From assembly GCA_963971575.1 (NCBI GenBank), contig OZ020622.1:30410301-30474300 (forward strand): a DNA stretch of 64,000 nucleotides, given 5' to 3'. Positions within the stretch are counted from its first letter, which is position 1, and the number at the start of each line of letters is the position of its first letter. This DNA comes from Liopterus haemorrhoidalis. Its lineage: Eukaryota; Arthropoda; Insecta; Coleoptera; Dytiscidae. The notes under the pieces are model-generated. The model was not told the DNA's origin. It did no database searches and worked only from the letters and a program-made list of their open reading frames with translations. Made by a program: the position numbers and the translations under genes. Of the stretch, positions 1-64,000 are shown piece by piece.

Positions 1-850
1 GCAGTGCTTACTAATTCGGTAACCTGTGGGACAAAGAACGCAATGTAGAATAGACATTTTCTTGGAGGGGGGGGTCATCCAATAAAAAGAAAAATGTGTC
101 CCTTACAAACGTGTTTTATGAGTGTTTTGGGTGGCTCAAGGTCAGGACCCCCTCGGGTGCGCGTTTTTAACAAACACTGTGTTTCTCACATGATGATATA
201 ACAATACGATAAAATACACTTATTATACATAAAAATGAGGATACTAAGAGCTTTGGTTTAATAACCTACATGCAATTTAAGAAAATATGTATATAAATCT
301 TCGATATCTTTCGAAAAATCAATCTGCTCAATATAAGGTAATTTGAAATTCTTTTCAAAAACTTAATCAAACTGCAATAGAAACTTGATCCTATCGCGTT
401 TTCACGGTTTTATAACTAGGATCAAAAACCCTTTTATAACCACCCATGTACCTGTGTATCTGTATGGAAGAAATTGCGGCTAAAAGGCTTAAATTAGGCA
501 CTTTTTTTAAATTCTTATCAAATTCATCATTTTTAATATAATCTTAAATTTTACTATCCATTTAGTAAATAATATTAAATGCGAAAGTTTCAATGTCACC
601 CTGGAGGTATTTCGCCAACTCGTTACCACTTCAGGTAGGTTCCTTTCAATTTTTCTGTTATAGGAAAATTAAGGTAATTTGAGATTCCTCTCAAAAGCTT
701 TATCAAACCATAAAAGAAATATCTTCAAGCCTATCACCTTCTCAGGATTTTTCTTTCATTTGTCATATTGCTCGCAACTGGTCTAAAAGAGGGACTTAAC
801 ATGTCGAACGTAAATAATAACATATTTGAACGAAATGAAGACCTTTTGAC
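1..850. repeat. AT-rich repeat-like flank, no gene
   Basis: No coding region is supported here. Two diverged copies of one roughly 75-base sequence lie at 335-407 and 671-747, both opening AAGGTAATTTGA and running to a CTATC...TC(A)CGG-like end, 336 bases apart. This suggests an old tandem or satellite-like sequence next to the 132-bp array. The family is not recognised. Confidence 0.4.
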
Positions 851-2117
851 CCCAATTATTATGCAAAATGTATTTGGGAGAGGTGACTACCTTTGAAACA
901 GGCCAAACTTACAATCGCTTCGCACATATTGCCCGCAATGCGTCGTGAAAACGGACCTAGCATGTCGAATATTATCGGAGACCTAAATTATAATGAAAAA
1001 TGTATTTGGGCGAAGTGACTACCTTTGAAACAGGCCAATCTTACAATCGCTTCGTACATATTGCCCGCAACTCGTCGTGAAAACGGACCTAGCATGTCAA
1101 ATTTTATTGGAGACGTAAATTATAATTCAAAATATATTTGGGCGAAGTGACTACCTTTGAAACAGGCCAATCTTACAATCGCTTCGTACATATTGCCCGC
1201 AACTCGTCGTGAAAACGGACCTAGCATGTTAAATTTTATTGGAGACCTAAATTATAATGAAAAATGTATTTGGGCGAAGTGACTACCTTTGAAACAGGCC
1301 AATCTTACAATCGCTTCGTACATATTGCCCGCAACTCGTCGTGAAAACGGACCTAGCATGTCAAATTTTATTGGAGACGTAAATTATAATTCAAAATATA
1401 TTTGGGCGAAGTGACTACCTTTGAAACAGGCCAATCTTACAATCGCTTCGTACATATTGCCCGCAACTCGTCGTGAAAACGGACCTAGCATGTCAAATTT
1501 TATTGGAGACGTAAATTATAATTCAAAATATATTTGGGCGAAGTGACTACCTTTGAAACAGGCCAATCTTACAATCGCTTCGTACATATTGCCCGCAACT
1601 CGTCGTGAAAACGGACCTAGCATGTCAAATTTTATTGGAGACGTAAATTATAATTCAAAATATATTTGGGCGAAGTGACTACCTTTGAAACAGGCCAATC
1701 TTACAATCGCTTCGTACATATTGCCCGCAACTCGTCGTGAAAACGGACCTAGCATGTCAAATTTTATTGGAGACGTAAATTATAATTCAAAATATATTTG
1801 GGCGAAGTGACTACCTTTGAAACAGGCCAATCTTACAATCGCTTCGTACATATTGCCCGCAACTCGTCGTGAAAACGGACCTAGCATGTCGAGTTTTATC
1901 GGAGACCTAAATTATAATTCAAAATATATTTGGGCGAAGTGACTACCTTTGAAACAGGCCAATATTACAATCGCTTCGTACATATTGCCCGCAACGCGTC
2001 ATGAAAACGGACCTAGCATGTCGAGTTTTATCGGAGACCTAAATTATAATGCAAAATGTTTTTGGGCGAAGTGACTACCTTTGAAACAGGCCAATCTTAC
2101 AATCGCTTCGTACATAT
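851..2117. repeat. 132-bp satellite array, about 9.5 copies
   Basis: The anchor GTGACTACCTTTGAAACAGG recurs at 883, 1015, 1147, 1279, 1411, 1543, 1675, 1807, 1939 and 2071, exactly 132 bases apart. Copies in the middle (about 1147-1900) are nearly identical, while the first and last copies carry more substitutions, as expected when array centres are homogenised by unequal exchange. The last copy is cut after about 47 bases by the provirus LTR at 2118. No open frame is supported, so this is non-coding tandem DNA. Confidence 0.95.
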
Positions 2118-3032
2118 TGTCACGGGTCAGACTGTTTGGGGGTTATCAGGTGCGGTTAGTTGACGGTATACTGGTTACCACGAGGGGAGTTGATTAGTAA
2201 AAGTTTATTTGATAATAATAATTCCCTACTATCAGGATGATAAGGACTGTGGTCAGGATAGTGATGATACCGCCGTATATAAAATTTCGGAACATTTAGA
2301 ATGTTAAGAGATGCATGCGAGAGGATTTGGAGTCTGACTCTGACTTGTGTTCAAGGACTGTGGTAGGTAGAGTAAAGAACTAGAGTTAAACACTTAAGTT
2401 TGTAATTATAAAAATAATATTAAATGATTACAATACAAGTAATTCTAAGTGCATCTTATTTAAACACCTACAGTTAAGTTAATGGCATAACTAAACCTAT
2501 TTCAAACATTAAACAATGATTATTCTTTAAACATTAGATACAGTTAATTATTTCCAGAGAACTAACCAACAAATAGAGTTCACCTCAGAGAGTATATTTT
2601 ATTTTAATAAAGTATTAAATATAACTTACATCTTTGACATGGTGAATCAACGAACGAACACTACGGAGTACTTCTATAAAACAACTGATGATCTCTTTAT
2701 TTTAGGTCCCGTTTTGAAACGTGAAAAAATAAGTTGTACGCGTTATAAATTTTCCAGTTGGTTTTAAGAGACGTAAATGAGGTTTTCTATATGGTTTCCG
2801 ATTACTTCATTTTTCTTTGTTTTAAGAAAATTTATATATCCGTTTATTGTCATTACACACACTCTAATGATGTCATTCCTTATCAGTTTTATAATTATTA
2901 TTTTAGAATGTACATTTTATAAATTCGGGAATTGGCCCGTCAACATAACAATAGCATATCTGATTTTACTTTATATTGATTCCGTTTGTGTAATCTCACA
3001 AAGAGATTTAGATTTTTTCCATGTACGTGACA
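2118..3032 (-). repeat. 3' LTR of the old provirus
   Basis: 915 bases starting TGTCACGGGTCAGACTG and ending TACGTGACA, with the 7-base inverted ends TGTCACG/CGTGACA. It aligns over its whole length with 30504-31412 in the same orientation, with visible substitutions and small indels. It interrupts the last satellite monomer. The open frame at 2777-3142 lies mostly in LTR sequence and is not called as a gene. Confidence 0.9.
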
Positions 3033-3046
3033 TTACTCCCTCCTTC
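3033..3046 (-). promoter_or_regulatory. Polypurine tract of the old provirus
   Basis: On the minus strand GAAGGAGGGAGTAA lies directly before the 3' LTR start TGTCACG. This is the expected place and composition for the plus-strand DNA primer of a retroelement. It confirms minus-strand orientation and fixes the LTR boundary. Confidence 0.75.
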
Positions 3047-3147
3047 AAAGCCATGGTCCCACATGGCTCAATTTTAAAAGAAAATACTAATTTTGAAAAA
3101 ATGGAAAATAAACAGTTTGATGTTCACTGGAAAAATTGTTAAAACTT

Positions 3148-4518
3148 TTATTGAAACTTTGGACGGTCACTACTTCCGCTGCCATGTCTACTTGCGATAC
3201 TTGGAGGTATCGGAGTGAGATAAGCGTTTTCCGGTAAATTAAAAGGAGTAGGTGCCGGTCTTCTGTTAAAAATTACAGGTGGATTCATTACAGGTTGATT
3301 TATTGTTCTATTACTTTCGATTCTTCGAAAAGAGATCGTTTGTTCTAAATTCCTAACTCCTGCTTTTTTGAACACGTACACGAACATGGCTGCGAAAATA
3401 GTGTTACAAACAATTACAATTATCGTCAAAGTGTATACGAAGATATTTATTTCAACATCTTTAGTTTCTGATTTGACTGCTTTAATATTTATAGCTTTAT
3501 CCAATATTCCAGTGTTGGGAAATTTTTGACATCATACGGTGGTATAACCAGTCCTTTTTTATCCATGCGGCTGGAACAATTCTTTTTATGTCCAATTTCG
3601 TATTTCTATCTATGCATGAAAAATCAGGTTGTATATTTTCTGAATTTACTAGTATAATCTTACATTCGCACGGTAGCCTAACGTCCAGTGCTCCATAGTC
3701 TACTGTAATATTGTACTTTGTAATTTTACCATTACAACTAATTTCAAAATTATGTTTGATATTTGTTAATATGAAATTATTTGAGGTTAATTTTGTTATT
3801 ATCTTGTTTTCAACCTCAGATTCTCTACATTTAATAGGACAAATCTTAGCCAGATTTTCCGCGCTCCCTTCGTGTAACACTGCCTTTGAGCACAAAATAC
3901 CTATTATGTTATTACCATAGTCGCTATTAAATGGGCATAGTTCATCTTTATACGGATTACATTGCAATGAAAAAATATTTTTTTCTTCCTTGGACAACCA
4001 GGAGACTACTGCTAAATCTAGTTGGTTTGAATCTACGCTACATGTCAGTTCCTCCTAAGCAAGTGGTATGGGTACAAAATTAAGAAGTTTAATTCTATCA
4101 ATGAGTTTTCGCACAATTGGTATATGAAGAGGTAATAAAATTGTCTTGACGTAATTTTCGCTTTAAATATATTATACTCATGATTGATTGCAAACATTTT
4201 TTGATATAGTTTCGTGATATTAACTGAAAAGACCACCTTGCTAGTTGGCCATCTTAAGACAGGATATTTTGATCAATTATCCAGTGTTTAATTTCGATTT
4301 CCAATTTTCTAAATTTGGCTAAGAATTGACATTCTATATTATATTGGTTGCATTGGACATTAGGGCACAATGTTGTATTAAAACAACTCAAAAAATATAG
4401 GTAGTGCCGTTTCATAAGGTACAATGTCGGGTAGTTCTCTGAAGTAGACCCCTGACGATATTTCGAACTTCTCTGCTATGACACAGAGTATTATTATAAT
4501 GATACTTATTTGATTCTT
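3148..4518 (-). pseudogene. env2: second envelope-like gene (broken)
   Basis: Downstream paralogue of env1. Pieces are readable at 4236-4045, 3997-3497 and 3504-3148. Shared landmarks with env1 are a CxPYxDxLC block, a C(P/S)xxC pair, GA/SL..(R/K)LPC.C, an IP/VPA.W block, a C-terminal membrane segment (about 3450-3380) and a short Pro-rich tail. Compared with the plus-strand copy at 25584 the start codon is AAG instead of ATG (4518-4516), about 240 bases are missing near 4150, and frames are shifted. Unlike env1 I see no furin-like site followed by a fusion-peptide-like stretch. It is probably a membrane glycoprotein of the baculovirus-F/errantivirus envelope type by homology to env1. Its function is not known. 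Confidence 0.65.
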
Positions 4519-4660
4519 TTTAAAATCGACCTCTAGACAAAAGCGTAATTTTATTTCTCTAGCCTTCCGATGGCTTTCTTTAGAAATCTTTTTTTTTTTT
4601 TTTTAATTTTACTCTCGGCTTAATTATAAATTCTACTTCGTACACAATATTCTAACTTTT

Positions 4661-4726
4661 ATTTCAACTCTTATTTTCAATTATTTCAACTCTCATTCTC
4701 AATTATTTCAATTCTTATTCTCAATT
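4661..4726 (-). repeat. Three 22-bp repeats between env1 and env2
   Basis: Three consecutive 22-base units, each ATTTCAA(C/T)TCT(T/C)ATT(T/C)TCAATT on the plus strand, fill part of the 349-base gap between the env1 stop and the env2 start. The same repeat block is present in the inverted copy (about 25381-25450), so it belongs to the element and is not a local expansion. A role as leader or splice-region spacer for env2 is only a guess. Confidence 0.7.
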
Positions 4727-4867
4727 ACTGAATACTTTAATCTTAACAACAACTACAGTTACCTTAACTGTAGATACCTAGGTATTCTTCACGGAAAATA
4801 GTTGACGTTGGGCCATCCGTCAACCAACTTCGGAAACCGCTTCTTGCGAGTCGTGTGAGGGAGTCAA

Positions 4868-7130
4868 CTATTCCGGGCTATGTTCCCGATCAACCCTTGT
4901 TCCGGATTTGGGTTGTCCGTGTCCAACCTTTATTATTTTTACAATATGGGTTGATCCGCCGTGGATCCTTAATGTGCCGAGTTTTTCGTGTGGTTCTTCG
5001 TCGTCCTCTTCTTCCCTTAGAGGTATTTCTTGTGATTCGTCTTTTTCTTGTCTTTGATTGTCCTCGCTATTGTTAGGGTTTGTGAATTGTTTGTTACTTC
5101 TCGACCTTCTTGTTAGTTTATATCCTCTGTAGATATTATAGAAGAGATATGTTATGACCAACAGAATGATTATCATTAGTGTTAGAATCAATGGTGTGTG
5201 GTCTGTTTTGCAAGCTATATTTGATTGTGCAAGCGGTATTATAGCTGTTGAAGCCATTGGTATTACCGCTGCTAGAGCTGGGGCTGCGTATACGGGGCGT
5301 CTGTTGTATATTATTTTAATAAGCATTATGGTTAGTATAGCGTTCCATATGAATAGAATTGTGTTGCTATGGTGTCCATAATGATCTGCATATGTTCTTG
5401 CGTTGTCTATTAAATCTGAAACTTCGTTGAATGTGTCGAATTTTGTTCTCTCCGTCGCTATTGATAAGTTTAGATGTGGGACATGAAATGTCCAATTTTT
5501 GTTTAGATATTCTGATAGATTTTTATATTCTGGATGTCTGTCTGTATCCGCCTTAAAATGAAGACTTTTCAGATTCGTCCAGGATGCTGGGATTACATGG
5601 ATTGTTTCCAATTCTTGAACAGCATTGTCAGCGCACGGAAGTCTTGCTGGTATTATCCTTCTATTTTCAACGTACAAAGAACAGTTACAGGGTAGTTTGA
5701 GTTGTAACGACCCAGGCTGTCCTATATATTTATCTTAAATTTTTATCTTTTTGTTCAGACATCTAATAAATGAGTCATTTTTGAGATGTGTTATCAAATA
5801 GGTGTCTTCGCTAATTTCGCTGATGACTAATGCTGTTGACGAGTGACATCTAAAACTGCAGTGTTGTCTCAGTTCTTCTACGGTGGCACCCAAGTACATT
5901 TTGAATGCACACAACGGACCATATGTGGCGTCTGTTGCAAATCTTATATTTAGCATATACTTATTACACTTAGTATATAGCAGAGTCTATCTTGGTAAGG
6001 TTTACATTGATGCAAACCAGCTCCTTGTATAGGTCTAGTGCTTGTACCGTCTTCTGCTAAGTACATATGATCGTGCATTAGTGTACACGTATAATGGTAC
6101 CAGGCGAAAGGTGTTGACTGAAGCTCTACTAGTTTCCAATTCTTCGTCACTTGAGTTATTGGTATTTTAATATGAACTGTTATTGTTTTCTGGCTAATTG
6201 CACAGTCAACTATTGGCAATTTATAATACCTCGAAATTTGATTTATAGGTACTGCTAACTTCATCCCAATTCTTTTCAGGTTCAAGGATAACTTTCTCAG
6301 GTCGGAATAGAGTACGGGGGGTGTTATTGTTGTAATAGGGATATTCTTGTTTTTGCAGGATGTTAGGATCTGGGTTTGTTTTAAGTAGGATAATATTTGA
6401 GCTGTTCTTTTGTAGCTGTTAGCTTTTGTCAGCATTATTTGTTTTGTTAACCATTTTGTGTCACTCTTTTCGTTGGCTATTTCTAGTCCAAGGTCTGGAA
6501 GTTCTTTGATTCTCGACTCAATTTGTTGAACTGTTTCCGTAACCTTTTTATCATATGTTTATAATCATCATGAAGTCCGAGTTTCAGTTTGTCTACTTGT
6601 TGTTGTAACTTATCATCCCTTACGACAATATCATCTACTTTCTCTTGTGTGGCTACCCCGCAGCACCAGTTGAAAGCATCTCCAATGAAATCTAATGCTC
6701 TCTTTTTTCTATACGCTTGCTCTTCTATCTCTTTTTCTTTTACTTCTCCGGTGTAACTGAAGGCCGCAGTAACATTTTCTGTTGTCATAATTATTAAGCT
6801 TGGGTCGAGTACGTTCTGAAATTCGTCTAGGGCCTTGACCGTTGAGAGGGAAAGGTCGCTGAGCTGCTCTGCCATGCTGCACTCCACTGAATCTAGTCCT
6901 GGGTCTGATGTATGAATTGTGTTTCGGTTTAATGGCTATTTGCAGAACCGTGCGGTGAAGGCATCTTCGTCTTCGGTATATCTTGGGGTTAACCAGGCGC
7001 CGCTGTACGTTAATGGAATAGAGGCCTCGTACCCCACTCTGTCTGGGAGTTTCTTCCAATACGCTCCTGCTACTATTTTGGTTGGGATCTCTGCGTGTAT
7101 GTGGGATGTAAGCAAGCACAGCAATAGCAA
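4868..7130 (-). pseudogene. env1: fusion-type envelope gene (broken)
   Basis: The start at 7130 gives a signal peptide (Leu-rich, cut near HAEIP). A basic cleavage motif RKKR is followed by the hydrophobic stretch ALDFIGDAFNWCCGVAT, like the furin site plus fusion peptide of baculovirus F and errantivirus envelopes. Cys-rich blocks follow, then membrane segments (about 5350-5100) and an acidic cytoplasmic tail. Breaks in this copy: a TAG at 6938-6936, a 29-base deletion near 6560 shifting the frame relative to the other copy, a short insertion near 5960, and a TAA at 5737-5735. It is placed downstream of pol as expected for a spliced env. This copy cannot make a full protein. Confidence 0.8.
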
Positions 7131-7475
7131 TCTAGAATTTACAAAATGTTAATATTTTTGTATAGGGCTATAGTAAGATCGTCTATCCCTCTTAATGCGT
7201 TTTTAGGCCAATTTCTAGATAATTACGAAAAACCAAAATGAGTTCCGGATCACGTTTATTTCTAAATTTCGATTATCGTGTATAATTTCTTATTTTAAAA
7301 TTGGTTCAGATTATTATATGGAAATTAATTATTATTATTTCTATTTAGGCAAGGGAGTACATTATTATTTAAGTTTTATTATTATGTATGAGAATTTGCG
7401 TTTACTTTATTTTTTCATGTGTGTAGCCTTCTTTTATTTGATATAAACGAAAAGTAAACGAGTTCAATTATGTAT

Positions 7476-7682
7476 TTATGTTATTCGTTTCTTAAATTTT
7501 GCACGTTTTACCTTTTGTTTTTTATTTTTGCTTGTTTTGTTTTTTTTTTTTTCCTTTATGATGCCTAATCCAGCCTCCCATATGGCATCCGCCATATTTT
7601 CATCAGCTTTCTCTTTAGACGGGAATGCCCCATACCGGGGGTAGTGTCTACGGAGGACAATTTTGACAAAACAAATCAACAA
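7476..7682 (-). CDS. Small Lys-rich ORF upstream of env1, uncertain
   Basis: 68 codons with a strongly basic tail of many Lys residues, in the AT-rich region between the pol end and env1. No family is recognised and the run of T/A in the DNA could produce such a frame by chance. The surrounding bases 7131-7475 hold nothing else that I can support. Confidence 0.2.
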   Translation of the reverse strand: MLICFVKIVLRRHYPRYGAFPSKEKADENMADAIWEAGLGIIKEKKKNKTSKNKKQKVKRAKFKKRIT

Positions 7683-7813
7683 TTCTTTTATTATTATTTT
7701 TTTTTTTCTTTTTTAGGAAACGAGTAACATTGATTAGGTGGGGAAAAGATACGCTTATTGTTTTTATATTGTTTATTGTTAACCAAACTATTTGTATTTA
7801 ATAAAACATGTTT

Positions 7814-8125
7814 TTATGTAAGATCTATAAAAAAAATTCCTTTTATGTCAGGCCGTGGTGAGGCCGTTTGTTTGCGGTGTTCCTGCTCCCAAAAATTTTT
7901 TAAGGGTTCGTGTATTGTTAGGGATTTGTTATTATAGATGCAGCCTAAGTTTTTGCAGATTATTATTCCTGCCAAGTTATAAGAAGGGGCCAGAATGATG
8001 AATCTAATGCTTCTACATCCGGGACAGGTGTAGGGTATTGTCGGACACGTGTAGCTCATTTGGCAATATGGGCAGCGTATTGCCCTACACGATGAGATAA
8101 CGTTTCTGTAACAATTATTATACAT
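7814..8125 (-). CDS. Small Cys-rich (zinc-ribbon-like) ORF between pol and env
   Basis: 103 codons, uninterrupted. It contains two CxxC knuckles, CPYC and CPGC, about 13 residues apart, plus further Cys residues, which is the pattern of a treble-clef or ribbon zinc site. It lies just after the integrase C-terminal region and before env1, where some retroviruses and gypsy elements carry accessory ORFs. It stays open although the genes on both sides are broken, but at this length that could be chance. No family recognised. Confidence 0.4.
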   Translation of the reverse strand: MYNNCYRNVISSCRAIRCPYCQMSYTCPTIPYTCPGCRSIRFIILAPSYNLAGIIICKNLGCIYNNKSLTIHEPLKNFWEQEHRKQTASPRPDIKGIFFIDLT

Positions 8126-8149
8126 ATTTTATTGTTTATTCGCGTCTGT

Positions 8150-9456
8150 TAATGTACTTTCGGATTCCTCGGGCCAAGCTTCGTGATAGGGTTGCATTCT
8201 CTTTACGTGGACGGTTTCTGTTTTTTTACTTTTTCCGGTTCCCCGTTTAATTACGTAATTTAGGTTAGAAATTTTCTTAACAATTTCGTATGGTAATATA
8301 CTTATATTACCAATTAAGCATAAGTTTATCGCTTTTGCCTACTACGCGTTTCGGTGTATAAACTCTGGCTTTTTGACCTACTTCATAATTCACTTCTCTA
8401 TGTTTCCCGTCATAACGCTTTTTGTCCTTTACTTGTTTCGATTTTATTTTATCTTTTGCAATCTCTCTTAGTTTTTTCATTTCGTCGAGAGTTCTCTTTA
8501 CATTCTCAATTTGGACATTTTTATTTAATTGCGCTTCTGATGGTAATATAGGGTCCCTACCGTAAACTAGTTTAAAAGGCGACATTTGTGTTGTCTCTTG
8601 TACTGCCGTGTTATACGCGAATTAGAGTAGGTGTAAATTTTCGTCCCAATTGGACTGGTCTGTATTCGTGTATAGACTTATCATATCGGCTAGTGTTTTA
8701 TAAAATCTTTCTGTTAAACCGTTTGTTTGTGGGTGATAGCTGGTTGTAAACGCACTGTTGATACCTAAGCATTGTAATAGCTTGGCTAATAGTTCTGATT
8801 TAAAAACTTTTCCATGTCTACATATTATTTGTTCTACTATGAATTTCGCGACCGGTTCTGCTTTTGCTGAAGGCAAAGCTCTTACTTCCACCCATCGCGT
8901 TGCATAATCTGTTGCGCCAACAATGTTGTTTTTTCCCGATTTTCTACGTTTAAAAGGGCCTAGCAGGTCGATACCGACTCTCTCGAAAAGGTCTCCGACT
9001 TTGATTGGTCTTAGTAATCCCGACGGTCTTAAATTTGTTGGACTTTTTCGGGCTTGGCAATCTTGACAACTTTTCACGTATTTTTCTACATCTTTCTGCA
9101 TCTTTTCTCAAAAATATCTATCTCTAATTCTGTTAAAAGTTTTATTGAACCCTAGATGACACGATAATGGCTCATTGTGACACGCGTAAAGTATTTCTGT
9201 CTTTAAATGTTTTGGAATAACTAGTAATTTGTCGTTACCATCTAATATCGTGTTTGTTTTATACAAAATATTATTTACGATTTCAAATATTTGTGCCCTT
9301 TTTTGTAAACCTATTGTTCCAAAATGTTTATCTTTAATTGCATTGATAATTTCTATTATTTCATTGTCTTTTTCCTGCTCGATTTTTATATCGAAGTCAT
9401 CTATTGCGCAGGCAGGTATTGTATTGGGTTTAATTTCATGTTCTTTAGTTTAATAT
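8150..9456 (-). pseudogene. Integrase part of pol, old provirus (broken)
   Basis: Minus-strand integrase of Ty3/gypsy type. A zinc-finger tail (KSCQDCQARK), the first catalytic Asp region (GIDLLGPF), the SYHPQTNGLTER block with the catalytic Glu, and a C-terminal SPFKLVYGRDP domain are readable at 9101-8622 and 8585-8307, and a frameshifted tail reaches about 8150. After CRHG the text jumps directly to KVFKSEL, so the short block that normally holds the second catalytic Asp (the SDRG-type motif) is missing. A stop lies near 9102. The right-hand end joins LINE C near 9457. It cannot be active. Confidence 0.85.
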
Positions 9457-9650
9457 ATAATATAATTTATTCCCATTAGTTAAATATAGTACAGTTATCT
9501 ACATTAATCTTAATTCTAGTTGAAAGTACATATAGTAATAATACATAATATTTTGGAATAGTGCACCCAATAAGAGTATTATCTTGTGGTGGGGCACTTA
9601 CTAGCTATTTAATAATGACTATTCATCATGAGTACATATATTGGCAATAT
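9457..9650. other. Unassigned stretch between integrase and LINE C tail
   Basis: About 190 AT-rich bases lie between the last recognisable pol codon on the minus strand and the TTTATTTATTTA tract that ends LINE C. I could not find a target duplication joining the two sides. It may be a 3' extension of LINE C, a small extra insertion, or diverged pol linker. Confidence 0.4.
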
Positions 9651-9755
9651 TTTTTTATTTATTTATTTATTTATTTTTTTAAATTTATTTATTTTACATT
9701 AGGTGCTATATATTTACGTTTCAAATATGATGTTTTGATTTATTTTTTGTTTAAT

Positions 9756-12701
9756 TTAAGAGTCTATGACAGCATGAATACATTGTATATCGGTTTGTTT
9801 AATCCATTTTTTAACTTTATTTTTATAAGAATTTTGATTTTTTATTGATTTAATTTGATTAGGTAAGTTGTTAAATAATTTTGGAGTTAGATAAGTAAAA
9901 CTTTGTTTAAATATAGATTTTTTTATTTTTGGTATAATAGAGTTTTTATTTAGTTCATTTCTTGTAGATTTACCGTGTGAGGTGTATTTTATAATGTTTC
10001 TGTTTTTTTGTATTTTTAGCAGTGCATGTTGGGCAAATATTTGTCGTGGATCGAGGATTTTAGTTTCCTTATATAGTTTATCGCTTGGATAACGTCTAGG
10101 TTTTTTAAACATAATTTTTAAAATTGTTTTTTGGCATGTAATTATTTTTTTAATCTTTGTTTTAGCTAGTCCTCCCCATCCTATTATGCCATATTGAATA
10201 AGACTGTGAACTAGTCCATAGTATACCTTTCTAATAACGTAAGTCGGCACAATTTTTGATAATTTCGAAAACATGTAGTACATTTTACGTATTCTTTTCG
10301 ATAGTTCTTCTATATGTTGCTTCCAAGACAATTGTTGATCTATAAAAATTCCTAGATATTTGACACAATTTGATCTTTGGATTAGTTCAATAGAGGTTCC
10401 TACATCTTTGATTTTTAAATTATTTATTAAGGGTTGAGATTTATTCTTAATTGCAAATGTAATGAAGTTACTTTTTGATGTATTTAAACTTAAGAAATTA
10501 TTTTCTAGCCATTTATTTATTTCCTTTACACAATTTTCTGCTTTTGTGGCAGTTGCTTTCCATGAACTGGATGATGTTAGTACGACTGTATCATCGGCAT
10601 AGGCAATAATTTTACAATCTGTGTCAATACTGAACAGGTCATTTAAATATATATTAAATAGAGTTGCTGATAATACAGATCCCTGGGGAACGCCACATTT
10701 TACAAGTAATTTGTTACTTATTTCTTCATTGATTTGGACACGCTGGTATCTATTTTGAAGGTAGCTCTGAATTAAGTTGTATCCTGTTCCTCTAATCCCA
10801 ATTGTTTTAATTTTTTCTAGTAATATTTGGTGGTCTACTGTGTCGAATGCTTTTGCCAGGTCAAGAAATGTTGCTATTAGTTTCGTATTGTTGTTAAATG
10901 ATTCATATATGGTTGATGTTACTTCTGCTATTGCGTCGTCTGTACTGAAATTTTGACGGAATCCGTATTGATATTTATTTATGACGTTATGTTTTGTCAG
11001 AAAGTTATTTATTTTTTCATTAATAACTTTTTCTATTAATTTACCTGCTGACGATGTTAGTGATATTGGCCTATAGTTGCTTAGTACGTTTTTATCTCCC
11101 TTTTTATATATCGGTTTTATTGTTGATAATTTGAAAATTTCGGGGTATATTCCAGTTTCTAGTATTTTATTAGTTAATATTGTTATTGGTCTGGTAATAG
11201 TGTCTTTTGTTTTCTTTATTGTGTCATTTAAAATTCCATCGGGTCCGGGGGCGCTATTATTTTTTAGTAATTTTATAAATTTGTATATATCTTCTTCGCA
11301 AACAGGGTTAAAAAATATTGTTTCTGAAACATGTAGTTCTTTTTTCATTTTAATGTTATGATTGGGTCTGAATGCAAGTGAATTTCTTTGATTAAAGCCA
11401 ACAATATTGAAATAGTTATTAAAATTATTTGCTAGATTTTTATCATCAATTTGCGCCGGTAATATATTTTTCCTTTCATCTTTGTAGTTGGTAATATCCT
11501 GTATGGTTTTCCATATTTTTTTAGAATCATTATTATGCTCCTCTATTTTTTGTTTATAATATTCTTTTTTCGTTGCGTTTATTAGTTTACCTATTATTTT
11601 TTTATAGTTAATATATTTGATTTTTAATTTTGAATTAAATGGTTCTTTATTTAGTTTGTTTTTAAGTTTATCTCGGGTTTTAATAGATATAATTAGGCCA
11701 TTAGTAATCCACGGTTTTAGTTTTTTATACTTATTACTTTTATTATAAATTTTTATTGTTGAACATTCGTCGATTAATTCTTTATACTTAATTATAAAAT
11801 TATTTGCCATGTTATTAGTGTTAGTGTCGCTTAAAATTACTTCCCAGTTTACATTGCTGATTTTTTTATTTAATAGTTCATAATTTATTGTTTTTATTTT
11901 CGTAGTTAATGTTTTATATGCTTGGTTTTTAGTATTTTTATTGTTAAATTGTATTATTGTGGAATAGTGATCAGTTATATGTGTTTTAAGTACAGTAGGT
12001 TTTATATTGTGATTAGTAAATTTTGTATCTTTAAGAAATATATGATCGATACAGGTTTTAGCTGTGGGAGTTACTCTCGTATAATGATTAATAGCAGACT
12101 TGAATCCATACTTGTACAATACATTCAGATATTGGTTAGATGCATAATTCAGGTCTAAGATATCTATGTTAATGTCACCCATGACTAAATCTATATCCTT
12201 ATAATGAAGTAGTATATCATCTAAATTACATATAAAATTTTTGCTATTATTATTGGGTGATCTATATACAGCTAATAATTTTAATTTTTTATTATTTGTT
12301 TCTATTGATACTAACATACCCCTAACTTCATCATGTTTTATTGTTTTTATATTGTAGTTATAAATGTTTTTTATATAAATAATTACACCATCATTCTGAT
12401 TAAAGTTCCCATCATTATATTCAAGATTGTAATTATTTATCCTAAAATCGTTTTTATTCTTAATTTGCCATGTTTCCGTCAGAACTATAATATCATAATT
12501 AGCATTTACATCACTTAGTAGTATCATTAATTCGTCGTAATTTTTCCTTATACTTCTAATGTTCATGTGGAAAATATTTAAGCTTACTTTTAAATTATTT
12601 TTATTTATGTATGTTTTATATTCATTAATGTTTAGTGTATGTGTTTTAATATCATTTATTTCGTATTCGTTACTTGTAACATAATCTAGATTCATTATCA
12701 T
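9756..12701 (-). CDS. LINE C ORF2: endonuclease-reverse transcriptase
   Basis: 981 codons with no break. The N-terminal third is an apurinic-type endonuclease (HMNIRSIRKNY, the catalytic Glu in VLTETW, the GDIN motif near residue 175, and an ITDHYS block near residue 240). The RT begins near residue 480: PGPDGI, NYRPISLT, DLAKAFDTVDH, GVPQGSVLS and the active-site YADD at about residue 700. A C-terminal thumb region with HIEELSKRI and a Trp-Gly-Gly block follows. It nicks target DNA and primes reverse transcription of the element RNA. The length is normal for CR1/Jockey-type ORF2. Intact reading suggests recent mobility. Confidence 0.9.
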   Translation of the reverse strand: MIMNLDYVTSNEYEINDIKTHTLNINEYKTYINKNNLKVSLNIFHMNIRSIRKNYDELMILLSDVNANYDIIVLTETWQIKNKNDFRINNYNLEYNDGNFNQNDGVIIYIKNIYNYNIKTIKHDEVRGMLVSIETNNKKLKLLAVYRSPNNNSKNFICNLDDILLHYKDIDLVMGDINIDILDLNYASNQYLNVLYKYGFKSAINHYTRVTPTAKTCIDHIFLKDTKFTNHNIKPTVLKTHITDHYSTIIQFNNKNTKNQAYKTLTTKIKTINYELLNKKISNVNWEVILSDTNTNNMANNFIIKYKELIDECSTIKIYNKSNKYKKLKPWITNGLIISIKTRDKLKNKLNKEPFNSKLKIKYINYKKIIGKLINATKKEYYKQKIEEHNNDSKKIWKTIQDITNYKDERKNILPAQIDDKNLANNFNNYFNIVGFNQRNSLAFRPNHNIKMKKELHVSETIFFNPVCEEDIYKFIKLLKNNSAPGPDGILNDTIKKTKDTITRPITILTNKILETGIYPEIFKLSTIKPIYKKGDKNVLSNYRPISLTSSAGKLIEKVINEKINNFLTKHNVINKYQYGFRQNFSTDDAIAEVTSTIYESFNNNTKLIATFLDLAKAFDTVDHQILLEKIKTIGIRGTGYNLIQSYLQNRYQRVQINEEISNKLLVKCGVPQGSVLSATLFNIYLNDLFSIDTDCKIIAYADDTVVLTSSSSWKATATKAENCVKEINKWLENNFLSLNTSKSNFITFAIKNKSQPLINNLKIKDVGTSIELIQRSNCVKYLGIFIDQQLSWKQHIEELSKRIRKMYYMFSKLSKIVPTYVIRKVYYGLVHSLIQYGIIGWGGLAKTKIKKIITCQKTILKIMFKKPRRYPSDKLYKETKILDPRQIFAQHALLKIQKNRNIIKYTSHGKSTRNELNKNSIIPKIKKSIFKQSFTYLTPKLFNNLPNQIKSIKNQNSYKNKVKKWIKQTDIQCIHAVIDS

Positions 12702-12747
12702 TCGTTACGCTACACTTATATATCTGCTAACTATTTATCCTACTTCC

Positions 12748-13716
12748 TTATACTACAAACTTAACTATATCCTCTAAGTTACTAATTCTAAAAGTTCTAG
12801 AGCTTTGATCTTTTTTAACAAAAATTTTACCATTTTTAACCCAAGTGAATTTATATGAATTTTCTTTAGATTTTATTTTTGTTTCATACAGTATTTTTTT
12901 ATTTTGAGCTGAGAGATGTTCATTTAAAAATATGTTACTAAATGGTAAATTTTTGTTTAGATCAGTTGAACATAATTGCCTTTTATTTTTATATTTCTCT
13001 ATCCATTTGTCTCTTGTTTCTTGATCGGACAATTTTACAATGATTTTAGATTTATAATTGTTACCTGGCTGTCTGTAAGCTGATATGAAAGGTTCTTCTA
13101 TCTCCAGCTTTCTTCTTATTTCTTTCACAACTTCTTTACAATCTTCGTTTGGTGTATTGGGGACTCCGATTATTTCAATGTTTTTATTTAGAGATTCTTG
13201 TTCAATTATATTAATTTTTTCGTTCATAATTTTAATTTCCTTTTTCATAGTCCTGTTTTCTTCTACTAATCCAGAATTTATTTCAGTGAGACTCTTCATT
13301 TTTTCAATCATTTCCTTGTTCGATTTACTGAAGTCATCAATCTTGTCCGCGGAATATTTTGCTGAATCTTCTATTTTCTCTATTTTTTCTTCTATATTTT
13401 TAATTTTTTTATTAATGTCTAGTAGCCCGTTTAGTTTTATGTTAATTTCTGAGATTTGTTTCCTCAGATCATCAATGACAAATTTGATTGAATTAACTTC
13501 CGTTTCATCTAATTCATCTTCTTCTGATTCTGAATCCTCTTTACAGTTTACGCATTTCCATGTTTTCTTCAAACCAGATATGGTACTTTTTTTTTTCAGT
13601 TTAAGGTTTGTACATTTTATGTGGAAATATTTTTTGCATTTGTTCGTGCACATCACAATTTCTTTTGCCTCATTGGGGTTATCAAAAGGCTTGCTACAAT
13701 GTCCACACTTATCCAT
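12748..13716 (-). CDS. LINE C ORF1: PHD-finger, coiled-coil RNA-binding protein
   Basis: 322 codons, intact. Residues 1-60 form a PHD/zinc finger (CGHCSKPF ... CTNKCKKYFHIKC ... WKCVNC). Residues 65-170 are Glu/Lys/Ile-rich heptads typical of a coiled coil. The C-terminal part, with IIGVPNTPNEDCKEV and KIIVKLSDQETR, resembles the RRM-like region of LINE ORF1 proteins. Such proteins form the ribonucleoprotein with element RNA. The protein runs from the first ATG after an upstream stop. Confidence 0.85.
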   Translation of the reverse strand: MDKCGHCSKPFDNPNEAKEIVMCTNKCKKYFHIKCTNLKLKKKSTISGLKKTWKCVNCKEDSESEEDELDETEVNSIKFVIDDLRKQISEINIKLNGLLDINKKIKNIEEKIEKIEDSAKYSADKIDDFSKSNKEMIEKMKSLTEINSGLVEENRTMKKEIKIMNEKINIIEQESLNKNIEIIGVPNTPNEDCKEVVKEIRRKLEIEEPFISAYRQPGNNYKSKIIVKLSDQETRDKWIEKYKNKRQLCSTDLNKNLPFSNIFLNEHLSAQNKKILYETKIKSKENSYKFTWVKNGKIFVKKDQSSRTFRISNLEDIVKFVV

Positions 13717-14061
13717 TGCAGATAGTCACTTGCTAGGTATGCTACTTGCAATGCGTTGGTGCTAAGTGTGTGTATTGCGATATTTATTTGTGCAATGCCT
13801 CGCAGTGTATTCCAACTTAGTCTTGTAGAAACTAGTAATGTACATCTAATGATTATTTTTTTAACACTTTTACATTTAGTTTGATGATTTGTTTAAGATT
13901 ATGTTTATAGAGTTTAGTTTTTGTTATACCATTGATATAACTGATATTTCACTGAACTTGTAGTTTAATTTTTATATTTTTTTATGCACTTTTGCCATAG
14001 GTGAACGTAAAAATAAACTCGGAGCAGGTTAATCACGTGTACTCACAAAAAATAAAATTTT

Positions 14062-14582
14062 CTATCTCGTTGCTTCTTGCCAAGGATAACGCGTGCAATC
14101 GGCATCATTATGCGTTACACCGATTTTGTGGATTATTGAATAATCGTAATCCTGCAATTTAGTACTCCAACGTGCTAGTCTACCTGTTGGATCTTTTATT
14201 GATTTAAGCCAGCAGAGTGCATGGTGATCGGTAACTACTCTTATGTGTCTACCCCAAATGAATTGTCTTAAATGTGACATAGCCCATATGACCTCCAAGC
14301 ATTCTTTTCGCTGATCGAGTAATTTTGTTCCGTTTTTGAAAGTCCCCGAGATATGTACGCTACTGGGTGCCAGTTCCCCGCGTTGTCAATTTGTAACAAT
14401 ATCGCTCCTAACCCCATACCTGACGCGTCTATTCTCAGCTCTGTTTCCGCTGTCGGTGAGTAATGAGACAGGACCGGCGCGTGTGTTAATTCGTATTTAA
14501 GTTTTTGAAACGCTTCGTTGACTTTTTCATTCCATTAATTTTTATATTCTTTTTTGTTAATTCATAAAGCGGTATTAGATGT
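14062..14582 (-). pseudogene. RNase H part of pol, old provirus
   Basis: Read leftward on the minus strand: the RT-RNase H linker (PLYELTKKN), an RNase H core region with RIDASG, GAILLQ and ISRG-like text, then HIRVVTDHHALCWLKS and ARW. This is the gypsy RNase H domain. Frames are shifted near 14300 and 14530. It was continuous with RT at 27201, but about 100 codons of RT thumb are absent and a 12.6-kb inverted segment lies between. The left end runs into LINE C near 14050. Confidence 0.85.
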
Positions 14583-15042
14583 GTTATCAAATAGATAAAA
14601 ATTGAAGACAAATACATAGGACAGCCTGGGTCTTTACAACTCAAACTACCCTGTAACTGTTCTTTGTACGTTGAAAATAGAAGGATAATACCCAGGGGCG
14701 CGCCAACCCGAGGGTGCAAGAAGTGCACCGCACACGGGCGGCAAATTTCAGGGGCGGCAAAAAGCCTCGTCAATCGTTGTTTAATAATAATAATCATAAA
14801 AAACGTATATCATGTTAATTAAATAATTGAGGATTGTAAACAAAATTTCAAATGGATTTAAAAATATGAGATTATATTATTATATTATTCTCGACATACG
14901 TTGGGGCGGCAAATTTCGTTGGCGCGCCACTGATAATACCAGCAAGACTTCCGTGCGCTGACAATGCTTTTCAAGAATTAGAAACAATCCATGTAATCCC
15001 AGCATCCTGGACAACTCCGAAAAGTCTTCATTTTAAAGCGGA
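14583..15042 (+). pseudogene. Inverted internal fragment of env1, split by a hAT MITE
   Basis: From about 14600 the plus strand matches env1 at 24375-24560 (KIED...GQPGS, LPCNCSLYVENRR, IIPARLPCADNA, then ETIHVIPASW). It is interrupted by the MITE at 14693-14932. The fragment ends at 15042, where sequence jumps back to the N-terminal part of env1. Just left of it, 14583-14599 is the reverse complement of the env1 bases that should precede it (about 24313-24329), so a tiny inversion sits at the junction with pol. Confidence 0.8.
14693..14932. mobile_element. 240-bp hAT-type MITE with 8-bp target duplication
   Basis: The ends are CAGGGGCGCGCCAAC and GTTGGCGCGCCACTG, inverted repeats with one mismatch. 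The flanks are perfect 8-base duplicates ATAATACC (14685-14692 and 14933-14940). CAG-G-GCG-type ends and an 8-bp duplication are hallmarks of hAT elements. There is no coding capacity. Removing it and one duplicate restores the continuous env1 fragment. Confidence 0.93.
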
Positions 15043-15515
15043 ATGGAAGCGTATTGGAAGAAACTCCCAGACACAGTGGTGTACGAGGCCTCGATTCCAT
15101 TAACGTACAGCGGCGCCTGGTAAACCCCAAGATATACCGAAGACGAAGATGCCTTCACCGCACGGTTCTGCAAATACCCATTAACCCGAAACACAATTCA
15201 TACATCAGACCCAGGACTAGATTCAGTGGAGTGCAGCATGGCAGAGCAGGTCAGCGACCTTTCCCTCTCAACGGTCAAGGCCCTAGACGAATTTCAGAAC
15301 GTACTCGACCCAAGATTAATTATTATGACAACAGAAAATGTTACTGCGGCCTTCAGTTACACCGGAGAAGTAAAAGAAAAAGAGATAGAAGAGCAAGCGT
15401 ATAGAAAAAAGAGAGCATTAGATTTCATTGGAGATGCTTTCAACTGGTGCTGCGGGGTAGCCACACAAGAGAAAGTAGATGATATTGTCGTAAGGGATGA
15501 TAAGTTACAACAATA
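15043..15515 (+). pseudogene. Inverted copy of env1, 5' part
   Basis: Plus-strand copy of the env1 region at about 7075-6590. It starts inside the coding region (signal peptide absent) and includes VECSMAEQ and the RKKR/fusion-peptide-like block near 15400-15450. It stops at 15515 where LINE A is inserted. Env1 continues at 23524. The early part is frameshifted relative to the later part. Confidence 0.85.
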
Positions 15516-15644
15516 AGTAAGTCTTATTCCGAATAGTGCTGCGTACAGACGTACAGTCGTGTCAGTATTGTTTTCCAATAAGAAATTTATTCTAAAATTT
15601 CATACTTTTTCTCCATTAAAAAAGTTAGCTGAAAGTTAAGTGTA

Positions 15645-16264
15645 GTGGAGATGCCTGAGTGCTCTGCGTGTCGTATAGCCTTGACAAGGAAGGATCCGGC
15701 TCTTCAATGTAAGGGTGGATGTAAGCAACTGTTTCATCGGACTTGCGCCAAGATCCCCGAATCCTACAACATTGAACATCTCACTTCTCTGGGAATGAAT
15801 TGGGTATGTACTGATTGCCAAAATCCTGAGAAAATACCCACAACTAATAAATCTAGTACAAATGACCACGTACTCGAGGCCATGAAAGAGCTTCAAAATG
15901 ATATTGCCACAATTAAAAACCAACAAAGCGAACTACTTAAATCTGTTCAATTTTGTTCCAACAAAATTGATGATTTTGAGAAAAAAATTAATAGCTGGTC
16001 TTCAAAATTTAAAAAAATTGATGACCTTGAAATGAATGCGAACGTTACTAATGACAAACTCTGCGAGTTAGAGACACGAATTGACCAACTAGAACAATAT
16101 TCAAGACGTGTTAATCTAGAAATACAAGGTGTTCCGTTAAAAAATAATGAGAATGTAAATAAAATAATTTTTGATATTGCCAATAAAATCAACTGCAACT
16201 TACAATCATCAGACATTGATACGGCCCATCGTGTACAAAGTTATAATAAAAATGCGTCTACAAT
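15645..16264 (+). pseudogene. LINE A ORF1, N-terminal part (split by LINE B)
   Basis: Begins MEMPECSACRIAL. A PHD-type finger (CSAC, CKGGCKQLFHRTC, WVCTDC) at residues 5-60 is followed by a coiled-coil segment (about residues 75-175) and the VNLEIQGVPLK block typical of LINE ORF1. After codon AST at 16261-16263 the element B sequence takes over. The C-terminal part is at 20147-20441. Confidence 0.85.
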
Positions 16265-19200
16265 CTACTTCACATGTCAGATTAGTTCAAATCAGTGGGT
16301 GTGTCTCTATTGTATGTGCTATTGAATATATATAATATAAGTATTTATATAAAATATAATTAAATTGTGCTATACGTATAGATTCATCAACGCACGAGGT
16401 ACAATAATATATATACCTTAAAATCGTAAGTTATCATTACCTACTTTAAAGTTTATAAAAACATTTTTTAAATGCAATTTATTCCATATATATCGTTACA
16501 TAAATTGAAGGTCGTTAGAATTGTCACCGTGTTTTGTCCTGACATTCTCAGTGACGCTCGCGTTACCTTTCAACTCTGTTAAACGAGTATTAACATAATT
16601 TAAACGGTAGCGACATCTTACTATAGATCAACATAGTACATATTATCAAATAACTAAATAATATAGGATTTCTCTTGGCGCAATTTGGCGATTACCGACT
16701 TCGGGCTGAGTTCTGAACTGAGTAGGGGCTTGGTTTAACTGATGAGGTTAAGTCAAATTGTGCCTGTATCATCAAAATAATGCAAATAATAATTAATAAA
16801 TTAAAAAAATTAGATAAATTTAATAATATATTCTATAAATAAAAATAATTAATTCAAAACAAAGCACTGAAACTAATATAAAAATCCTGATGTCTAATAC
16901 TTGCTGCATATGCACGGGTACTGTCACCAGAAAATCTTCCGGTGTGCAGTGCTCTGGATCCTGTAAGAAGTATTATCACGCAAGGTGTGCGGATATAACT
17001 ACTGATGCATTGAAATACCTCACCAAAATCGTAGGTGCCCGATGGATTTGCATGGTTTGTCGTAAATCTAGGTCAAATGATTCGATTATTGTTGATCACG
17101 ACGGGTCATCCATAAATTTTGATAACAACTTCGCTATTATCCAGGCCATTGAAGATGTTAGAACCGATTTTAATAAAAAATATGAAGAATTAACTAGTAT
17201 GCTGACTGAGAGAAACAATACCATTACTGTGCGTAATATTTTTCAAGTTATTGAACAGCGTGATTGGAAAACTAAATGCATTGAAGATGTGTGGGTATCT
17301 CTTACACTGCCAGGTCAAAAATCAAAGCTCCATTTATGTTGTGTTTATCTACCTGACTATACTGATCGAGATAAATTTAAAAGTTTTGTTGATAACATTG
17401 TATCAATTATGCATAATAACGCTGAAGATAGTTTTATTATAGTTGGCGATTTTAATATGCCGAATATCAACTGGTCCTTAAAAAATAATGCAAGTTATGT
17501 AATCCCAACTTCACCTTCTGATTATAAATCATCCTTGCTCCTAGATAGTTTCTCCATAACAAATCTTATGCAGTTCAACAGTATTGTCAATAAAAATAAC
17601 AAAATTTTGGATTTAATATTGTGTAACGAGGAAAATATTAAAGTTGAGCCCTGCGAATGCCCGATAATCTGGGAAGATTTGCACCATAAAACGGTGAATT
17701 TTGTTTATAACCTAAAAGGCTCGATTATTTATCCAAAAGTAAATTTCTCAAAACGAGATTTCTCTAGAACAAATTTTGATGAATTAAACGCTATAATTAA
17801 GTCACAAAACTGGAATGAAATCTTGTCGGTTGGTAGTATAGATAATATTGTTAATAATTTTTACAACCTTATTAACTTAATTATTGATGAAAATGTGCCA
17901 GTTAAAATTAAAAAAGTAAGTAAATTCCCAGTTTGGTATAAAAAAAGTACAATAAAAATTTTCAATGAAAAAAATAAACTTCATAAAAAATGGAAATTAT
18001 ACAAGCAACCTTCTGACTATATCTCGTTTTATTTACGGCGCCGTAGATTAAAAAAAGCTATAAATGATGACTACCGTGATTGGATACGATCCACTGAAAC
18101 TAGTTTAAAAAACAATCCCAAAAAATTCTGGAATTATGTGTCTACTAAGAAATGCAGTTCCCGTATTCCTAATGACATGACTTTGGGTAACGAGCACGCT
18201 GATAACTATAGCGATATTTGCAACTTATTTAATGCATTCTTCCGATCAAATTTCGAACCTAGTACTGCAACTGCCACTGTAAATAATGGTCATAACTCAC
18301 CTCTTTCTGTTAATTTACAACATATTTTTAAATGTGATATTTTAGAATTATTAAAGTCTACTGATCTATCTAAAGGTCCTGGGCCAGATGGAATTTCACC
18401 TCATTTTGTTAAAAATTGTTCTGAGTCATTATGTGATCCCTTATATGTTATATTTAATAAATCTCTAAAAGAAGGTACTGTTCCCGATTTATGGAAACAA
18501 GCAATTGTAACACCAGTATTTAAAAATGGGTCCAATAATAATATTGAAAACTATCGGCCTATTTCTAAACTAAGTATTTTTGCAAAAATATTTGAAAATA
18601 TAATAACTAAATTTATATCTAATTCCATTAAATCAGTCATTATTCCGCAGCAACATGGATTTTGTGCAAAAAGATCAGTTATTTCAAATCTGTTACCTTA
18701 CGTTGAGTACTTGCACTCAAAGATGGACTCATCGGGCCAAGTTGACGTTATATGTACAGACTTTAAAAAAGCATTTGATAAGGTTAACCACAGTTTGCTT
18801 ATCTCCAAACTAATTTCTATTGGTATTCATGGAAACCTGTTACGCTGGATTACGTCTTACATAACAAATAGAATGCAAGCAGTGGCTATTAACAATTTTA
18901 CATCAAATTTCGTGCACATAACGTCTGGTGTGCCGCAAGGCTCTCATCTTGGCCCTGTTCTATTTGTCATATTTATTAACGACATAATTTCCTGTTTTAA
19001 ATATTCTAGATTCCTTCTCTATGCAGATGATGTGAAAATTTATAAAAGCATTGAATGCCTTCAAGACTCCTATGAATTAATGTCAGATCTGCATAATTTT
19101 TATATATATTTTCAAATTAATAAGCTCTTCCTAAATTTAGAAAAATGTAATTTCATCTCATTTACGAGAAAACATATTCCAATTCTTTGTAACTATTCAA

Positions 19201-20146
19201 TTGATGGTTCATCCCTTGTTAAATTAAATGTTGTAAAAGATCTTGGTGTTTATTTTGATAGTAAATTAAAATTCAATGTTCATGTAGATAAAATAGTAAC
19301 ATCCTCATTAAAAACACTCGGCTTCATATTACGTTCTTGTAAAGAATTCACTCAACCAGACAGTCTAATTCATTTATTTAAATCCCTCGTGTTGAGTCGT
19401 TTGGAATATGCAAGTATTGTATGGAACCCGTATTATAATATTTACAGTGACCGACTTGAATCAGTACAAAAACGATTTACTAAATATATGGATTATAAGT
19501 TTAATAAAAACAATTTAATATCTTATGATGATCGTTTGAAAAGATACAATTTAGTAAGTCTTGTAAATCGACGCAAGCAGATTGATTTGAACAATATTTA
19601 TAAAATTGTAAACAATATGATGGATTGTCCAGATATCTTGGAACTTATTAATTTTAACGTACCGTTAGTAAATACTAGGCGAAACAATACTTTTTATTAT
19701 AATAGCAGAAATACTAACGCGGGTAGAAACTCACCACTGAACAGAATAATGATTCTTTTTGATAAATATTTTAATAGTAGTGATATTTTTTTCCTATCGT
19801 TTTCACAGTTTAAATCTGAAATTAGATCCTTACTCCCTCAGTAACTGTCACTTGTACATTTCATTTCCTATTGATTTTTGTGAATATATATGTCTATTTT
19901 ATCTATTACTTTTATATCTGTTTTTTTCTCTCTCTCTTTGTATTATGTAATATATATAATATGTAATATATTTGTATTATGGCTTTCTGATGACTCCATG
20001 AAGTCAACTTTTGCTTTATATAAAGATTATATTTTGTATCTTGTACAATTTTGTAATGTGTGGGAATTTGTAGGAGACTTGTCTCTGTTTTATTCCCCGA
20101 ATAGAATAAAAATAAAAAATAAAAAAAATAAAATAAAACAAAAAAC
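16265..20146 (+). mobile_element. LINE B, internally deleted LINE nested in LINE A ORF1
   Basis: ORF1 of LINE A reads directly from 16263 to 20147 if this block is removed. The insert ends in an A-rich AAATA-type tail (about 20105-20145). It carries one 984-codon ORF at 16890-19844 and about 625 bases of 5' sequence without a supported gene. Only about 2 bases of possible target duplication are visible (AT). It belongs to the same general LINE group as A, with a similar RT and a PHD finger. Confidence 0.85.
16890..19844 (+). CDS. LINE B fused ORF1-ORF2 protein (PHD + partial endonuclease + RT)
   Basis: 984 codons, no break. Residues 1-65 are a PHD finger (CCICTGTV, CSGSCKKYYHARC, WICMVC). 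After about residue 112 it passes straight into the middle of an ORF2 endonuclease: RDWKTKCIEDVWVSLTL aligns with residues around 85 of LINE A ORF2. It includes GDFNMPNINW but lacks the N-terminal endonuclease part with the catalytic Asn/Glu (the LTETW region). RT follows with PGPDGIS, NYRPISKLS, DFKKAFDKVNH, GVPQGSHLGP and LYADD (about residue 712). An in-frame internal deletion has fused the two ORFs. It may be a one-off deletion or a mobile deletion derivative that uses another element's endonuclease. Confidence 0.88.
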   Translation: MSNTCCICTGTVTRKSSGVQCSGSCKKYYHARCADITTDALKYLTKIVGARWICMVCRKSRSNDSIIVDHDGSSINFDNNFAIIQAIEDVRTDFNKKYEELTSMLTERNNTITVRNIFQVIEQRDWKTKCIEDVWVSLTLPGQKSKLHLCCVYLPDYTDRDKFKSFVDNIVSIMHNNAEDSFIIVGDFNMPNINWSLKNNASYVIPTSPSDYKSSLLLDSFSITNLMQFNSIVNKNNKILDLILCNEENIKVEPCECPIIWEDLHHKTVNFVYNLKGSIIYPKVNFSKRDFSRTNFDELNAIIKSQNWNEILSVGSIDNIVNNFYNLINLIIDENVPVKIKKVSKFPVWYKKSTIKIFNEKNKLHKKWKLYKQPSDYISFYLRRRRLKKAINDDYRDWIRSTETSLKNNPKKFWNYVSTKKCSSRIPNDMTLGNEHADNYSDICNLFNAFFRSNFEPSTATATVNNGHNSPLSVNLQHIFKCDILELLKSTDLSKGPGPDGISPHFVKNCSESLCDPLYVIFNKSLKEGTVPDLWKQAIVTPVFKNGSNNNIENYRPISKLSIFAKIFENIITKFISNSIKSVIIPQQHGFCAKRSVISNLLPYVEYLHSKMDSSGQVDVICTDFKKAFDKVNHSLLISKLISIGIHGNLLRWITSYITNRMQAVAINNFTSNFVHITSGVPQGSHLGPVLFVIFINDIISCFKYSRFLLYADDVKIYKSIECLQDSYELMSDLHNFYIYFQINKLFLNLEKCNFISFTRKHIPILCNYSIDGSSLVKLNVVKDLGVYFDSKLKFNVHVDKIVTSSLKTLGFILRSCKEFTQPDSLIHLFKSLVLSRLEYASIVWNPYYNIYSDRLESVQKRFTKYMDYKFNKNNLISYDDRLKRYNLVSLVNRRKQIDLNNIYKIVNNMMDCPDILELINFNVPLVNTRRNNTFYYNSRNTNAGRNSPLNRIMILFDKYFNSSDIFFLSFSQFKSEIRSLLPQ

Positions 20147-20441
20147 ATTGTTGTAAAATTTAATCACTATGATAAAAGGAACGAATTTTTAGCTGCATAC
20201 AAGACTAACAGGAATATAAGTGCAGGTGATTTTGTTAACAACGCATCTTTAACTGATAAAATCTACGTAAATGAACATCTTACTCCAAAGAAGAAATTCC
20301 TATTTTTCGAAACCCGTTCACGGTGCAAATTAGTCGGCTATAAATATGTGTGGGTACGTGAGGCAAAAATCCTCGTTCGGAAAAATGACAACTCTAACAT
20401 TTTTGCAATAAATCACAATGCTGATTTACAAAAAAATGTAT
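20147..20441 (+). pseudogene. LINE A ORF1, C-terminal part
   Basis: Continues the ORF1 frame with KFNHYDKRNEF and LTDKIYVNEHLTPKKK, then VGYKYVWVREAKILVRK, ending at the stop at 20439-20441. The block VNEHLTPKK...L followed by ...YKYVWV..GKI.VR is typical of the end of PHD-type ORF1 proteins and also occurs in LINE C ORF1 (LNEHLSAQNKKI ... FTWVKNGKIFVKK). Confidence 0.85.
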
Positions 20442-20502
20442 AAAATATTAGCTCACTACCCTCTTTGTCTATTTACTTTTTCGCATAACTGTTTACTATG
20501 CA

Positions 20503-23344
20503 ATGATAAGTGTTTATTACCAAAATGTTAGAGGTCTAAACACCAAAACTAATGAATTTTATCTGAATACTCTTCAGTCGGACTTTGATATTATTTGCCT
20601 CACTGAAACCTGGTTAAGTGATAATGTGCGTAGTGCGGAGCTTTTCGATGATCGCTATAATGTCTTTAGGCGTGATCGTACGAATGAAACATCTAATAAA
20701 GTGAGTGGCGGTGGTGCTTTAATAGCAATTCACAATAAATATAATGCTGTTCAGAATTATAATTGGAAATCAAATAATGAAGATTTGTGGATTACTTGTA
20801 CTCTAACTAGCTCTAAATTTAGGAAGTTACATATTTGTTGTGCCTATATTATACCAGGGGTTGACATATCACTTTTAAAAACGTTTAATGCAAGTTTAAT
20901 CAATGTATGCACTGATAATCCAGATGACGTTATATTAATTCTAGGAGATTTTAATCTCCCTAATATTACTTGGCTTAATTATGATAATTGTAACTTTTTA
21001 ACACCCTCCTTACCAAACGACGTAAAATCTGAGCAGTTTCTAGAAACAATGTCTCTCCTAAACTTACATCAATTTAACTTTTTAGTAAATAAAAACGATA
21101 GAATATTAGATTTGGTGCTATCGAATGAATCAATTCATGAAATCACTACTACTAATTCGCCGTTAATAAAAGAGGACGCACATCATAGAACAATAATTGC
21201 AAATCTAGATTACAATTCTTGTAACGTGTCTAAAAAGATTATCATTCCTAGTCACAATTTTTATAAAGCCAATTATGATATTATTAATAATAAATTAAGT
21301 TTGATAAACTGGAATGAGTTATTTAATAATGTTGATACTAACACCGCTGTTAAACTCTTATATGAAAATATTAATAACATAATATGTCAGAATATTCCCC
21401 TAAAAAAGAAAAATAATCATAAATACCCGTCGTGGTACAGAAAAATAACCATTCAACTTATTAATAAAAAAATAAAGGCACACAAAAAATGGAAACTTTA
21501 TAAAAATGTATCTGATTATTTACTATTTTGTAAACTTCGAAAAAATGTTAAATCACAAATTACAACGGATTATAAGACTTGGATTGATAATGTTCAAGAG
21601 AATGTCACTAAGGATACTAAATTTTTTTGGTCGTACGCTTCTAGTAAAAAAGGTAAAGGTTCCATCCCTGGTACCATGAAATATGAAGGCCACAGCCTTA
21701 ATAATATATCAGATATATGCAATAACTTCAACGAATATTTCCAAAAATCTTTTGAACCTACATCAAGTCAACAAAATCTCATTCCAAATCACAACTATAA
21801 TACTTCTATTAATTTAAATAAAATTTCTTCAGACAAAGTTCTCTCAACTTTGATGGATATAAATATAAACAAAGGTTGCGGCCCAGACGGCATACCACCT
21901 GTCTTTGTAAAGTCATGTATGAATGTCCTTTATCAACCTTTAGCTACTATTTTCAATAAGTCCCTTAATGAAGGCATTTTTCCCGAAAAATGGAAAAAAG
22001 CAATAATTACACCCGTTTTTAAAAGTGGTTCAGTAAATGAAATAAAAAATTATAGACCTATCTCCAAGCTATGCGTTTTCGGCAAAATTTTTGAAAAGAT
22101 TATATCAACCTTTTTAACTAACAACATAAAAAATCTTATAATTCCCGAACAACACGGTTTTTTTCCAAAAACGTTCAGTGATAACTAATCTGTTACCATA
22201 CACAGAATTTTTGTTCAATGCTATTGACGAACATGACCAAGTTGATGTAATTTTTACCGACTTTACTAAAGCATTCGACAAAGTCGATCATAATATCTTA
22301 ATTCACAAACTTATGAATTTCGGGATTCACGGCAATCTACTGAGATGGTTAATATCATATTTAAAAAATAGATCTCAAGCTGTTGCCATGAATAACTATA
22401 TATCATCTTATGTTCCAATAACCTCAGGTGTTCCACAGGGGGCCACCTGGCCGCCACCTTATTTATAATATTTGTTAATGATATCTCAAACTGTTTTCAT
22501 TTCTCAAATTTCATGCTTTACGCTGATGATTTAAAATGTTATCTCAAAATCAATTCCCTAGAAGATTGCCGTAATCTTCAAAGTGACCTTAATAGATTGA
22601 ACAATTATTGTATCAATAATAAATTATCTTTAAACATTAATAAATGTCATAAAATGACTTTCACACGAAAAATAAATAAATTAAGTTACGAATATACATT
22701 ATCAAATCAAATTTTATCTTGTGTGACTGAAATCAAAGATTTAGGCGTCATTTTTGACGCTAGGCCAAATTTGATATTCATGTTAACAATATTGTAAATA
22801 AAGCCTTCAAAATGTTAGGATTGTTATGAGGACTTGCAAACCATTCAATAAAATTGAAAGTATTCTATGTCTGTATCGGTCTTTCGTAGTTTCACAACTA
22901 GAGTATGCGAGTGTTATCTGGAATCCCAACTATAAAAATTTAAAAAATAGAATTGAAAGAATCCAAAAAACATTCTGCAAATTCCTTAATTATTAATTTA
23001 AAAACGTAAAAATTGAATACAATACAAGCTTAATAAATTTCAACATAATTAAACTAGAGCAGCGTAGATTAATTAATGATATTTTGACAGTATTTAAAGT
23101 AGTGAATAATTATTATGACAATACTGTTCTTATTCAATTTTTCAATATAAATGTTCCAACCTACAATAACAGGAATACTTTACAATTTTATAACATCAGA
23201 TGTAACACTGTCCTAGGTCAAAATTCACCCGTTTATAGAATATTGCACAGTTTTAATTCATATTGTCAAAGCTCACATGTCTTTTTCATGACTCTTCATG
23301 AATTTAAAAATGATGTATACAAATATGTACTATGTAATTGTTAA
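20503..23344 (+). pseudogene. LINE A ORF2: endonuclease-RT (frameshifted)
   Basis: Starts MISVYYQNVRGL. The endonuclease has LTETWL and GDFNLPNITW. RT has GPDGIPP, NYRPISKL, DFTKAFDKVDH, GVPQG and LYADD (22513-22530). The frame is broken near 22170, at 22460 (inside the GVPQG loop), near 22790, and a stop lies near 22994. The tail at 23084-23344 still matches the end of LINE B ORF2 (NSPVYRI, HEFKND). No functional protein is possible. Confidence 0.88.
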
Positions 23345-23447
23345 GTAGGTTAGTTTGTACCTTCTGTACTAATTTTCTGTACAAGCATTTTTATATATAT
23401 GTTGTAGTGACAGCTTGTTACTGGGATTTATCCTGTTGGATGTCCAA

Positions 23448-23466
23448 ATAAAATAAATAAATAAAA

Positions 23467-23513
<47 letters not shown>

Positions 23514-23523
23514 AATAAATAAA
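23448..23523. repeat. (AATA)n tail of LINE A
   Basis: An AAATAAATAAATA-type tract of about 70 bases ends LINE A directly before inverted env1 sequence resumes. Tandem short-repeat tails rather than poly(A) are usual for CR1/L2/Jockey-group LINEs. LINE B, LINE C and LINE D have similar tails. Confidence 0.9.
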
Positions 23524-25241
23524 CAAGTAGACAAACTGAAACTCGGACTTCATGATGATTATAAACATTTAACAGAAGTAACCCACATTTCAATGAATAT
23601 GATAACAAGGTTACGGAAACAGTTCAAGAAATTGAGTCGAGAATCAAAGAACTACAAGACCTTGGACTAGAAATAGGCAACAAAAAGGTAACAAAACAAA
23701 TAATGCTGACAGAAGCCAACAGCTACAAAAGAACATCTCAAATACTATCCTACCTGAAACAAACCCAGATCCTAACGTCCTGCAAAAACAAGAATATCCC
23801 TATTACAACAATAACACCCCCCGTACTCTATTCCGACCTGAGAAAGTTATCCTTGAACCTGAAAAGAATTGGGATGAAGTTAGCAGTACCTATAAATCAA
23901 ATTTCGAGGTATTATAAGTTGCCAATAGTTGACTGTGCAATTAGCCAGAAAACAATAACAGTTCATGTTAAAATACCAATAACTCAAGTGACGAAGAATT
24001 GGAAACTAGTAGAGATTCAGTCAACACCTTTCGCCTGGTACAATGATACGTGTACACTAATGCACGATCATATGTACTTAGAAGTAGACGGTACAAGCGC
24101 TAGACCTGTACAAGGAGCTGGTTTGCAGCAATGTAAACCTTACCAAGATAGACTCTGCTATATACCAAGATTTGCAACAGACGCCACATATGGTCCGTTG
24201 TGTGCATTCAAAATGTACTTGGGTGCCACCGTAGAATAACTGAGACAACACTGCAGTTTTAGATGTCACTCCTCAACATAATTAGTCATCAGCGAAATTA
24301 GCGAAGACACCTATTTGATAACACATCTCAAAAATGACTCATTTATTAGATGTCCGAACAAAAAGATAAAAATTGAAGATAAATACATAGGACAGCCTGG
24401 GTCGTTACAACTCAAACTACCCTGTAACTGTTCTTTGTACGTTGAAAATAGAAGGATAATACCAGCAAGACTTCCGTGCGCTGACAATGCTGTTCAAGAA
24501 TTGGAAACAATCCATGTAATCCCAGCATCCTGGACGAATCTGAAAAGTCTTCATTTTAAAGCAGATACAGACAGACATCCAGAATATAAAAATCTATCAG
24601 AATGTCTAAACAAAAATTGGACATTTCATGTCCCACATCTAAACTTATCAATAGCGACGGAGAGAACAAAATTCGACACATTCAACGAAGTTTCAGATTT
24701 AATAGACAACGCAAGAACATATGCAGATCATTATGGACACCATAGCACAATTCTATTCATATGGAACGCTATACTAACCATAATGCTTATTAAAATAATA
24801 TACAACAGACGGCCCGTATACGCAGCCCCAGCTATAGCAGCGGCAATACCAATGGCTTCAACAGGTATAATACCGCTTGCACAATCAAATATAGCTTGCA
24901 AAACAGATCACACACCATTGATTCTAACACTAATGATAATCATTCTGTTGGTCACAGCATATCTCTTCTATAATATCTACAGAGGATATAAACTAACAAG
25001 AAGGTCGAGAAGTAACAAACAATTCACAAACCCTAACAAAAGCGAGGACAATCAAAGACAAGAAAAAGACGAATCACAAGAAATACCTCTAAGGGAAGAA
25101 GAGGACGACGAAGAACCACACGAAAAACTCGGCCCATTAAGGATCCACGACGGATCAACACATATTGTAAAAATAATAAAGGTTGGACACGGACAACCCA
25201 AATCCGGAACAAGGGTTGATCGGGAACATAGCCCGGAATAG
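23524..25241 (+). pseudogene. Inverted copy of env1, main part
   Basis: Continues env1 after LINE A. A region with DKLKLGLHDDY-like text is followed by the open stretch 23703-24239, a TAA at 24237-24239 and another stop near 24284, then 24315-25241 open to the natural stop. The membrane segments (about 24750-24990) and acidic tail match the minus-strand copy (4868-5677) almost residue for residue. It retains the 29 bases near 23570 that the minus copy lost. Confidence 0.85.
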
Positions 25242-25583
25242 TTGACTCCCTCACACGACTCGCAAGAAGCGGTTTCCGCAGTTGGTTGACGGATGGCCCA
25301 ACGTCAACTATTTCCCGTGAAGAATACCTAGGTATCTACAGTTAAGGTAACTGTAGTTGTTGTTAAGATTAAAGTATTCAGTAATTGAGAATAAGAATTG
25401 AAATAATTGAGAATGAAAGTTGAAATAATTGAAAATAAGAGTTGAAATAAAAGTTAGAATATTGTGTACGAAGTAGAATTTATAATTAAGCCGAGAGTAA
25501 AATTTAAAAAAAAGATTTCTAAAGAAAGCCATCGGAAGGCTAGAGAAATAAAATTACGCTTTTGTCTAGAGGTCTATTTTAAA

Positions 25584-26689
25584 ATGAATCAAATAAGTAT
25601 CATTACAATAATACTCTGTGTCAAAGCAGAGAAGTTCGAAATATCGTCAGGGGTCCACTTCAGAGAACTACCCGACATTGTACCTTATGAAACGGCACTA
25701 CCTATATTTTTTGAGTTCAGTTTTAATACAACATTGTGCCCTAATGTCCAATGCAACCAATATAATATAGAATGTCAATTCTTAGCCAAATTTAGAAAAT
25801 TGGGAATTGAAATTAAACACTGGATAATTGATCAAAGTGTCCTGTCTTCAGATGGCCAACTAGCAGGGTGGTCTTTTCAGTTAATATCACGAAACCATAT
25901 CAAAAGATTGTTTTCAAACAATCATGAGTATAATATACTTAAAGCGAAAATTACGTCAAAACCATATAATTTCGAAATTAATAAAATAAATCTAGTAGAT
26001 AGTTCACTAAATTTCAATAATATAACTAAAGAAAATCTAATTAAAACTTACTTATTGAAAGAGTTTATTCAAAACACTGTCACAGGCTGTTTTAGCCGCA
26101 AGACGCACCCAGCTGTTCTCAATATCGAACAGATAATAACCGCAACAAATAGATTTGAACGAACCATATCAAACTTCCGGTAACAGAATGCGTTATATCT
26201 AGTAATAAAATTTTATTAGCTCTTCATATACCAATTGTGCGAAAACTCATTGATAGAATTAAACTTCTTAATTTTGTACCCATACCACTTGCCTGGGAAG
26301 AACTGACATGTAGCGTAGATTCAAACCAACTAGATTTAGCAGTAGTCTCCTGGTTGTCCAAGGAAGAAAAAGATATTTTTTCATTGCAATGTAATCCCTA
26401 TAAAGATGAACTATGCCCGTTTAAGAGCGACTATGGTAATAACATAATAGGTATTTTGTGCTCAAAGGCAGTGTTACACGGAGGGAGCGCGGAAAATCTG
26501 GCTAAGATTTGTCCTATTAAATGTAGAGAATCTGAGGTTGAAAACAAGATAATCACAAAATTAACCTCAAATAATTTCATATTAACAAATATCAAACATA
26601 ATTTTGAAATTAGTTGTAATTGTAAAATTACAAAGTACAATATTACAGTAGACTATGGAGCACTGGACGTTAGGCTACCATGCGAATCT
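25584..26689 (+). pseudogene. Inverted copy of env2, truncated
   Basis: Best-preserved copy of the second envelope-like gene. The ATG at 25584 gives a signal peptide (MNQISIITIILCVKAEKF), then ISSGVHFRELPDIVPYETALP, which aligns with VAGAYWKKLPDRVGYEASIP near the N-terminus of env1. Later blocks CNPYKDELC and GALDVRLPC also match env1 counterparts. The frame breaks near 26183. At about 26689 the text jumps into LTR sequence about 14 bases inside its terminus, so the C-terminal membrane part, polypurine tract and LTR tip are lost. No furin/fusion-peptide block is seen. The gap to env1 is 342 bases. Confidence 0.75.
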
Positions 26690-27200
26690 AAATCTCTTTG
26701 TGAGATTAGACAAACGGAAACAATATAAAGTAAAATCAGATATGCTATTGTTATGTTGACGGGCCAATTCCCGAATTTATAAAATGTACATTTTAAAATA
26801 ATAATTATAAAACCGATAAGGAATGACATCATCAGAGTGTGTGTAATGACCATAAACGGATATATAATTTTTCTTAAGGCAAAGAAAAATGAAATAATCT
26901 GAAACCATATAGAAAACCTCATTTACGTCTCTTAAAACCAACTGGAAAATTTATAAGGCGTACAACTTCCTATTTTTCACGTATAAAAAGGGGACCTAAA
27001 ATAAAGAGATCATCAGTTGTTTTTTAGAAGTACTCCGTAGTGTTCGTTCGTTGACTCACCGTTTCAAAGATGTAAGTTATATTTAATACTTTATTAAAAT
27101 AAAAGATAATATCTGAGGTGAACTCTATTTGTTGGTTAGTTCTCTGGAAATAATTAATTGTATTTAATGTTTAAAGAATAATCATTGTTTAATGTTTGAA
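26690..27200 (+). repeat. Inverted, truncated LTR of the provirus family
   Basis: Reverse complement of about 2507-3018 of the left LTR, missing both termini. It contains the LTR promoter elements: TATAAAAAGG at about 26985 and ATCATCAGTTGT at about 27010, the latter an initiator of the TCAGT type. It ends at 27200, exactly after the YLDD codons of the minus-strand RT. The absence of the LTR tip argues against integrase-made joining. Confidence 0.88.
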
Positions 27201-27905
27201 GTCATCCAGGTAAAGTAATAACTCTTTCCACTTCATGTCTTTAAATACGTGGTCCGCCATTTGTTGGAACATTCCCGGTGCGTTACATAAACCGAATGGG
27301 AGAACATTAAATTCGTATAAACCGTCCGGCGTAATGAATGCTGTTTTTGCCCTATCTTTTTCTGCTATTCTTACTTGCCAGTAACCGCTTAATAAATCTA
27401 ACGAACTGAAAAATTTTGCTTTGCCTATATACGAGAAAATATCTTCAATAATGGGTAGGGGGTAGTTATTTTTTTCTGTAACCGAATTTAACTTACGGTA
27501 GTCTACACAAAATCTCCACGAATCATCTTTCTTTTTTACCAGAACTACCGGTGAACTCCACTTGCTAGTGGATGGACGAATTACATTATGTTCTAATATT
27601 TCTTTAACTTGTTCTTGTAGAATCTCCCGTTCTTTATGCGAGACTGTAAGGTTTTTGTTTAATTGGGGTCGCGTCTTTTGTCTCGATTTCATGTTCTGTT
27701 ACGGATGTCAGGCACATCTGTTTGTGATTATGTGCAAATATATTACTATATTTTATAACAGATTTTTAAGTTGTTCACGTTGGGTTTCCGTAAGGTCTTT
27801 TCCCATATTTATTTCACCGCTTTCCCCTTCTTGTATTTTACCATCCTCTTTTTCGTCAAAATTCTCAATTAGTATGAATATTCGGTTACTGTTACTCCCG
27901 TAGGC
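27201..27905 (-). pseudogene. Reverse transcriptase part of pol, old provirus (truncated)
   Basis: Minus strand, readable at 27692-27201. It shows PSTSKWSSPVVLVKKKD, FCVDYRKLN, FSSLDLLSGYWQV, FNVLPFGLCNAP and the catalytic LLYLDD, after which sequence jumps into an inverted LTR. The palm is present up to the second Asp pair; the thumb and connection (about 100 codons) are missing. The pre-RT linker at about 27905-27692 has stops. This is a classic Ty3/gypsy RT and is non-functional here. Confidence 0.88.
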
Positions 27906-28602
27906 TAATGTCGTATTTTAAATATTAATTTGGGTTGGTGAGTGTTATTCATCACAGATAAGTAATATTTTTTACAAGGAATCGTATAGATATCAGATTC
28001 AACGCTCAGATGATTCTTTGATAAATATTTCAAATTAAGACTTATATTAATTTTATCTAATGCGCTATCATTGTTTGTGAATACTTCACATTGAATTGTT
28101 TCGTACGGATTTATTTTGTATTTATTTTTTACTTGGATTTTGATCATGTTTTCCGTATAATCTTGTTCTAAGGGTAATTCCTTCCACAAATTATTTTTAT
28201 CAAAATTTTCATCTGTCGTTTCTCTTTTGTCTACCATGATTTTTTCTACAATCTTTTTCCGGCTGAACGGCACGCTGCATGTTTGTTTTTCATCTTTGTG
28301 CAATATTAATTGCATGTAAGTGAAATCCATGACATCCTGGTGTTCAGTGAGAAAACTAACCCCCCAATACAAGGCAACCAGCGGACAACGAGTGCAGTAT
28401 TAGCCCCGGTCCAGTCCCCCAATTGAATTTCGAGATCTGTTTCACCGAGTACCTCAATCAAAGATCCAGCTGCAGACTTTAAGAAACTTATTTTGGGTTG
28501 TCTTACTAGGTTTTTAGAATTTTCCCAAGTGACAACGTTCTCTGATGACCCAGAATCTAGTAAAATTTCTCTTGAGTTTAACTTATTAATTTTGCCTATC
28601 AC
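27906..28602 (-). pseudogene. Aspartic protease part of pol, old provirus
   Basis: 28602-28306 holds ILLDSGSSENVVT, a retropepsin active site of the DSG form. After a frameshift near 28360, 28372-27905 continues with GVSFLTEHQDVMDF, the second conserved protease block (LG.DFL), and a Lys-rich linker towards RT. The protease would cut Gag and Pol. The single-base frame change means it cannot be made from this copy. Confidence 0.75.
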
Positions 28603-28739
28603 CTTTATGGCCCTGCATTGGTATAAGGGTTCGATGTTTTCGTCATGGGAAAGGTGGTGGAAGGCGCCAGGATTTTCTAACGCCTTCCTACCCTATTTCC
28701 CAAGTCCGTACGGCCTGTTATTTCTCTGTTCATGGCTGG

Positions 28740-30380
28740 TTGTTGGTTACTCCCCCTTTGATTATTTGGGCATGCTGTTGCAATGTGGCCTGCCCTATTA
28801 CAGTTAAAACAAATTGGGCGTCCATCGTATGTTCTAGTGTTCCTATTCTGTGGCTTGTTTACCGTTTGCCTCGTTTCTCAAATTAAAATTATCGCGCCCC
28901 GTATTGTATTTATCGCGCCCCGCATTTTAATTATGGCGTCTTCTGTTGTAGTTGTCGCGCCTTACGGCCCCATTGTTATAATTACCTCGCCATGTGTTAA
29001 AATTTCCCCGCCTTTCAAAATTATTCCTTGGGTTATAACTATAATTTTGTCTATATACCGTTTTATTTTTATTTTCGTTTTGTTCTTGCGAGAGCTTTTC
29101 TATTGCTTTCGTTAATTGCGTGATAGTGTCTTGGCTTACCGTTCCTGTCGCCGTTTCTTCATCTGCCGTGCAGATGTCTATCAGTTCTTTGAGCTCCGCG
29201 AGGTTTCGCGGTCTGTGAGGTAATATTTGTTTTCTGTATAATGGCAACATACCTTGCTCAATGAAATCTTTTTGATCCTCTTTTTTCATTTTAGGATCCA
29301 CTTTATCGCATAACTCGAGAATTGAAAAGAAATATGTTTTTAATTTTTCCCCTGTTTGCTGTTTTCTATTAATTAGCGCCCTTTTTATATCCGCGCGGTA
29401 ATTTTTTGGAAAGAACATTTGTTCAAACGATTTTTCCACCTGGTCCCAGGTAGAATTCCCCTGTTCCGCGGCTAGCGTTTGATACCATGATATCGCGTGT
29501 CCTCTTAAATAAGAACCTAAATGTAACAATTTTAATTTGTTGTCCCATTTATTTTGTTTGGCCGCGAGATTGTAATTCAACAAAAATTCCACAGCATCTG
29601 CGCCTTTTGTGGGGTCGAAGTATCCCGGAGCCACAGGCGTACTGTTTTCAGAAGGGGATAGTGCTTGACTCAGGGTCGTGTCCATTGTGTTAGTATTAGT
29701 TGAGTTTCGATAATCCTGATAACTTGATTGTGCGAAGTGATCAGATTTTCGAAGCTCTTGTTTTTTAACAGCTCCTCTCGACTGCTGATCACAGTTTTGT
29801 GTGATCTGAGTTTATCGGTTGCTGTTTAGCGTTTGGTGACTGCAGATCAATATTTTGTGATATCTGATCAGAGTTTCCTTTACGAGTTTTGTGACTGTTG
29901 CCTACTATTTTGTGACAGTAGCTCAAAGTTCCGCAACTCTGGATTGGGCTGTTCTTCAACAGAGGTATTACGAATTTGTTCGTAGTACTCAACGTTCTCT
30001 GTTTCGACTAATTTTTCGTGCAGCGTTAGTACTCTTTTTGACTCTACGTCAGGATTTTGTAACGTCTGACTTAGCTCTGTTCGTATTAGCTCTGTTTGAA
30101 GCTTTTGAGGTGTTAGTCTTATGGGTCTGTAGCACACTAATTTGTTGTCACAGTCCGACTCTGAGTCACTACTCCCGTTCCAAATTGGATCTATTGTTGA
30201 GATATTAGATGGGGTTCTATTTACTTTACTACTTCTATCAAAAATTGCTGTACTATTAAATATATCGGATGGACCCGGTTCTGAATCTACCGGTGTTTTG
30301 GGCGTGCGGCTTGCTGAGCGCGTTTTAATATTAGACGCCGGAGGCAGTTTTTTATTCTTTTTAGCCGAAGAGGGATCCAT
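28740..30380 (-). pseudogene. gag of the old provirus (broken)
   Basis: The N-terminal part (30380-29880) is Ser/Pro/Gln-rich. The capsid part (29685-28927) has AVEFLLNYNLAAKQNKW, AISWYQTLA and a FF..NYRADIKRALI block as in gypsy Gag proteins, then an Arg/Asn/Gly-rich tail. Further left on the same strand a CCHC zinc knuckle (CFNCNRAGHIATAC, about 28813-28770) is readable after a frame change. Gag packages the element RNA. Stops and frameshifts separate the pieces. Confidence 0.8.
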
Positions 30381-30482
30381 ATTTCCCAGCCATGATCAGA
30401 TCAATAAAATTATAACTTAAATACTTAAATGCTAACTTAGATACACTCCGAGGGATACTCTAATTGTTTATTTGTTTTTTAG

Positions 30483-30500
30483 GGCTTAGGCGCCTCCACC
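30483..30500 (-). promoter_or_regulatory. Primer binding site of the old provirus
   Basis: On the minus strand the 5' LTR ends GTGACA, followed after TA(T) by TGGTGGAGGCGCCTAAGC. The TGG start fits pairing with a tRNA 3' CCA. I cannot assign the tRNA with confidence. Confidence 0.55.
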
Positions 30501-30503
30501 ATA

Positions 30504-31412
30504 TGTCACGGGTCAGACTGTTTAGGAGTTATCAGGTGCGGTTAGTTGACGGTATACTGCTTACCACGGGGGGAGTTGATTAGTAAAAGTTTATTTGATA
30601 ATAATAATTTCCTACTATCAGGATGATAAGGACTGTGGTCAGGATAGTGATGATACCGCCGTATATAAAATCTCGGAACATTTAGAATGTTAAGAGAGGC
30701 ATGCGAGAGGGTTTGGAGTCTGACTCTGACTTGTGTTCAAGGAGCGTGATAGGTAGAATAAAGAATTAGAGTTAAACACTTAAGTTTATAATTATAAAAA
30801 TTATATTAAACGAATTATAATACAAGTAGTGCTGAGTGCATCTTATTAAATACCTACTATTAAGTAAATGTCTTAACTAAACTTTATTTCAAACGTTAAA
30901 CATTGATTATCCTTTAAATATTCAATACAATTAATTACTTGCAGAGAACTAATCAACAAATAGAGTTCACCTCAGAGAGTACCTTTTATTTTAATAAAAT
31001 ATTAAATATAACTTACATCTTTGACATGTTGAGTCGATAAGTGAACACTACTGAATAACTTCTATAGAACAACTGATGATCCCTGTATTTTAGGGGGTCT
31101 TTTTATACATGATAAATCGGAAGTTGTATACGTTATAAATTTTCCAATTGGTTTTAAGAGACGTCACTGAGGTTTTCTATATGGTTTCCGTTTTCTTTGT
31201 TTGAAGAAAATTTATATATCCGTTTTATGGTCATTACGCACACTCTAATGATGTCATGCCTTATTAGTTTCATAATTATTATTTTAGAATCTATAATTTA
31301 TAAATTCGGGGATTGGCCCGTCCACATAACAATAGCCTATCTATTTTATTTTATATTGTTTCCGTTTATCTAATCTCATAAGGAGATTTAGATTTTTCCC
31401 ATCTACGTGACA
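30504..31412 (-). repeat. 5' LTR of the old provirus
   Basis: 909 bases, TGTCACGG...CTACGTGACA, partner of 2118-3032. On the minus strand it contains TATAAAAAG (about 31105-31097), followed about 25 bases later by ATCATCAGTTGT, matching the TATA box and TCAGT-type initiator layout of gypsy LTRs. The right flank is ATAT (31413-31416), then a transposase relic. Confidence 0.9.
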
Positions 31413-32545
31413 ATATTTTTCTGGGAATGGTCCGTTTTCTTTTTTTGTTCAATTTTTCTTCAGTATTTAAACCTATCATATTATCATTATCTACATCCAC
31501 ATTTCTTCCCAAGCACAATCTTTTACTAGGCAATTTCATTTTGTATTCCTTGCATAACACTTGTATGCGTGTTTTCAGTTTTCTAATAAATCTACTTGCT
31601 TTTAAGTTTCTTTCGCCCCCTAATACATTATTTTTTACAATATCAAACCAATTTTCTACACAGGCATTACTAAACCTTTCACGAATGTTCGTTCTTTTAT
31701 TTAATTTTAATGTAAGACCCGACCATAGCGGCACTAACGTTAAATATTTTTCTAAAAATAAATTCGCGAATTGGGGGCAATAATATTCATTTTTTTTTCT
31801 ACTAGTGTCTGTCGACAGGTTTTTAAAAATATCTAATGCAACATTTTAAAATTTACTAGTATTACATAAACTTGTATTTTGTGTAAATATATCCACATCA
31901 TCCTTTTCTGAATAATTTTCCTCCCATTGTTTGACATTATCGTTTTTAAATTCAGATTTTAAAATGAATATGAAACATTTTTCCCATAAACAAACGTTAT
32001 CCAAGAAGTCCACAGCGAACAATGTTCTTATGAATTCTTTTAAAAAATGCTGAGTGCTTTTCTTGTCTACTTGATTATTAATTTTGGTCGCTATGATTTT
32101 AGCGAAATGGCAACAGCATATAGATATTGGAGTTTTATTATCTAAATTATTATTTTTACTGAGTTTATTAAATGTTAAGTCCAAATATTCTTTTAAATAT
32201 AAGCGATTAAATCCCTCAAGCACGAAATTTATCAAAGCGAAACTAAAGTCCGTAATCACCCTTTCAAATACTGGCCATTTCTTTATTACATTAGTTAAGC
32301 AAAAATACTTAAGTGACCATAACCATTTTCCAATAGTATTCACATCATGACGATTACTTATCATCTCCATTACCGGAAATATCTTACCGTTCTTTAACAT
32401 AATGACACCGGCGTAATAAAAAATACGTTGGCAACTTTTGTAAGGTTTGCGAACTACCGATCCCGTTGCATCCAAATATAATATTGGTAACTCATCCTTC
32501 ATTTGCCATTTTAACTTGTTTCCTATTATAGCTGCCCTTTGCTAA
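31413..32545 (-). pseudogene. DDE transposase relic, possibly MULE-type
   Basis: One minus-strand frame runs from about 32545 (first Met at 32502) to the LTR junction, with a single TAA at 31848-31846. Features are LYLDATGSVVRKP, EMISNRHD, VITDFSFALINFVLEGFN and ICCCHFAKI, a layout I associate with insect MULE-like transposases (Asp in LDATG, Asp in TDFS). The C-terminal part has RFSNACVENWF and a basic tail. Both ends are truncated: on the left by the provirus, on the right by unrelated DNA. The family call is moderate; another DDE class is possible. Confidence 0.55.
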
Positions 32546-32750
32546 ATAAATATACTATAAAATGATGCCCTGCAAAATTAATATACTCTTCATTTGACTC
32601 ATTTTTACCGACCGTCAACATATATAAGGGAGGTATTGTGATCATACCGATTTTGACATTTCGAGATTTCGATGGATCTCCACGAATTGAGGTCCCTACA
32701 TAACGTTTTGACTATTTTTAGCATGATGTCTGTCGGTCTGTCCGTCCGCC

Positions 32751-32810
<60 letters not shown>

Positions 32811-33860
32811 CATCTGTCCGTCTGTCCGTTTGTGTACACGTGCAGAGCAAATTAGGCTGAAAGAATTATTATGAAACTGCATATTTAAGCTTTTGACATC
32901 AATGACACAAGTTGATTAACTTTTGGTAAAAATCGGTTAACTAGAAATTGGAGTTAACTCGTGTCGATTTTAAGATTTTTACGAATATTTAGCAACAGAA
33001 AAATATTTCGAAAAAATTTATTGAACCAAAGTTGCTATAAATGCAATAACTAATAACTTTTATTTGAGACGTATTTTGATAAAAATTTCGCCAAATTTTT
33101 GTAAAATTTTTAAAAAAATTTTTAAGTCGCAATTTTTTCATACTTTTATGTAACGTTTCCATGGTCATGATAAATAATATCTCTATTGGAAAATATTAGG
33201 CCAAGTTATTTCTACTCTGCTGCTAGAATGTATTTTATACAAGTACTTTACGATGGCGGTCGGTCCTGTGGTGGCCACAGCTGATTTTTCATACTTATAA
33301 CATCATTAAAATCATCTGTATCCCTATCAAGTTCAGCCATTTTTTCTGAATGCGTTTGCCTATATTGAGAAGTGACATTACCGTTGGCGGCGCTGTAGTC
33401 CAAAGCAATATGGCTGTCGTGTCTAGTATTCAGCTTTCAATATGCTAACAGCGAACAGGTTAATTTAAGCACAGTACATTTTTATTTTATGAAAATGCGA
33501 GTAAATATTTGCGAAATTTTTCATTTTTTACGCGCTACACATGTATTGAGGGTTATAACAGAAGGTGGGCATCAAATTACAGTATTTAAAGTTTTATTTC
33601 AGTAGATTTATTGAAGTGTAATTTGTAGTTGGTGTGTTAAATGCCGGACATTTAATTTTATGTGGTACATCTGAGTGTCGGTCATCTGAATTTACAATAT
33701 ATTGATTATGTTGGTAAACAAGTGCATTATGTTCGTTGCCTCATGAAATAAAATTAGTTTTAGTTGGACAGAAGCAGCTAATATTATTAGCTATTATTAT
33801 TAATATATTAGTGCAGTTTAGTTTTTCTGCGACAAATGTAATGAACAAACTCGCATAGTA
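32546..33860. repeat. Non-coding region with (CTGT)n microsatellite
   Basis: A tetranucleotide tract (CTGT/ACAG) with imperfect edges spans about 32727-32835. The flanks resemble microsatellite-seeded interspersed repeats seen in many insects, and a second such tract is at 35826-35862. Frames across the tract (PSVRLSVCLSV-type) are artefacts. From 32880 to 33860 I see AT-rich sequence with no gene. Confidence 0.7.
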
Positions 33861-34070
33861 TCAGTTACTTTTTAACTTAAAATATATTGCCATGCCTTCC
33901 TCCTGTGCATAACCAAATCTTTTCCAATCTGGGCTTAATATTAACTTTCCCTCCATTTTTCTTAAGAAAAGAAGAAAACTAAGATGCCTATCTTTGTCCT
34001 GTCTTGAATGACAGCCAAAAACACTACAATTTGTTCTACTTTTACAGTTTTTCACAACTCCTATCGACAT
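33861..34070 (-). pseudogene. THAP-domain fragment
   Basis: 69 codons with NCSVFGCHSRQ, matching the CxxxxC start of a THAP zinc finger (C2CH, DNA-binding), followed by LSFLLFLRKM where a THAP has F..FP. It probably is or was a first exon of a THAP gene or P-type transposase; the rest is not seen nearby. Too short and diverged to name. Confidence 0.35.
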
Positions 34071-34100
34071 TCTAACAAAAAACCAACACTAGAACATATG

Positions 34101-34856
34101 CAGTGGCGGATCTAGCTTTTTGGGGGCCCAGGACTTAAAAATACCAAGGGGCCCTGCACATGTTTCAATCAAAAAATTTAAAAAATAAAAGACAGTATTA
34201 ACCAATTAAGGTTAATTATTATTTATTACATTTTTATTAAATATATGTATTATTTCAAACAAGAATATTAAAATCCAATCACAATTATTTATTGCATTTT
34301 CACTAAACATTTATTAGGTACAATCACATTGAAATTAAATATAATACAATGACGATAGCAGATTATTAAATTTTAAAATTATTAATGACGCATTTTTCTG
34401 ACTTTTGTCTCGGCATATTCCTTAACAACTTCATCATAGTTCAATGACTTCGTTAAATCACTTTCCACTGATAAAATCATAGTCCGCTAATCTCTCATTA
34501 TTAATTTTATTTCTTTGTTTATATTTGATTTTTTTTTTTTTTTTTATTTGAATTTGAATTTGAAATTTTTTGATTTTGAATTTATAAATGATAAAAATAA
34601 ATCACGTTTCAATGTTGGATATTATTTTTTTATTAGCTGGCGTTTCACTTATGTTGATTTTTAATAAATATTAGTAAATTTGTGTTTTTATTTTTTTGTG
34701 TTGTTTTTTAAAGTAATATTTTTGTTTTGATCTTTTCTCTTATAGGCCATGCTTGGTATAGAATATAATAGGTATATGTCCGAGACGTTGGGAGCCCCTT
34801 GCGAATCTGGGGCCCAGGGCTTAATCCCTATTAGACCGTATGTAGATCCGCCACTG
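34101..34856. mobile_element. 756-bp hAT-type MITE
   Basis: The ends CAGTGGCGGATCTA and TAGATCCGCCACTG are perfect 14-base inverted repeats. The next bases inside also pair loosely (GGGGCCCAGG...TTAA versus GGGGCCCAGGGCTTAA). The flanks AACATATG and AACATACC agree at 6 of 8, fitting an aged 8-bp target duplication. AT-rich interior with no transposase. CAGTGGCGGATC ends are typical of hAT non-autonomous elements. Confidence 0.85.
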
Positions 34857-35779
34857 AACATACCGTGTGATCATAATTTCTTGTCAGTTACATAACAGTA
34901 AACAATGAGCTTAAAAATATCAAAACTGTATTCTATCTCTTATCTAAAAATTCCAATTTAACAAAGAACCAATCAGTAACGATATTGTATTGATAACTTC
35001 ATGTTGTTCGTTAACTCAATGGCGTGTAGAGAAAAAGTAGTGGTTTTTGTTAAGATATATTATTGTTTTTTTTTTTTTTCGTTATTATTGTTGTTGTTGA
35101 TATTATTGTTATTAAGATTGTAATTGGAAGACGATTGTTGATCGAGGTTAGCTCTTAGAGGTAAGTGAAATATTGAACATACATAACCCAATATAAAAAT
35201 CGAATCTACGTCTATGTGTGCATGTCCTTAGAAATAAATTTGATAACAAAATGTTTCTGTCAACTATTGCATAACTGACAAGAAATTATGACCGCTCTGT
35301 ATGTAATAAGTTCAAACAGTACTGCAGGCGCCTAGTACAATATTTGACCACCAGACTGCGTATACGAGCGTGTCAGTTCTCAATACTTCATCCGATTTTA
35401 TATCTCGCGCGTCACCTGCAATTGACATTGACACAGTCATTTTATTTAATTGTCTCGATTTTACGGAAAATGGCTTTTTATGTTTTAATTCATGCTTCAC
35501 TATATCTCTTTCTAAACCTCGTAACTGACCCGTTAGTACACCGGCACGATTATAATGACGACCGGAACTCCACACCCTAACCCTATGTGATTATAGTATC
35601 TGTATTAACATTACAGATCACTATTTTGAAAAGTTTACAATTACTATGTGCGCAGTACGCGTAAATATTTATACCATCTTTAAGATATATTTTTCCTTTA
35701 ATGTTTAACACGCACGTATTATAAACAATTTTATTTATTTTTTTTAATTAGTCTGTTGGTAAGTCTGTGTAATAGTCTT
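34857..35779. other. No feature recognised
   Basis: AT-rich sequence with a T-run near 35070 and a somewhat GC-richer island around 35330-35570 containing two overlapping short frames on opposite strands. Neither frame has recognisable motifs. Nothing supported. Confidence 0.5.
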
Positions 35780-36080
35780 CCGTTTTTAGGGTTTTGTAGG
35801 TATGACCAAAAAACCCTTATACCGTCATTTTGTCGTCTGTCTGTCTGTCTGTCTGTCTGTCTGTTCGGTAAAAATTGTAGCCAAACGGCTAAACCTAGAG
35901 AGTTGAAAATTAGCATGCTTGTACAACTTTTTGACCCGCACATAGGAAAAATACTAAAACATATACCCCTAAAAATATAAACAAATATGTGCTCATCGAA
36001 AAAAAAAATATTTTTTTTTAATTCTGAGTAGGATATCAAATTAAAGCCCTTAGTACGTGGATTAACGATCAAAATTTAAT
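35780..36080. repeat. (GTCT)n-seeded interspersed repeat
   Basis: A short hairpin (AGGGTTTTG...CAAAAAACCCT, 35788-35818) is followed by GTCTGTCTG repeats (35826-35862) and then a conserved-looking tail beginning TTCGGTAAAAATTGTAGCC. A hairpin near a GTCTG tract is a recurrent architecture of arthropod interspersed repeats. No coding content. Confidence 0.45.
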
Positions 36081-36330
36081 TTTTGCAAAATAAATTATTT
36101 TGAGGCGATTTTTGCCAAAATTGTGCAAAAAAATGTTTGTCCCACACCCTGTAGCCCAGATGGTTTAAACTAAAAATGTGAAAAAATTCTAAGTAATGTA
36201 TAATGGTGTGACCCGGAATAGTACAACAGGAATTTTTGATCAGATTATGTTTTCGGAAAATAACGTATTTTTTGTGTTTTTTGATTGACGATGCATACAT
36301 GTTATACTCTTATAACACACTAAGTTGATA

Positions 36331-36414
36331 AGCGTTTGGTGGTCTAGTGGCTCAGTTGCTCGACAACCACACAGGATCGTTATTCACTACACAGGTTCGT
36401 TCCTGGCTTGTGGA
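36331..36414 (+). ncRNA. tRNA-derived sequence with A and B boxes
   Basis: TGGCTCAGTTG (36348-36358) matches the RNA polymerase III A box at all 11 positions. GGTTCGTTCC (36394-36403) is close to a B box, 36 bases downstream. A T-run follows (36421-36443). Folding into a full cloverleaf is not convincing, so it is more likely a tRNA pseudogene or SINE head than a working tRNA. Confidence 0.4.
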
Positions 36415-36443
36415 GTCAGTTTTTTTTTTTGTTTTTTTTTTTT

Positions 36444-36920
36444 CATATTTATTATGTTTAAATTAATTTGTTAAAATTCTAGTTATATTTTAGCACATTT
36501 TGAATTTAATTTTCAAGAACGTAAATTTAATAACCAATTGGAATTATATTTTCATTCTGTGTCATTTATACGAAGCCAGAGGGGCGGAGCGTATGATTTA
36601 AGACAACCAATGAAAGCCATAGGCCCAATTTTCAAATTCGTAATGAACCTTGTTATATAAAAAAAATACTGCACTTATTTAGAAACCTAAATAATGATAT
36701 TAGGTATTCGAATTAAAATTAACAAAAAAATATTTTAACATAAAATTTGTTTTTAAAGCTCTGAGATTAACAGACGATAAATTATTTTAAAAAGATCGTT
36801 CATTTTGCCGTGGTTACTACAAAGCAAAATTTGTCCTACACACTCAGCATGCCTTCATTTATTATATAGCTGCGAAACCCTGCAATGTGTGAAAAATCAC
36901 ACTTCACATCAATTTTTTTG
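36444..36920. other. No feature recognised
   Basis: AT-rich sequence without a supported frame, RNA or repeat. Confidence 0.5.
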
Positions 36921-37404
36921 AATTTCATTCCATTCTTCTTTTTCAATACGAAAACTACCCTCGTAATAACGGCACGACTGATAATTTTCTTCATAAATTA
37001 TTGCTTTGTCGTTGACTGAATTCACCGGTAAAACAGTAGATTTTTTTTTTCTACTTGATCGTACAATTTTCAAATGCACGGAGCTACATGTAAACTAGCG
37101 GAGGAGTCTGTTAAATAAGAAAATTCATTTTTCGAACTTCCACGATCTGATTTAGTTTTATAACTTAAATTAAAATCACTTGACATATTTTCTTCTACAT
37201 CCAAAATATTCTTCGCGAAATTAAGAAGCGTATCACAATTTGCTGTATCTACCGATAAAATATTTTCCTGAAAAGGTCTATCTACAGTTTGATTTAAAGT
37301 TTCACTGTCTGATTTAACGTCATCACTCATAACTAATTCATTCGACATATTTTGCTGTACATCCGATGTATTCCACGCGAAATTAACAGAAGTACCACTT
37401 TTTG
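36921..37404 (-). pseudogene. Possible coding fragment of unknown family
   Basis: A minus-strand frame at 37348-37070 is Ser/Asp-rich and ends at a stop near 37072; after a frame change further readable text (STVLPVNSVNDKAIIYEE) continues to about 36921. The codon usage looks more protein-like than the surroundings, and two related segments (each with ENxxS/VxT) suggest an internal repeat. It could be a host exon or a transposon remnant. The Tc1 element starts about 100 bases to its right. Confidence 0.25.
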
Positions 37405-37509
37405 GAGTTGATGTAACTACCGATTCGTTTTTTTTTTTTTCCCAAAAGATCTTTTATGTTCCTATCATTACATTGTGTCAAAACGGGACTTTCGAATTTA
37501 CAAGAAGTA

Positions 37510-39200
37510 CAGTGAGTCACAGTGAAAATGATGCAGTGCTTAATAAATGATTCAAATTGAAATAGCAAATAAATTAAAAGCAAAATTTTGCAAACAAAGC
37601 TCATGATACTTACATACTAGTCTTTCAATTGTTTTATAATAGAAATAATTAATATTTGACAAGAATTTTATAAATTTTAATAACAAATTATAAATCTACA
37701 CAAAAAATCATGTCACAATGAAAATGATGCACTAAGTATAAACTAACATAATAAGTATGTAAAAATTAAATTAAAAAAATATATATATATCATTCTAATA
37801 TCTAGTAGGATTTCCTTTTGACTTGATAATTAATTTCAATCTATTTGGTACTGATTCCACTAATTTTTTTGTATATTCCGGCGTTATTTTATTCCATTCT
37901 TCCAGCAAAGCTTGTTTTAGGTTATTTTTATTAGTTATGGTGTGTTTTCTAATTTCTATTTCTAACTTATGCCACAAGTTTTAAATAATATTAATGCCTG
38001 GAGATTGGGGAGGAGTATTCATCACCTTTGGGGTATTGTACAACAACCACTCACGCACTACACGCGAAGTGTGGTTAGGGTCGTTATCCTGATAAAACAC
38101 AAAATTGTCTTTTATATTTAAGTTTTCTGCACTAGCCACTAAATGTTCCTTTAAGATGTCAAGGTACATCATTTTGTCCATTATTCCTTCGAAATTTCCT
38201 ATGAAATGTAAACTTCCCACGCCGCCTGCTGAAACACAACCCCAAACCATAACGTGGCCACCGCCATGTTTGACGGTGGGAGTTAAATACTGAGGTTCCA
38301 TTTCTTCATTTGGCCGTCACCATACATTAACCTGGCCATCCGAACCAAAAAGGTTAAATTTAATCTCGTCTGAATATAAAATCGTTTGCCAGAAACCAAA
38401 ATTTTTGTTTTGATGTTCTTTTGCTAAATTTAAACGTATTGCCTTATTATTTTTGCTGACAAACGGTTTTTTTCTCGCGACCCTGCCATGTAAATAAGCC
38501 TTCCTCAAAGTTCGGCGAATGGTTTCTGGGTTAACTCGCTTACCAAATGCTTTCTCCACTTCATTGGCAAGTTGTGGGGCACTTAATCGTGGATTTTTCC
38601 GCGAACAACGAACAATCCATCTTTCTTCTTTTTCGCTGAAGATTTTCTTTGGGCTTGGTTTGCATTTATTTTCGATCCTATTTTCCTTCTGGTACCGTTC
38701 TATAATATGTTGTACCGTAGACGCGCTTTTGTTAACAATTTTTGAAATTTCTCGTTGGCTTTTTTTATTTTTAAAATGAAAAATTATTAAATTTCTCTCT
38801 TCAATTGTGGTGTGTCTACCCATTTTGAGTATTGGTTACTTTTTACTGTCATTATTGTAATTTTAATAATTATTTTTGTAACTTATTTATTGTAAACGCT
38901 ATACAAACGTATTTTACGTTAAGATATATGTACTCATCTAATATAAATAGAGGAATCCCTGACGCTGTAAGATAGGTTGCATCATTTTCACTGTGACATA
39001 CGATTTACTGGAAGTTTTAATATTTTTTTACTAACATGAACAAATAAAAACAAAGTATAATATATTTATGTTTCTGATATAAATAAAAGTCTATATTTTA
39101 TATTAGTTATATTAATGTCCATATAATCAACATTAAAATAAACAAAAATTGAGAATAAATTATTTTTTCGGAGGTGCATCATTTTGACTGTGAGTCACTG
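37510..39200 (-). mobile_element. Tc1-type transposon with IR/DR ends
   Basis: The outer ends are CAGTGAGTCACAGTGAAAAT... and, inverted, CAGTGACTCACAGTCAAAAT..., each flanked by TA (37508-37509; 39201-39202). A second copy of the motif GTCACAGTGAAAATGATGCA lies about 200 bases inside each end (37709 as GTCACAATG..., and inverted at about 38998). This gives the two-sites-per-end IR/DR layout known from Sleeping Beauty and some other Tc1 elements. The total length of 1691 bp fits. The transposase lies between on the minus strand. Confidence 0.93.
37795..38823 (-). pseudogene. Tc1 transposase, two nonsense codons
   Basis: 342 codons in one continuous frame, the normal Tc1 length. The N-terminal paired-type helix-turn-helix (about 1-110) includes SQREISKIVNKSASTVQ. 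The catalytic core has LYSDEIKF (first Asp, about residue 157) and YQDNDPNH (second Asp). The text SPGINII then reaches a TAA (37983-37981, codon 281) exactly where the third catalytic residue, Glu 34 residues after the second Asp, is expected; NLWHKLE follows. A TGA replaces an Arg-type codon at 38319-38317 (codon 169). No frameshift is seen, so decay is recent. Confidence 0.93.
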
Positions 39201-39231
39201 TATTCTCTATCTGTCTCTTTAACGTAATATA

Positions 39232-40264
39232 TAGGGTGTTATATTTTAGTGGACCCAGCAAATATCTCGTTTATTTATTAAGTTAGTAATTTATTTCATA
39301 TAACATGATTTATACAGCAACATGTAAGCTACTTGATGACGGATGTACATTTATGATACCACTTCCGGTTTATTAGTAATTAATATCAACTTTGAAATTT
39401 CAAATGGAACATACTACATTTTTTTACAAATTTAAAAAGTACATCAAATTTGCTTTACAATCATGTGAAATAATCCTTATGTTACATTATTAAAAAGTAA
39501 AATGGCGGGCACTTTTTTATACACCTAGTCGACAAAAGAATAGTGAGCCATAACTAAAAATTAACTAAAACAATTGTAAACCTGTATTTACAAGTTGACA
39601 ATTGTTACTGAGTATTTACTCAGCAATAATTGTTCTAACCTTTATTATTAGCAAGTTTCATTGTAGTACCTTATTAATTTATTATAAAATGATTTTTTCT
39701 AACTCAGAAAGATTTTGTTTATAAAGAACCAGTAAACACATTAAACAAACTGAAGAATAAAATTGAAGCGGCAATTGAATCTTTATCTGCAGACCAAATA
39801 GAAAGGGCTACTTATTCTGTTTTAAAACGTTGTGAAAAATGTATTGAAGAGGCTGGGAGTCATTTTGAATATTTGTTGTAAAATTACAATAAAAATTATC
39901 GTTTAATAATAATAGTTATAATTGTTTTAGTTAATTTTTTAGTCATGGCTCACTATTCTTTTTTAGACTAGGTGTATAAAAAAGTGCCCGCCATTTTACT
40001 TCTTAATAATTTAACATATGGATTATGTTACATGATTGTAAAGCAAATTTGATGTACTTTTCAAATTTTTAAAAAAATGTAGTATGTTCCATTTGAAATT
40101 TCAAAGTTGATATTAATTACTAATAAACCGGAAGTGGTATCATGAATGTACATCCGTCATCAAGTAGCTTACATGTTGCTGTATAAATCATGTTATATGA
40201 AATAAATTACTAACTTAATAAATAAGCGTGATATTTGGTGGGTCCACTAAAATATAACACCCTG
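39232..40264. mobile_element. Long-TIR non-autonomous element with transposase tail
   Basis: The two ends are long inverted repeats of about 330 bases (39232-39570 and 39920-40264), beginning (T/C)AGGGTGTTATATTTTAG, with TA on both sides. The match is high over several hundred bases. The centre keeps 39709-39881 on the plus strand, about 57 codons ending RCEKCIEEAGSHFEYLL and a stop, a C-terminus typical of IS630/mariner-like transposases in insects. This is a deletion derivative that keeps both ends and the last codons. Confidence 0.88.
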
Positions 40265-40574
40265 TATATTAGCTTCCTATTTTTGTAATTATTATGTAAT
40301 GATAGATCTTTACATATCTTATCATAAATAGGGAAAATATTATCTTTAGGAATTGGACATCTAATGATTTCGCGGGGATTTACGTCATTATTTTTTAAAC
40401 ATAATATTATTTTATTGAAACGGTCCTGAACGTTCATTCGTCGTCTTAATTGACCTAACATGTTTATTAAATAGGTGATATACGACAATGAAAAAAAAAA
40501 AATATATTACTCTTAAAAACTATTATAATTATTTAAAACTGGTTCTAACTTCTTAGTTTAACTACGACTATAAC
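40265..40574. other. No feature recognised
   Basis: AT-rich spacer between two transposons. A 92-codon minus-strand frame overlaps the TIR of the element to its left and has no recognisable motif. Confidence 0.4.
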
Positions 40575-41247
40575 TAAGGTGACCATACGTACTGGTTTTA
40601 CCAGTACAGTACTGGTTTTTTTGTCATTGGTCCTGGTTAGTCGTAAAATATAACCAGTACAGTTTACGAACACAAAACCAAAAATTATTATTTTTTCAAA
40701 AGATCTGGTAATCGATCCATCCTTCAGTACGCCAGTAAATTTAAACACAAAATACGGCTCAGCAGTGTGGCGGTCTTATCAAAATTACTTTTTTAATATA
40801 TTTACAATATAAATAAAAGAAGTAAATTTTATTGCACTTTTTCAATTAAAGGCAAAAAAATATAAGCTTACTCCGCAATATTTATTTAACATATATTCTA
40901 CCACAGCCCTAGTAAATTTAACATTAATCATGCGCACGCACCTAGTAAATTGAATGTGGGGGGTCTATTTCTAAAAAATATCTGTTAAATAATACAAAAT
41001 TTATTATTGCCCCTTTATGGGGAGGGATGGTCTAATTTATGTTTTGATTGAAATGTTGACTGTAATTTGTTTTTATCAACAAAAAAAGTGATTTTATTTT
41101 CAGTATCTTAGTTTTTATTGATTAAGTATATGATTTTTTAGTTTTCGGGGAAGGGGCAGGACCCAATGACCCCCCTCCTGTTGTGCGCACCTGTGCTTGA
41201 GCTATATTAAATGTCCTGGTTTTATATTTGAAAAAAATGATCACCTT
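40575..41247. mobile_element. 673-bp MITE with 8-bp target duplication
   Basis: The left end TAAGGTGACCATACG and right end ATGATCACCTT are inverted. The flanks are perfect 8-base duplicates ACTATAAC (40567-40574 and 41248-41255). The first 130 bases hold several (AC)TGGTTTTACCAGTAC-type short repeats. The AGGTGACCA end resembles the AGGGTGACCAGA-type ends near 47307-47322 and 62201-62736. No coding capacity. An 8-bp duplication suggests the hAT or P superfamily. Confidence 0.8.
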
Positions 41248-41286
41248 ACTATAACGTAACTATTTTGAATAGATTGATTACAATTA

Positions 41287-42679
41287 TGATCGTATCAAAT
41301 ATAAATATTACTTACGTTTACATAACTCTTATAGACGATGTTGCAGCAGAGCACAAGACAAAAAAGAAAAAATAGTGAGTTAACTCTTTAGCACACCAAA
41401 AATGTATTTTGGTTTGGAGATGCAAATAGTTCGAAAGAATTATTTGCAATGGAATGAATTTCATTTCACAATTCAGAAAGTGCCCTCACCCCTTATTTAC
41501 ATGTTTACTAGGAATGATAGGAAAACATTTTCGGCAAGGATTACAATATTAGACGTGTTTATGGTTTTGCTTATAATTCCTTTTGCCTATAAAGATAAGA
41601 ACCTTCATAAAATTGTACAACCCATTTCCTGTCTTTATTGTGATTCGCATAAATTATTAACAGATGTAAAGAATGAATCTTCATACATATCAGGAATTCA
41701 TAATAATTTGCTAAATTAAATTTTATTACAATTTCTTGTTGACATTGCGCGCCTCTGAATACCGGAAAAATTTTCATTGGACTCTTTTTTATGGATTAGG
41801 AATTATAAGCTAAAGCATAAACACGTCTCATATTGTAATCTTTGCCGCAAATATCTTCCTATAATTCCTAGAAAACATGTAAATAAGGGGGAGGGGGCAC
41901 TTTCTGAATTTTGAAATGAAATTCATTCCATTGGAAATAATTCTTTCGAACTACAGTCGATTCCGCTTAATTGGGACACATCGGGACTTAGGCATTTTGG
42001 CCCAATTAAGCGGCTGCCCCAATTAAGCGAATTTCACATAAAATTAAACAATGCATATTTTTCTTTCAATAATTTTATTTTATAAACTCTTGGACAAAAC
42101 TATAAATTACATATAACCAAAAAATATAAACTTTTAAGAAAAAATAATAATAAATTCCAAAATAAAATAATAAATAGGTACATACAATTTAATTCAATGC
42201 AAAATGCGTCAAGTGTAGCCTGTCTTTTGTTTTGTAACATTTCACTTCTACAAAATCAGCACAGGTATTCAGTGCGGATGTACGGCTCCCTTCATTTCTT
42301 TCCTGCATAAAATAACGCTGTAACACGGCCATACATTTTTTTGCCTCCTGTTTGAGAATATGTGTAGCATAATATGTACTGTGATCTTAAATTTACAGTT
42401 CCAATTAAGCGGAATGTTGTCCCAATTAAACATGTAAATTTACTGTTGGTTCCTTGGTTTGGTTTCTGTTCTTTGAGATTTGGCCTAAATAAGCGGCTGC
42501 CCCAATTAAGCGGTGGCCCAATTAAGCGGAATCGTCTGTATTTGCATCTCCAATCCAAAATACATTTTTGGTGTGCTAAAGAGTTAACGCTCTATTTTTT
42601 TTTGTCTTGTGCTCTGCTACAACATCGTCTGTAAGAGTTTTGTAAACGTAAGTAATATTTATATTTACGATCATAATCA
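41287..42679. mobile_element. Fold-back element (long inverted repeat), split by a Tigger-like MITE
   Basis: The left arm (about 41287-41580) and right arm (about 41795-41953 continuing at 42539-42679) are inverted copies, including AACTCTTTAGCACACCAAAAATG and the GGAGATGCAAATAGTTCGAA region. The right arm is cut by a MITE at a TA. The loop (about 41581-41794) has no recognisable gene. Frames in the arms are not protein-like. The class is unknown. Confidence 0.8.
41954..42538. mobile_element. 585-bp pogo/Tigger-like MITE
   Basis: The inverted ends CAGTCGATTCCGCTTAATTG and CAATTAAGCGGAATCGTCTG (one mismatch) are flanked by TA (41952-41953, 42539-42540). AATTAAGCGG occurs several more times inside. 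TA duplication and CAGTCGA-like ends fit pogo/Tigger. Removing it joins the fold-back right arm. Confidence 0.88.
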
Positions 42680-43130
42680 GGACCGGCGCAAGGGTCGTCG
42701 GCGCCCGTAGGCAAGACTTAATTCAGCGCCCCTAGACAGAACTGTAACTAGTCTTTTTAGAGCCCTGGGTAAAATTTGATAATTGGGCTCTCCTAAACAA
42801 ATTCTTACTTCTAAACAGGGATGGGGAGTCGGCAGAATAATTATCGACTCCAACTCCCAACTTTGACTTCGACTCCGACTCCCGACTCCCGATTCCCGAC
42901 TTCTTTTACTCATAAATCGTAAAGTCTATTCCAAATGTTTAAGCGGGATTTAATGTATTTTTTATTTTCTTAAGTTATAACTAAAGCTCACTTTTTAATG
43001 ATCGAATGATAAAAAATGACAAAAAGCTTCATTCAATTCTTAAAAGTTAGTAAATTTCAATATCTAATTCCGCTGAAACTAAATAAACAGACTATACTTA
43101 CATTAAATATCTTGGGTTGGGGTGAGCTGT
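42680..43130. repeat. Low-complexity region
   Basis: 42664-42740 is a GC-richer stretch (GGCGCCCGTAGG, CAGCGCCCCTAG) resembling 62225-62290. 42820-42905 is a pyrimidine-rich GACTCCGACTCCC simple repeat. No gene. Confidence 0.55.
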
Positions 43131-43197
43131 TTTTATAAAAAAGTCATTTTCATTTCATCTTGACTTTTTGTGTCATTTTTAATACAAATTTTCTAAT

Positions 43198-44330
43198 ATG
43201 TTAAGGCATTCTACACATATTAAAAATCTATCTGTTTATTATCAGAACGTCAGAGGCTTGAGATCTAAAACACATAGTTTTTCTCTGGCTGTTTTGATCA
43301 ACAGTTATGATATCTTAGCACTCACTGAAACTTGGCTACATCCCGGGATAATGTCTGGGGAACTATTCGATGCCAGATATTTGGTATATAGATGTGATCG
43401 TTCGGCTACAATGAGGTAGTAATAATATAGAGACAGAACGAGGAGGGCGTGTTTTGAAGCCAACACCCTCTTAGGCGGGGAGCGGGAAGATGCACCGAGG
43501 AGTTGAGCGTGTTGCATACATCCAATGACGTCATATAAACCATACGTCGTAAAACCTAATTGCTAACTTCCATGTTTTGCTGATAAGAATTGAAAGTAAA
43601 AATATGTTTTTTAAAACAGTAAACTGCAAATTTTAATAAAATAAATTTCATAAATAATAATAAATTAAGCTTAATTTATTAGTATATTTTTAAGATAATT
43701 ATGAAAAAAATAGTAGTTTTTGTTTTTTTTATTTCACGTTTATGGTCTTTGATACTTAGGCAATTAGCCAAATATATAGGTTTTTAAATTACATAAATTT
43801 AAAATCTAGTAGACCTTAATTTTTTTAATGTAAGTGGACAATTCTGTTAATTTCTAAATTTGATGTGAGCAGATATACAATTTATTCAATGATAAATTAA
43901 AAATTATCTGAAAAATTATAAAGATATACATCTATAACCAGTGATGGGCAAGTACTAGTAAAAGTACATATTTAAAATAATTTTCCGATGTATTCGTAGC
44001 ACAGAATACAAATACTTTTTCTAAAAGTAAATAAAATGTAAACGTCAAATGGCGATCAAAGAACATCTATGATGACGTTTGCTCCTAGCGGTAATTTAAC
44101 AAAACAAATATAAGTTAGGCAACTTGTTAGACTCCTGGGGGCAAATCCCCTTTCGTCTCCTAAGGGTCTTGGCTTCATAACAAACAATGTTAAGGTATAG
44201 AGCGTGCTGCGTCTATATTATATGACGTCAATGGTCGGCTACTACTAGTTCCAGAACTAGAGAGGGGGGGGGGTACACTCTTAGCCATTAAAACCATCTT
44301 TTCTTCCTCCCAGGTTTTAGTGCAACCTCT
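43198..44330 (+). pseudogene. LINE endonuclease N-terminal fragment, split by a MITE
   Basis: 43198-43409 encodes LSVYYQNVRGLRSKTHSF, LALTETWL and SGELFDARYLVYRCDR, the first endonuclease residues of an ORF2 close to LINE A. After the MITE (43410-44234) it continues at 44243 with GGGTLLAIK-type text to about 44330 and then stops matching. Unusually it is a 5' piece of a LINE without 3' part, so it was cut by later deletion or rearrangement rather than by 5' truncation. Confidence 0.8.
43410..44234. mobile_element. 825-bp MITE in LINE fragment
   Basis: It is bounded by perfect 8-base duplicates TCGGCTAC (43402-43409 and 44235-44242). The ends are weakly inverted (about TGA...TAATATAGA at both). 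A motif GACGTCATATAA near 43528 recurs inverted near the right end (TATATGACGTC). Excising it with one duplicate rejoins the endonuclease reading. Superfamily uncertain; an 8-bp duplication suggests hAT. Confidence 0.75.
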
Positions 44331-44797
44331 GGTACTTTAAAAGCACTATAAAACGCGCCAAATTATAAAGAAAAACACCGTTATTGAGCGACCGCGCAAG
44401 TTAAACTAAATCAGTGCAATACCTGGTAAAAAGACACTAATATTAGTGCTAAAAGCGCCAAGTTGGCAACAGTGCTCAGTACACTGAAAAATAATGCACT
44501 CACTAAACCTGATTGTCTATGGCTAGATGGGGCACATTGTTAGGGGCAATAAAAATGTTTGATTAGTTGCCGCAAACCTTTGATAATAATTTTCCGGTTT
44601 TACTGTATTTATATCGTCTCGACAAACAGTCTTCTCCTTATCTATCGAAGTGCCATGTTACTAATGTCCGAGTGGGAAGCGGAGACCTCATCAAAGGTCG
44701 GCTCCCGCTGATTTAAAATTGCTTTCTGGAACAGGTGCTCGTATATCTATTTTATAAATAATTTTAGTACACCTCACGCCGTGCTGTTTCTGAATGC
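44331..44797. other. No feature recognised
   Basis: AT-rich sequence with no supported gene or repeat. Confidence 0.45.
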
Positions 44798-45063
44798 GCC
44801 AACGGAGTGGCCGAGCGCATTGAGTCATGCAGTTTGGACTGGTGAAAAACAGTCTGGATTGTGCGGTCGGTGGTTCGAGCCTCCTTCGTTGGTGATATTA
44901 TTCGGGCGAGAATATGTTTACATTACTCCTATTTTCATAATCATCAGCGTTGCCAGACATCCCGATTTTTGCGGTACGTCCCGCTTTATGAACAAGAATA
45001 AATTGTCCCGAATGGGACAGCTAAATTCACAAATTATTCAAAAAAAATAATAATAATAATAAA
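44798..45063 (+). ncRNA. tRNA-derived SINE candidate
   Basis: 44798-44890 is tRNA-like: A box TGGCCGAGCGC (44808-44818, one mismatch), B box GGTTCGAGCCT (44872-44882) and pairing acceptor ends (CCAACGG with TCGTTGG). The long gap between the boxes fits a Leu/Ser-type tRNA ancestor, but the T stem is imperfect. An unrelated body with CCCG(A/C)TTTT repeats and an (AAT)n tail (about 45046-45062) follows. Head, body and short-repeat tail fit a SINE. Confidence 0.5.
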
Positions 45064-45936
45064 TCGTTGAGGTAAGGTCAAAACAATGCGACGGATGCGT
45101 GTGTACGTAATGCCGGCGTGCCGTACGGGAATTTGCACGGAACTTTGCACATTGGTACTTGAAGTAGATATGGACCTGATTTATGAAGATTCAACTTGTT
45201 AAAACCATATTTTGACGTGATTGCGAAAAATCCGAAGGACTTAGCTGCACAAAAATGGCATCAGTTATTTAAGCTATTCGCGAAAAAAAAAAACACTAAA
45301 AATATTTTCCAAAGGGTAGATGATTTGAATTTTGTTGAAAGTTCATAAAAGTAACTTAAAATTACATTTTCCGAAAATGATACTTTTTTTCTCTTCTCCA
45401 GTCAATAAAATATGAATAATATTTTTCGTATACACTTTTTGATTTATTTGGTAGAAGATTAGTGTTAATAATTTCTAGATATTCCATCAATTCTGGTGGT
45501 GTGAGGGTGTCCATATTTTCATTCTAATCAAAGTCGTTCATTTTTATATTTAAACTATAAAAACACAATCAAGTAAATTAACATTAAAATTACATTTTAG
45601 TTTACTTACATTTAGTTCGGTTTACTTTATATTTTACCACGATTTTAGTAAGTTATATTGTTTTTTCACAGTATATGCAGTAGTTTCACTCGACCGTTTT
45701 TCTGTACCAGATTTTTATGCGCATGCGTGAATCCTGGGTAGGACGCGAAGTTTTCTGAAGCAAGACATAACTTTCAAAACTTCGAAACAAGCGGCAGCCA
45801 TATTTTATTATCTGAGCGTCACTTAACATCAGAAGAAATATTTGCTTTATTTGTGCCGGTAGTAGAGTGAATTGACATTTATTAGTATTCTATTTGTGTA
45901 TTTTTATGTATATTTTTTTATGAACAATATTTAATG
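45064..45936. other. No feature recognised
   Basis: AT-rich sequence. I see no supported gene, RNA or repeat before the piggyBac element. Confidence 0.5.
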
Positions 45937-45940
45937 TTAA

Positions 45941-46871
45941 CCCTTAAACGACAACATGGGGTCTTATGCGACCCCGCTACATTTAAATTTGGTGCCAATT
46001 TTCAACAGCGTGCCGCTACCGAGCAATGCTTCTATCTACCTTCTTAGCTTAATCGGCAGTAACTATTGTGACTTTGTCGAGTTTGTGTCGTTCACAGTCT
46101 TTGCAGTAGATCGGGCTGGGGTCACATACGACCCGTGTTGTTGTTTAAGTGTTTTAAAAAATGGCTTCAAGTAGTAGTTATTTGAACGAAAAAGAGCTTG
46201 AAGATATTGTTAGACAATATGAAGCAGAAGAATCCGACACTGAATGTTTAGATGCGTTGTCACTTTCGTGGTTGATACTTTCGATCAATTATGCCACTCA
46301 AAATCGGTTTCCAGAAGAACTAAAAGGTGACCGCTTCGAATTTTTTACGGAATGCTTGATGGAGGAGCTATTAATGCCTTTGTAATCTACAAAGCTAATA
46401 TTTACAATCCTGCTTTGAAACCCATTCCCAGAAGGGAGTTTTTAAAAAAATTAGGGTTTCAGCTTGTTACAGAGCAACTGAAAAAACGTCTGGAAGTGAA
46501 AAACCTACCACAGCTACTGAGACCGTCCATTATGGAAATTTTAGGACACGAAGAAGAAACCATCACTCCTATTAACGTGTCTTCTAAGAGATGTGCAGTT
46601 TGTCCAAGAAAACGCGACCGAAAAGGCCGCCATAAGTGCGTAAAGTGTAATAGGAACATATGTGCAGAGCATAGTTTAAGCATATGCTAATTTTGTAATT
46701 AATCAATTTAATTTGTTCTTATGTTTTTTTTTTTCTATAAAAAGTATTACATTCTTCATTGTTATTTCTAAAATAAATTTTTTACTAAAAAATATCGAGT
46801 TTTTATGTGGGGTCACATATGACCCCGTGTTGTCTACTACGGCACAAAAGTTGCATGTTGTTATTTAAGGG
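45941..46871 (+). mobile_element. Internally deleted piggyBac-type transposon
   Basis: TTAA on both sides (45937-45940, 46872-46875). The inverted ends are CCCTTAAACGACAACATG and, on the other side, CCCTTAAATAACAACATG. Inside are palindromes of the form GGGGTCnnATnnGACCC at 45958, 46118 and 46806. TTAA duplication with CCC ends is diagnostic of piggyBac. At 931 bp it is far shorter than an autonomous element and holds only the two ends of the transposase gene. Confidence 0.93.
46161..46690 (+). pseudogene. piggyBac transposase remnant (N-terminus plus C-terminal Cys-rich domain)
   Basis: 46161-46345 encodes an acidic N-terminal piece (LNEKELEDIVRQYEAEESD...). 46352-46690, in another frame, encodes the end of the catalytic region (LDGGAINAFVIYK) and the C-terminal zinc-binding domain (CAVCPRKRDRKGRHKC, CNRNICAEHS). 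The central DDD catalytic domain is gone. The intact Cys-rich domain binds subterminal DNA in known piggyBac proteins, and three candidate palindromes are present here. Confidence 0.85.
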
Positions 46872-46959
46872 TTAAGATAGGGTTAATTTATATTGTTTTG
46901 GACAAGTTTAGTTTTAGTGCTTTCAGACATTTTCATAAATTTTAGAGCTATACTCTGTA

Positions 46960-47325
46960 AGTCTTATGAATTCTGCTCTTAGTTGTAAGAATAATAATAA
47001 TACTCTTATTTACAGAAAAATAGTATATTAAAAAAAGCATGAGCATGAGCAAAAAACAGAGGTCATCACTCCTAAAATCGACGTAATGAGCAAAAAAAAA
47101 GGTCCTTACTTCGAAAATAGAAGTGATGAGCAAAAAAAAGGTCCTCACTCCCAAAATCGACATAATGAGCAAAAAAAAAGGTCCTCACTTCCAAAATAGA
47201 AGAGATAAAAACAAGTAACCAGCAAAAAAGAGTATATTCAGGGTTTAAGTAAGAGTATAGAAAATAATACTCAAAAAAGAGTATAATACTCTTAAAAAGA
47301 GTACGTCTGGTCACCCTATGTTTTC
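46960..47325. repeat. Minisatellite GATGAGCAAAAAAAGGTCCTCAC, locus 1
   Basis: About four imperfect copies of a 35-60-base unit (ATGAGCAAAAAAAAGGTCCTCACTnCCAAAAT) lie at 47040-47200, followed by AAGAGTAtaatactC repeats and the sequence GTCTGGTCACCCTA (47308-47321). A longer array of the same unit is at 62300-62640. The frames through it are repeat artefacts. Confidence 0.8.
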
Positions 47326-49250
47326 AGACAGTTTTATAAATTAGTGCTTAGTGTTACGTAGTTATTAACAAATTATTTCATCATGCCTGTGCACGGAGGC
47401 AGATGGTGCTCCCATGCGAACTGTAAGCATAATGGTAAAACCAACAGTCAGCTGAGTTTTTTTAGATTCCCACGAGACACTGAGAGGTAATAGGTAATAA
47501 ACGAGATTTTTTTAAAATTATTAGTTCTTTAAATAAATTACATTTGTTGCAGATGTACTGTATGGATCAGAAATATTGGCAGACTTGATCTTCTAACTAA
47601 AGATAATTACGCTGAATATTGTTAATAAATTTAATACTTTAATAAATTTTAATAATTATTGTAAACAATAATTGCAGGCTTTGCAATGTACACTTCAGCG
47701 AAGATATGTTTACGAATAAACTACACAATCGTTTACGTATGTATGCTGTACCTGAAGTTTGCGAAGGTATGAACATCTATTCATTAATTATTTTGCAATA
47801 TGATTTTGTATTTTCCTTAATAAAACTATTGGTTCTAGGTGCTAAAACTGTTGCTTCACATAGCAGTGTCAAGACATCTGTAGAGGTGTCAGTAAATATT
47901 GATACAGAAGAAGATGTACATGGCAGCAATCAGTCATTTAAGATTGATGACTCTAATAATTATGCTACGCAAGACGTATCACATTCATTATATATATCAT
48001 CTGGGAGCATAGGTAATATTTCCCTTATTTTTTAAATTAACATTACTATATGCAAGCTACATTCATTCATTCATTCATATTTATCATTGCCAGCGATAAA
48101 AATTATTTTTTCCATGATCAGGAGTAGAAGTCAGTTTTTGTGACATAAATATGGAGATTAACGCCCTAACGAGTTTTTATATAATAATAATAATGAATGT
48201 GACCAAATCTTAGAACTTTTGTAATTTTGTCTCGGTGTATTTGTAGCCCTCAGGCTTCAAACTACATCTCATGAAAAATCATGCCTTACTTGGATGTATA
48301 ATATAATATTTTATTATAGATTTATATTATCATCAGACTTGTTATTATATATTATTTATTTTTTTAAAATTTATTTTCAGATGCATCTATTCAAACACCA
48401 CCTTGGCTGTCTGCACAAACTCCGACGAAAATGAAGTTAAAAAAAACAGATGAAACAATTACTAAGGCAAGCCAAACCAACAGCAATTAAAGAAGACTGG
48501 AATACTTTTGAAAATTTTAGCAAGATGTATAATATATTCTTACCAGAAAAATTTGCCAAATTAACAAGACTACAAGCAAATTTGCACCAGGAGATGGCTA
48601 AGGGTAGGAGATATACTAAAGAATACAAGCAGTTTGCTTTAAATTTGTATTTTCTCAGCCCGAAATCATACAGGTTTTTAAAGTCAACCTGTAACTTGCC
48701 ATCAAAGAGCACCTTATCGAGAATGACATCAAAGTGGTCTTTCCGAGTTGGTTTTGATGAATTTGCGTTTGAAGTCCTCAAACTAAAAATAGAAAAAATG
48801 GCTGATACATATAAAGATTGCATTCTGTGTGCTGATGAAATGGCCATAAAAAGTAATTTATTTTATAATATAAAGACGGATGAAATTATAGGTTATCATC
48901 AAACCAATGGTACCCAGACCTATGAACCTGCTAGGTCAGTTTTAGTGCTGATGGCACGTGGAATCCATGAAAACTGGAAACAACCAATAGGTTATTTCTT
49001 TGTACATTCTACATGTAAAGGAAATGAGTTAATAAGTATACTTTATAATGGCATTAGAAAATTGACTACGATAGGGCTAAAAGTGTTTAGTATTGTAACT
49101 GACTGTGGCTCAAATTTCATACAGTTCGCAAATGAAGTAGGCGTTAAACCTGACAGGCCGTACTTCATGGTGGATGAGTAGAAATTTTTTTATATTTTTG
49201 ATACGCCACATCTTTTAAAGGCCACGAGAAATAATTTCTTTAAAAACAAC

Positions 49251-49917
49251 GGGTAAAATGTAGAATAGTGGACGACTGCGATGAGGTGGGGATATTTGAG
49301 AAATAATAGGCGTGACCATCGAAAAATACCTAAAAACCAGTGCTTCTCAAACAATCACTTCTCATTTACGTTACAACAAAATGTACATATCTAAGATAGT
49401 GTTTTGTCATTAAACTACAAGATGGGTAGCTCGCTTCGCTCGGATTCTTCTAACCAAGCCCTTATTATCCTAACCTAACCTAAGATAGTGTTTTGTCATT
49501 AAACTAGAAGATGGGTAGCTCGCTTCGCTCGGCTTTTTCTAACCAAACCCTTACTAACCTAACCTAAGATAGTGTTTTGTCATTAAACTAGAAGATGGGT
49601 AGTTCTCTTCGCCCTGAATTTGCACTTTTGCTCTGTTTGCACTGTTTCCATGTTTTAATTCACTTAAAATTTATTTTTAGGTGGTTTATAAAAAAAAATA
49701 ACAATAACCTAAGATAGTGCTTTTAAGGTGAATCACTGTCCCTGGGCCTGCACAGAACGTACGGGTACTCCAGCTAGTTATATTATCTTTTAATTATAAT
49801 CTTTATATATTATTGGTCTTTGTTTGAGAAGTACTGGTTTTATGTAACGTTGTTGGCCACGCCTCTCCTTTCTCAAATATCCCCCACCAGATTCGTCCAT
49901 CATTCTACATTTTAGCC
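49251..49917. mobile_element. 667-bp MITE inside the P-type transposase
   Basis: The ends GGGTAAAATGTAGAAT and, inverted, GGCTAAAATGTAGAAT are followed by further matching bases up to GGGATATTTGAGAAA (about 50 bases of TIR). Perfect 8-base duplicates AAAACAAC (49243-49250 and 49918-49925). Inside are three tandem copies of an 84-90-base unit beginning CTAAGATAGTGTTTTGTCAT (49391, 49481, 49565). No coding capacity. Likely hAT- or P-type. Confidence 0.92.
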
Positions 49918-50015
49918 AAAACAACATAATATGTGATAGTAATGAAATAAATAAAAAGTGGTTACTTGATTTTTATGCCAATGATAAAAAATTGCACAAC
50001 AGGCTCAAGATTATT

Positions 50016-50815
50016 ACAGTAAAGGTTGTCTCGTAACGTTCTGACCAATCAGAGCGTGAGAGGGAATACGTCATAGTACGGATTAATTCAAACTAGAATA
50101 CAAAAGGTGCATGTTTTTAAATATTTTTATTGACTGTATACATAATAGATATTTATTTCAAAACAGTTCTACTGAATAAATTATAAAAAAAAAAATATAT
50201 ATTATAAAAACCTAAGGATATTTTCTACTGATTTATATAAAATTTAAGGTGATGGGTATTTGTATTATAGTTAATAAATAACAATAAAATCGAATATAAA
50301 TATAATTTTAGGTATATTTAAATAAAAATAGAAAAACAAATTGCTATAATAATATAGTAATTAATAAAATTGGAGGTTATATCTGTTTTTAAAAACGGCT
50401 GAACGTATTTTGGAGTAGAACCAGGATCAAATATAAGCATGATATCTCAAAATTTTCTTTCTTAAAAAATTGTTTATAATAAAACAAATCTTATTTGTTC
50501 TATGTATTTTTTCAATTTGATGAATATTAGGGTAGTTAGCCTAAAACATTGAAATATTTCACTTCACATAAAAAATGAATGTAAGAAAATTTATTTAGAA
50601 TGAAGAAAATTTCCTTTTATGTTCAATAAGATGAATAATGGGGGGAGGGAGCATGAGGAGCGCTACTTATACTCTTGAAATATCTCACTTATTATTTACT
50701 TAATGAGAAAAGTGACACTAAACACACTAAGAAGAAATTAAAACCAGTAGAAAATCAAAAAATTAAACGAGATTTTTACATTTATAGACAAAAAGTAATA
50801 ATCTTGCAACAGGCT
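50016..50815. other. Intron or insertion within the P-type transposase
   Basis: Coding similarity stops near 50015 and resumes at about 50816 after TTGCAACAG, a plausible splice acceptor. The interval is AT-rich with no gene. I found no clear target duplication, so an intron is as likely as an insertion. Confidence 0.4.
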
Positions 50816-51311
50816 AGCATCGAAATTGACTGATACGCACATGTTCCCGAATAACTTTCAAAAGATGAAAGTTAATTATGCAGCACAAGTCTTTAGTGCA
50901 ACAGCGGCTGCGGCTATGACAACGTATGTGTCTTTAGGGGTTATGTCAGCAGAAGCACTACCAACCATACAGTTTATAGAAGACCTGGATAAATTATTTG
51001 ACATGCTCAATTCAAGTAGGGAAACGGTAGGATTTAAAACTAGCAGAGCACCATTTACAGGCAAAGATGAGCAAGTAAATTTTTTATTAAAAATGGAGAA
51101 TGTTTTTGCTCGATGCAGCATTCTGGATAATAATAATAAAAATATAACAAAAAAAACTAAATTTCGCCATACTTGGCAAACCACTATAAATTATATCGTA
51201 AAAATACAAGAGACATTATAATAAGCTATAATAAGAAGCATTATAATGATATAATTTAAATTATAATAAGCCAAATTTCAATAATTTTGATAATTCAACT
51301 ATAAAAATATT

Positions 51312-52656
51312 TCAATAGCTGACGTGGAAGAATCAATAAATAAGTTGCTACCTAAAAGGTCCTACGGACCTGACCTAATACCTCCTTACATTTTGAAAGG
51401 ATGCATTGCAGCTTTTGTATTACCTTTACAAATAGTATTCAATTTGTCACTATCCACAAAAAAAATTCCTAATAAATGGAAATTAGCTCGTGTTTGTCCT
51501 ATTTTTAAAACGGGTGATAAACGTATATTCGAAAATTATAGGTCGGTTTCTATACTGTCATCTCCAGCGAAGGCGTTTGAACAAATCGTGTATAAATTTG
51601 TGTACGAACGAGTATCTTGTGTTATAACTCCATATCAGCATGGGTTCGTGGCATCCAAATCTACGGTAACAAATTTGATGCAAATAACAAATTTTATAGC
51701 TAACAATGATAACATAGATGATAACACAAACAGATGTCATTTATTTGGACATGAGCAAAGCATTTGACAGGATTAAACATGATTCAATTATAAGAAATTT
51801 GGAAAAATATGGTTTTTCGTTTAATCTTTGCAAGTGGTTTGTCTCCTATTTGGAAAACAGGTTTCAATATGTTGAATATGACATACATCAATCCATAACT
51901 TATCGTTTAATTACAGGTGTTCCGCAAGGATCTAACCTTGGGCCTCTACTCTTTCTTTTGACAGTCAATGAAATCACAAATTTACTAAAAAATTGCGATT
52001 GTTTAATGTTTGCAGATGATATAAAACTTTATAGAACAATATGTAATGCCAACGACTGTCAAATATTAGAGAAAAATATCTGTATATTAGAAACCTGGTG
52101 TCAAAACAATGGTTTGTGCTTTAATGCAAATAAATGCAAAATGATATCATTTTCAAGAAAAAAAGAAGTGCTCACATATCAATACAAAGTAAACAAACAG
52201 TCCATAGAAAGAGTAGATACTTTTAAAGATTTAGGAGTCCTCTTCGACTCTAAATTAACATTTCAACCTCATATTCATCATATTGTTCCCCAAGCATCCA
52301 AGAACCTTGGTTTTATACTACGAACGGGCTATGAGTTCAAAAATTGTAAAACCTATCTTCAGCTATTCAATGCTTTTGTCAGATCAAAACTGGAATATGC
52401 ATCTATAATATGGTCCCCATACCAAGCGAAATCCATAAATATAATAGAGAGAATTTAGACAAGAATGCTTAGAATGGTTGAATATAGGTTAACCAAGGTA
52501 TATCCCAAATATGTGTCAAGTGTAGATTTGCGGAATAAATATGAGGTTGTTACACTAGAGAAAAGACGTAATATATATAGTGTACTGTTTTTGCATAATA
52601 TTTTAAACAATAAAATTCATTGTTCAGACATCTTATCTGATATTAGTATACGTGTG
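51312..52656 (+). pseudogene. LINE D ORF2 RT (frameshift and nonsense)
   Basis: Starts mid-RT: YGPDLIPPYILKGC, NYRSVSILSS, then after a frameshift near 51730 DMSKAFDRIKHD, GVPQGSNLGPL and MFADD (52009-52023), then DLGVLFDSKLTF. A TAG at 52456-52458 interrupts the same frame. After the errantivirus the C-terminus resumes at 60355-60546 with SMRVRNNIF and RMLSLFNQL. Jockey/CR1-type RT, non-functional. Confidence 0.88.
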
Positions 52657-53032
52657 AGTTATGTATATCCTAATATTTAACTAACGAATAGATGCTCTTA
52701 TTCTATGTTTATATAGCGGCAATGGTCACACTAACAAAGGTCCATTCATTCATACATTGTAATACAAAATATGATAATTTAATATTAGAACCTTATCTAT
52801 AACAAAATTGCTAATTAAGGAGTTTTTACTGTAAAAATGACATCATTGATATAACAAAGATGCTTATTGTATTATATTGTTAAATCAGCATAAAACCTGT
52901 ATAAAAACCCTATGCAATAGAGTTTCACCGAGTTCTATTTTGTAAATGAACCTGTGTAGTTCAGAATATTTAATCTTCTTATTTGAAATAAAGTTTTTTA
53001 AAAACAAATAAATCTTTGCAATTTATTTAATT
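52657..53032 (+). repeat. 5' LTR of the errantivirus
   Basis: Contains TATAAAAA (52900-52907), then TTTCACCGAGTT about 25 bases downstream as the likely start region, and AATAAA (52987-52992) as polyadenylation signal. U3, R and U5 can therefore be assigned roughly. Partner at 59975-60350. Confidence 0.93.
52900..52940 (+). promoter_or_regulatory. LTR core promoter
   Basis: TATAAAAA at 52900-52907 with AGAGTTTCACCGAGTT downstream. Position within the LTR and downstream polyadenylation signal fit a retroelement RNA polymerase II promoter. Predicted from sequence only. Confidence 0.6.
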
Positions 53033-53050
53033 GGCGCAGTCGGTAGGATA
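53032..53050 (+). promoter_or_regulatory. Primer binding site, tRNA-Ser type
   Basis: TGGCGCAGTCGGTAGGATA starts at the last LTR base. This is the primer site described for errantiviruses such as 17.6, 297 and ZAM, complementary to the 3' end of a serine tRNA. It supports placing this element in that lineage. Confidence 0.85.
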
Positions 53051-53167
53051 CGTAAACAGTGTTTTAGACCGAAAACTCAAAAATTAAAAGTTTGAGTTTA
53101 ATTCGTTAAAGTCATCACTGTTCCGTTTCTACGGTTTATTACGGTCCATAAACGTTATAAGAAGAAA

Positions 53168-53352
53168 CCTACAGAGCCGCTATACGCAGTGCCAAGGAAA
53201 AGTACCTACAGAGCCGCTAAACGCAGTGCCAAGGGAAGTAACCTACAGAGTCGCTAAACGCAGTACCAAGGGAAAGAAACTACAGAGCCGCTAAACGCAG
53301 TGCCCAGGGGAAGATCCTACAGAGCCGCTAAACGCAGTGCCCAGGTCTTCAC
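53168..53352 (+). repeat. Five 37-bp repeats in the errantivirus leader
   Basis: CCTACAGAGCCGCTAAACGC recurs at 53168, 53205, 53242, 53279 and 53316, exactly 37 bases apart with few changes. It lies between primer site and gag, GC-richer than its surroundings. The Drosophila gypsy leader holds tandem insulator-protein sites at the same place. The unit here does not look like the Su(Hw) site, so any insulator or packaging role is inference. A 70-codon frame across it (53300-53512) is probably a repeat artefact. Confidence 0.88.
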
Positions 53353-53621
53353 ATCATCAAATTCAAGAACTCCACGACACAGAGCGCGCAGTGCGAGTGC
53401 CAGTCAACCCGGTGAGCCTGAACGTCAAGAGCCGTATCAGCATCACCTAGCCTGCCAGAATCAAGTGTTCAAGTGTTACAAATGTATTTCACCACGCTAT
53501 TGGCAAGCATAATTTTACTGTAAGTAATTATTAATATTTTTTGTAATAAATATTCAATCTGGAGAATAATTCAGAATTATTAGAAATAGTATCAGAAATA
53601 GAAAATAATCTCAACGTCACA

Positions 53622-54665
53622 ATGGCTGAAAGAATTCAGAAAATTAACTTTGCATTAAAATCAATTCCGGAATATAATGGAGACCCAAATAAATTAAGTA
53701 ATTTTATTAATACTGTAAACTCAGTTCAGTCTCTCTTCTGCACTATCACTCCACCTTTGGATGATTTTGATAAAGCAATAACATTTTTAAATATTAAAAA
53801 TAAAGTAACTGGACGCGCTTTAGACAGTATTAAAGATCTAGAATTAAATAGCTGGGACGGATTACGTTCGCATCTAATAAATACTTTTAAAGATAAAACA
53901 AATTCAGTGACCATAATAAATGAATTATTAAAAATACAAAACATCAAAAGTCCATATAAACTATTAGAAATAACTAAAGAAAAATTCCTTAGTTTTAAAT
54001 CGAGAATTGGTATTGAAGAAATGGATCCAAACGTAAAATTAATAATGATCAAGTTTGCTGAAAACTTAGTGGTAAACAATTTCATTTCAACCATCAATGA
54101 CCCATACAGAAATAATCTAGCTACCAGAAATCCACAAACAATAGATGAGATAGAAATATTAATGGAAAATGATTTCCAATATTTAAAATTCAACACTAAT
54201 CTTAATATAAAACCTTCTATTACCAAACAATTACCACACATTCCACCCCAAAAATTTCCAGGAACAAGTTTTCCTACTGGACCAATAAATTTCCAGCAGA
54301 AAAATAATACTAATCAAAATTTTGTTCCTAGACAACGAGTTAAAAATGCCCAATATATTAAACCTACGCCCATGACCATACAGACTAAACAAACATTTCA
54401 ACCTAAACAAAATTTCTCGGGACAAAATAACTATTTTACACATCAAAATAAACAATTTGGGATACAGAAACCAAATTACATAGCAGAAGAAATTAATAAC
54501 ACGGAAACTTTCGATGAAAATCGGTATTCGGAAGATCAAAATTTTAGTAATGAATATAATTACTATCCGGAAGAAGATTTAGAAATCGGGATCGAACAAG
54601 ACGAAAATGTTACGGAACAAAATTCTTTTTTAGAGATTCCCCCAGATATTCAGGAGAGCTCTTGA
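53622..54665 (+). CDS. Errantivirus Gag
   Basis: 347 codons, intact, from the ATG in a CACAATGGCTG context. It forms the particle shell around the element RNA. The N-terminal half (ALKSIPEYNGDPNKLSNFI... and ITFLNIKNKVTGRALDSIK) matches the capsid region of gypsy/17.6-type Gag. The C-terminal half is Asn/Gln/Pro-rich with an acidic end. There is no CCHC zinc knuckle, which is normal for this lineage. The end overlaps pol, which lies in the -1 frame. Confidence 0.88.
   Translation: MAERIQKINFALKSIPEYNGDPNKLSNFINTVNSVQSLFCTITPPLDDFDKAITFLNIKNKVTGRALDSIKDLELNSWDGLRSHLINTFKDKTNSVTIINELLKIQNIKSPYKLLEITKEKFLSFKSRIGIEEMDPNVKLIMIKFAENLVVNNFISTINDPYRNNLATRNPQTIDEIEILMENDFQYLKFNTNLNIKPSITKQLPHIPPQKFPGTSFPTGPINFQQKNNTNQNFVPRQRVKNAQYIKPTPMTIQTKQTFQPKQNFSGQNNYFTHQNKQFGIQKPNYIAEEINNTETFDENRYSEDQNFSNEYNYYPEEDLEIGIEQDENVTEQNSFLEIPPDIQESS
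54626..54632 (+). promoter_or_regulatory. -1 ribosomal frameshift site T TTT TTA
   Basis: In Gag frame the codons read TCT TTT TTA, so the heptamer T TTT TTA is in the correct phase for X XXY YYZ slippage, the same heptamer used by some retroviruses. The -1 frame is open from here into pol with no stop, and the gag stop (TGA, 54663-54665) follows 31 bases downstream. This would give a Gag-Pol fusion. I did not confirm a downstream RNA structure. Confidence 0.75.
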
Positions 54666-57600
54666 GTATGTTTCAGAGTTCCCGACTACCGTTTCTAAAA
54701 TTTAAAGATTATTATATGTTGATTGACACAGGTTCCACGATAAATTTAATAAGTAAAACATATGTTTATAATAATTTACAAAAATTCAAAATTTACAAAG
54801 AAAAATTTAATTTTAAAACACCAATAGGTGAACATACTGGTGACGAATATATAATTTTACAGTTTGAAAATAGAGATTTAAAATTTTATTTACATGATTT
54901 TCATAAAGATTTTAATTTGTTGTTGAGTTTACCAACAATGACTGAAATGCAAGCTAAAATAGATCTTAGTAAAAATTTAATTACGATCCAAAATAAAAAT
55001 TATAAGATACAATATTTTAAAAATCAAGTAGTTGATAACACAGTTAACAACACAGAACAAATTAAAGTTAGAGCAGAACATTTAAATTCGGAAGAAAAGA
55101 AAGAACTTCATAAATTAATAAAAGAATATCAAAGTATTTTTCCCAATGAAAAAGATGCATTAACATACACAGACGTTATTCAACATAAAATAATTACTAA
55201 AGATGACACCCCCATATACACTAAGCCGTACCGATATCCTGAAATATATAAAAATGAAATTAATAAACAAGTTGAAGACATGCTAGATAGTAAAATTATC
55301 CAAGAAAGTCATACACCTTGGTCATCACCTGTTTGGATGGTTCCTAAAAAATTAGATGCCTCAGGCAAACGAAAATTTAGAATGGTTATTGACTATCGGA
55401 AACTTAATGCAAAAACTATAGACGATAAATTCCCAATCCCAAATATTACCGACGTTTTAGATAAATTAGGAAAGAATATATATTAAACTGCACTAGATTT
55501 AACCTCAGGTTTCCATCAGATTCAGATGCATCCTGACTCCATTCCTAAAACAGCTTTTAGTACTGACAAAGGCCATTTTGAATTTACAAGAATGCCATTT
55601 GGTCTCAAAAATGCCCCATCTACCTTCCAAAGATTAATGAATTATATATTAAAAGATTATATAAATAAAATATGTCTAGTATATTTAGATGATATCATAA
55701 TATTAGGAACGTCTTTGCAAGAACATTGTGAAAACATACGGAAAGTATTTTCTAAATTACAAAAATATAACTTAAAAATTCAATTGGACAAGTCAGAGTT
55801 CATGCGTAAAGAGATAGCTTATCTAGGCCATATAGTGTCGAAAGACGGTGTAAAACCAAACCCTGCAAAAATTGAAGCCGTTAAAAATTTTCCTATCCCA
55901 AAAACCCAAAAAGAAATAAAACAATTTTTAGGACTTTTAGGTTATTACAGAAAATTTGTTCCAAATTTTGCTAAATTAACTAAATCAATGACTACATGCT
56001 TGAAGAAAGGACATATAGTAAATATAGAAAATAAAGAATATAAACAAAGCTTTGAGGATAGTAAAAAATTATTAATTAACGCACAAATATTACAGTATCC
56101 TGATTTTGAAAAACAATTTATTGTTACAACTGATGCAAGTAATTTTGCCATTGGTGCAGTTTTAAGCCAAAACATTAATGGGAAAGACATGCCCATAGCC
56201 TATGCGTCTCGTACATTAAATGATCACGAAATTAATTATAGCACTACAGAAAAAGAATTACTTGGTATAGTTTGGTCAGTAAAATACTTTAGACCCTACC
56301 TTTACGGTACCAAATTCATAATACGAACCGATCACCGACCCTTAACGTGGTTAATGAGCCTAAAAGACCCAAATTCAAAACTAATGAGATGGCGTATAAA
56401 ATTAGACGAATATAGCTATGAAATAGAATATAAAAAGGGAACACTAAACTCTAATGCCGATGCACTCTCAAGAATAAGACCTAAATTTCAAATCTTTAAA
56501 ACCAATGATGATATTTTTAGTAAACCGCAAAATTTAGTACATTCCATTTCACGGGATCTAAAACTAGGAAAAGGATTTGCTAAACAAATAGATGAAAAAT
56601 TTAATAGCAAAAACTATTTTATGAATAATGGTAATAAAACTCAAGATTTATTAATCCAACCTATTTATGAGAATAAATATAAGATATTTCACTTAATAAC
56701 TAAACAAGAATTTTTTAATAAACCCACATTAGAAAATATACAAAATTGTTTAATTCAGTTGAAAAATTTCCTAATCCAAAATGATATTTTCGAAATCCAT
56801 ATGCCCAAAATTTGTTCAGGTTTAGATAAAATTCCGTTTCAAAAGGTTGAAAATTTATTAAATGATATTTTTAAAGAAACCCATATTAAAATAGTAATTC
56901 ATGAATTAACACAAGAAGAAATAAACATGAATGATGAAACCGAAAGCATGATTGGTAATGTATATGTAGAAGATTTAGATACAGTACATTCCGCAGACGA
57001 AAATGAATTGAATGGAATAACTTACAAAGACTCTTGTATCAATGTAGGTAAAAATCAAATTATAATTCAAAAACACAACCGAGAAACAGAGTGTCAGTTG
57101 ACAAAACCTTTTGGCAATAAACAAAGATTAACTATTCAATTAAATGAAAATCACCTAGAAAACGAAATTTTTAAATTCTTAAAAGATTATGTAGTACCAC
57201 GCATAAATTATTATTGTTTAATTGACAGGGATCTGATAATCCCAATAAATAATGTTTTACAAAATAATTTCAATAAAGAAACGTACAGATTAATTCAATG
57301 CGAAGAGGTTTTAGAAGACAAATTAATAACTGAAGATCAAATAGAAACTATTCAAACTTACCATCTAGGAAAAACTAACCACAGAGGAATTTTGGAAACA
57401 TATCAAAAATTAAAACGAAAATTTTATTGGCCCAATATGTTCATGGATATACAAAAATATATTAACAATTGTGACATATGTCAACAAAATAAATATGAAC
57501 GAAATCCTTACCAAATCCCTGATAATCTTACGCAAAATCCTAAATTCCCCTTTGATATTCTACATATTGACACATTAACCCTAGAGAACCAGAAATATTT

Positions 57601-58369
57601 AACGGTAATAGATGCTTTTTCTAAATTCGCTCAGTTATTATACGTTAAAACACTTTCTGCAATAGACATTACTAACGGACTTATAAAATACTTTTCACAA
57701 TACCAAATCCCTAACGAAATAACTTTTGACAGTGGAACTGAATTTAATAATAATTTGGTAAAATATTTACTAAAATCATATAATATCAAAATCCATATGA
57801 CATGCGTTGATAACCCTAAATCAAACGGACTTATTGAAAGATTCCATTCCACAATAATCGAACATTTGAGAATTTTAAACCAACGACAGCATTTTAAAGA
57901 ACAGAATAATTTTAAAAAAATACAACTGTCCTTAATAGCTTACAATAATTCAATAAACTCAGTTACTAAATACACTCCTAATGAGATACTTTTTGGTTCA
58001 GAAAAGGATAACGAAATTTTGAAATTTAAAGATTGTAGCGAAGACTATTTGCAAGAATGGCAATATAAACTCAGATTATTAAAAGAAAAAGTGTATAAAA
58101 ATATTGAAACCGAAAAGAATAAAAGATTCTCAAAACAAAAACCGTCTAACAAAAATTTAGATAATCTAAAATTAGACACTGTACTAATTAAAGAAGGTAA
58201 AAGAAGAATACAAAAAATCAAAAAACCACTATTTAAAATTCACAAAGTTGAAAACTATAACCCCAAACTTGGAACTATAAAAATAAATCCAAATAAAAGA
58301 CATAAAATTGACAAAATAAAAAGAAAACGTCTCTTTGTTGCAGATGCTCCTGCAAAGGAGAAGAATTAA
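54662..58369 (+). CDS. Errantivirus Pol (PR-RT-RNase H-macrodomain-IN), one in-frame stop
   Basis: 1235 codons in one frame, read from gag by -1 slippage; first ATG in frame is at 54668. The enzyme set copies the RNA and integrates the DNA. Protease: LIDTGST (about residue 21). RT: PWSSPVW, MVIDYRKLN, RMPFGLKNAP and VYLDDIII (about residue 343). RNase H: TTDASNFAIGA, RTDHRPLTW, NADALSR. Macrodomain: residues about 610-755. Integrase: zinc-binding HLGKTNH ... CDICQQNK (about 900-940) and catalytic Asp970, Asp1023, Glu1059 (D,D-35-E). Codon 275 (55484-55486) is TAA just before the ALDLTSGFHQ block of RT, so this copy is presumably inactive unless the base is an error or is read through. About 150-180 codons longer than usual errantivirus Pol, explained by the macrodomain. 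Confidence 0.93.
56490..56925 (+). other. Macrodomain (TARG1/OARD1-like) inside Pol
   Basis: After the RNase H end (DALSRIR) comes NDDIFSKP, LVHSISRDLKLGKGFAKQ, FHLITKQEFFNKPTLENIQ and MPKICSGLDKIPFQKV, then IKIVIHEL. These match in order the KGDLF, H.(V)S.D...G.GIA, Y(L)(V/I)TK...KPT and P.(I).CGLD..(W)..V blocks of TARG1-type macrodomains, which bind ADP-ribose and remove it from acidic side chains. The TARG1 catalytic pair is Lys84 and Asp125, 41 apart. Here Lys681 (56702-56704) and Asp722 (56825-56827) are also 41 apart. Activity is predicted, not shown. Confidence 0.9.
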
Positions 58370-59943
58370 CCGAATTAACGGACAATCCCGGCTTAAATAT
58401 AATAGATTTAGGACAAGTAAATATATATAAAAACTCATATTACTCTTATTATAATTATAAAATAAGTAATTTGGAATTAGAATATAATAAAATAAAAACT
58501 TATAAAAATGAAATTTTATTAAAATTAAATAGCGATAAAGCCGCGAAATATAATTACAAAAGAGAAATAGAGACATATATAAACATTTTAAATTTTAATA
58601 TGTCAAGACTAAAAAGTAAAATTAACAATTTGTTTCAAAATAAACGCAATAAACGAGGACTAGTAAACGGATTAGGAACGATTATTAAAAGTATTACCGG
58701 AAATTTAGATTCAGAAGACGCTGAAAAATATGAGAAATTATTTGAAAAAATACAACAAAATCAACATATTTTACAAGATCAGAATTTAGAGAATATACGA
58801 GTTAATAAAGAAATGATTTCAAAATTTAATAAACAAATTGAAAATATTAAGCATAATGAAATGATATTAAAATCACGAATAATGCAAACAGATACCATAA
58901 TTGAAAAAGTCATGAACTGGGAAAATATCTCTAGACTTAAAGATATTTTTAACCAACTGATTTTATTAAGTATAAATTTAATTGAAATTCTAGATGAAAT
59001 CGAAACAAGCTTAACTTTCTGTAACTTGAATAAAATCCATAGCTCAATAATTACAAAGGAAGAATTGAATAAAATAGTTAAAGAAGCAAATCAGAATTCA
59101 AATTTTTGGGAATTAACTACACTAATTACCAGTCATTGTAAAGTTGATAAAGATCAGATTGAATATTTACTAGATATACCTGTATATTATAATAACGAAA
59201 ACAGTAAACTATTGCAAATAACTCCAATACCCAATATCAACAAAAATCAAATGTTTGCCATAAATGAAGAAAAGAAGTTGTTAATTTTAAGCCAAGATAA
59301 ATTATTTAATACACATGATTGTAATGAAATAAATGTTAATCATTTTTGTAAAACCAATTATATAGAAACCAATGATTGTATTAAAAATGTTGTTTTAAAT
59401 CGTAATAACGAGGGATGTGAATATCACACAATTAATGATGCCTTTTTAATTATAAAAATAGAAAATGAAAATCTAGCAATAATAGCTAGCACCATAAACA
59501 GAGTTGTCGAAGTAAAATGTAAAGATAAAATCAAACATCAACAGATTAAAGGTGTCTATAAATTCAGAACTAATGAAAATTGTAAAATAGATAATTATGA
59601 TTTAGAAAGTAAATTGACAAAAGCGAAAGAAATAATTTTTGAAAAAATAGCTTTTAACATTGAGGAAAATCAAATTAGTAACAGTACTTTAGAATTAAAG
59701 CAAATAGATAAGGAAAATGTTATTATTAAAGAAACTCCAAGAATAGATGAAACAATAGTAAAAAATGATTATCATGGTCATATTAACTCTTTTGTAATAA
59801 TTGTATTAACCATTATCATATATTTATATATAATTTATAGAAATAAGGATAGATTAAAATGTAAAAGGGACTCTACATCAAATCAAAAAACAGAATCTTT
59901 AGAATTAGAAAATTTGGAAACTCAGAATAGAATTCCTTTTTGA
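58312..59943 (+). CDS. Errantivirus Env (baculovirus-F type), open
   Basis: Open frame ending at 59943, overlapping the pol end in another frame. No good ATG lies at the start, and CTTTGTTGCAG at 58333-58343 is a strong splice acceptor candidate, so env is probably made from a spliced RNA with its start supplied upstream, as in gypsy. The furin-type motif RNKR, with GLVNGLGTIIKSITGNLD immediately after it (about 58645-58705), is the hallmark of baculovirus-F/errantivirus fusion proteins. A coiled-coil region, Cys-rich ectodomain, membrane span (SFVIIVLTIIIYLYIIY, about 59790-59840) and short tail follow. No stop or frameshift seen. Confidence 0.88.
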   Translation, partial: QNKKKTSLCCRCSCKGEELTELTDNPGLNIIDLGQVNIYKNSYYSYYNYKISNLELEYNKIKTYKNEILLKLNSDKAAKYNYKREIETYINILNFNMSRLKSKINNLFQNKRNKRGLVNGLGTIIKSITGNLDSEDAEKYEKLFEKIQQNQHILQDQNLENIRVNKEMISKFNKQIENIKHNEMILKSRIMQTDTIIEKVMNWENISRLKDIFNQLILLSINLIEILDEIETSLTFCNLNKIHSSIITKEELNKIVKEANQNSNFWELTTLITSHCKVDKDQIEYLLDIPVYYNNENSKLLQITPIPNINKNQMFAINEEKKLLILSQDKLFNTHDCNEINVNHFCKTNYIETNDCIKNVVLNRNNEGCEYHTINDAFLIIKIENENLAIIASTINRVVEVKCKDKIKHQQIKGVYKFRTNENCKIDNYDLESKLTKAKEIIFEKIAFNIEENQISNSTLELKQIDKENVIIKETPRIDETIVKNDYHGHINSFVIIVLTIIIYLYIIYRNKDRLKCKRDSTSNQKTESLELENLETQNRIPF

Positions 59944-59962
59944 AAGAATAAGATCATCTTTT

Positions 59963-59974
59963 AAAGAAGGGAAG
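59963..59974 (+). promoter_or_regulatory. Polypurine tract of the errantivirus
   Basis: AAAGAAGGGAAG directly precedes the 3' LTR start AGTTATG. Perfect purine run in the expected place for plus-strand priming, 20 bases after the env stop. Confidence 0.88.
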
Positions 59975-60350
59975 AGTTATGTATATCCTAATATTTAACT
60001 AATGAATAGATGCTCTTATTCTATGTTTATATAGCGGCAATGGTCACACTAACAAAGGTCCATTCATTCATACATTGTAATACAAAATATGATAATTTAA
60101 TATTAGAACCTTATCTATAACAAAATTGCTAATTAAGGAGTTTTTACTGTAAAAATGACATCATTGATATAACAAAGATGCTTATTGTATTATATTGTTA
60201 AATCAGCATAAAACCTGTATAAAAACCCTATGCAATAGAGTTTCACCGAGTTCTATTTTGTAAATGAACCTGTGTAGTTCAGAATATTTAATCTTCTTAT
60301 TTGAAATAAAGTTTTTTAAAAACAAATAAATCTTTGCAATTTATTTAATT
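59975..60350 (+). repeat. 3' LTR of the errantivirus
   Basis: 376 bases; one difference from 52657-53032 seen by eye. TATA at about 60218, AATAAA at about 60305. Followed by TGTG target duplicate and resumed LINE D coding sequence. Confidence 0.93.
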
Positions 60351-60762
60351 TGTGCCATTAGTTAGCATGAGAGTTAGAAATAATATTTTTTTATGTAACA
60401 AATTCAGTACAGATTATGAACAAATGACTCCTGTACCTCGTATGTTAAGCTTATTCAATCAACTCCTAATGTATGATATGGACATAGATATTTTCAATAT
60501 AACGTATGTTGCCTTAAAAAAAAGGATGATTGAAATTTTACCCTAAATAATTTTGATTTTGTTATTTATTTTTATTGCCTTTGGTATCTTTTATTTGTAT
60601 ATCTCTATCTTATCTTTGTGTGTATGTAAATTGTATGTGATGAGGATAATTTGATTGTAATACTTGTATTTCTCTTTTTTTTATTATTATTTTTCTCTGT
60701 ATACAGACACATATAGGACTTATGTCTGTTGTGTCGTTATTTTCAAATAAATAAATAAATAA

Positions 60763-61541
60763 AAGAGATATTGGGATACCAGCTAAATACTCGTCGAATT
60801 AATCAAGATTGTTTGGAAAAAAAATTTCATCTGTCCGACAACAATGCGGCAACTGCTATAATCCAACCCCAATACAGTTTGCTCGAGCATTTAAAAAATT
60901 ATTTTTCATGGGATATTTTACACATGGGTGTGGTAGTTGCATGGAGGATTTTGAGTTTTACAGCATCTACAAGAGTTGGAAAACATAGTTGAAGAGGATA
61001 AATTAATAACTTTTCCGGAAATAAACCCTTTCGTCACAGCATCTGTGGATCTACATTTGGACACCGTAGATTATAGAGATTTGTCCTTGCCCGAACAAAA
61101 TGGTTTGGCATATGTTGCTGGCTATTTAATAAAAAAAGTTTTAAATCGTCAGAATTGTGATATCTGCAGAAATGTATTGCTCGGTGTACAGAAATTAGAC
61201 CAGTGGAATGTATATATTTTAAAACTGTGACTACAAGAGAAGAAGAACTTTTTGGAAAATTAATTAATCCAGCAAGACAATTTTTAAATTATGTGGACAA
61301 TTTGGACAAAATATTTTTACACAATTTTCCGTTGTACAGCCCAAGACGATGTGTAGGAAGAAGTTTATATGAATTATGTTCGTCATTATACGTGGAAGGT
61401 GTTTGTTCAAATTTTCCACATAATTTTTTAATTAAGCTATATTTAAGATTAAGGATTTTTTACTCTTTAAAAAGTGTAAACAAAAACTTTTTAGCTCAGA
61501 CTAAAAAAAAAAGAAAATTAATTATATTTTCAATATTGTGA
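60763..61541 (+). pseudogene. P-type transposase, C-terminal pieces
   Basis: Continues the transposase after LINE D. One frame gives SSVRQQCGNCYNPTPIQFAR and then HGCGSCMEDFEFY to a stop near 60990. 60976-61230 gives VTASVDLHLDTVDYRDL, NGLAYVAGYLIKK and QNCDIC, then 61203-61541 gives the Lys-rich end. Three frames are used, so at least two frameshifts separate them. Confidence 0.75.
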
Positions 61542-62200
61542 ATGTGAGGATTGAGTACATGTCTACCATCCCGAGTCATCTTCCACTCTTCTTTGAGATC
61601 GAGACATCAGTAACACATCCATTGCCAAGGATAAAAACACCTTCGATACTGTACCTTAGTGTAAAAACGTGCGGGAGGGTTATAGCAGAGTATATGTGAA
61701 CGAATTCAAGAGATTGGGGATACCGCGTGATCTGGTAACGTTTGAAAGAACTGACTGTGTTGATCCCCGATATATGCAACTGATTGATGACTTTTACGGT
61801 CGAATAGTTAAGGCTCTAAGTACTGCGGCTATTTCTTCAACAAGAAGAATCAAAAGGACGGCGAATACGCGGCTGAAGTGAGAATGAGGAGCTGTTGTCA
61901 ACGAAAAAGGAGGCCAGACTGGCATTACGTAACTGGATTGAATCTGGCAGACCCGACTCGTCCACGTGAACGAACACCGAGCTCACTTTAAAATGCTACA
62001 AACTGCTTCAAACTAAACTACTACAAACTCCACCCATGTTGGTTATATTTGTAATTTCTTGTTCTTTGTTAACATTATTTCTGTTTCCGTTACATATGTA
62101 TTTTGTGGATTTTTTTTTTTCTAAATATGTATTTTTGGATCTTGAGCCATTAAATTAATTTATTATTAGTATTATTATAAAAAATAATTAAATGTATATG
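61542..62200 (+). pseudogene. Possible LINE linker fragment, otherwise unassigned
   Basis: 61669-61881 encodes PRYMQLIDDFYGRIVKALST, a pattern of the endonuclease-RT linker in some LINEs (DxYYxxIVxAL). No endonuclease or RT motif is near, so this is weak. Bases 61882-62200 hold nothing I can support. Confidence 0.25.
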
Positions 62201-62736
62201 TAGGGAGACCAGATTTCAGTGAAGCGTAACCGGTACCAGAGCCGCAGTAAGGAAAACTTGCGCTAGGGGCAAAACTGTGTTTTGGCGCCCTTAACAAATA
62301 AATGTAAGTGATAAGCAAAAACAAGATTCTCACCGCCCAAAATGTAGATGATGAGCAAAAAAAAAGGTCCTCGCCTCGCAAAATCCAAGTGAAGAGCAAA
62401 AAAAAAACCTTACTTTCGCAATGTGGCGCCCTTCTCCTTAGTGCGCTAGGGGCCATCCCCCTCCCCCTTATTGCGGCTCTGGCCGGGACACAGGAAAAAA
62501 AGAAGGTCCTCACCTCCTAAAATCCAAGTGATGAGCAAAAAAAAGGTCCTCACCTCCTAAAATCCAAGTGATGAGCAAAAAAAAAAAGGTCCTCACCTCC
62601 CAAAACCAAGTGAAGAGCAAAAAAAAGGTCCTCACCTCCCAGTTTAACTAGTTGTAATATTTCTTTTCTTACAAATGCAGTATTATGTAAAAACCGGGAC
62701 AATTGACCTAAAACCGGGACGGATGGTCACCCTATA
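62201..62736. mobile_element. MITE carrying the GATGAGCAAAAAAAGGTCCTCAC minisatellite
   Basis: The ends TAGGGAGACCAGA and, inverted, TAGGGTGACCATCC are similar. Inside, at least six units of ATGAGCAAAAAAAGGTCCTCACCTCC-(A/T)AAATCCAAG lie at 62310-62640, followed by two AACCGGGAC motifs. The same unit array and a GGTCACCCTA end occur at 46960-47325, so both are copies of one family with a variable minisatellite. The target duplication is unclear. Confidence 0.65.
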
Positions 62737-64000
62737 TAAGCAACTTTATTTAATTATTCCATTTCCCAATCCTAACACCATGAACAGTTATTTTTATTAT
62801 AATATAGATTTGAAGGAAATAAAAGATTGTTTGTATATTTGTCATAAATTAAAAAATATTATTTTATATTTAAATAATTTTCCTACTTTATTATTATACT
62901 ACTTTCAATAGTTTTTGTATAATATTTTTAAAATTCATTTTAGAGTCATAAAATGCAACTCTTAATTTTGACATTTTAAAATTAAATTTCATTTTGTAAC
63001 TAATTCCCTGTTTAGTGCAAATCTTCATAATTTTCAATTATTTCATTTATAACCTAATTTAATTTTGTGGGGGCATTTCTAGGATCGGTCGAAACGTCAA
63101 GGTTGGCTAAATGAATTTAAATATTTTCATTTGTACTTCATGGGACTTACTTTGAAGGGCCCTCCACATAGTGGATTCCAAGACTTGCGAGCGGTATCAA
63201 CTCTGAAAATCTAAAGGATACGCCGGTTGGTTGCTTAGACTCTTTATGAGAGGAATAAGGGTGTTTGAATTAAAGTCTGCATTTTACTTAATCTACGTTT
63301 AATGTTTGATTAGAATCGAAAAGGCTATTGATTACATTAGAACTTACAATTTATCGCTGGCTATAAAATCCCATGAGAGACACTCAACACAAAACCTCAC
63401 AATCACCGTATTCACCTCACAACACTCACGGTGTTTAACCCGTTAACGAGGTTAGTTTATTTCATTTAAAACTGTCCTCAACACTTCCAGATTACTTCTG
63501 GTTTACTCACGACAAACTACCGGGTTTCTCTACCAAAATACTTGGGAGGTTCATTCACGGCGACGGTTTATTATTCATCACTGCCTTTGTCTCTCATAAG
63601 ATTTTTCCAACGCTTTTCTTAAACTAATAATTTAATCTCTGACCCCATTTTTCTGTCGTTGTAAAAATAATCAGCTCTCCACATTAACAAGAAACCCTTT
63701 TATAAACTTATCTTTCTATGACCAATAATTTATAAACCCAACTGATTAATTTTGACTCTAATTACTACGCGGTCCATCTCACTGAAAATATATTGTCGCC
63801 TATCGGCACCTGTGTAAACATTTGACCATTACTATTTTGATCTAAACAATAACGTTCTTTCAAACTAATCATATAATATACGACCGGTAATTCACTGTGT
63901 ATCTCTTTAATGCTTAACTAGAAAAATGTGATAGCTCAACTAATCCTTGAGAAAGTTTATCTTAAAGTAGACTAGTTTTTATATTTGAATAAATTGAATA
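62737..64000. other. No feature recognised
   Basis: AT-rich sequence. Short frames such as 62675-62911 have no motifs and overlap the MITE end. From 63060 composition is more even, but I see no coding region, repeat family or RNA that I can support. Confidence 0.5.

What the first reader, a model, noticed from the sequence alone, without database searches (positions are those of the whole stretch)
56490..56925. Macrodomain captured in an errantivirus Pol, with the TARG1 catalytic pair kept
Seen: between RNase H and integrase there is an extra block of about 145 residues whose motifs match, in order, TARG1/OARD1-type macrodomains. The Lys in LITKQ and the Asp in CSGLDKI are 41 residues apart, the same spacing as Lys84-Asp125 in TARG1. 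Known: such domains remove ADP-ribose from proteins, and several RNA viruses use macrodomains against host PARPs. Inference: this retroelement acquired a host-type gene that may counter ADP-ribosylation-based defence or regulate its own polyprotein. I do not know whether it has been described in errantiviruses.
Basis: partly seen in the sequence, partly recalled or inferred. Interest (0 to 1): 0.92.

Follow-up and report, generated by a model that had tools for sequence, protein, structure and literature searches.

The report
ADP-ribose eraser inside retroelement polyprotein
A retrovirus-like jumping element carries, inside its replication polyprotein, a domain built like the animal enzyme TARG1 that removes ADP-ribose tags, and relatives of the same domain sit in other element families of the same genome, which hints at a defence by ADP-ribosylation that these elements must overcome.

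Summary

It is not a generic tether: of 120 listed Pol relatives 21 have it and 99 show no match; 12 of the 99, read by eye, have a variable linker there. The genome holds more copies and other Ty3/gypsy families with TARG1-like domains, some between protease and RT. The RT tree needs four changes, two of them firm. RT-less families keep the domain as the best-conserved part of pol, dN/dS 0.08.

Most likely it is a particle-borne ADP-ribosyl hydrolase that undoes host ADP-ribosylation; activity, substrate and benefit are inferred. I found no report of it in the searched library. The published TARG1 pattern fails at one glycine in the window copy.

The parts
52653..52656 (.). target-site duplication TGTG, left copy
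   Evidence: read from sequence; the same four bases follow the 3' LTR
52657..53032 (+). 5' LTR, 376 bp
   Evidence: 377 aligned positions (one base of the flank included) with 1 mismatch to the 3' LTR
53033..53049 (+). likely primer-binding site directly after the LTR
   Evidence: read from sequence; likeness to the tRNA-Ser type of other errantiviruses is recalled, not tested
53550..54665 (+). gag frame (first ATG 53622)
   Evidence: open frame; no Pfam match
54560..58369 (+). pol frame (PR, RT, RNase H, macrodomain, tether, integrase), in another frame than gag and overlapping it, with one in-frame stop at 55484-55486
   Evidence: RVP_2 17.2 bits at E 0.0046 (under its cut-off of 20.3) and RVT_1, RNase H, H2C2, rve matches
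56102..56413 (+). RNase H
   Evidence: PF17917, 141 bits
56489..56926 (+). TARG1-type macrodomain block (domain proper about 56492-56908)
56540..56551 (+). H18 and S21, aligned with TARG1 H32 and S35 (distal-ribose loop)
   Evidence: alignment; roles in PMC6397177
56699..56704 (+). T71-K72, aligned with TARG1 T83 and catalytic K84
56804..56827 (+). P106 to D113: phosphate loop (first Gly replaced by Cys109) and D113 aligned with catalytic D125
56909..57007 (+). flexible linker between macrodomain and tether
   Evidence: pLDDT under 50 over residues 273-305 of the 436-residue model
56981..57298 (+). errantivirus tether starting at the HSADEN motif
   Evidence: shared with relatives that lack the macrodomain (read by eye)
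57344..57496 (+). integrase H2C2 zinc-binding domain
   Evidence: PF17921, 60 bits
57548..57817 (+). integrase core
   Evidence: PF00665, E 1.4e-6, 28.9 bits (cut-off 32.6)
58312..59943 (+). env frame
   Evidence: open frame; no env-type Pfam match here; the env of sister family L148 matches Baculo_F at 26.8 bits
59963..59974 (+). purine tract before the 3' LTR
   Evidence: read from sequence
59975..60350 (+). 3' LTR, 376 bp
60351..60354 (.). target-site duplication TGTG, right copy

Best explanation
The block is a captured TARG1-type macrodomain that works as an ADP-ribosyl hydrolase inside Pol. Made as part of Gag-Pol, it is carried into the particle next to RT and integrase. There it strips ADP-ribose that host transferases place on the element's own proteins or nucleic acids, or on host proteins at the site of reverse transcription or integration. 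Shown here: fold, active-site residues, purifying selection, presence in several Pol lineages and retention in families without RT. Inferred from TARG1 biochemistry: hydrolysis through a lysyl-ADP-ribose intermediate. Inferred from position only: packaging and the replication stage. Inferred only: that the benefit is escape from host ADP-ribosylation.
Against: No activity was measured. The first Gly of the GxG phosphate loop is Cys in the window, and Cys or Ser in 18 of the 21 clade rows. Two of 21 clade members (P0014, P0019) lost both catalytic residues, so the activity is not indispensable everywhere. PMC10221186 (passages) states that insects lack most vertebrate PARPs and that insect-specific alphaviruses lack macrodomain activity, so an obvious antagonist is missing. 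The 11 RT-less copies were picked by an intact frame; 3 rows that look like the same family have shorter frames (443, 303, 258) and were not fetched. Recombination with RT-bearing kin can weaken the RT-less argument.
Confidence: 0.66

Rival explanations
1. The domain is an ADP-ribose reader: it tethers the integration complex to PARP-marked chromatin or DNA ends, and catalysis is secondary.
For: It lies before integrase and is followed by a flexible linker. Two of 21 clade members kept the fold-length domain but lost both catalytic residues.
Against: The catalytic pair is invariant in the other 19 of 21 rows and present in families where the domain lies between protease and RT, far from integrase. 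The RT-less and IN-less family keeps it too.
Confidence: 0.15
2. The domain acts on small molecules: O-acetyl-ADP-ribose, ADP-ribose-1''-phosphate or cyclic ADP-ribose type signals of host immunity.
For: Macro domains can act on soluble ADP-ribose derivatives (PMC9503650, passages); phage versions are argued there to prefer them.
Against: [quoted passage not shown] position inside Pol suggests local action.
Confidence: 0.12
3. The insert is a neutral passenger in a linker that tolerates insertions.
For: The RNase H-tether linker varies in length in elements without the domain (147-260 residues from DALSR to the zinc finger in the rows parsed) and looks low in complexity in the 12 read.
Against: dN/dS 0.08-0.19 between families, active-site conservation, and presence of the same enzyme type in different Pol positions.
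Confidence: 0.03
4. The block is the generic errantivirus tether, and the macrodomain likeness is spurious.
For: None found.
Against: 99 of 120 listed relatives have no match to it, while the tether after HSxEEN is seen with and without it in the rows read. Fold and sequence both give TARG1.
Confidence: 0.005

Closest known systems
Human TARG1/OARD1 (C6orf130) terminal ADP-ribose protein glycohydrolase
   Different: About 30% identity; part of a retroelement polyprotein instead of a free protein; GxG loop reads CxG in the window; the place of Y150 holds His
DarG antitoxin macrodomain
   Different: 16-18% identity; not among the sequence matches at E <= 10; bacterial toxin-antitoxin setting
Macrodomains of animal RNA viruses (alphavirus nsP3, coronavirus nsp3, rubella; and proteins of Kadipiro, thrips and virga-like viruses)
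   Same: Macrodomain embedded in or next to a replication polyprotein in many of them; thought to undo host ADP-ribosylation (PMC9503650, passages)
Errantiviruses such as Trichoplusia ni TED virus and Lampyris noctiluca errantivirus 1
   Same: RT-RNase H-tether-integrase order. Lampyris noctiluca errantivirus 1 has the macrodomain too; the section on it in its paper does not mention it (PMC7093385)
   Different: TED virus (P0088) has no match to the domain and a variable linker in its place

Membership tests
TARG1-like macrodomain | Macrodomain fold closest to TARG1 among solved structures | tested here: met
   The best 8 Foldseek rows and best 6 VIA rows are TARG1
TARG1-like macrodomain | Sequence homology over the domain | tested here: met
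   phmmer E 4e-20 over residues 6-139
TARG1-like macrodomain | Catalytic Lys and Asp (K84, D125) | tested here: met
   K72 and D113 aligned and 41 apart
TARG1-like macrodomain | Published pattern TKx(30,35)Px[IL]GxGxD (PMC6397177) | tested here: not met
   Window has Cys for the first Gly. Strict match in 2 of 23 element domains (P0016, P0022) and in 5 of 18 own-genome stretches (L152, L153, L157, L158, L163, of which L163 may be the host gene). So it is called TARG1-type, not canonical TARG1
TARG1-like macrodomain | Pfam Macro gathering score | tested here: not met
   21.3 bits against 22; 19 other matches in the genome, some of them probably exons of host genes, pass it
TARG1-like macrodomain | ADP-ribosyl hydrolase activity | not testable with these tools
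   needs purified protein
Errantivirus (Ty3/gypsy with env) | LTRs, short target-site duplication | tested here: met
   376-bp LTRs, 1 mismatch; TGTG duplication
Errantivirus (Ty3/gypsy with env) | PR-RT-RNase H-integrase order | tested here: met
   (PR and rve under their Pfam cut-offs); close relatives such as P0002 group with Lampyris noctiluca errantivirus 1 (P0015) in a clade of 15 rows on the RT tree
Errantivirus (Ty3/gypsy with env) | Env of the baculovirus F type | tested here: inconclusive
   Window env has no such Pfam match; sister family L148 matches PF12259 above cut-off

The most novel reading that the evidence does not exclude
Ty3/gypsy retroelements of one animal genome took up TARG1-type macrodomains on several occasions, at two places in Pol, because an ADP-ribosylation defence acts on reverse transcription or integration. 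The eraser must be carried by each element itself: satellites that lost RT, and then integrase, still keep it under the strongest selection of their pol. It is a reverse-transcribing counterpart of the RNA-virus macrodomain arms race and points to an unknown host ADP-ribosyltransferase defence.
Probability: 0.4. Interest if true: 0.94.

Novelty: new variant of a known kind. Interest (0 to 1): 0.88.

Why it matters
Viral macrodomains are known from RNA viruses and phages. A survey of 21,191 viral proteomes for NAD/ADP-ribose domains (PMC9503650; passages) has none of the words errantivir-, metavir-, retrotranspos- or Ortervirales in its main text. A retroelement version, present in several Pol lineages and retained in RT-less satellites, suggests that ADP-ribosylation restricts reverse-transcribing elements, in hosts that if insects have few PARPs. 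It gives a direct handle: catalytic-dead and active domains can be compared biochemically, and host ADP-ribosyltransferases can be removed one by one while natural transposition is watched. It may also explain why the domain was overlooked: in the window, P0022 and P0015 it scores under the Pfam Macro cut-off or not at all, and none of the 120 listed relatives has it in its precomputed Pfam list.

Tried and rejected
Generic tether: rejected. Chance resemblance: rejected. Capture by this element alone: rejected.

Donor: not settled. A tree with 45 of the 56 non-redundant bacterial/phage TARG1-like rows (P0014, P0019 and P0021 left out) puts the errantivirus clade on a long branch. Holding P0022 together with that clade is rejected only weakly (AU p 0.0446). 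In a tree of 32 chosen rows the family of L150 (protease-macrodomain-RT) falls next to the window clade, with support 92/78, so a single capture that later moved within Pol is not excluded; P0022, P0007, L152 and L163 stay unresolved there. The own-genome ORF in L163 (456 codons, no transposon domain found, domain 51% identical to human TARG1) is a candidate host gene, unproved; a search of the genome with human TARG1 did not complete. A protein search with P0001 found none at E <= 0.01 among 14 candidates: Pol-length proteins are shut out by the length limit, and no free-standing close relative turned up.

The number of captures depends on the sample: two changes on the RT tree without own-genome rows (116 rows); four, all forced by well-supported branches, with 126 rows; four, two of them forced, when P0007, P0122 and P0106 are left out. 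Long branches join L158 with L150-L153.

Search of viral contigs with P0001 found nothing. Search with an alignment found 79 viral and 48 bacterial loci; all 127 match the macrodomain profile and none has an RT match in the stretch held, so they serve as outgroup only. The 12 window-family copies (the window is one of them) were picked by 100% protein identity, so their lack of replacements is no evidence and is not used. In one search the spacing regex mis-parsed 4 rows (P0067, P0071, P0086, P0088), and some rows gave no spacing. In one search a second count leaves out the two degenerate rows; both counts are given. The Fisher test of replacement against silent variable codons in the 11 RT-less copies, macrodomain against the rest, is only p 0.044. 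The tail identity of 22% comes from a global alignment that probably pairs unlike parts (blastp gives 45% for the tails) and is not used.

Full report
WHAT IS THERE. Window 56489-56926 (+) encodes 146 residues without a stop, between RNase H (PF17917, 141 bits) and the integrase zinc finger (PF17921, 60 bits) of a Ty3/gypsy Pol. The element runs from 52657 to 60350: 376-bp LTRs with one mismatch, a TGTG target-site duplication, overlapping gag and pol frames, and an env frame. Pol has one in-frame stop at 55484-55486, inside RT and outside the block. The insertion is therefore young, but this copy's pol is broken. A search of the source genome with the block gives 37 rows at 88% identity or more, the window itself and two short fragments included, among 150 scored of 378 candidates; copies with longer pol frames exist.

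NOT A GENERIC TETHER. Of the 120 listed Pol relatives (169 passed the threshold), 21 carry the domain between RNase H and integrase and 99 have no match to it. Without it, the distance from the DALSR end of RNase H to the integrase zinc finger is 147-260 residues in the rows parsed correctly; with it, 289-327. I read 17 rows by eye: 5 with the domain, 12 without. The 12 have a low-complexity, often acidic linker between DALSR and the HSxEEN motif, and the tether after that motif is seen in both kinds. The domain starts about 11 residues after the beginning of DALSR in the window clade and about 32 after it in P0022. A model of RNase H-macrodomain-tether (pLDDT 81, pTM 0.50) puts macrodomain secondary structure directly after RNase H and a disordered stretch (residues 273-305) before the tether; the low pTM does not fix how the units lie to each other.

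CONSERVATION AND SELECTION. In the clade of the window (21 rows with P0001, without P0022), K72 and D113 are each present in 19; P0014 and P0019 lost both. The five active-site residues H18, S21, T71, K72 and D113 are better conserved than all but 4 of 20,000 random sets of five (0 of 20,000 if the two degenerate rows are set aside), and 16 ligand-contact positions than all of 20,000 sets. Of nine pairs of element families, four have a computable dN/dS for the domain: 0.14 (window-L148), 0.08 (L154-L161), 0.09 (L156-L161) and 0.19 (L152-L150, with dS 3.2 and so rough). The other five have saturated dS, with pN 0.13-0.29 and pS 0.76-0.84. For comparison, integrase of window-L148 has pN 0.19 and pS 0.84, and the RT part 0.12 and 0.82: the domain is about as constrained as integrase and less than RT.

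SEVERAL FAMILIES IN ONE GENOME. The 1.02-Gb source genome (91 contigs, unnamed) returned 150 scored rows with the block. I fetched 18 stretches and read the domain order in frames as they stand. L148 and L149 have the window's order, as do L154, L155, L157 and L158 with the domain further from RNase H. L150-L153 have macrodomain-RT-RNase H-integrase, with protease before the macrodomain in L150 and L152, the two subfamilies tested. L162 has macrodomain and integrase without RT in its frame, and its front part aligns with the protease part of L156. L156 and L165 have a 474-codon frame with macrodomain, between a 442-codon frame and a 550-codon frame in the places of gag and env; in L156 its front part matches RVP_2 at 20.2 bits against a cut-off of 20.3. 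A relaxed pattern that contains the lysine and the aspartate fits all 18 stretches, several of which are copies of one family. Outside this genome, P0007 (unnamed source) also has the domain before RT. On an RT tree of 126 rows the domain needs four changes, all four forced by well-supported branches; leaving out three rows it again needs four, two of them forced. Two acquisitions are firm on these trees, four likely. Macrodomain trees keep the window clade as one group (100/99, 100/98). P0022 is 45% and L152 50% identical to human TARG1, but deep branches are unresolved, and the L150 family falls next to the window clade with moderate support (92/78). The donor is unresolved.

RT-LESS SATELLITES. 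L156 aligns to the full L154 Pol in three blocks: protease region, macrodomain with its flanks, and the C-terminal tail. RT-RNase H and integrase are missing. L156 and L162 align through the place of the RT deletion (codons 4-453 with 1-444 at 60%), which suggests one shared loss of RT. Between them the macrodomain is the best-conserved part: 85% identity and dN/dS 0.08, against 69% for protease (dS saturated) and 44% with 0.44 for the linker. Eleven rows have a 474-codon frame; all 11 were read, and all have lysine and aspartate 41 apart. They were picked by frame length, so the intact frame itself is no finding; three rows that look like the same family have shorter frames (443, 303, 258) and were not fetched. 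Among the 11 the macrodomain shows 4 replacement and 8 silent variable codons, the protease, linker and tail together 38 and 17 (Fisher p 0.044). LTR pairs of RT-less units are 99.1-99.6% identical (L156, L165, L162). So the domain seems to be kept when the polymerase is supplied by others. Recombination with RT-bearing kin could also contribute.

HOW IT MOST LIKELY WORKS. Position inside Pol means delivery in the particle with RT and integrase; this follows from general retroelement biology and was not tested. [quoted passage not shown] I therefore take the domain as an eraser acting on the element's proteins, cDNA or integration site against host ADP-ribosyltransferases. PMC10221186 (passages) notes that insects lack most vertebrate PARPs and that insect-specific alphaviruses lack macrodomain activity. 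This speaks against a simple copy of the vertebrate story, and makes PARP1, tankyrase or an unrecognised transferase the candidate target. That Kadipiro virus VP8 and thrips, virga-like and negev-like virus proteins are among the first viral fold matches suggests that such macrodomains recur in arthropod viruses; their active sites were not compared. That the host is an insect is inferred from the errantivirus kind; no call names it.

WHAT IS KNOWN. Searches: 'macrodomain'+'errantivirus' gave 0 papers; 'macrodomain'+'LTR retrotransposon' gave 3, by title and abstract start on LSH/macroH2A and histones; six wider searches, three of which listed only part of their papers (20 of 47, 12 of 192, 15 of 100), listed none that by title or abstract start reports this. 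The library states that it holds no bioRxiv preprints and misses most subscription journals. The paper on Lampyris noctiluca errantivirus 1, whose Pol carries the domain (P0015), has no occurrence of 'macro' and reports RT/RNase H and integrase in that ORF (PMC7093385, section read). The insect ERV paper PMC12992720 has no occurrence of 'macro' or 'ADP-ribos'. The main text of the viral NAD/ADP-ribose survey PMC9503650 has none of 'errantivir', 'metavir', 'retrotranspos' or 'ortervirales'.

VERDICT. Confirmed and broader than reported. The domain assignment is close to certain. Catalytic activity is likely (my estimate about 0.85) and a counter-defence role is plausible (about 0.6). As the published TARG1 pattern fails at one position, I file it as a TARG1-type variant and not as canonical TARG1.

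Noticed in passing
P0007, about residues 130-250: An OTU-like block (GDGDCGAHAL ... HW) precedes the macrodomain before RT; seen by eye, no Pfam match at E 0.01.
   Followed up: partly
P0059, residues 1255-1431: A Ulp1/C48 SUMO-protease domain (PF02902, 113 bits) follows the integrase of an errantivirus-like Pol: another captured modifier-removing enzyme.
   Followed up: partly
L156, L165, L166-L174 and L162: Non-autonomous families that keep the macrodomain but no RT in the frame; 11 rows with a 474-codon frame.
   Followed up: yes
window 53161-53345: Tandem array of a 37-nt unit between the 5' LTR and gag.
   Followed up: no
window 56981-57298: The errantivirus tether is modelled as strand-strand-strand-helix-strand-helix-strand, an order that recalls an RNase H-like fold; not searched alone.
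   Followed up: no
L163 3462-4829: 456-codon frame with an RG-rich first half and a TARG1-like domain 51% identical to human TARG1, no transposon domain found: possible host TARG1 gene.
   Followed up: partly
window 4868-5677 (-) and 24315-25241 (+): Two near-identical frames with hydrophobic segments, probably ends of env genes of another retroelement (read by eye).
   Followed up: no
window 9756-12701, 16890-19844, 20503-22188, 51324-52458: Frames that look like non-LTR retrotransposons by eye (endonuclease and RT motifs).
   Followed up: no
L001-L127: TARG1-like macrodomains occur as small separate ORFs in phage-like contigs and in Paenibacillus, Clostridia and others.
   Followed up: partly
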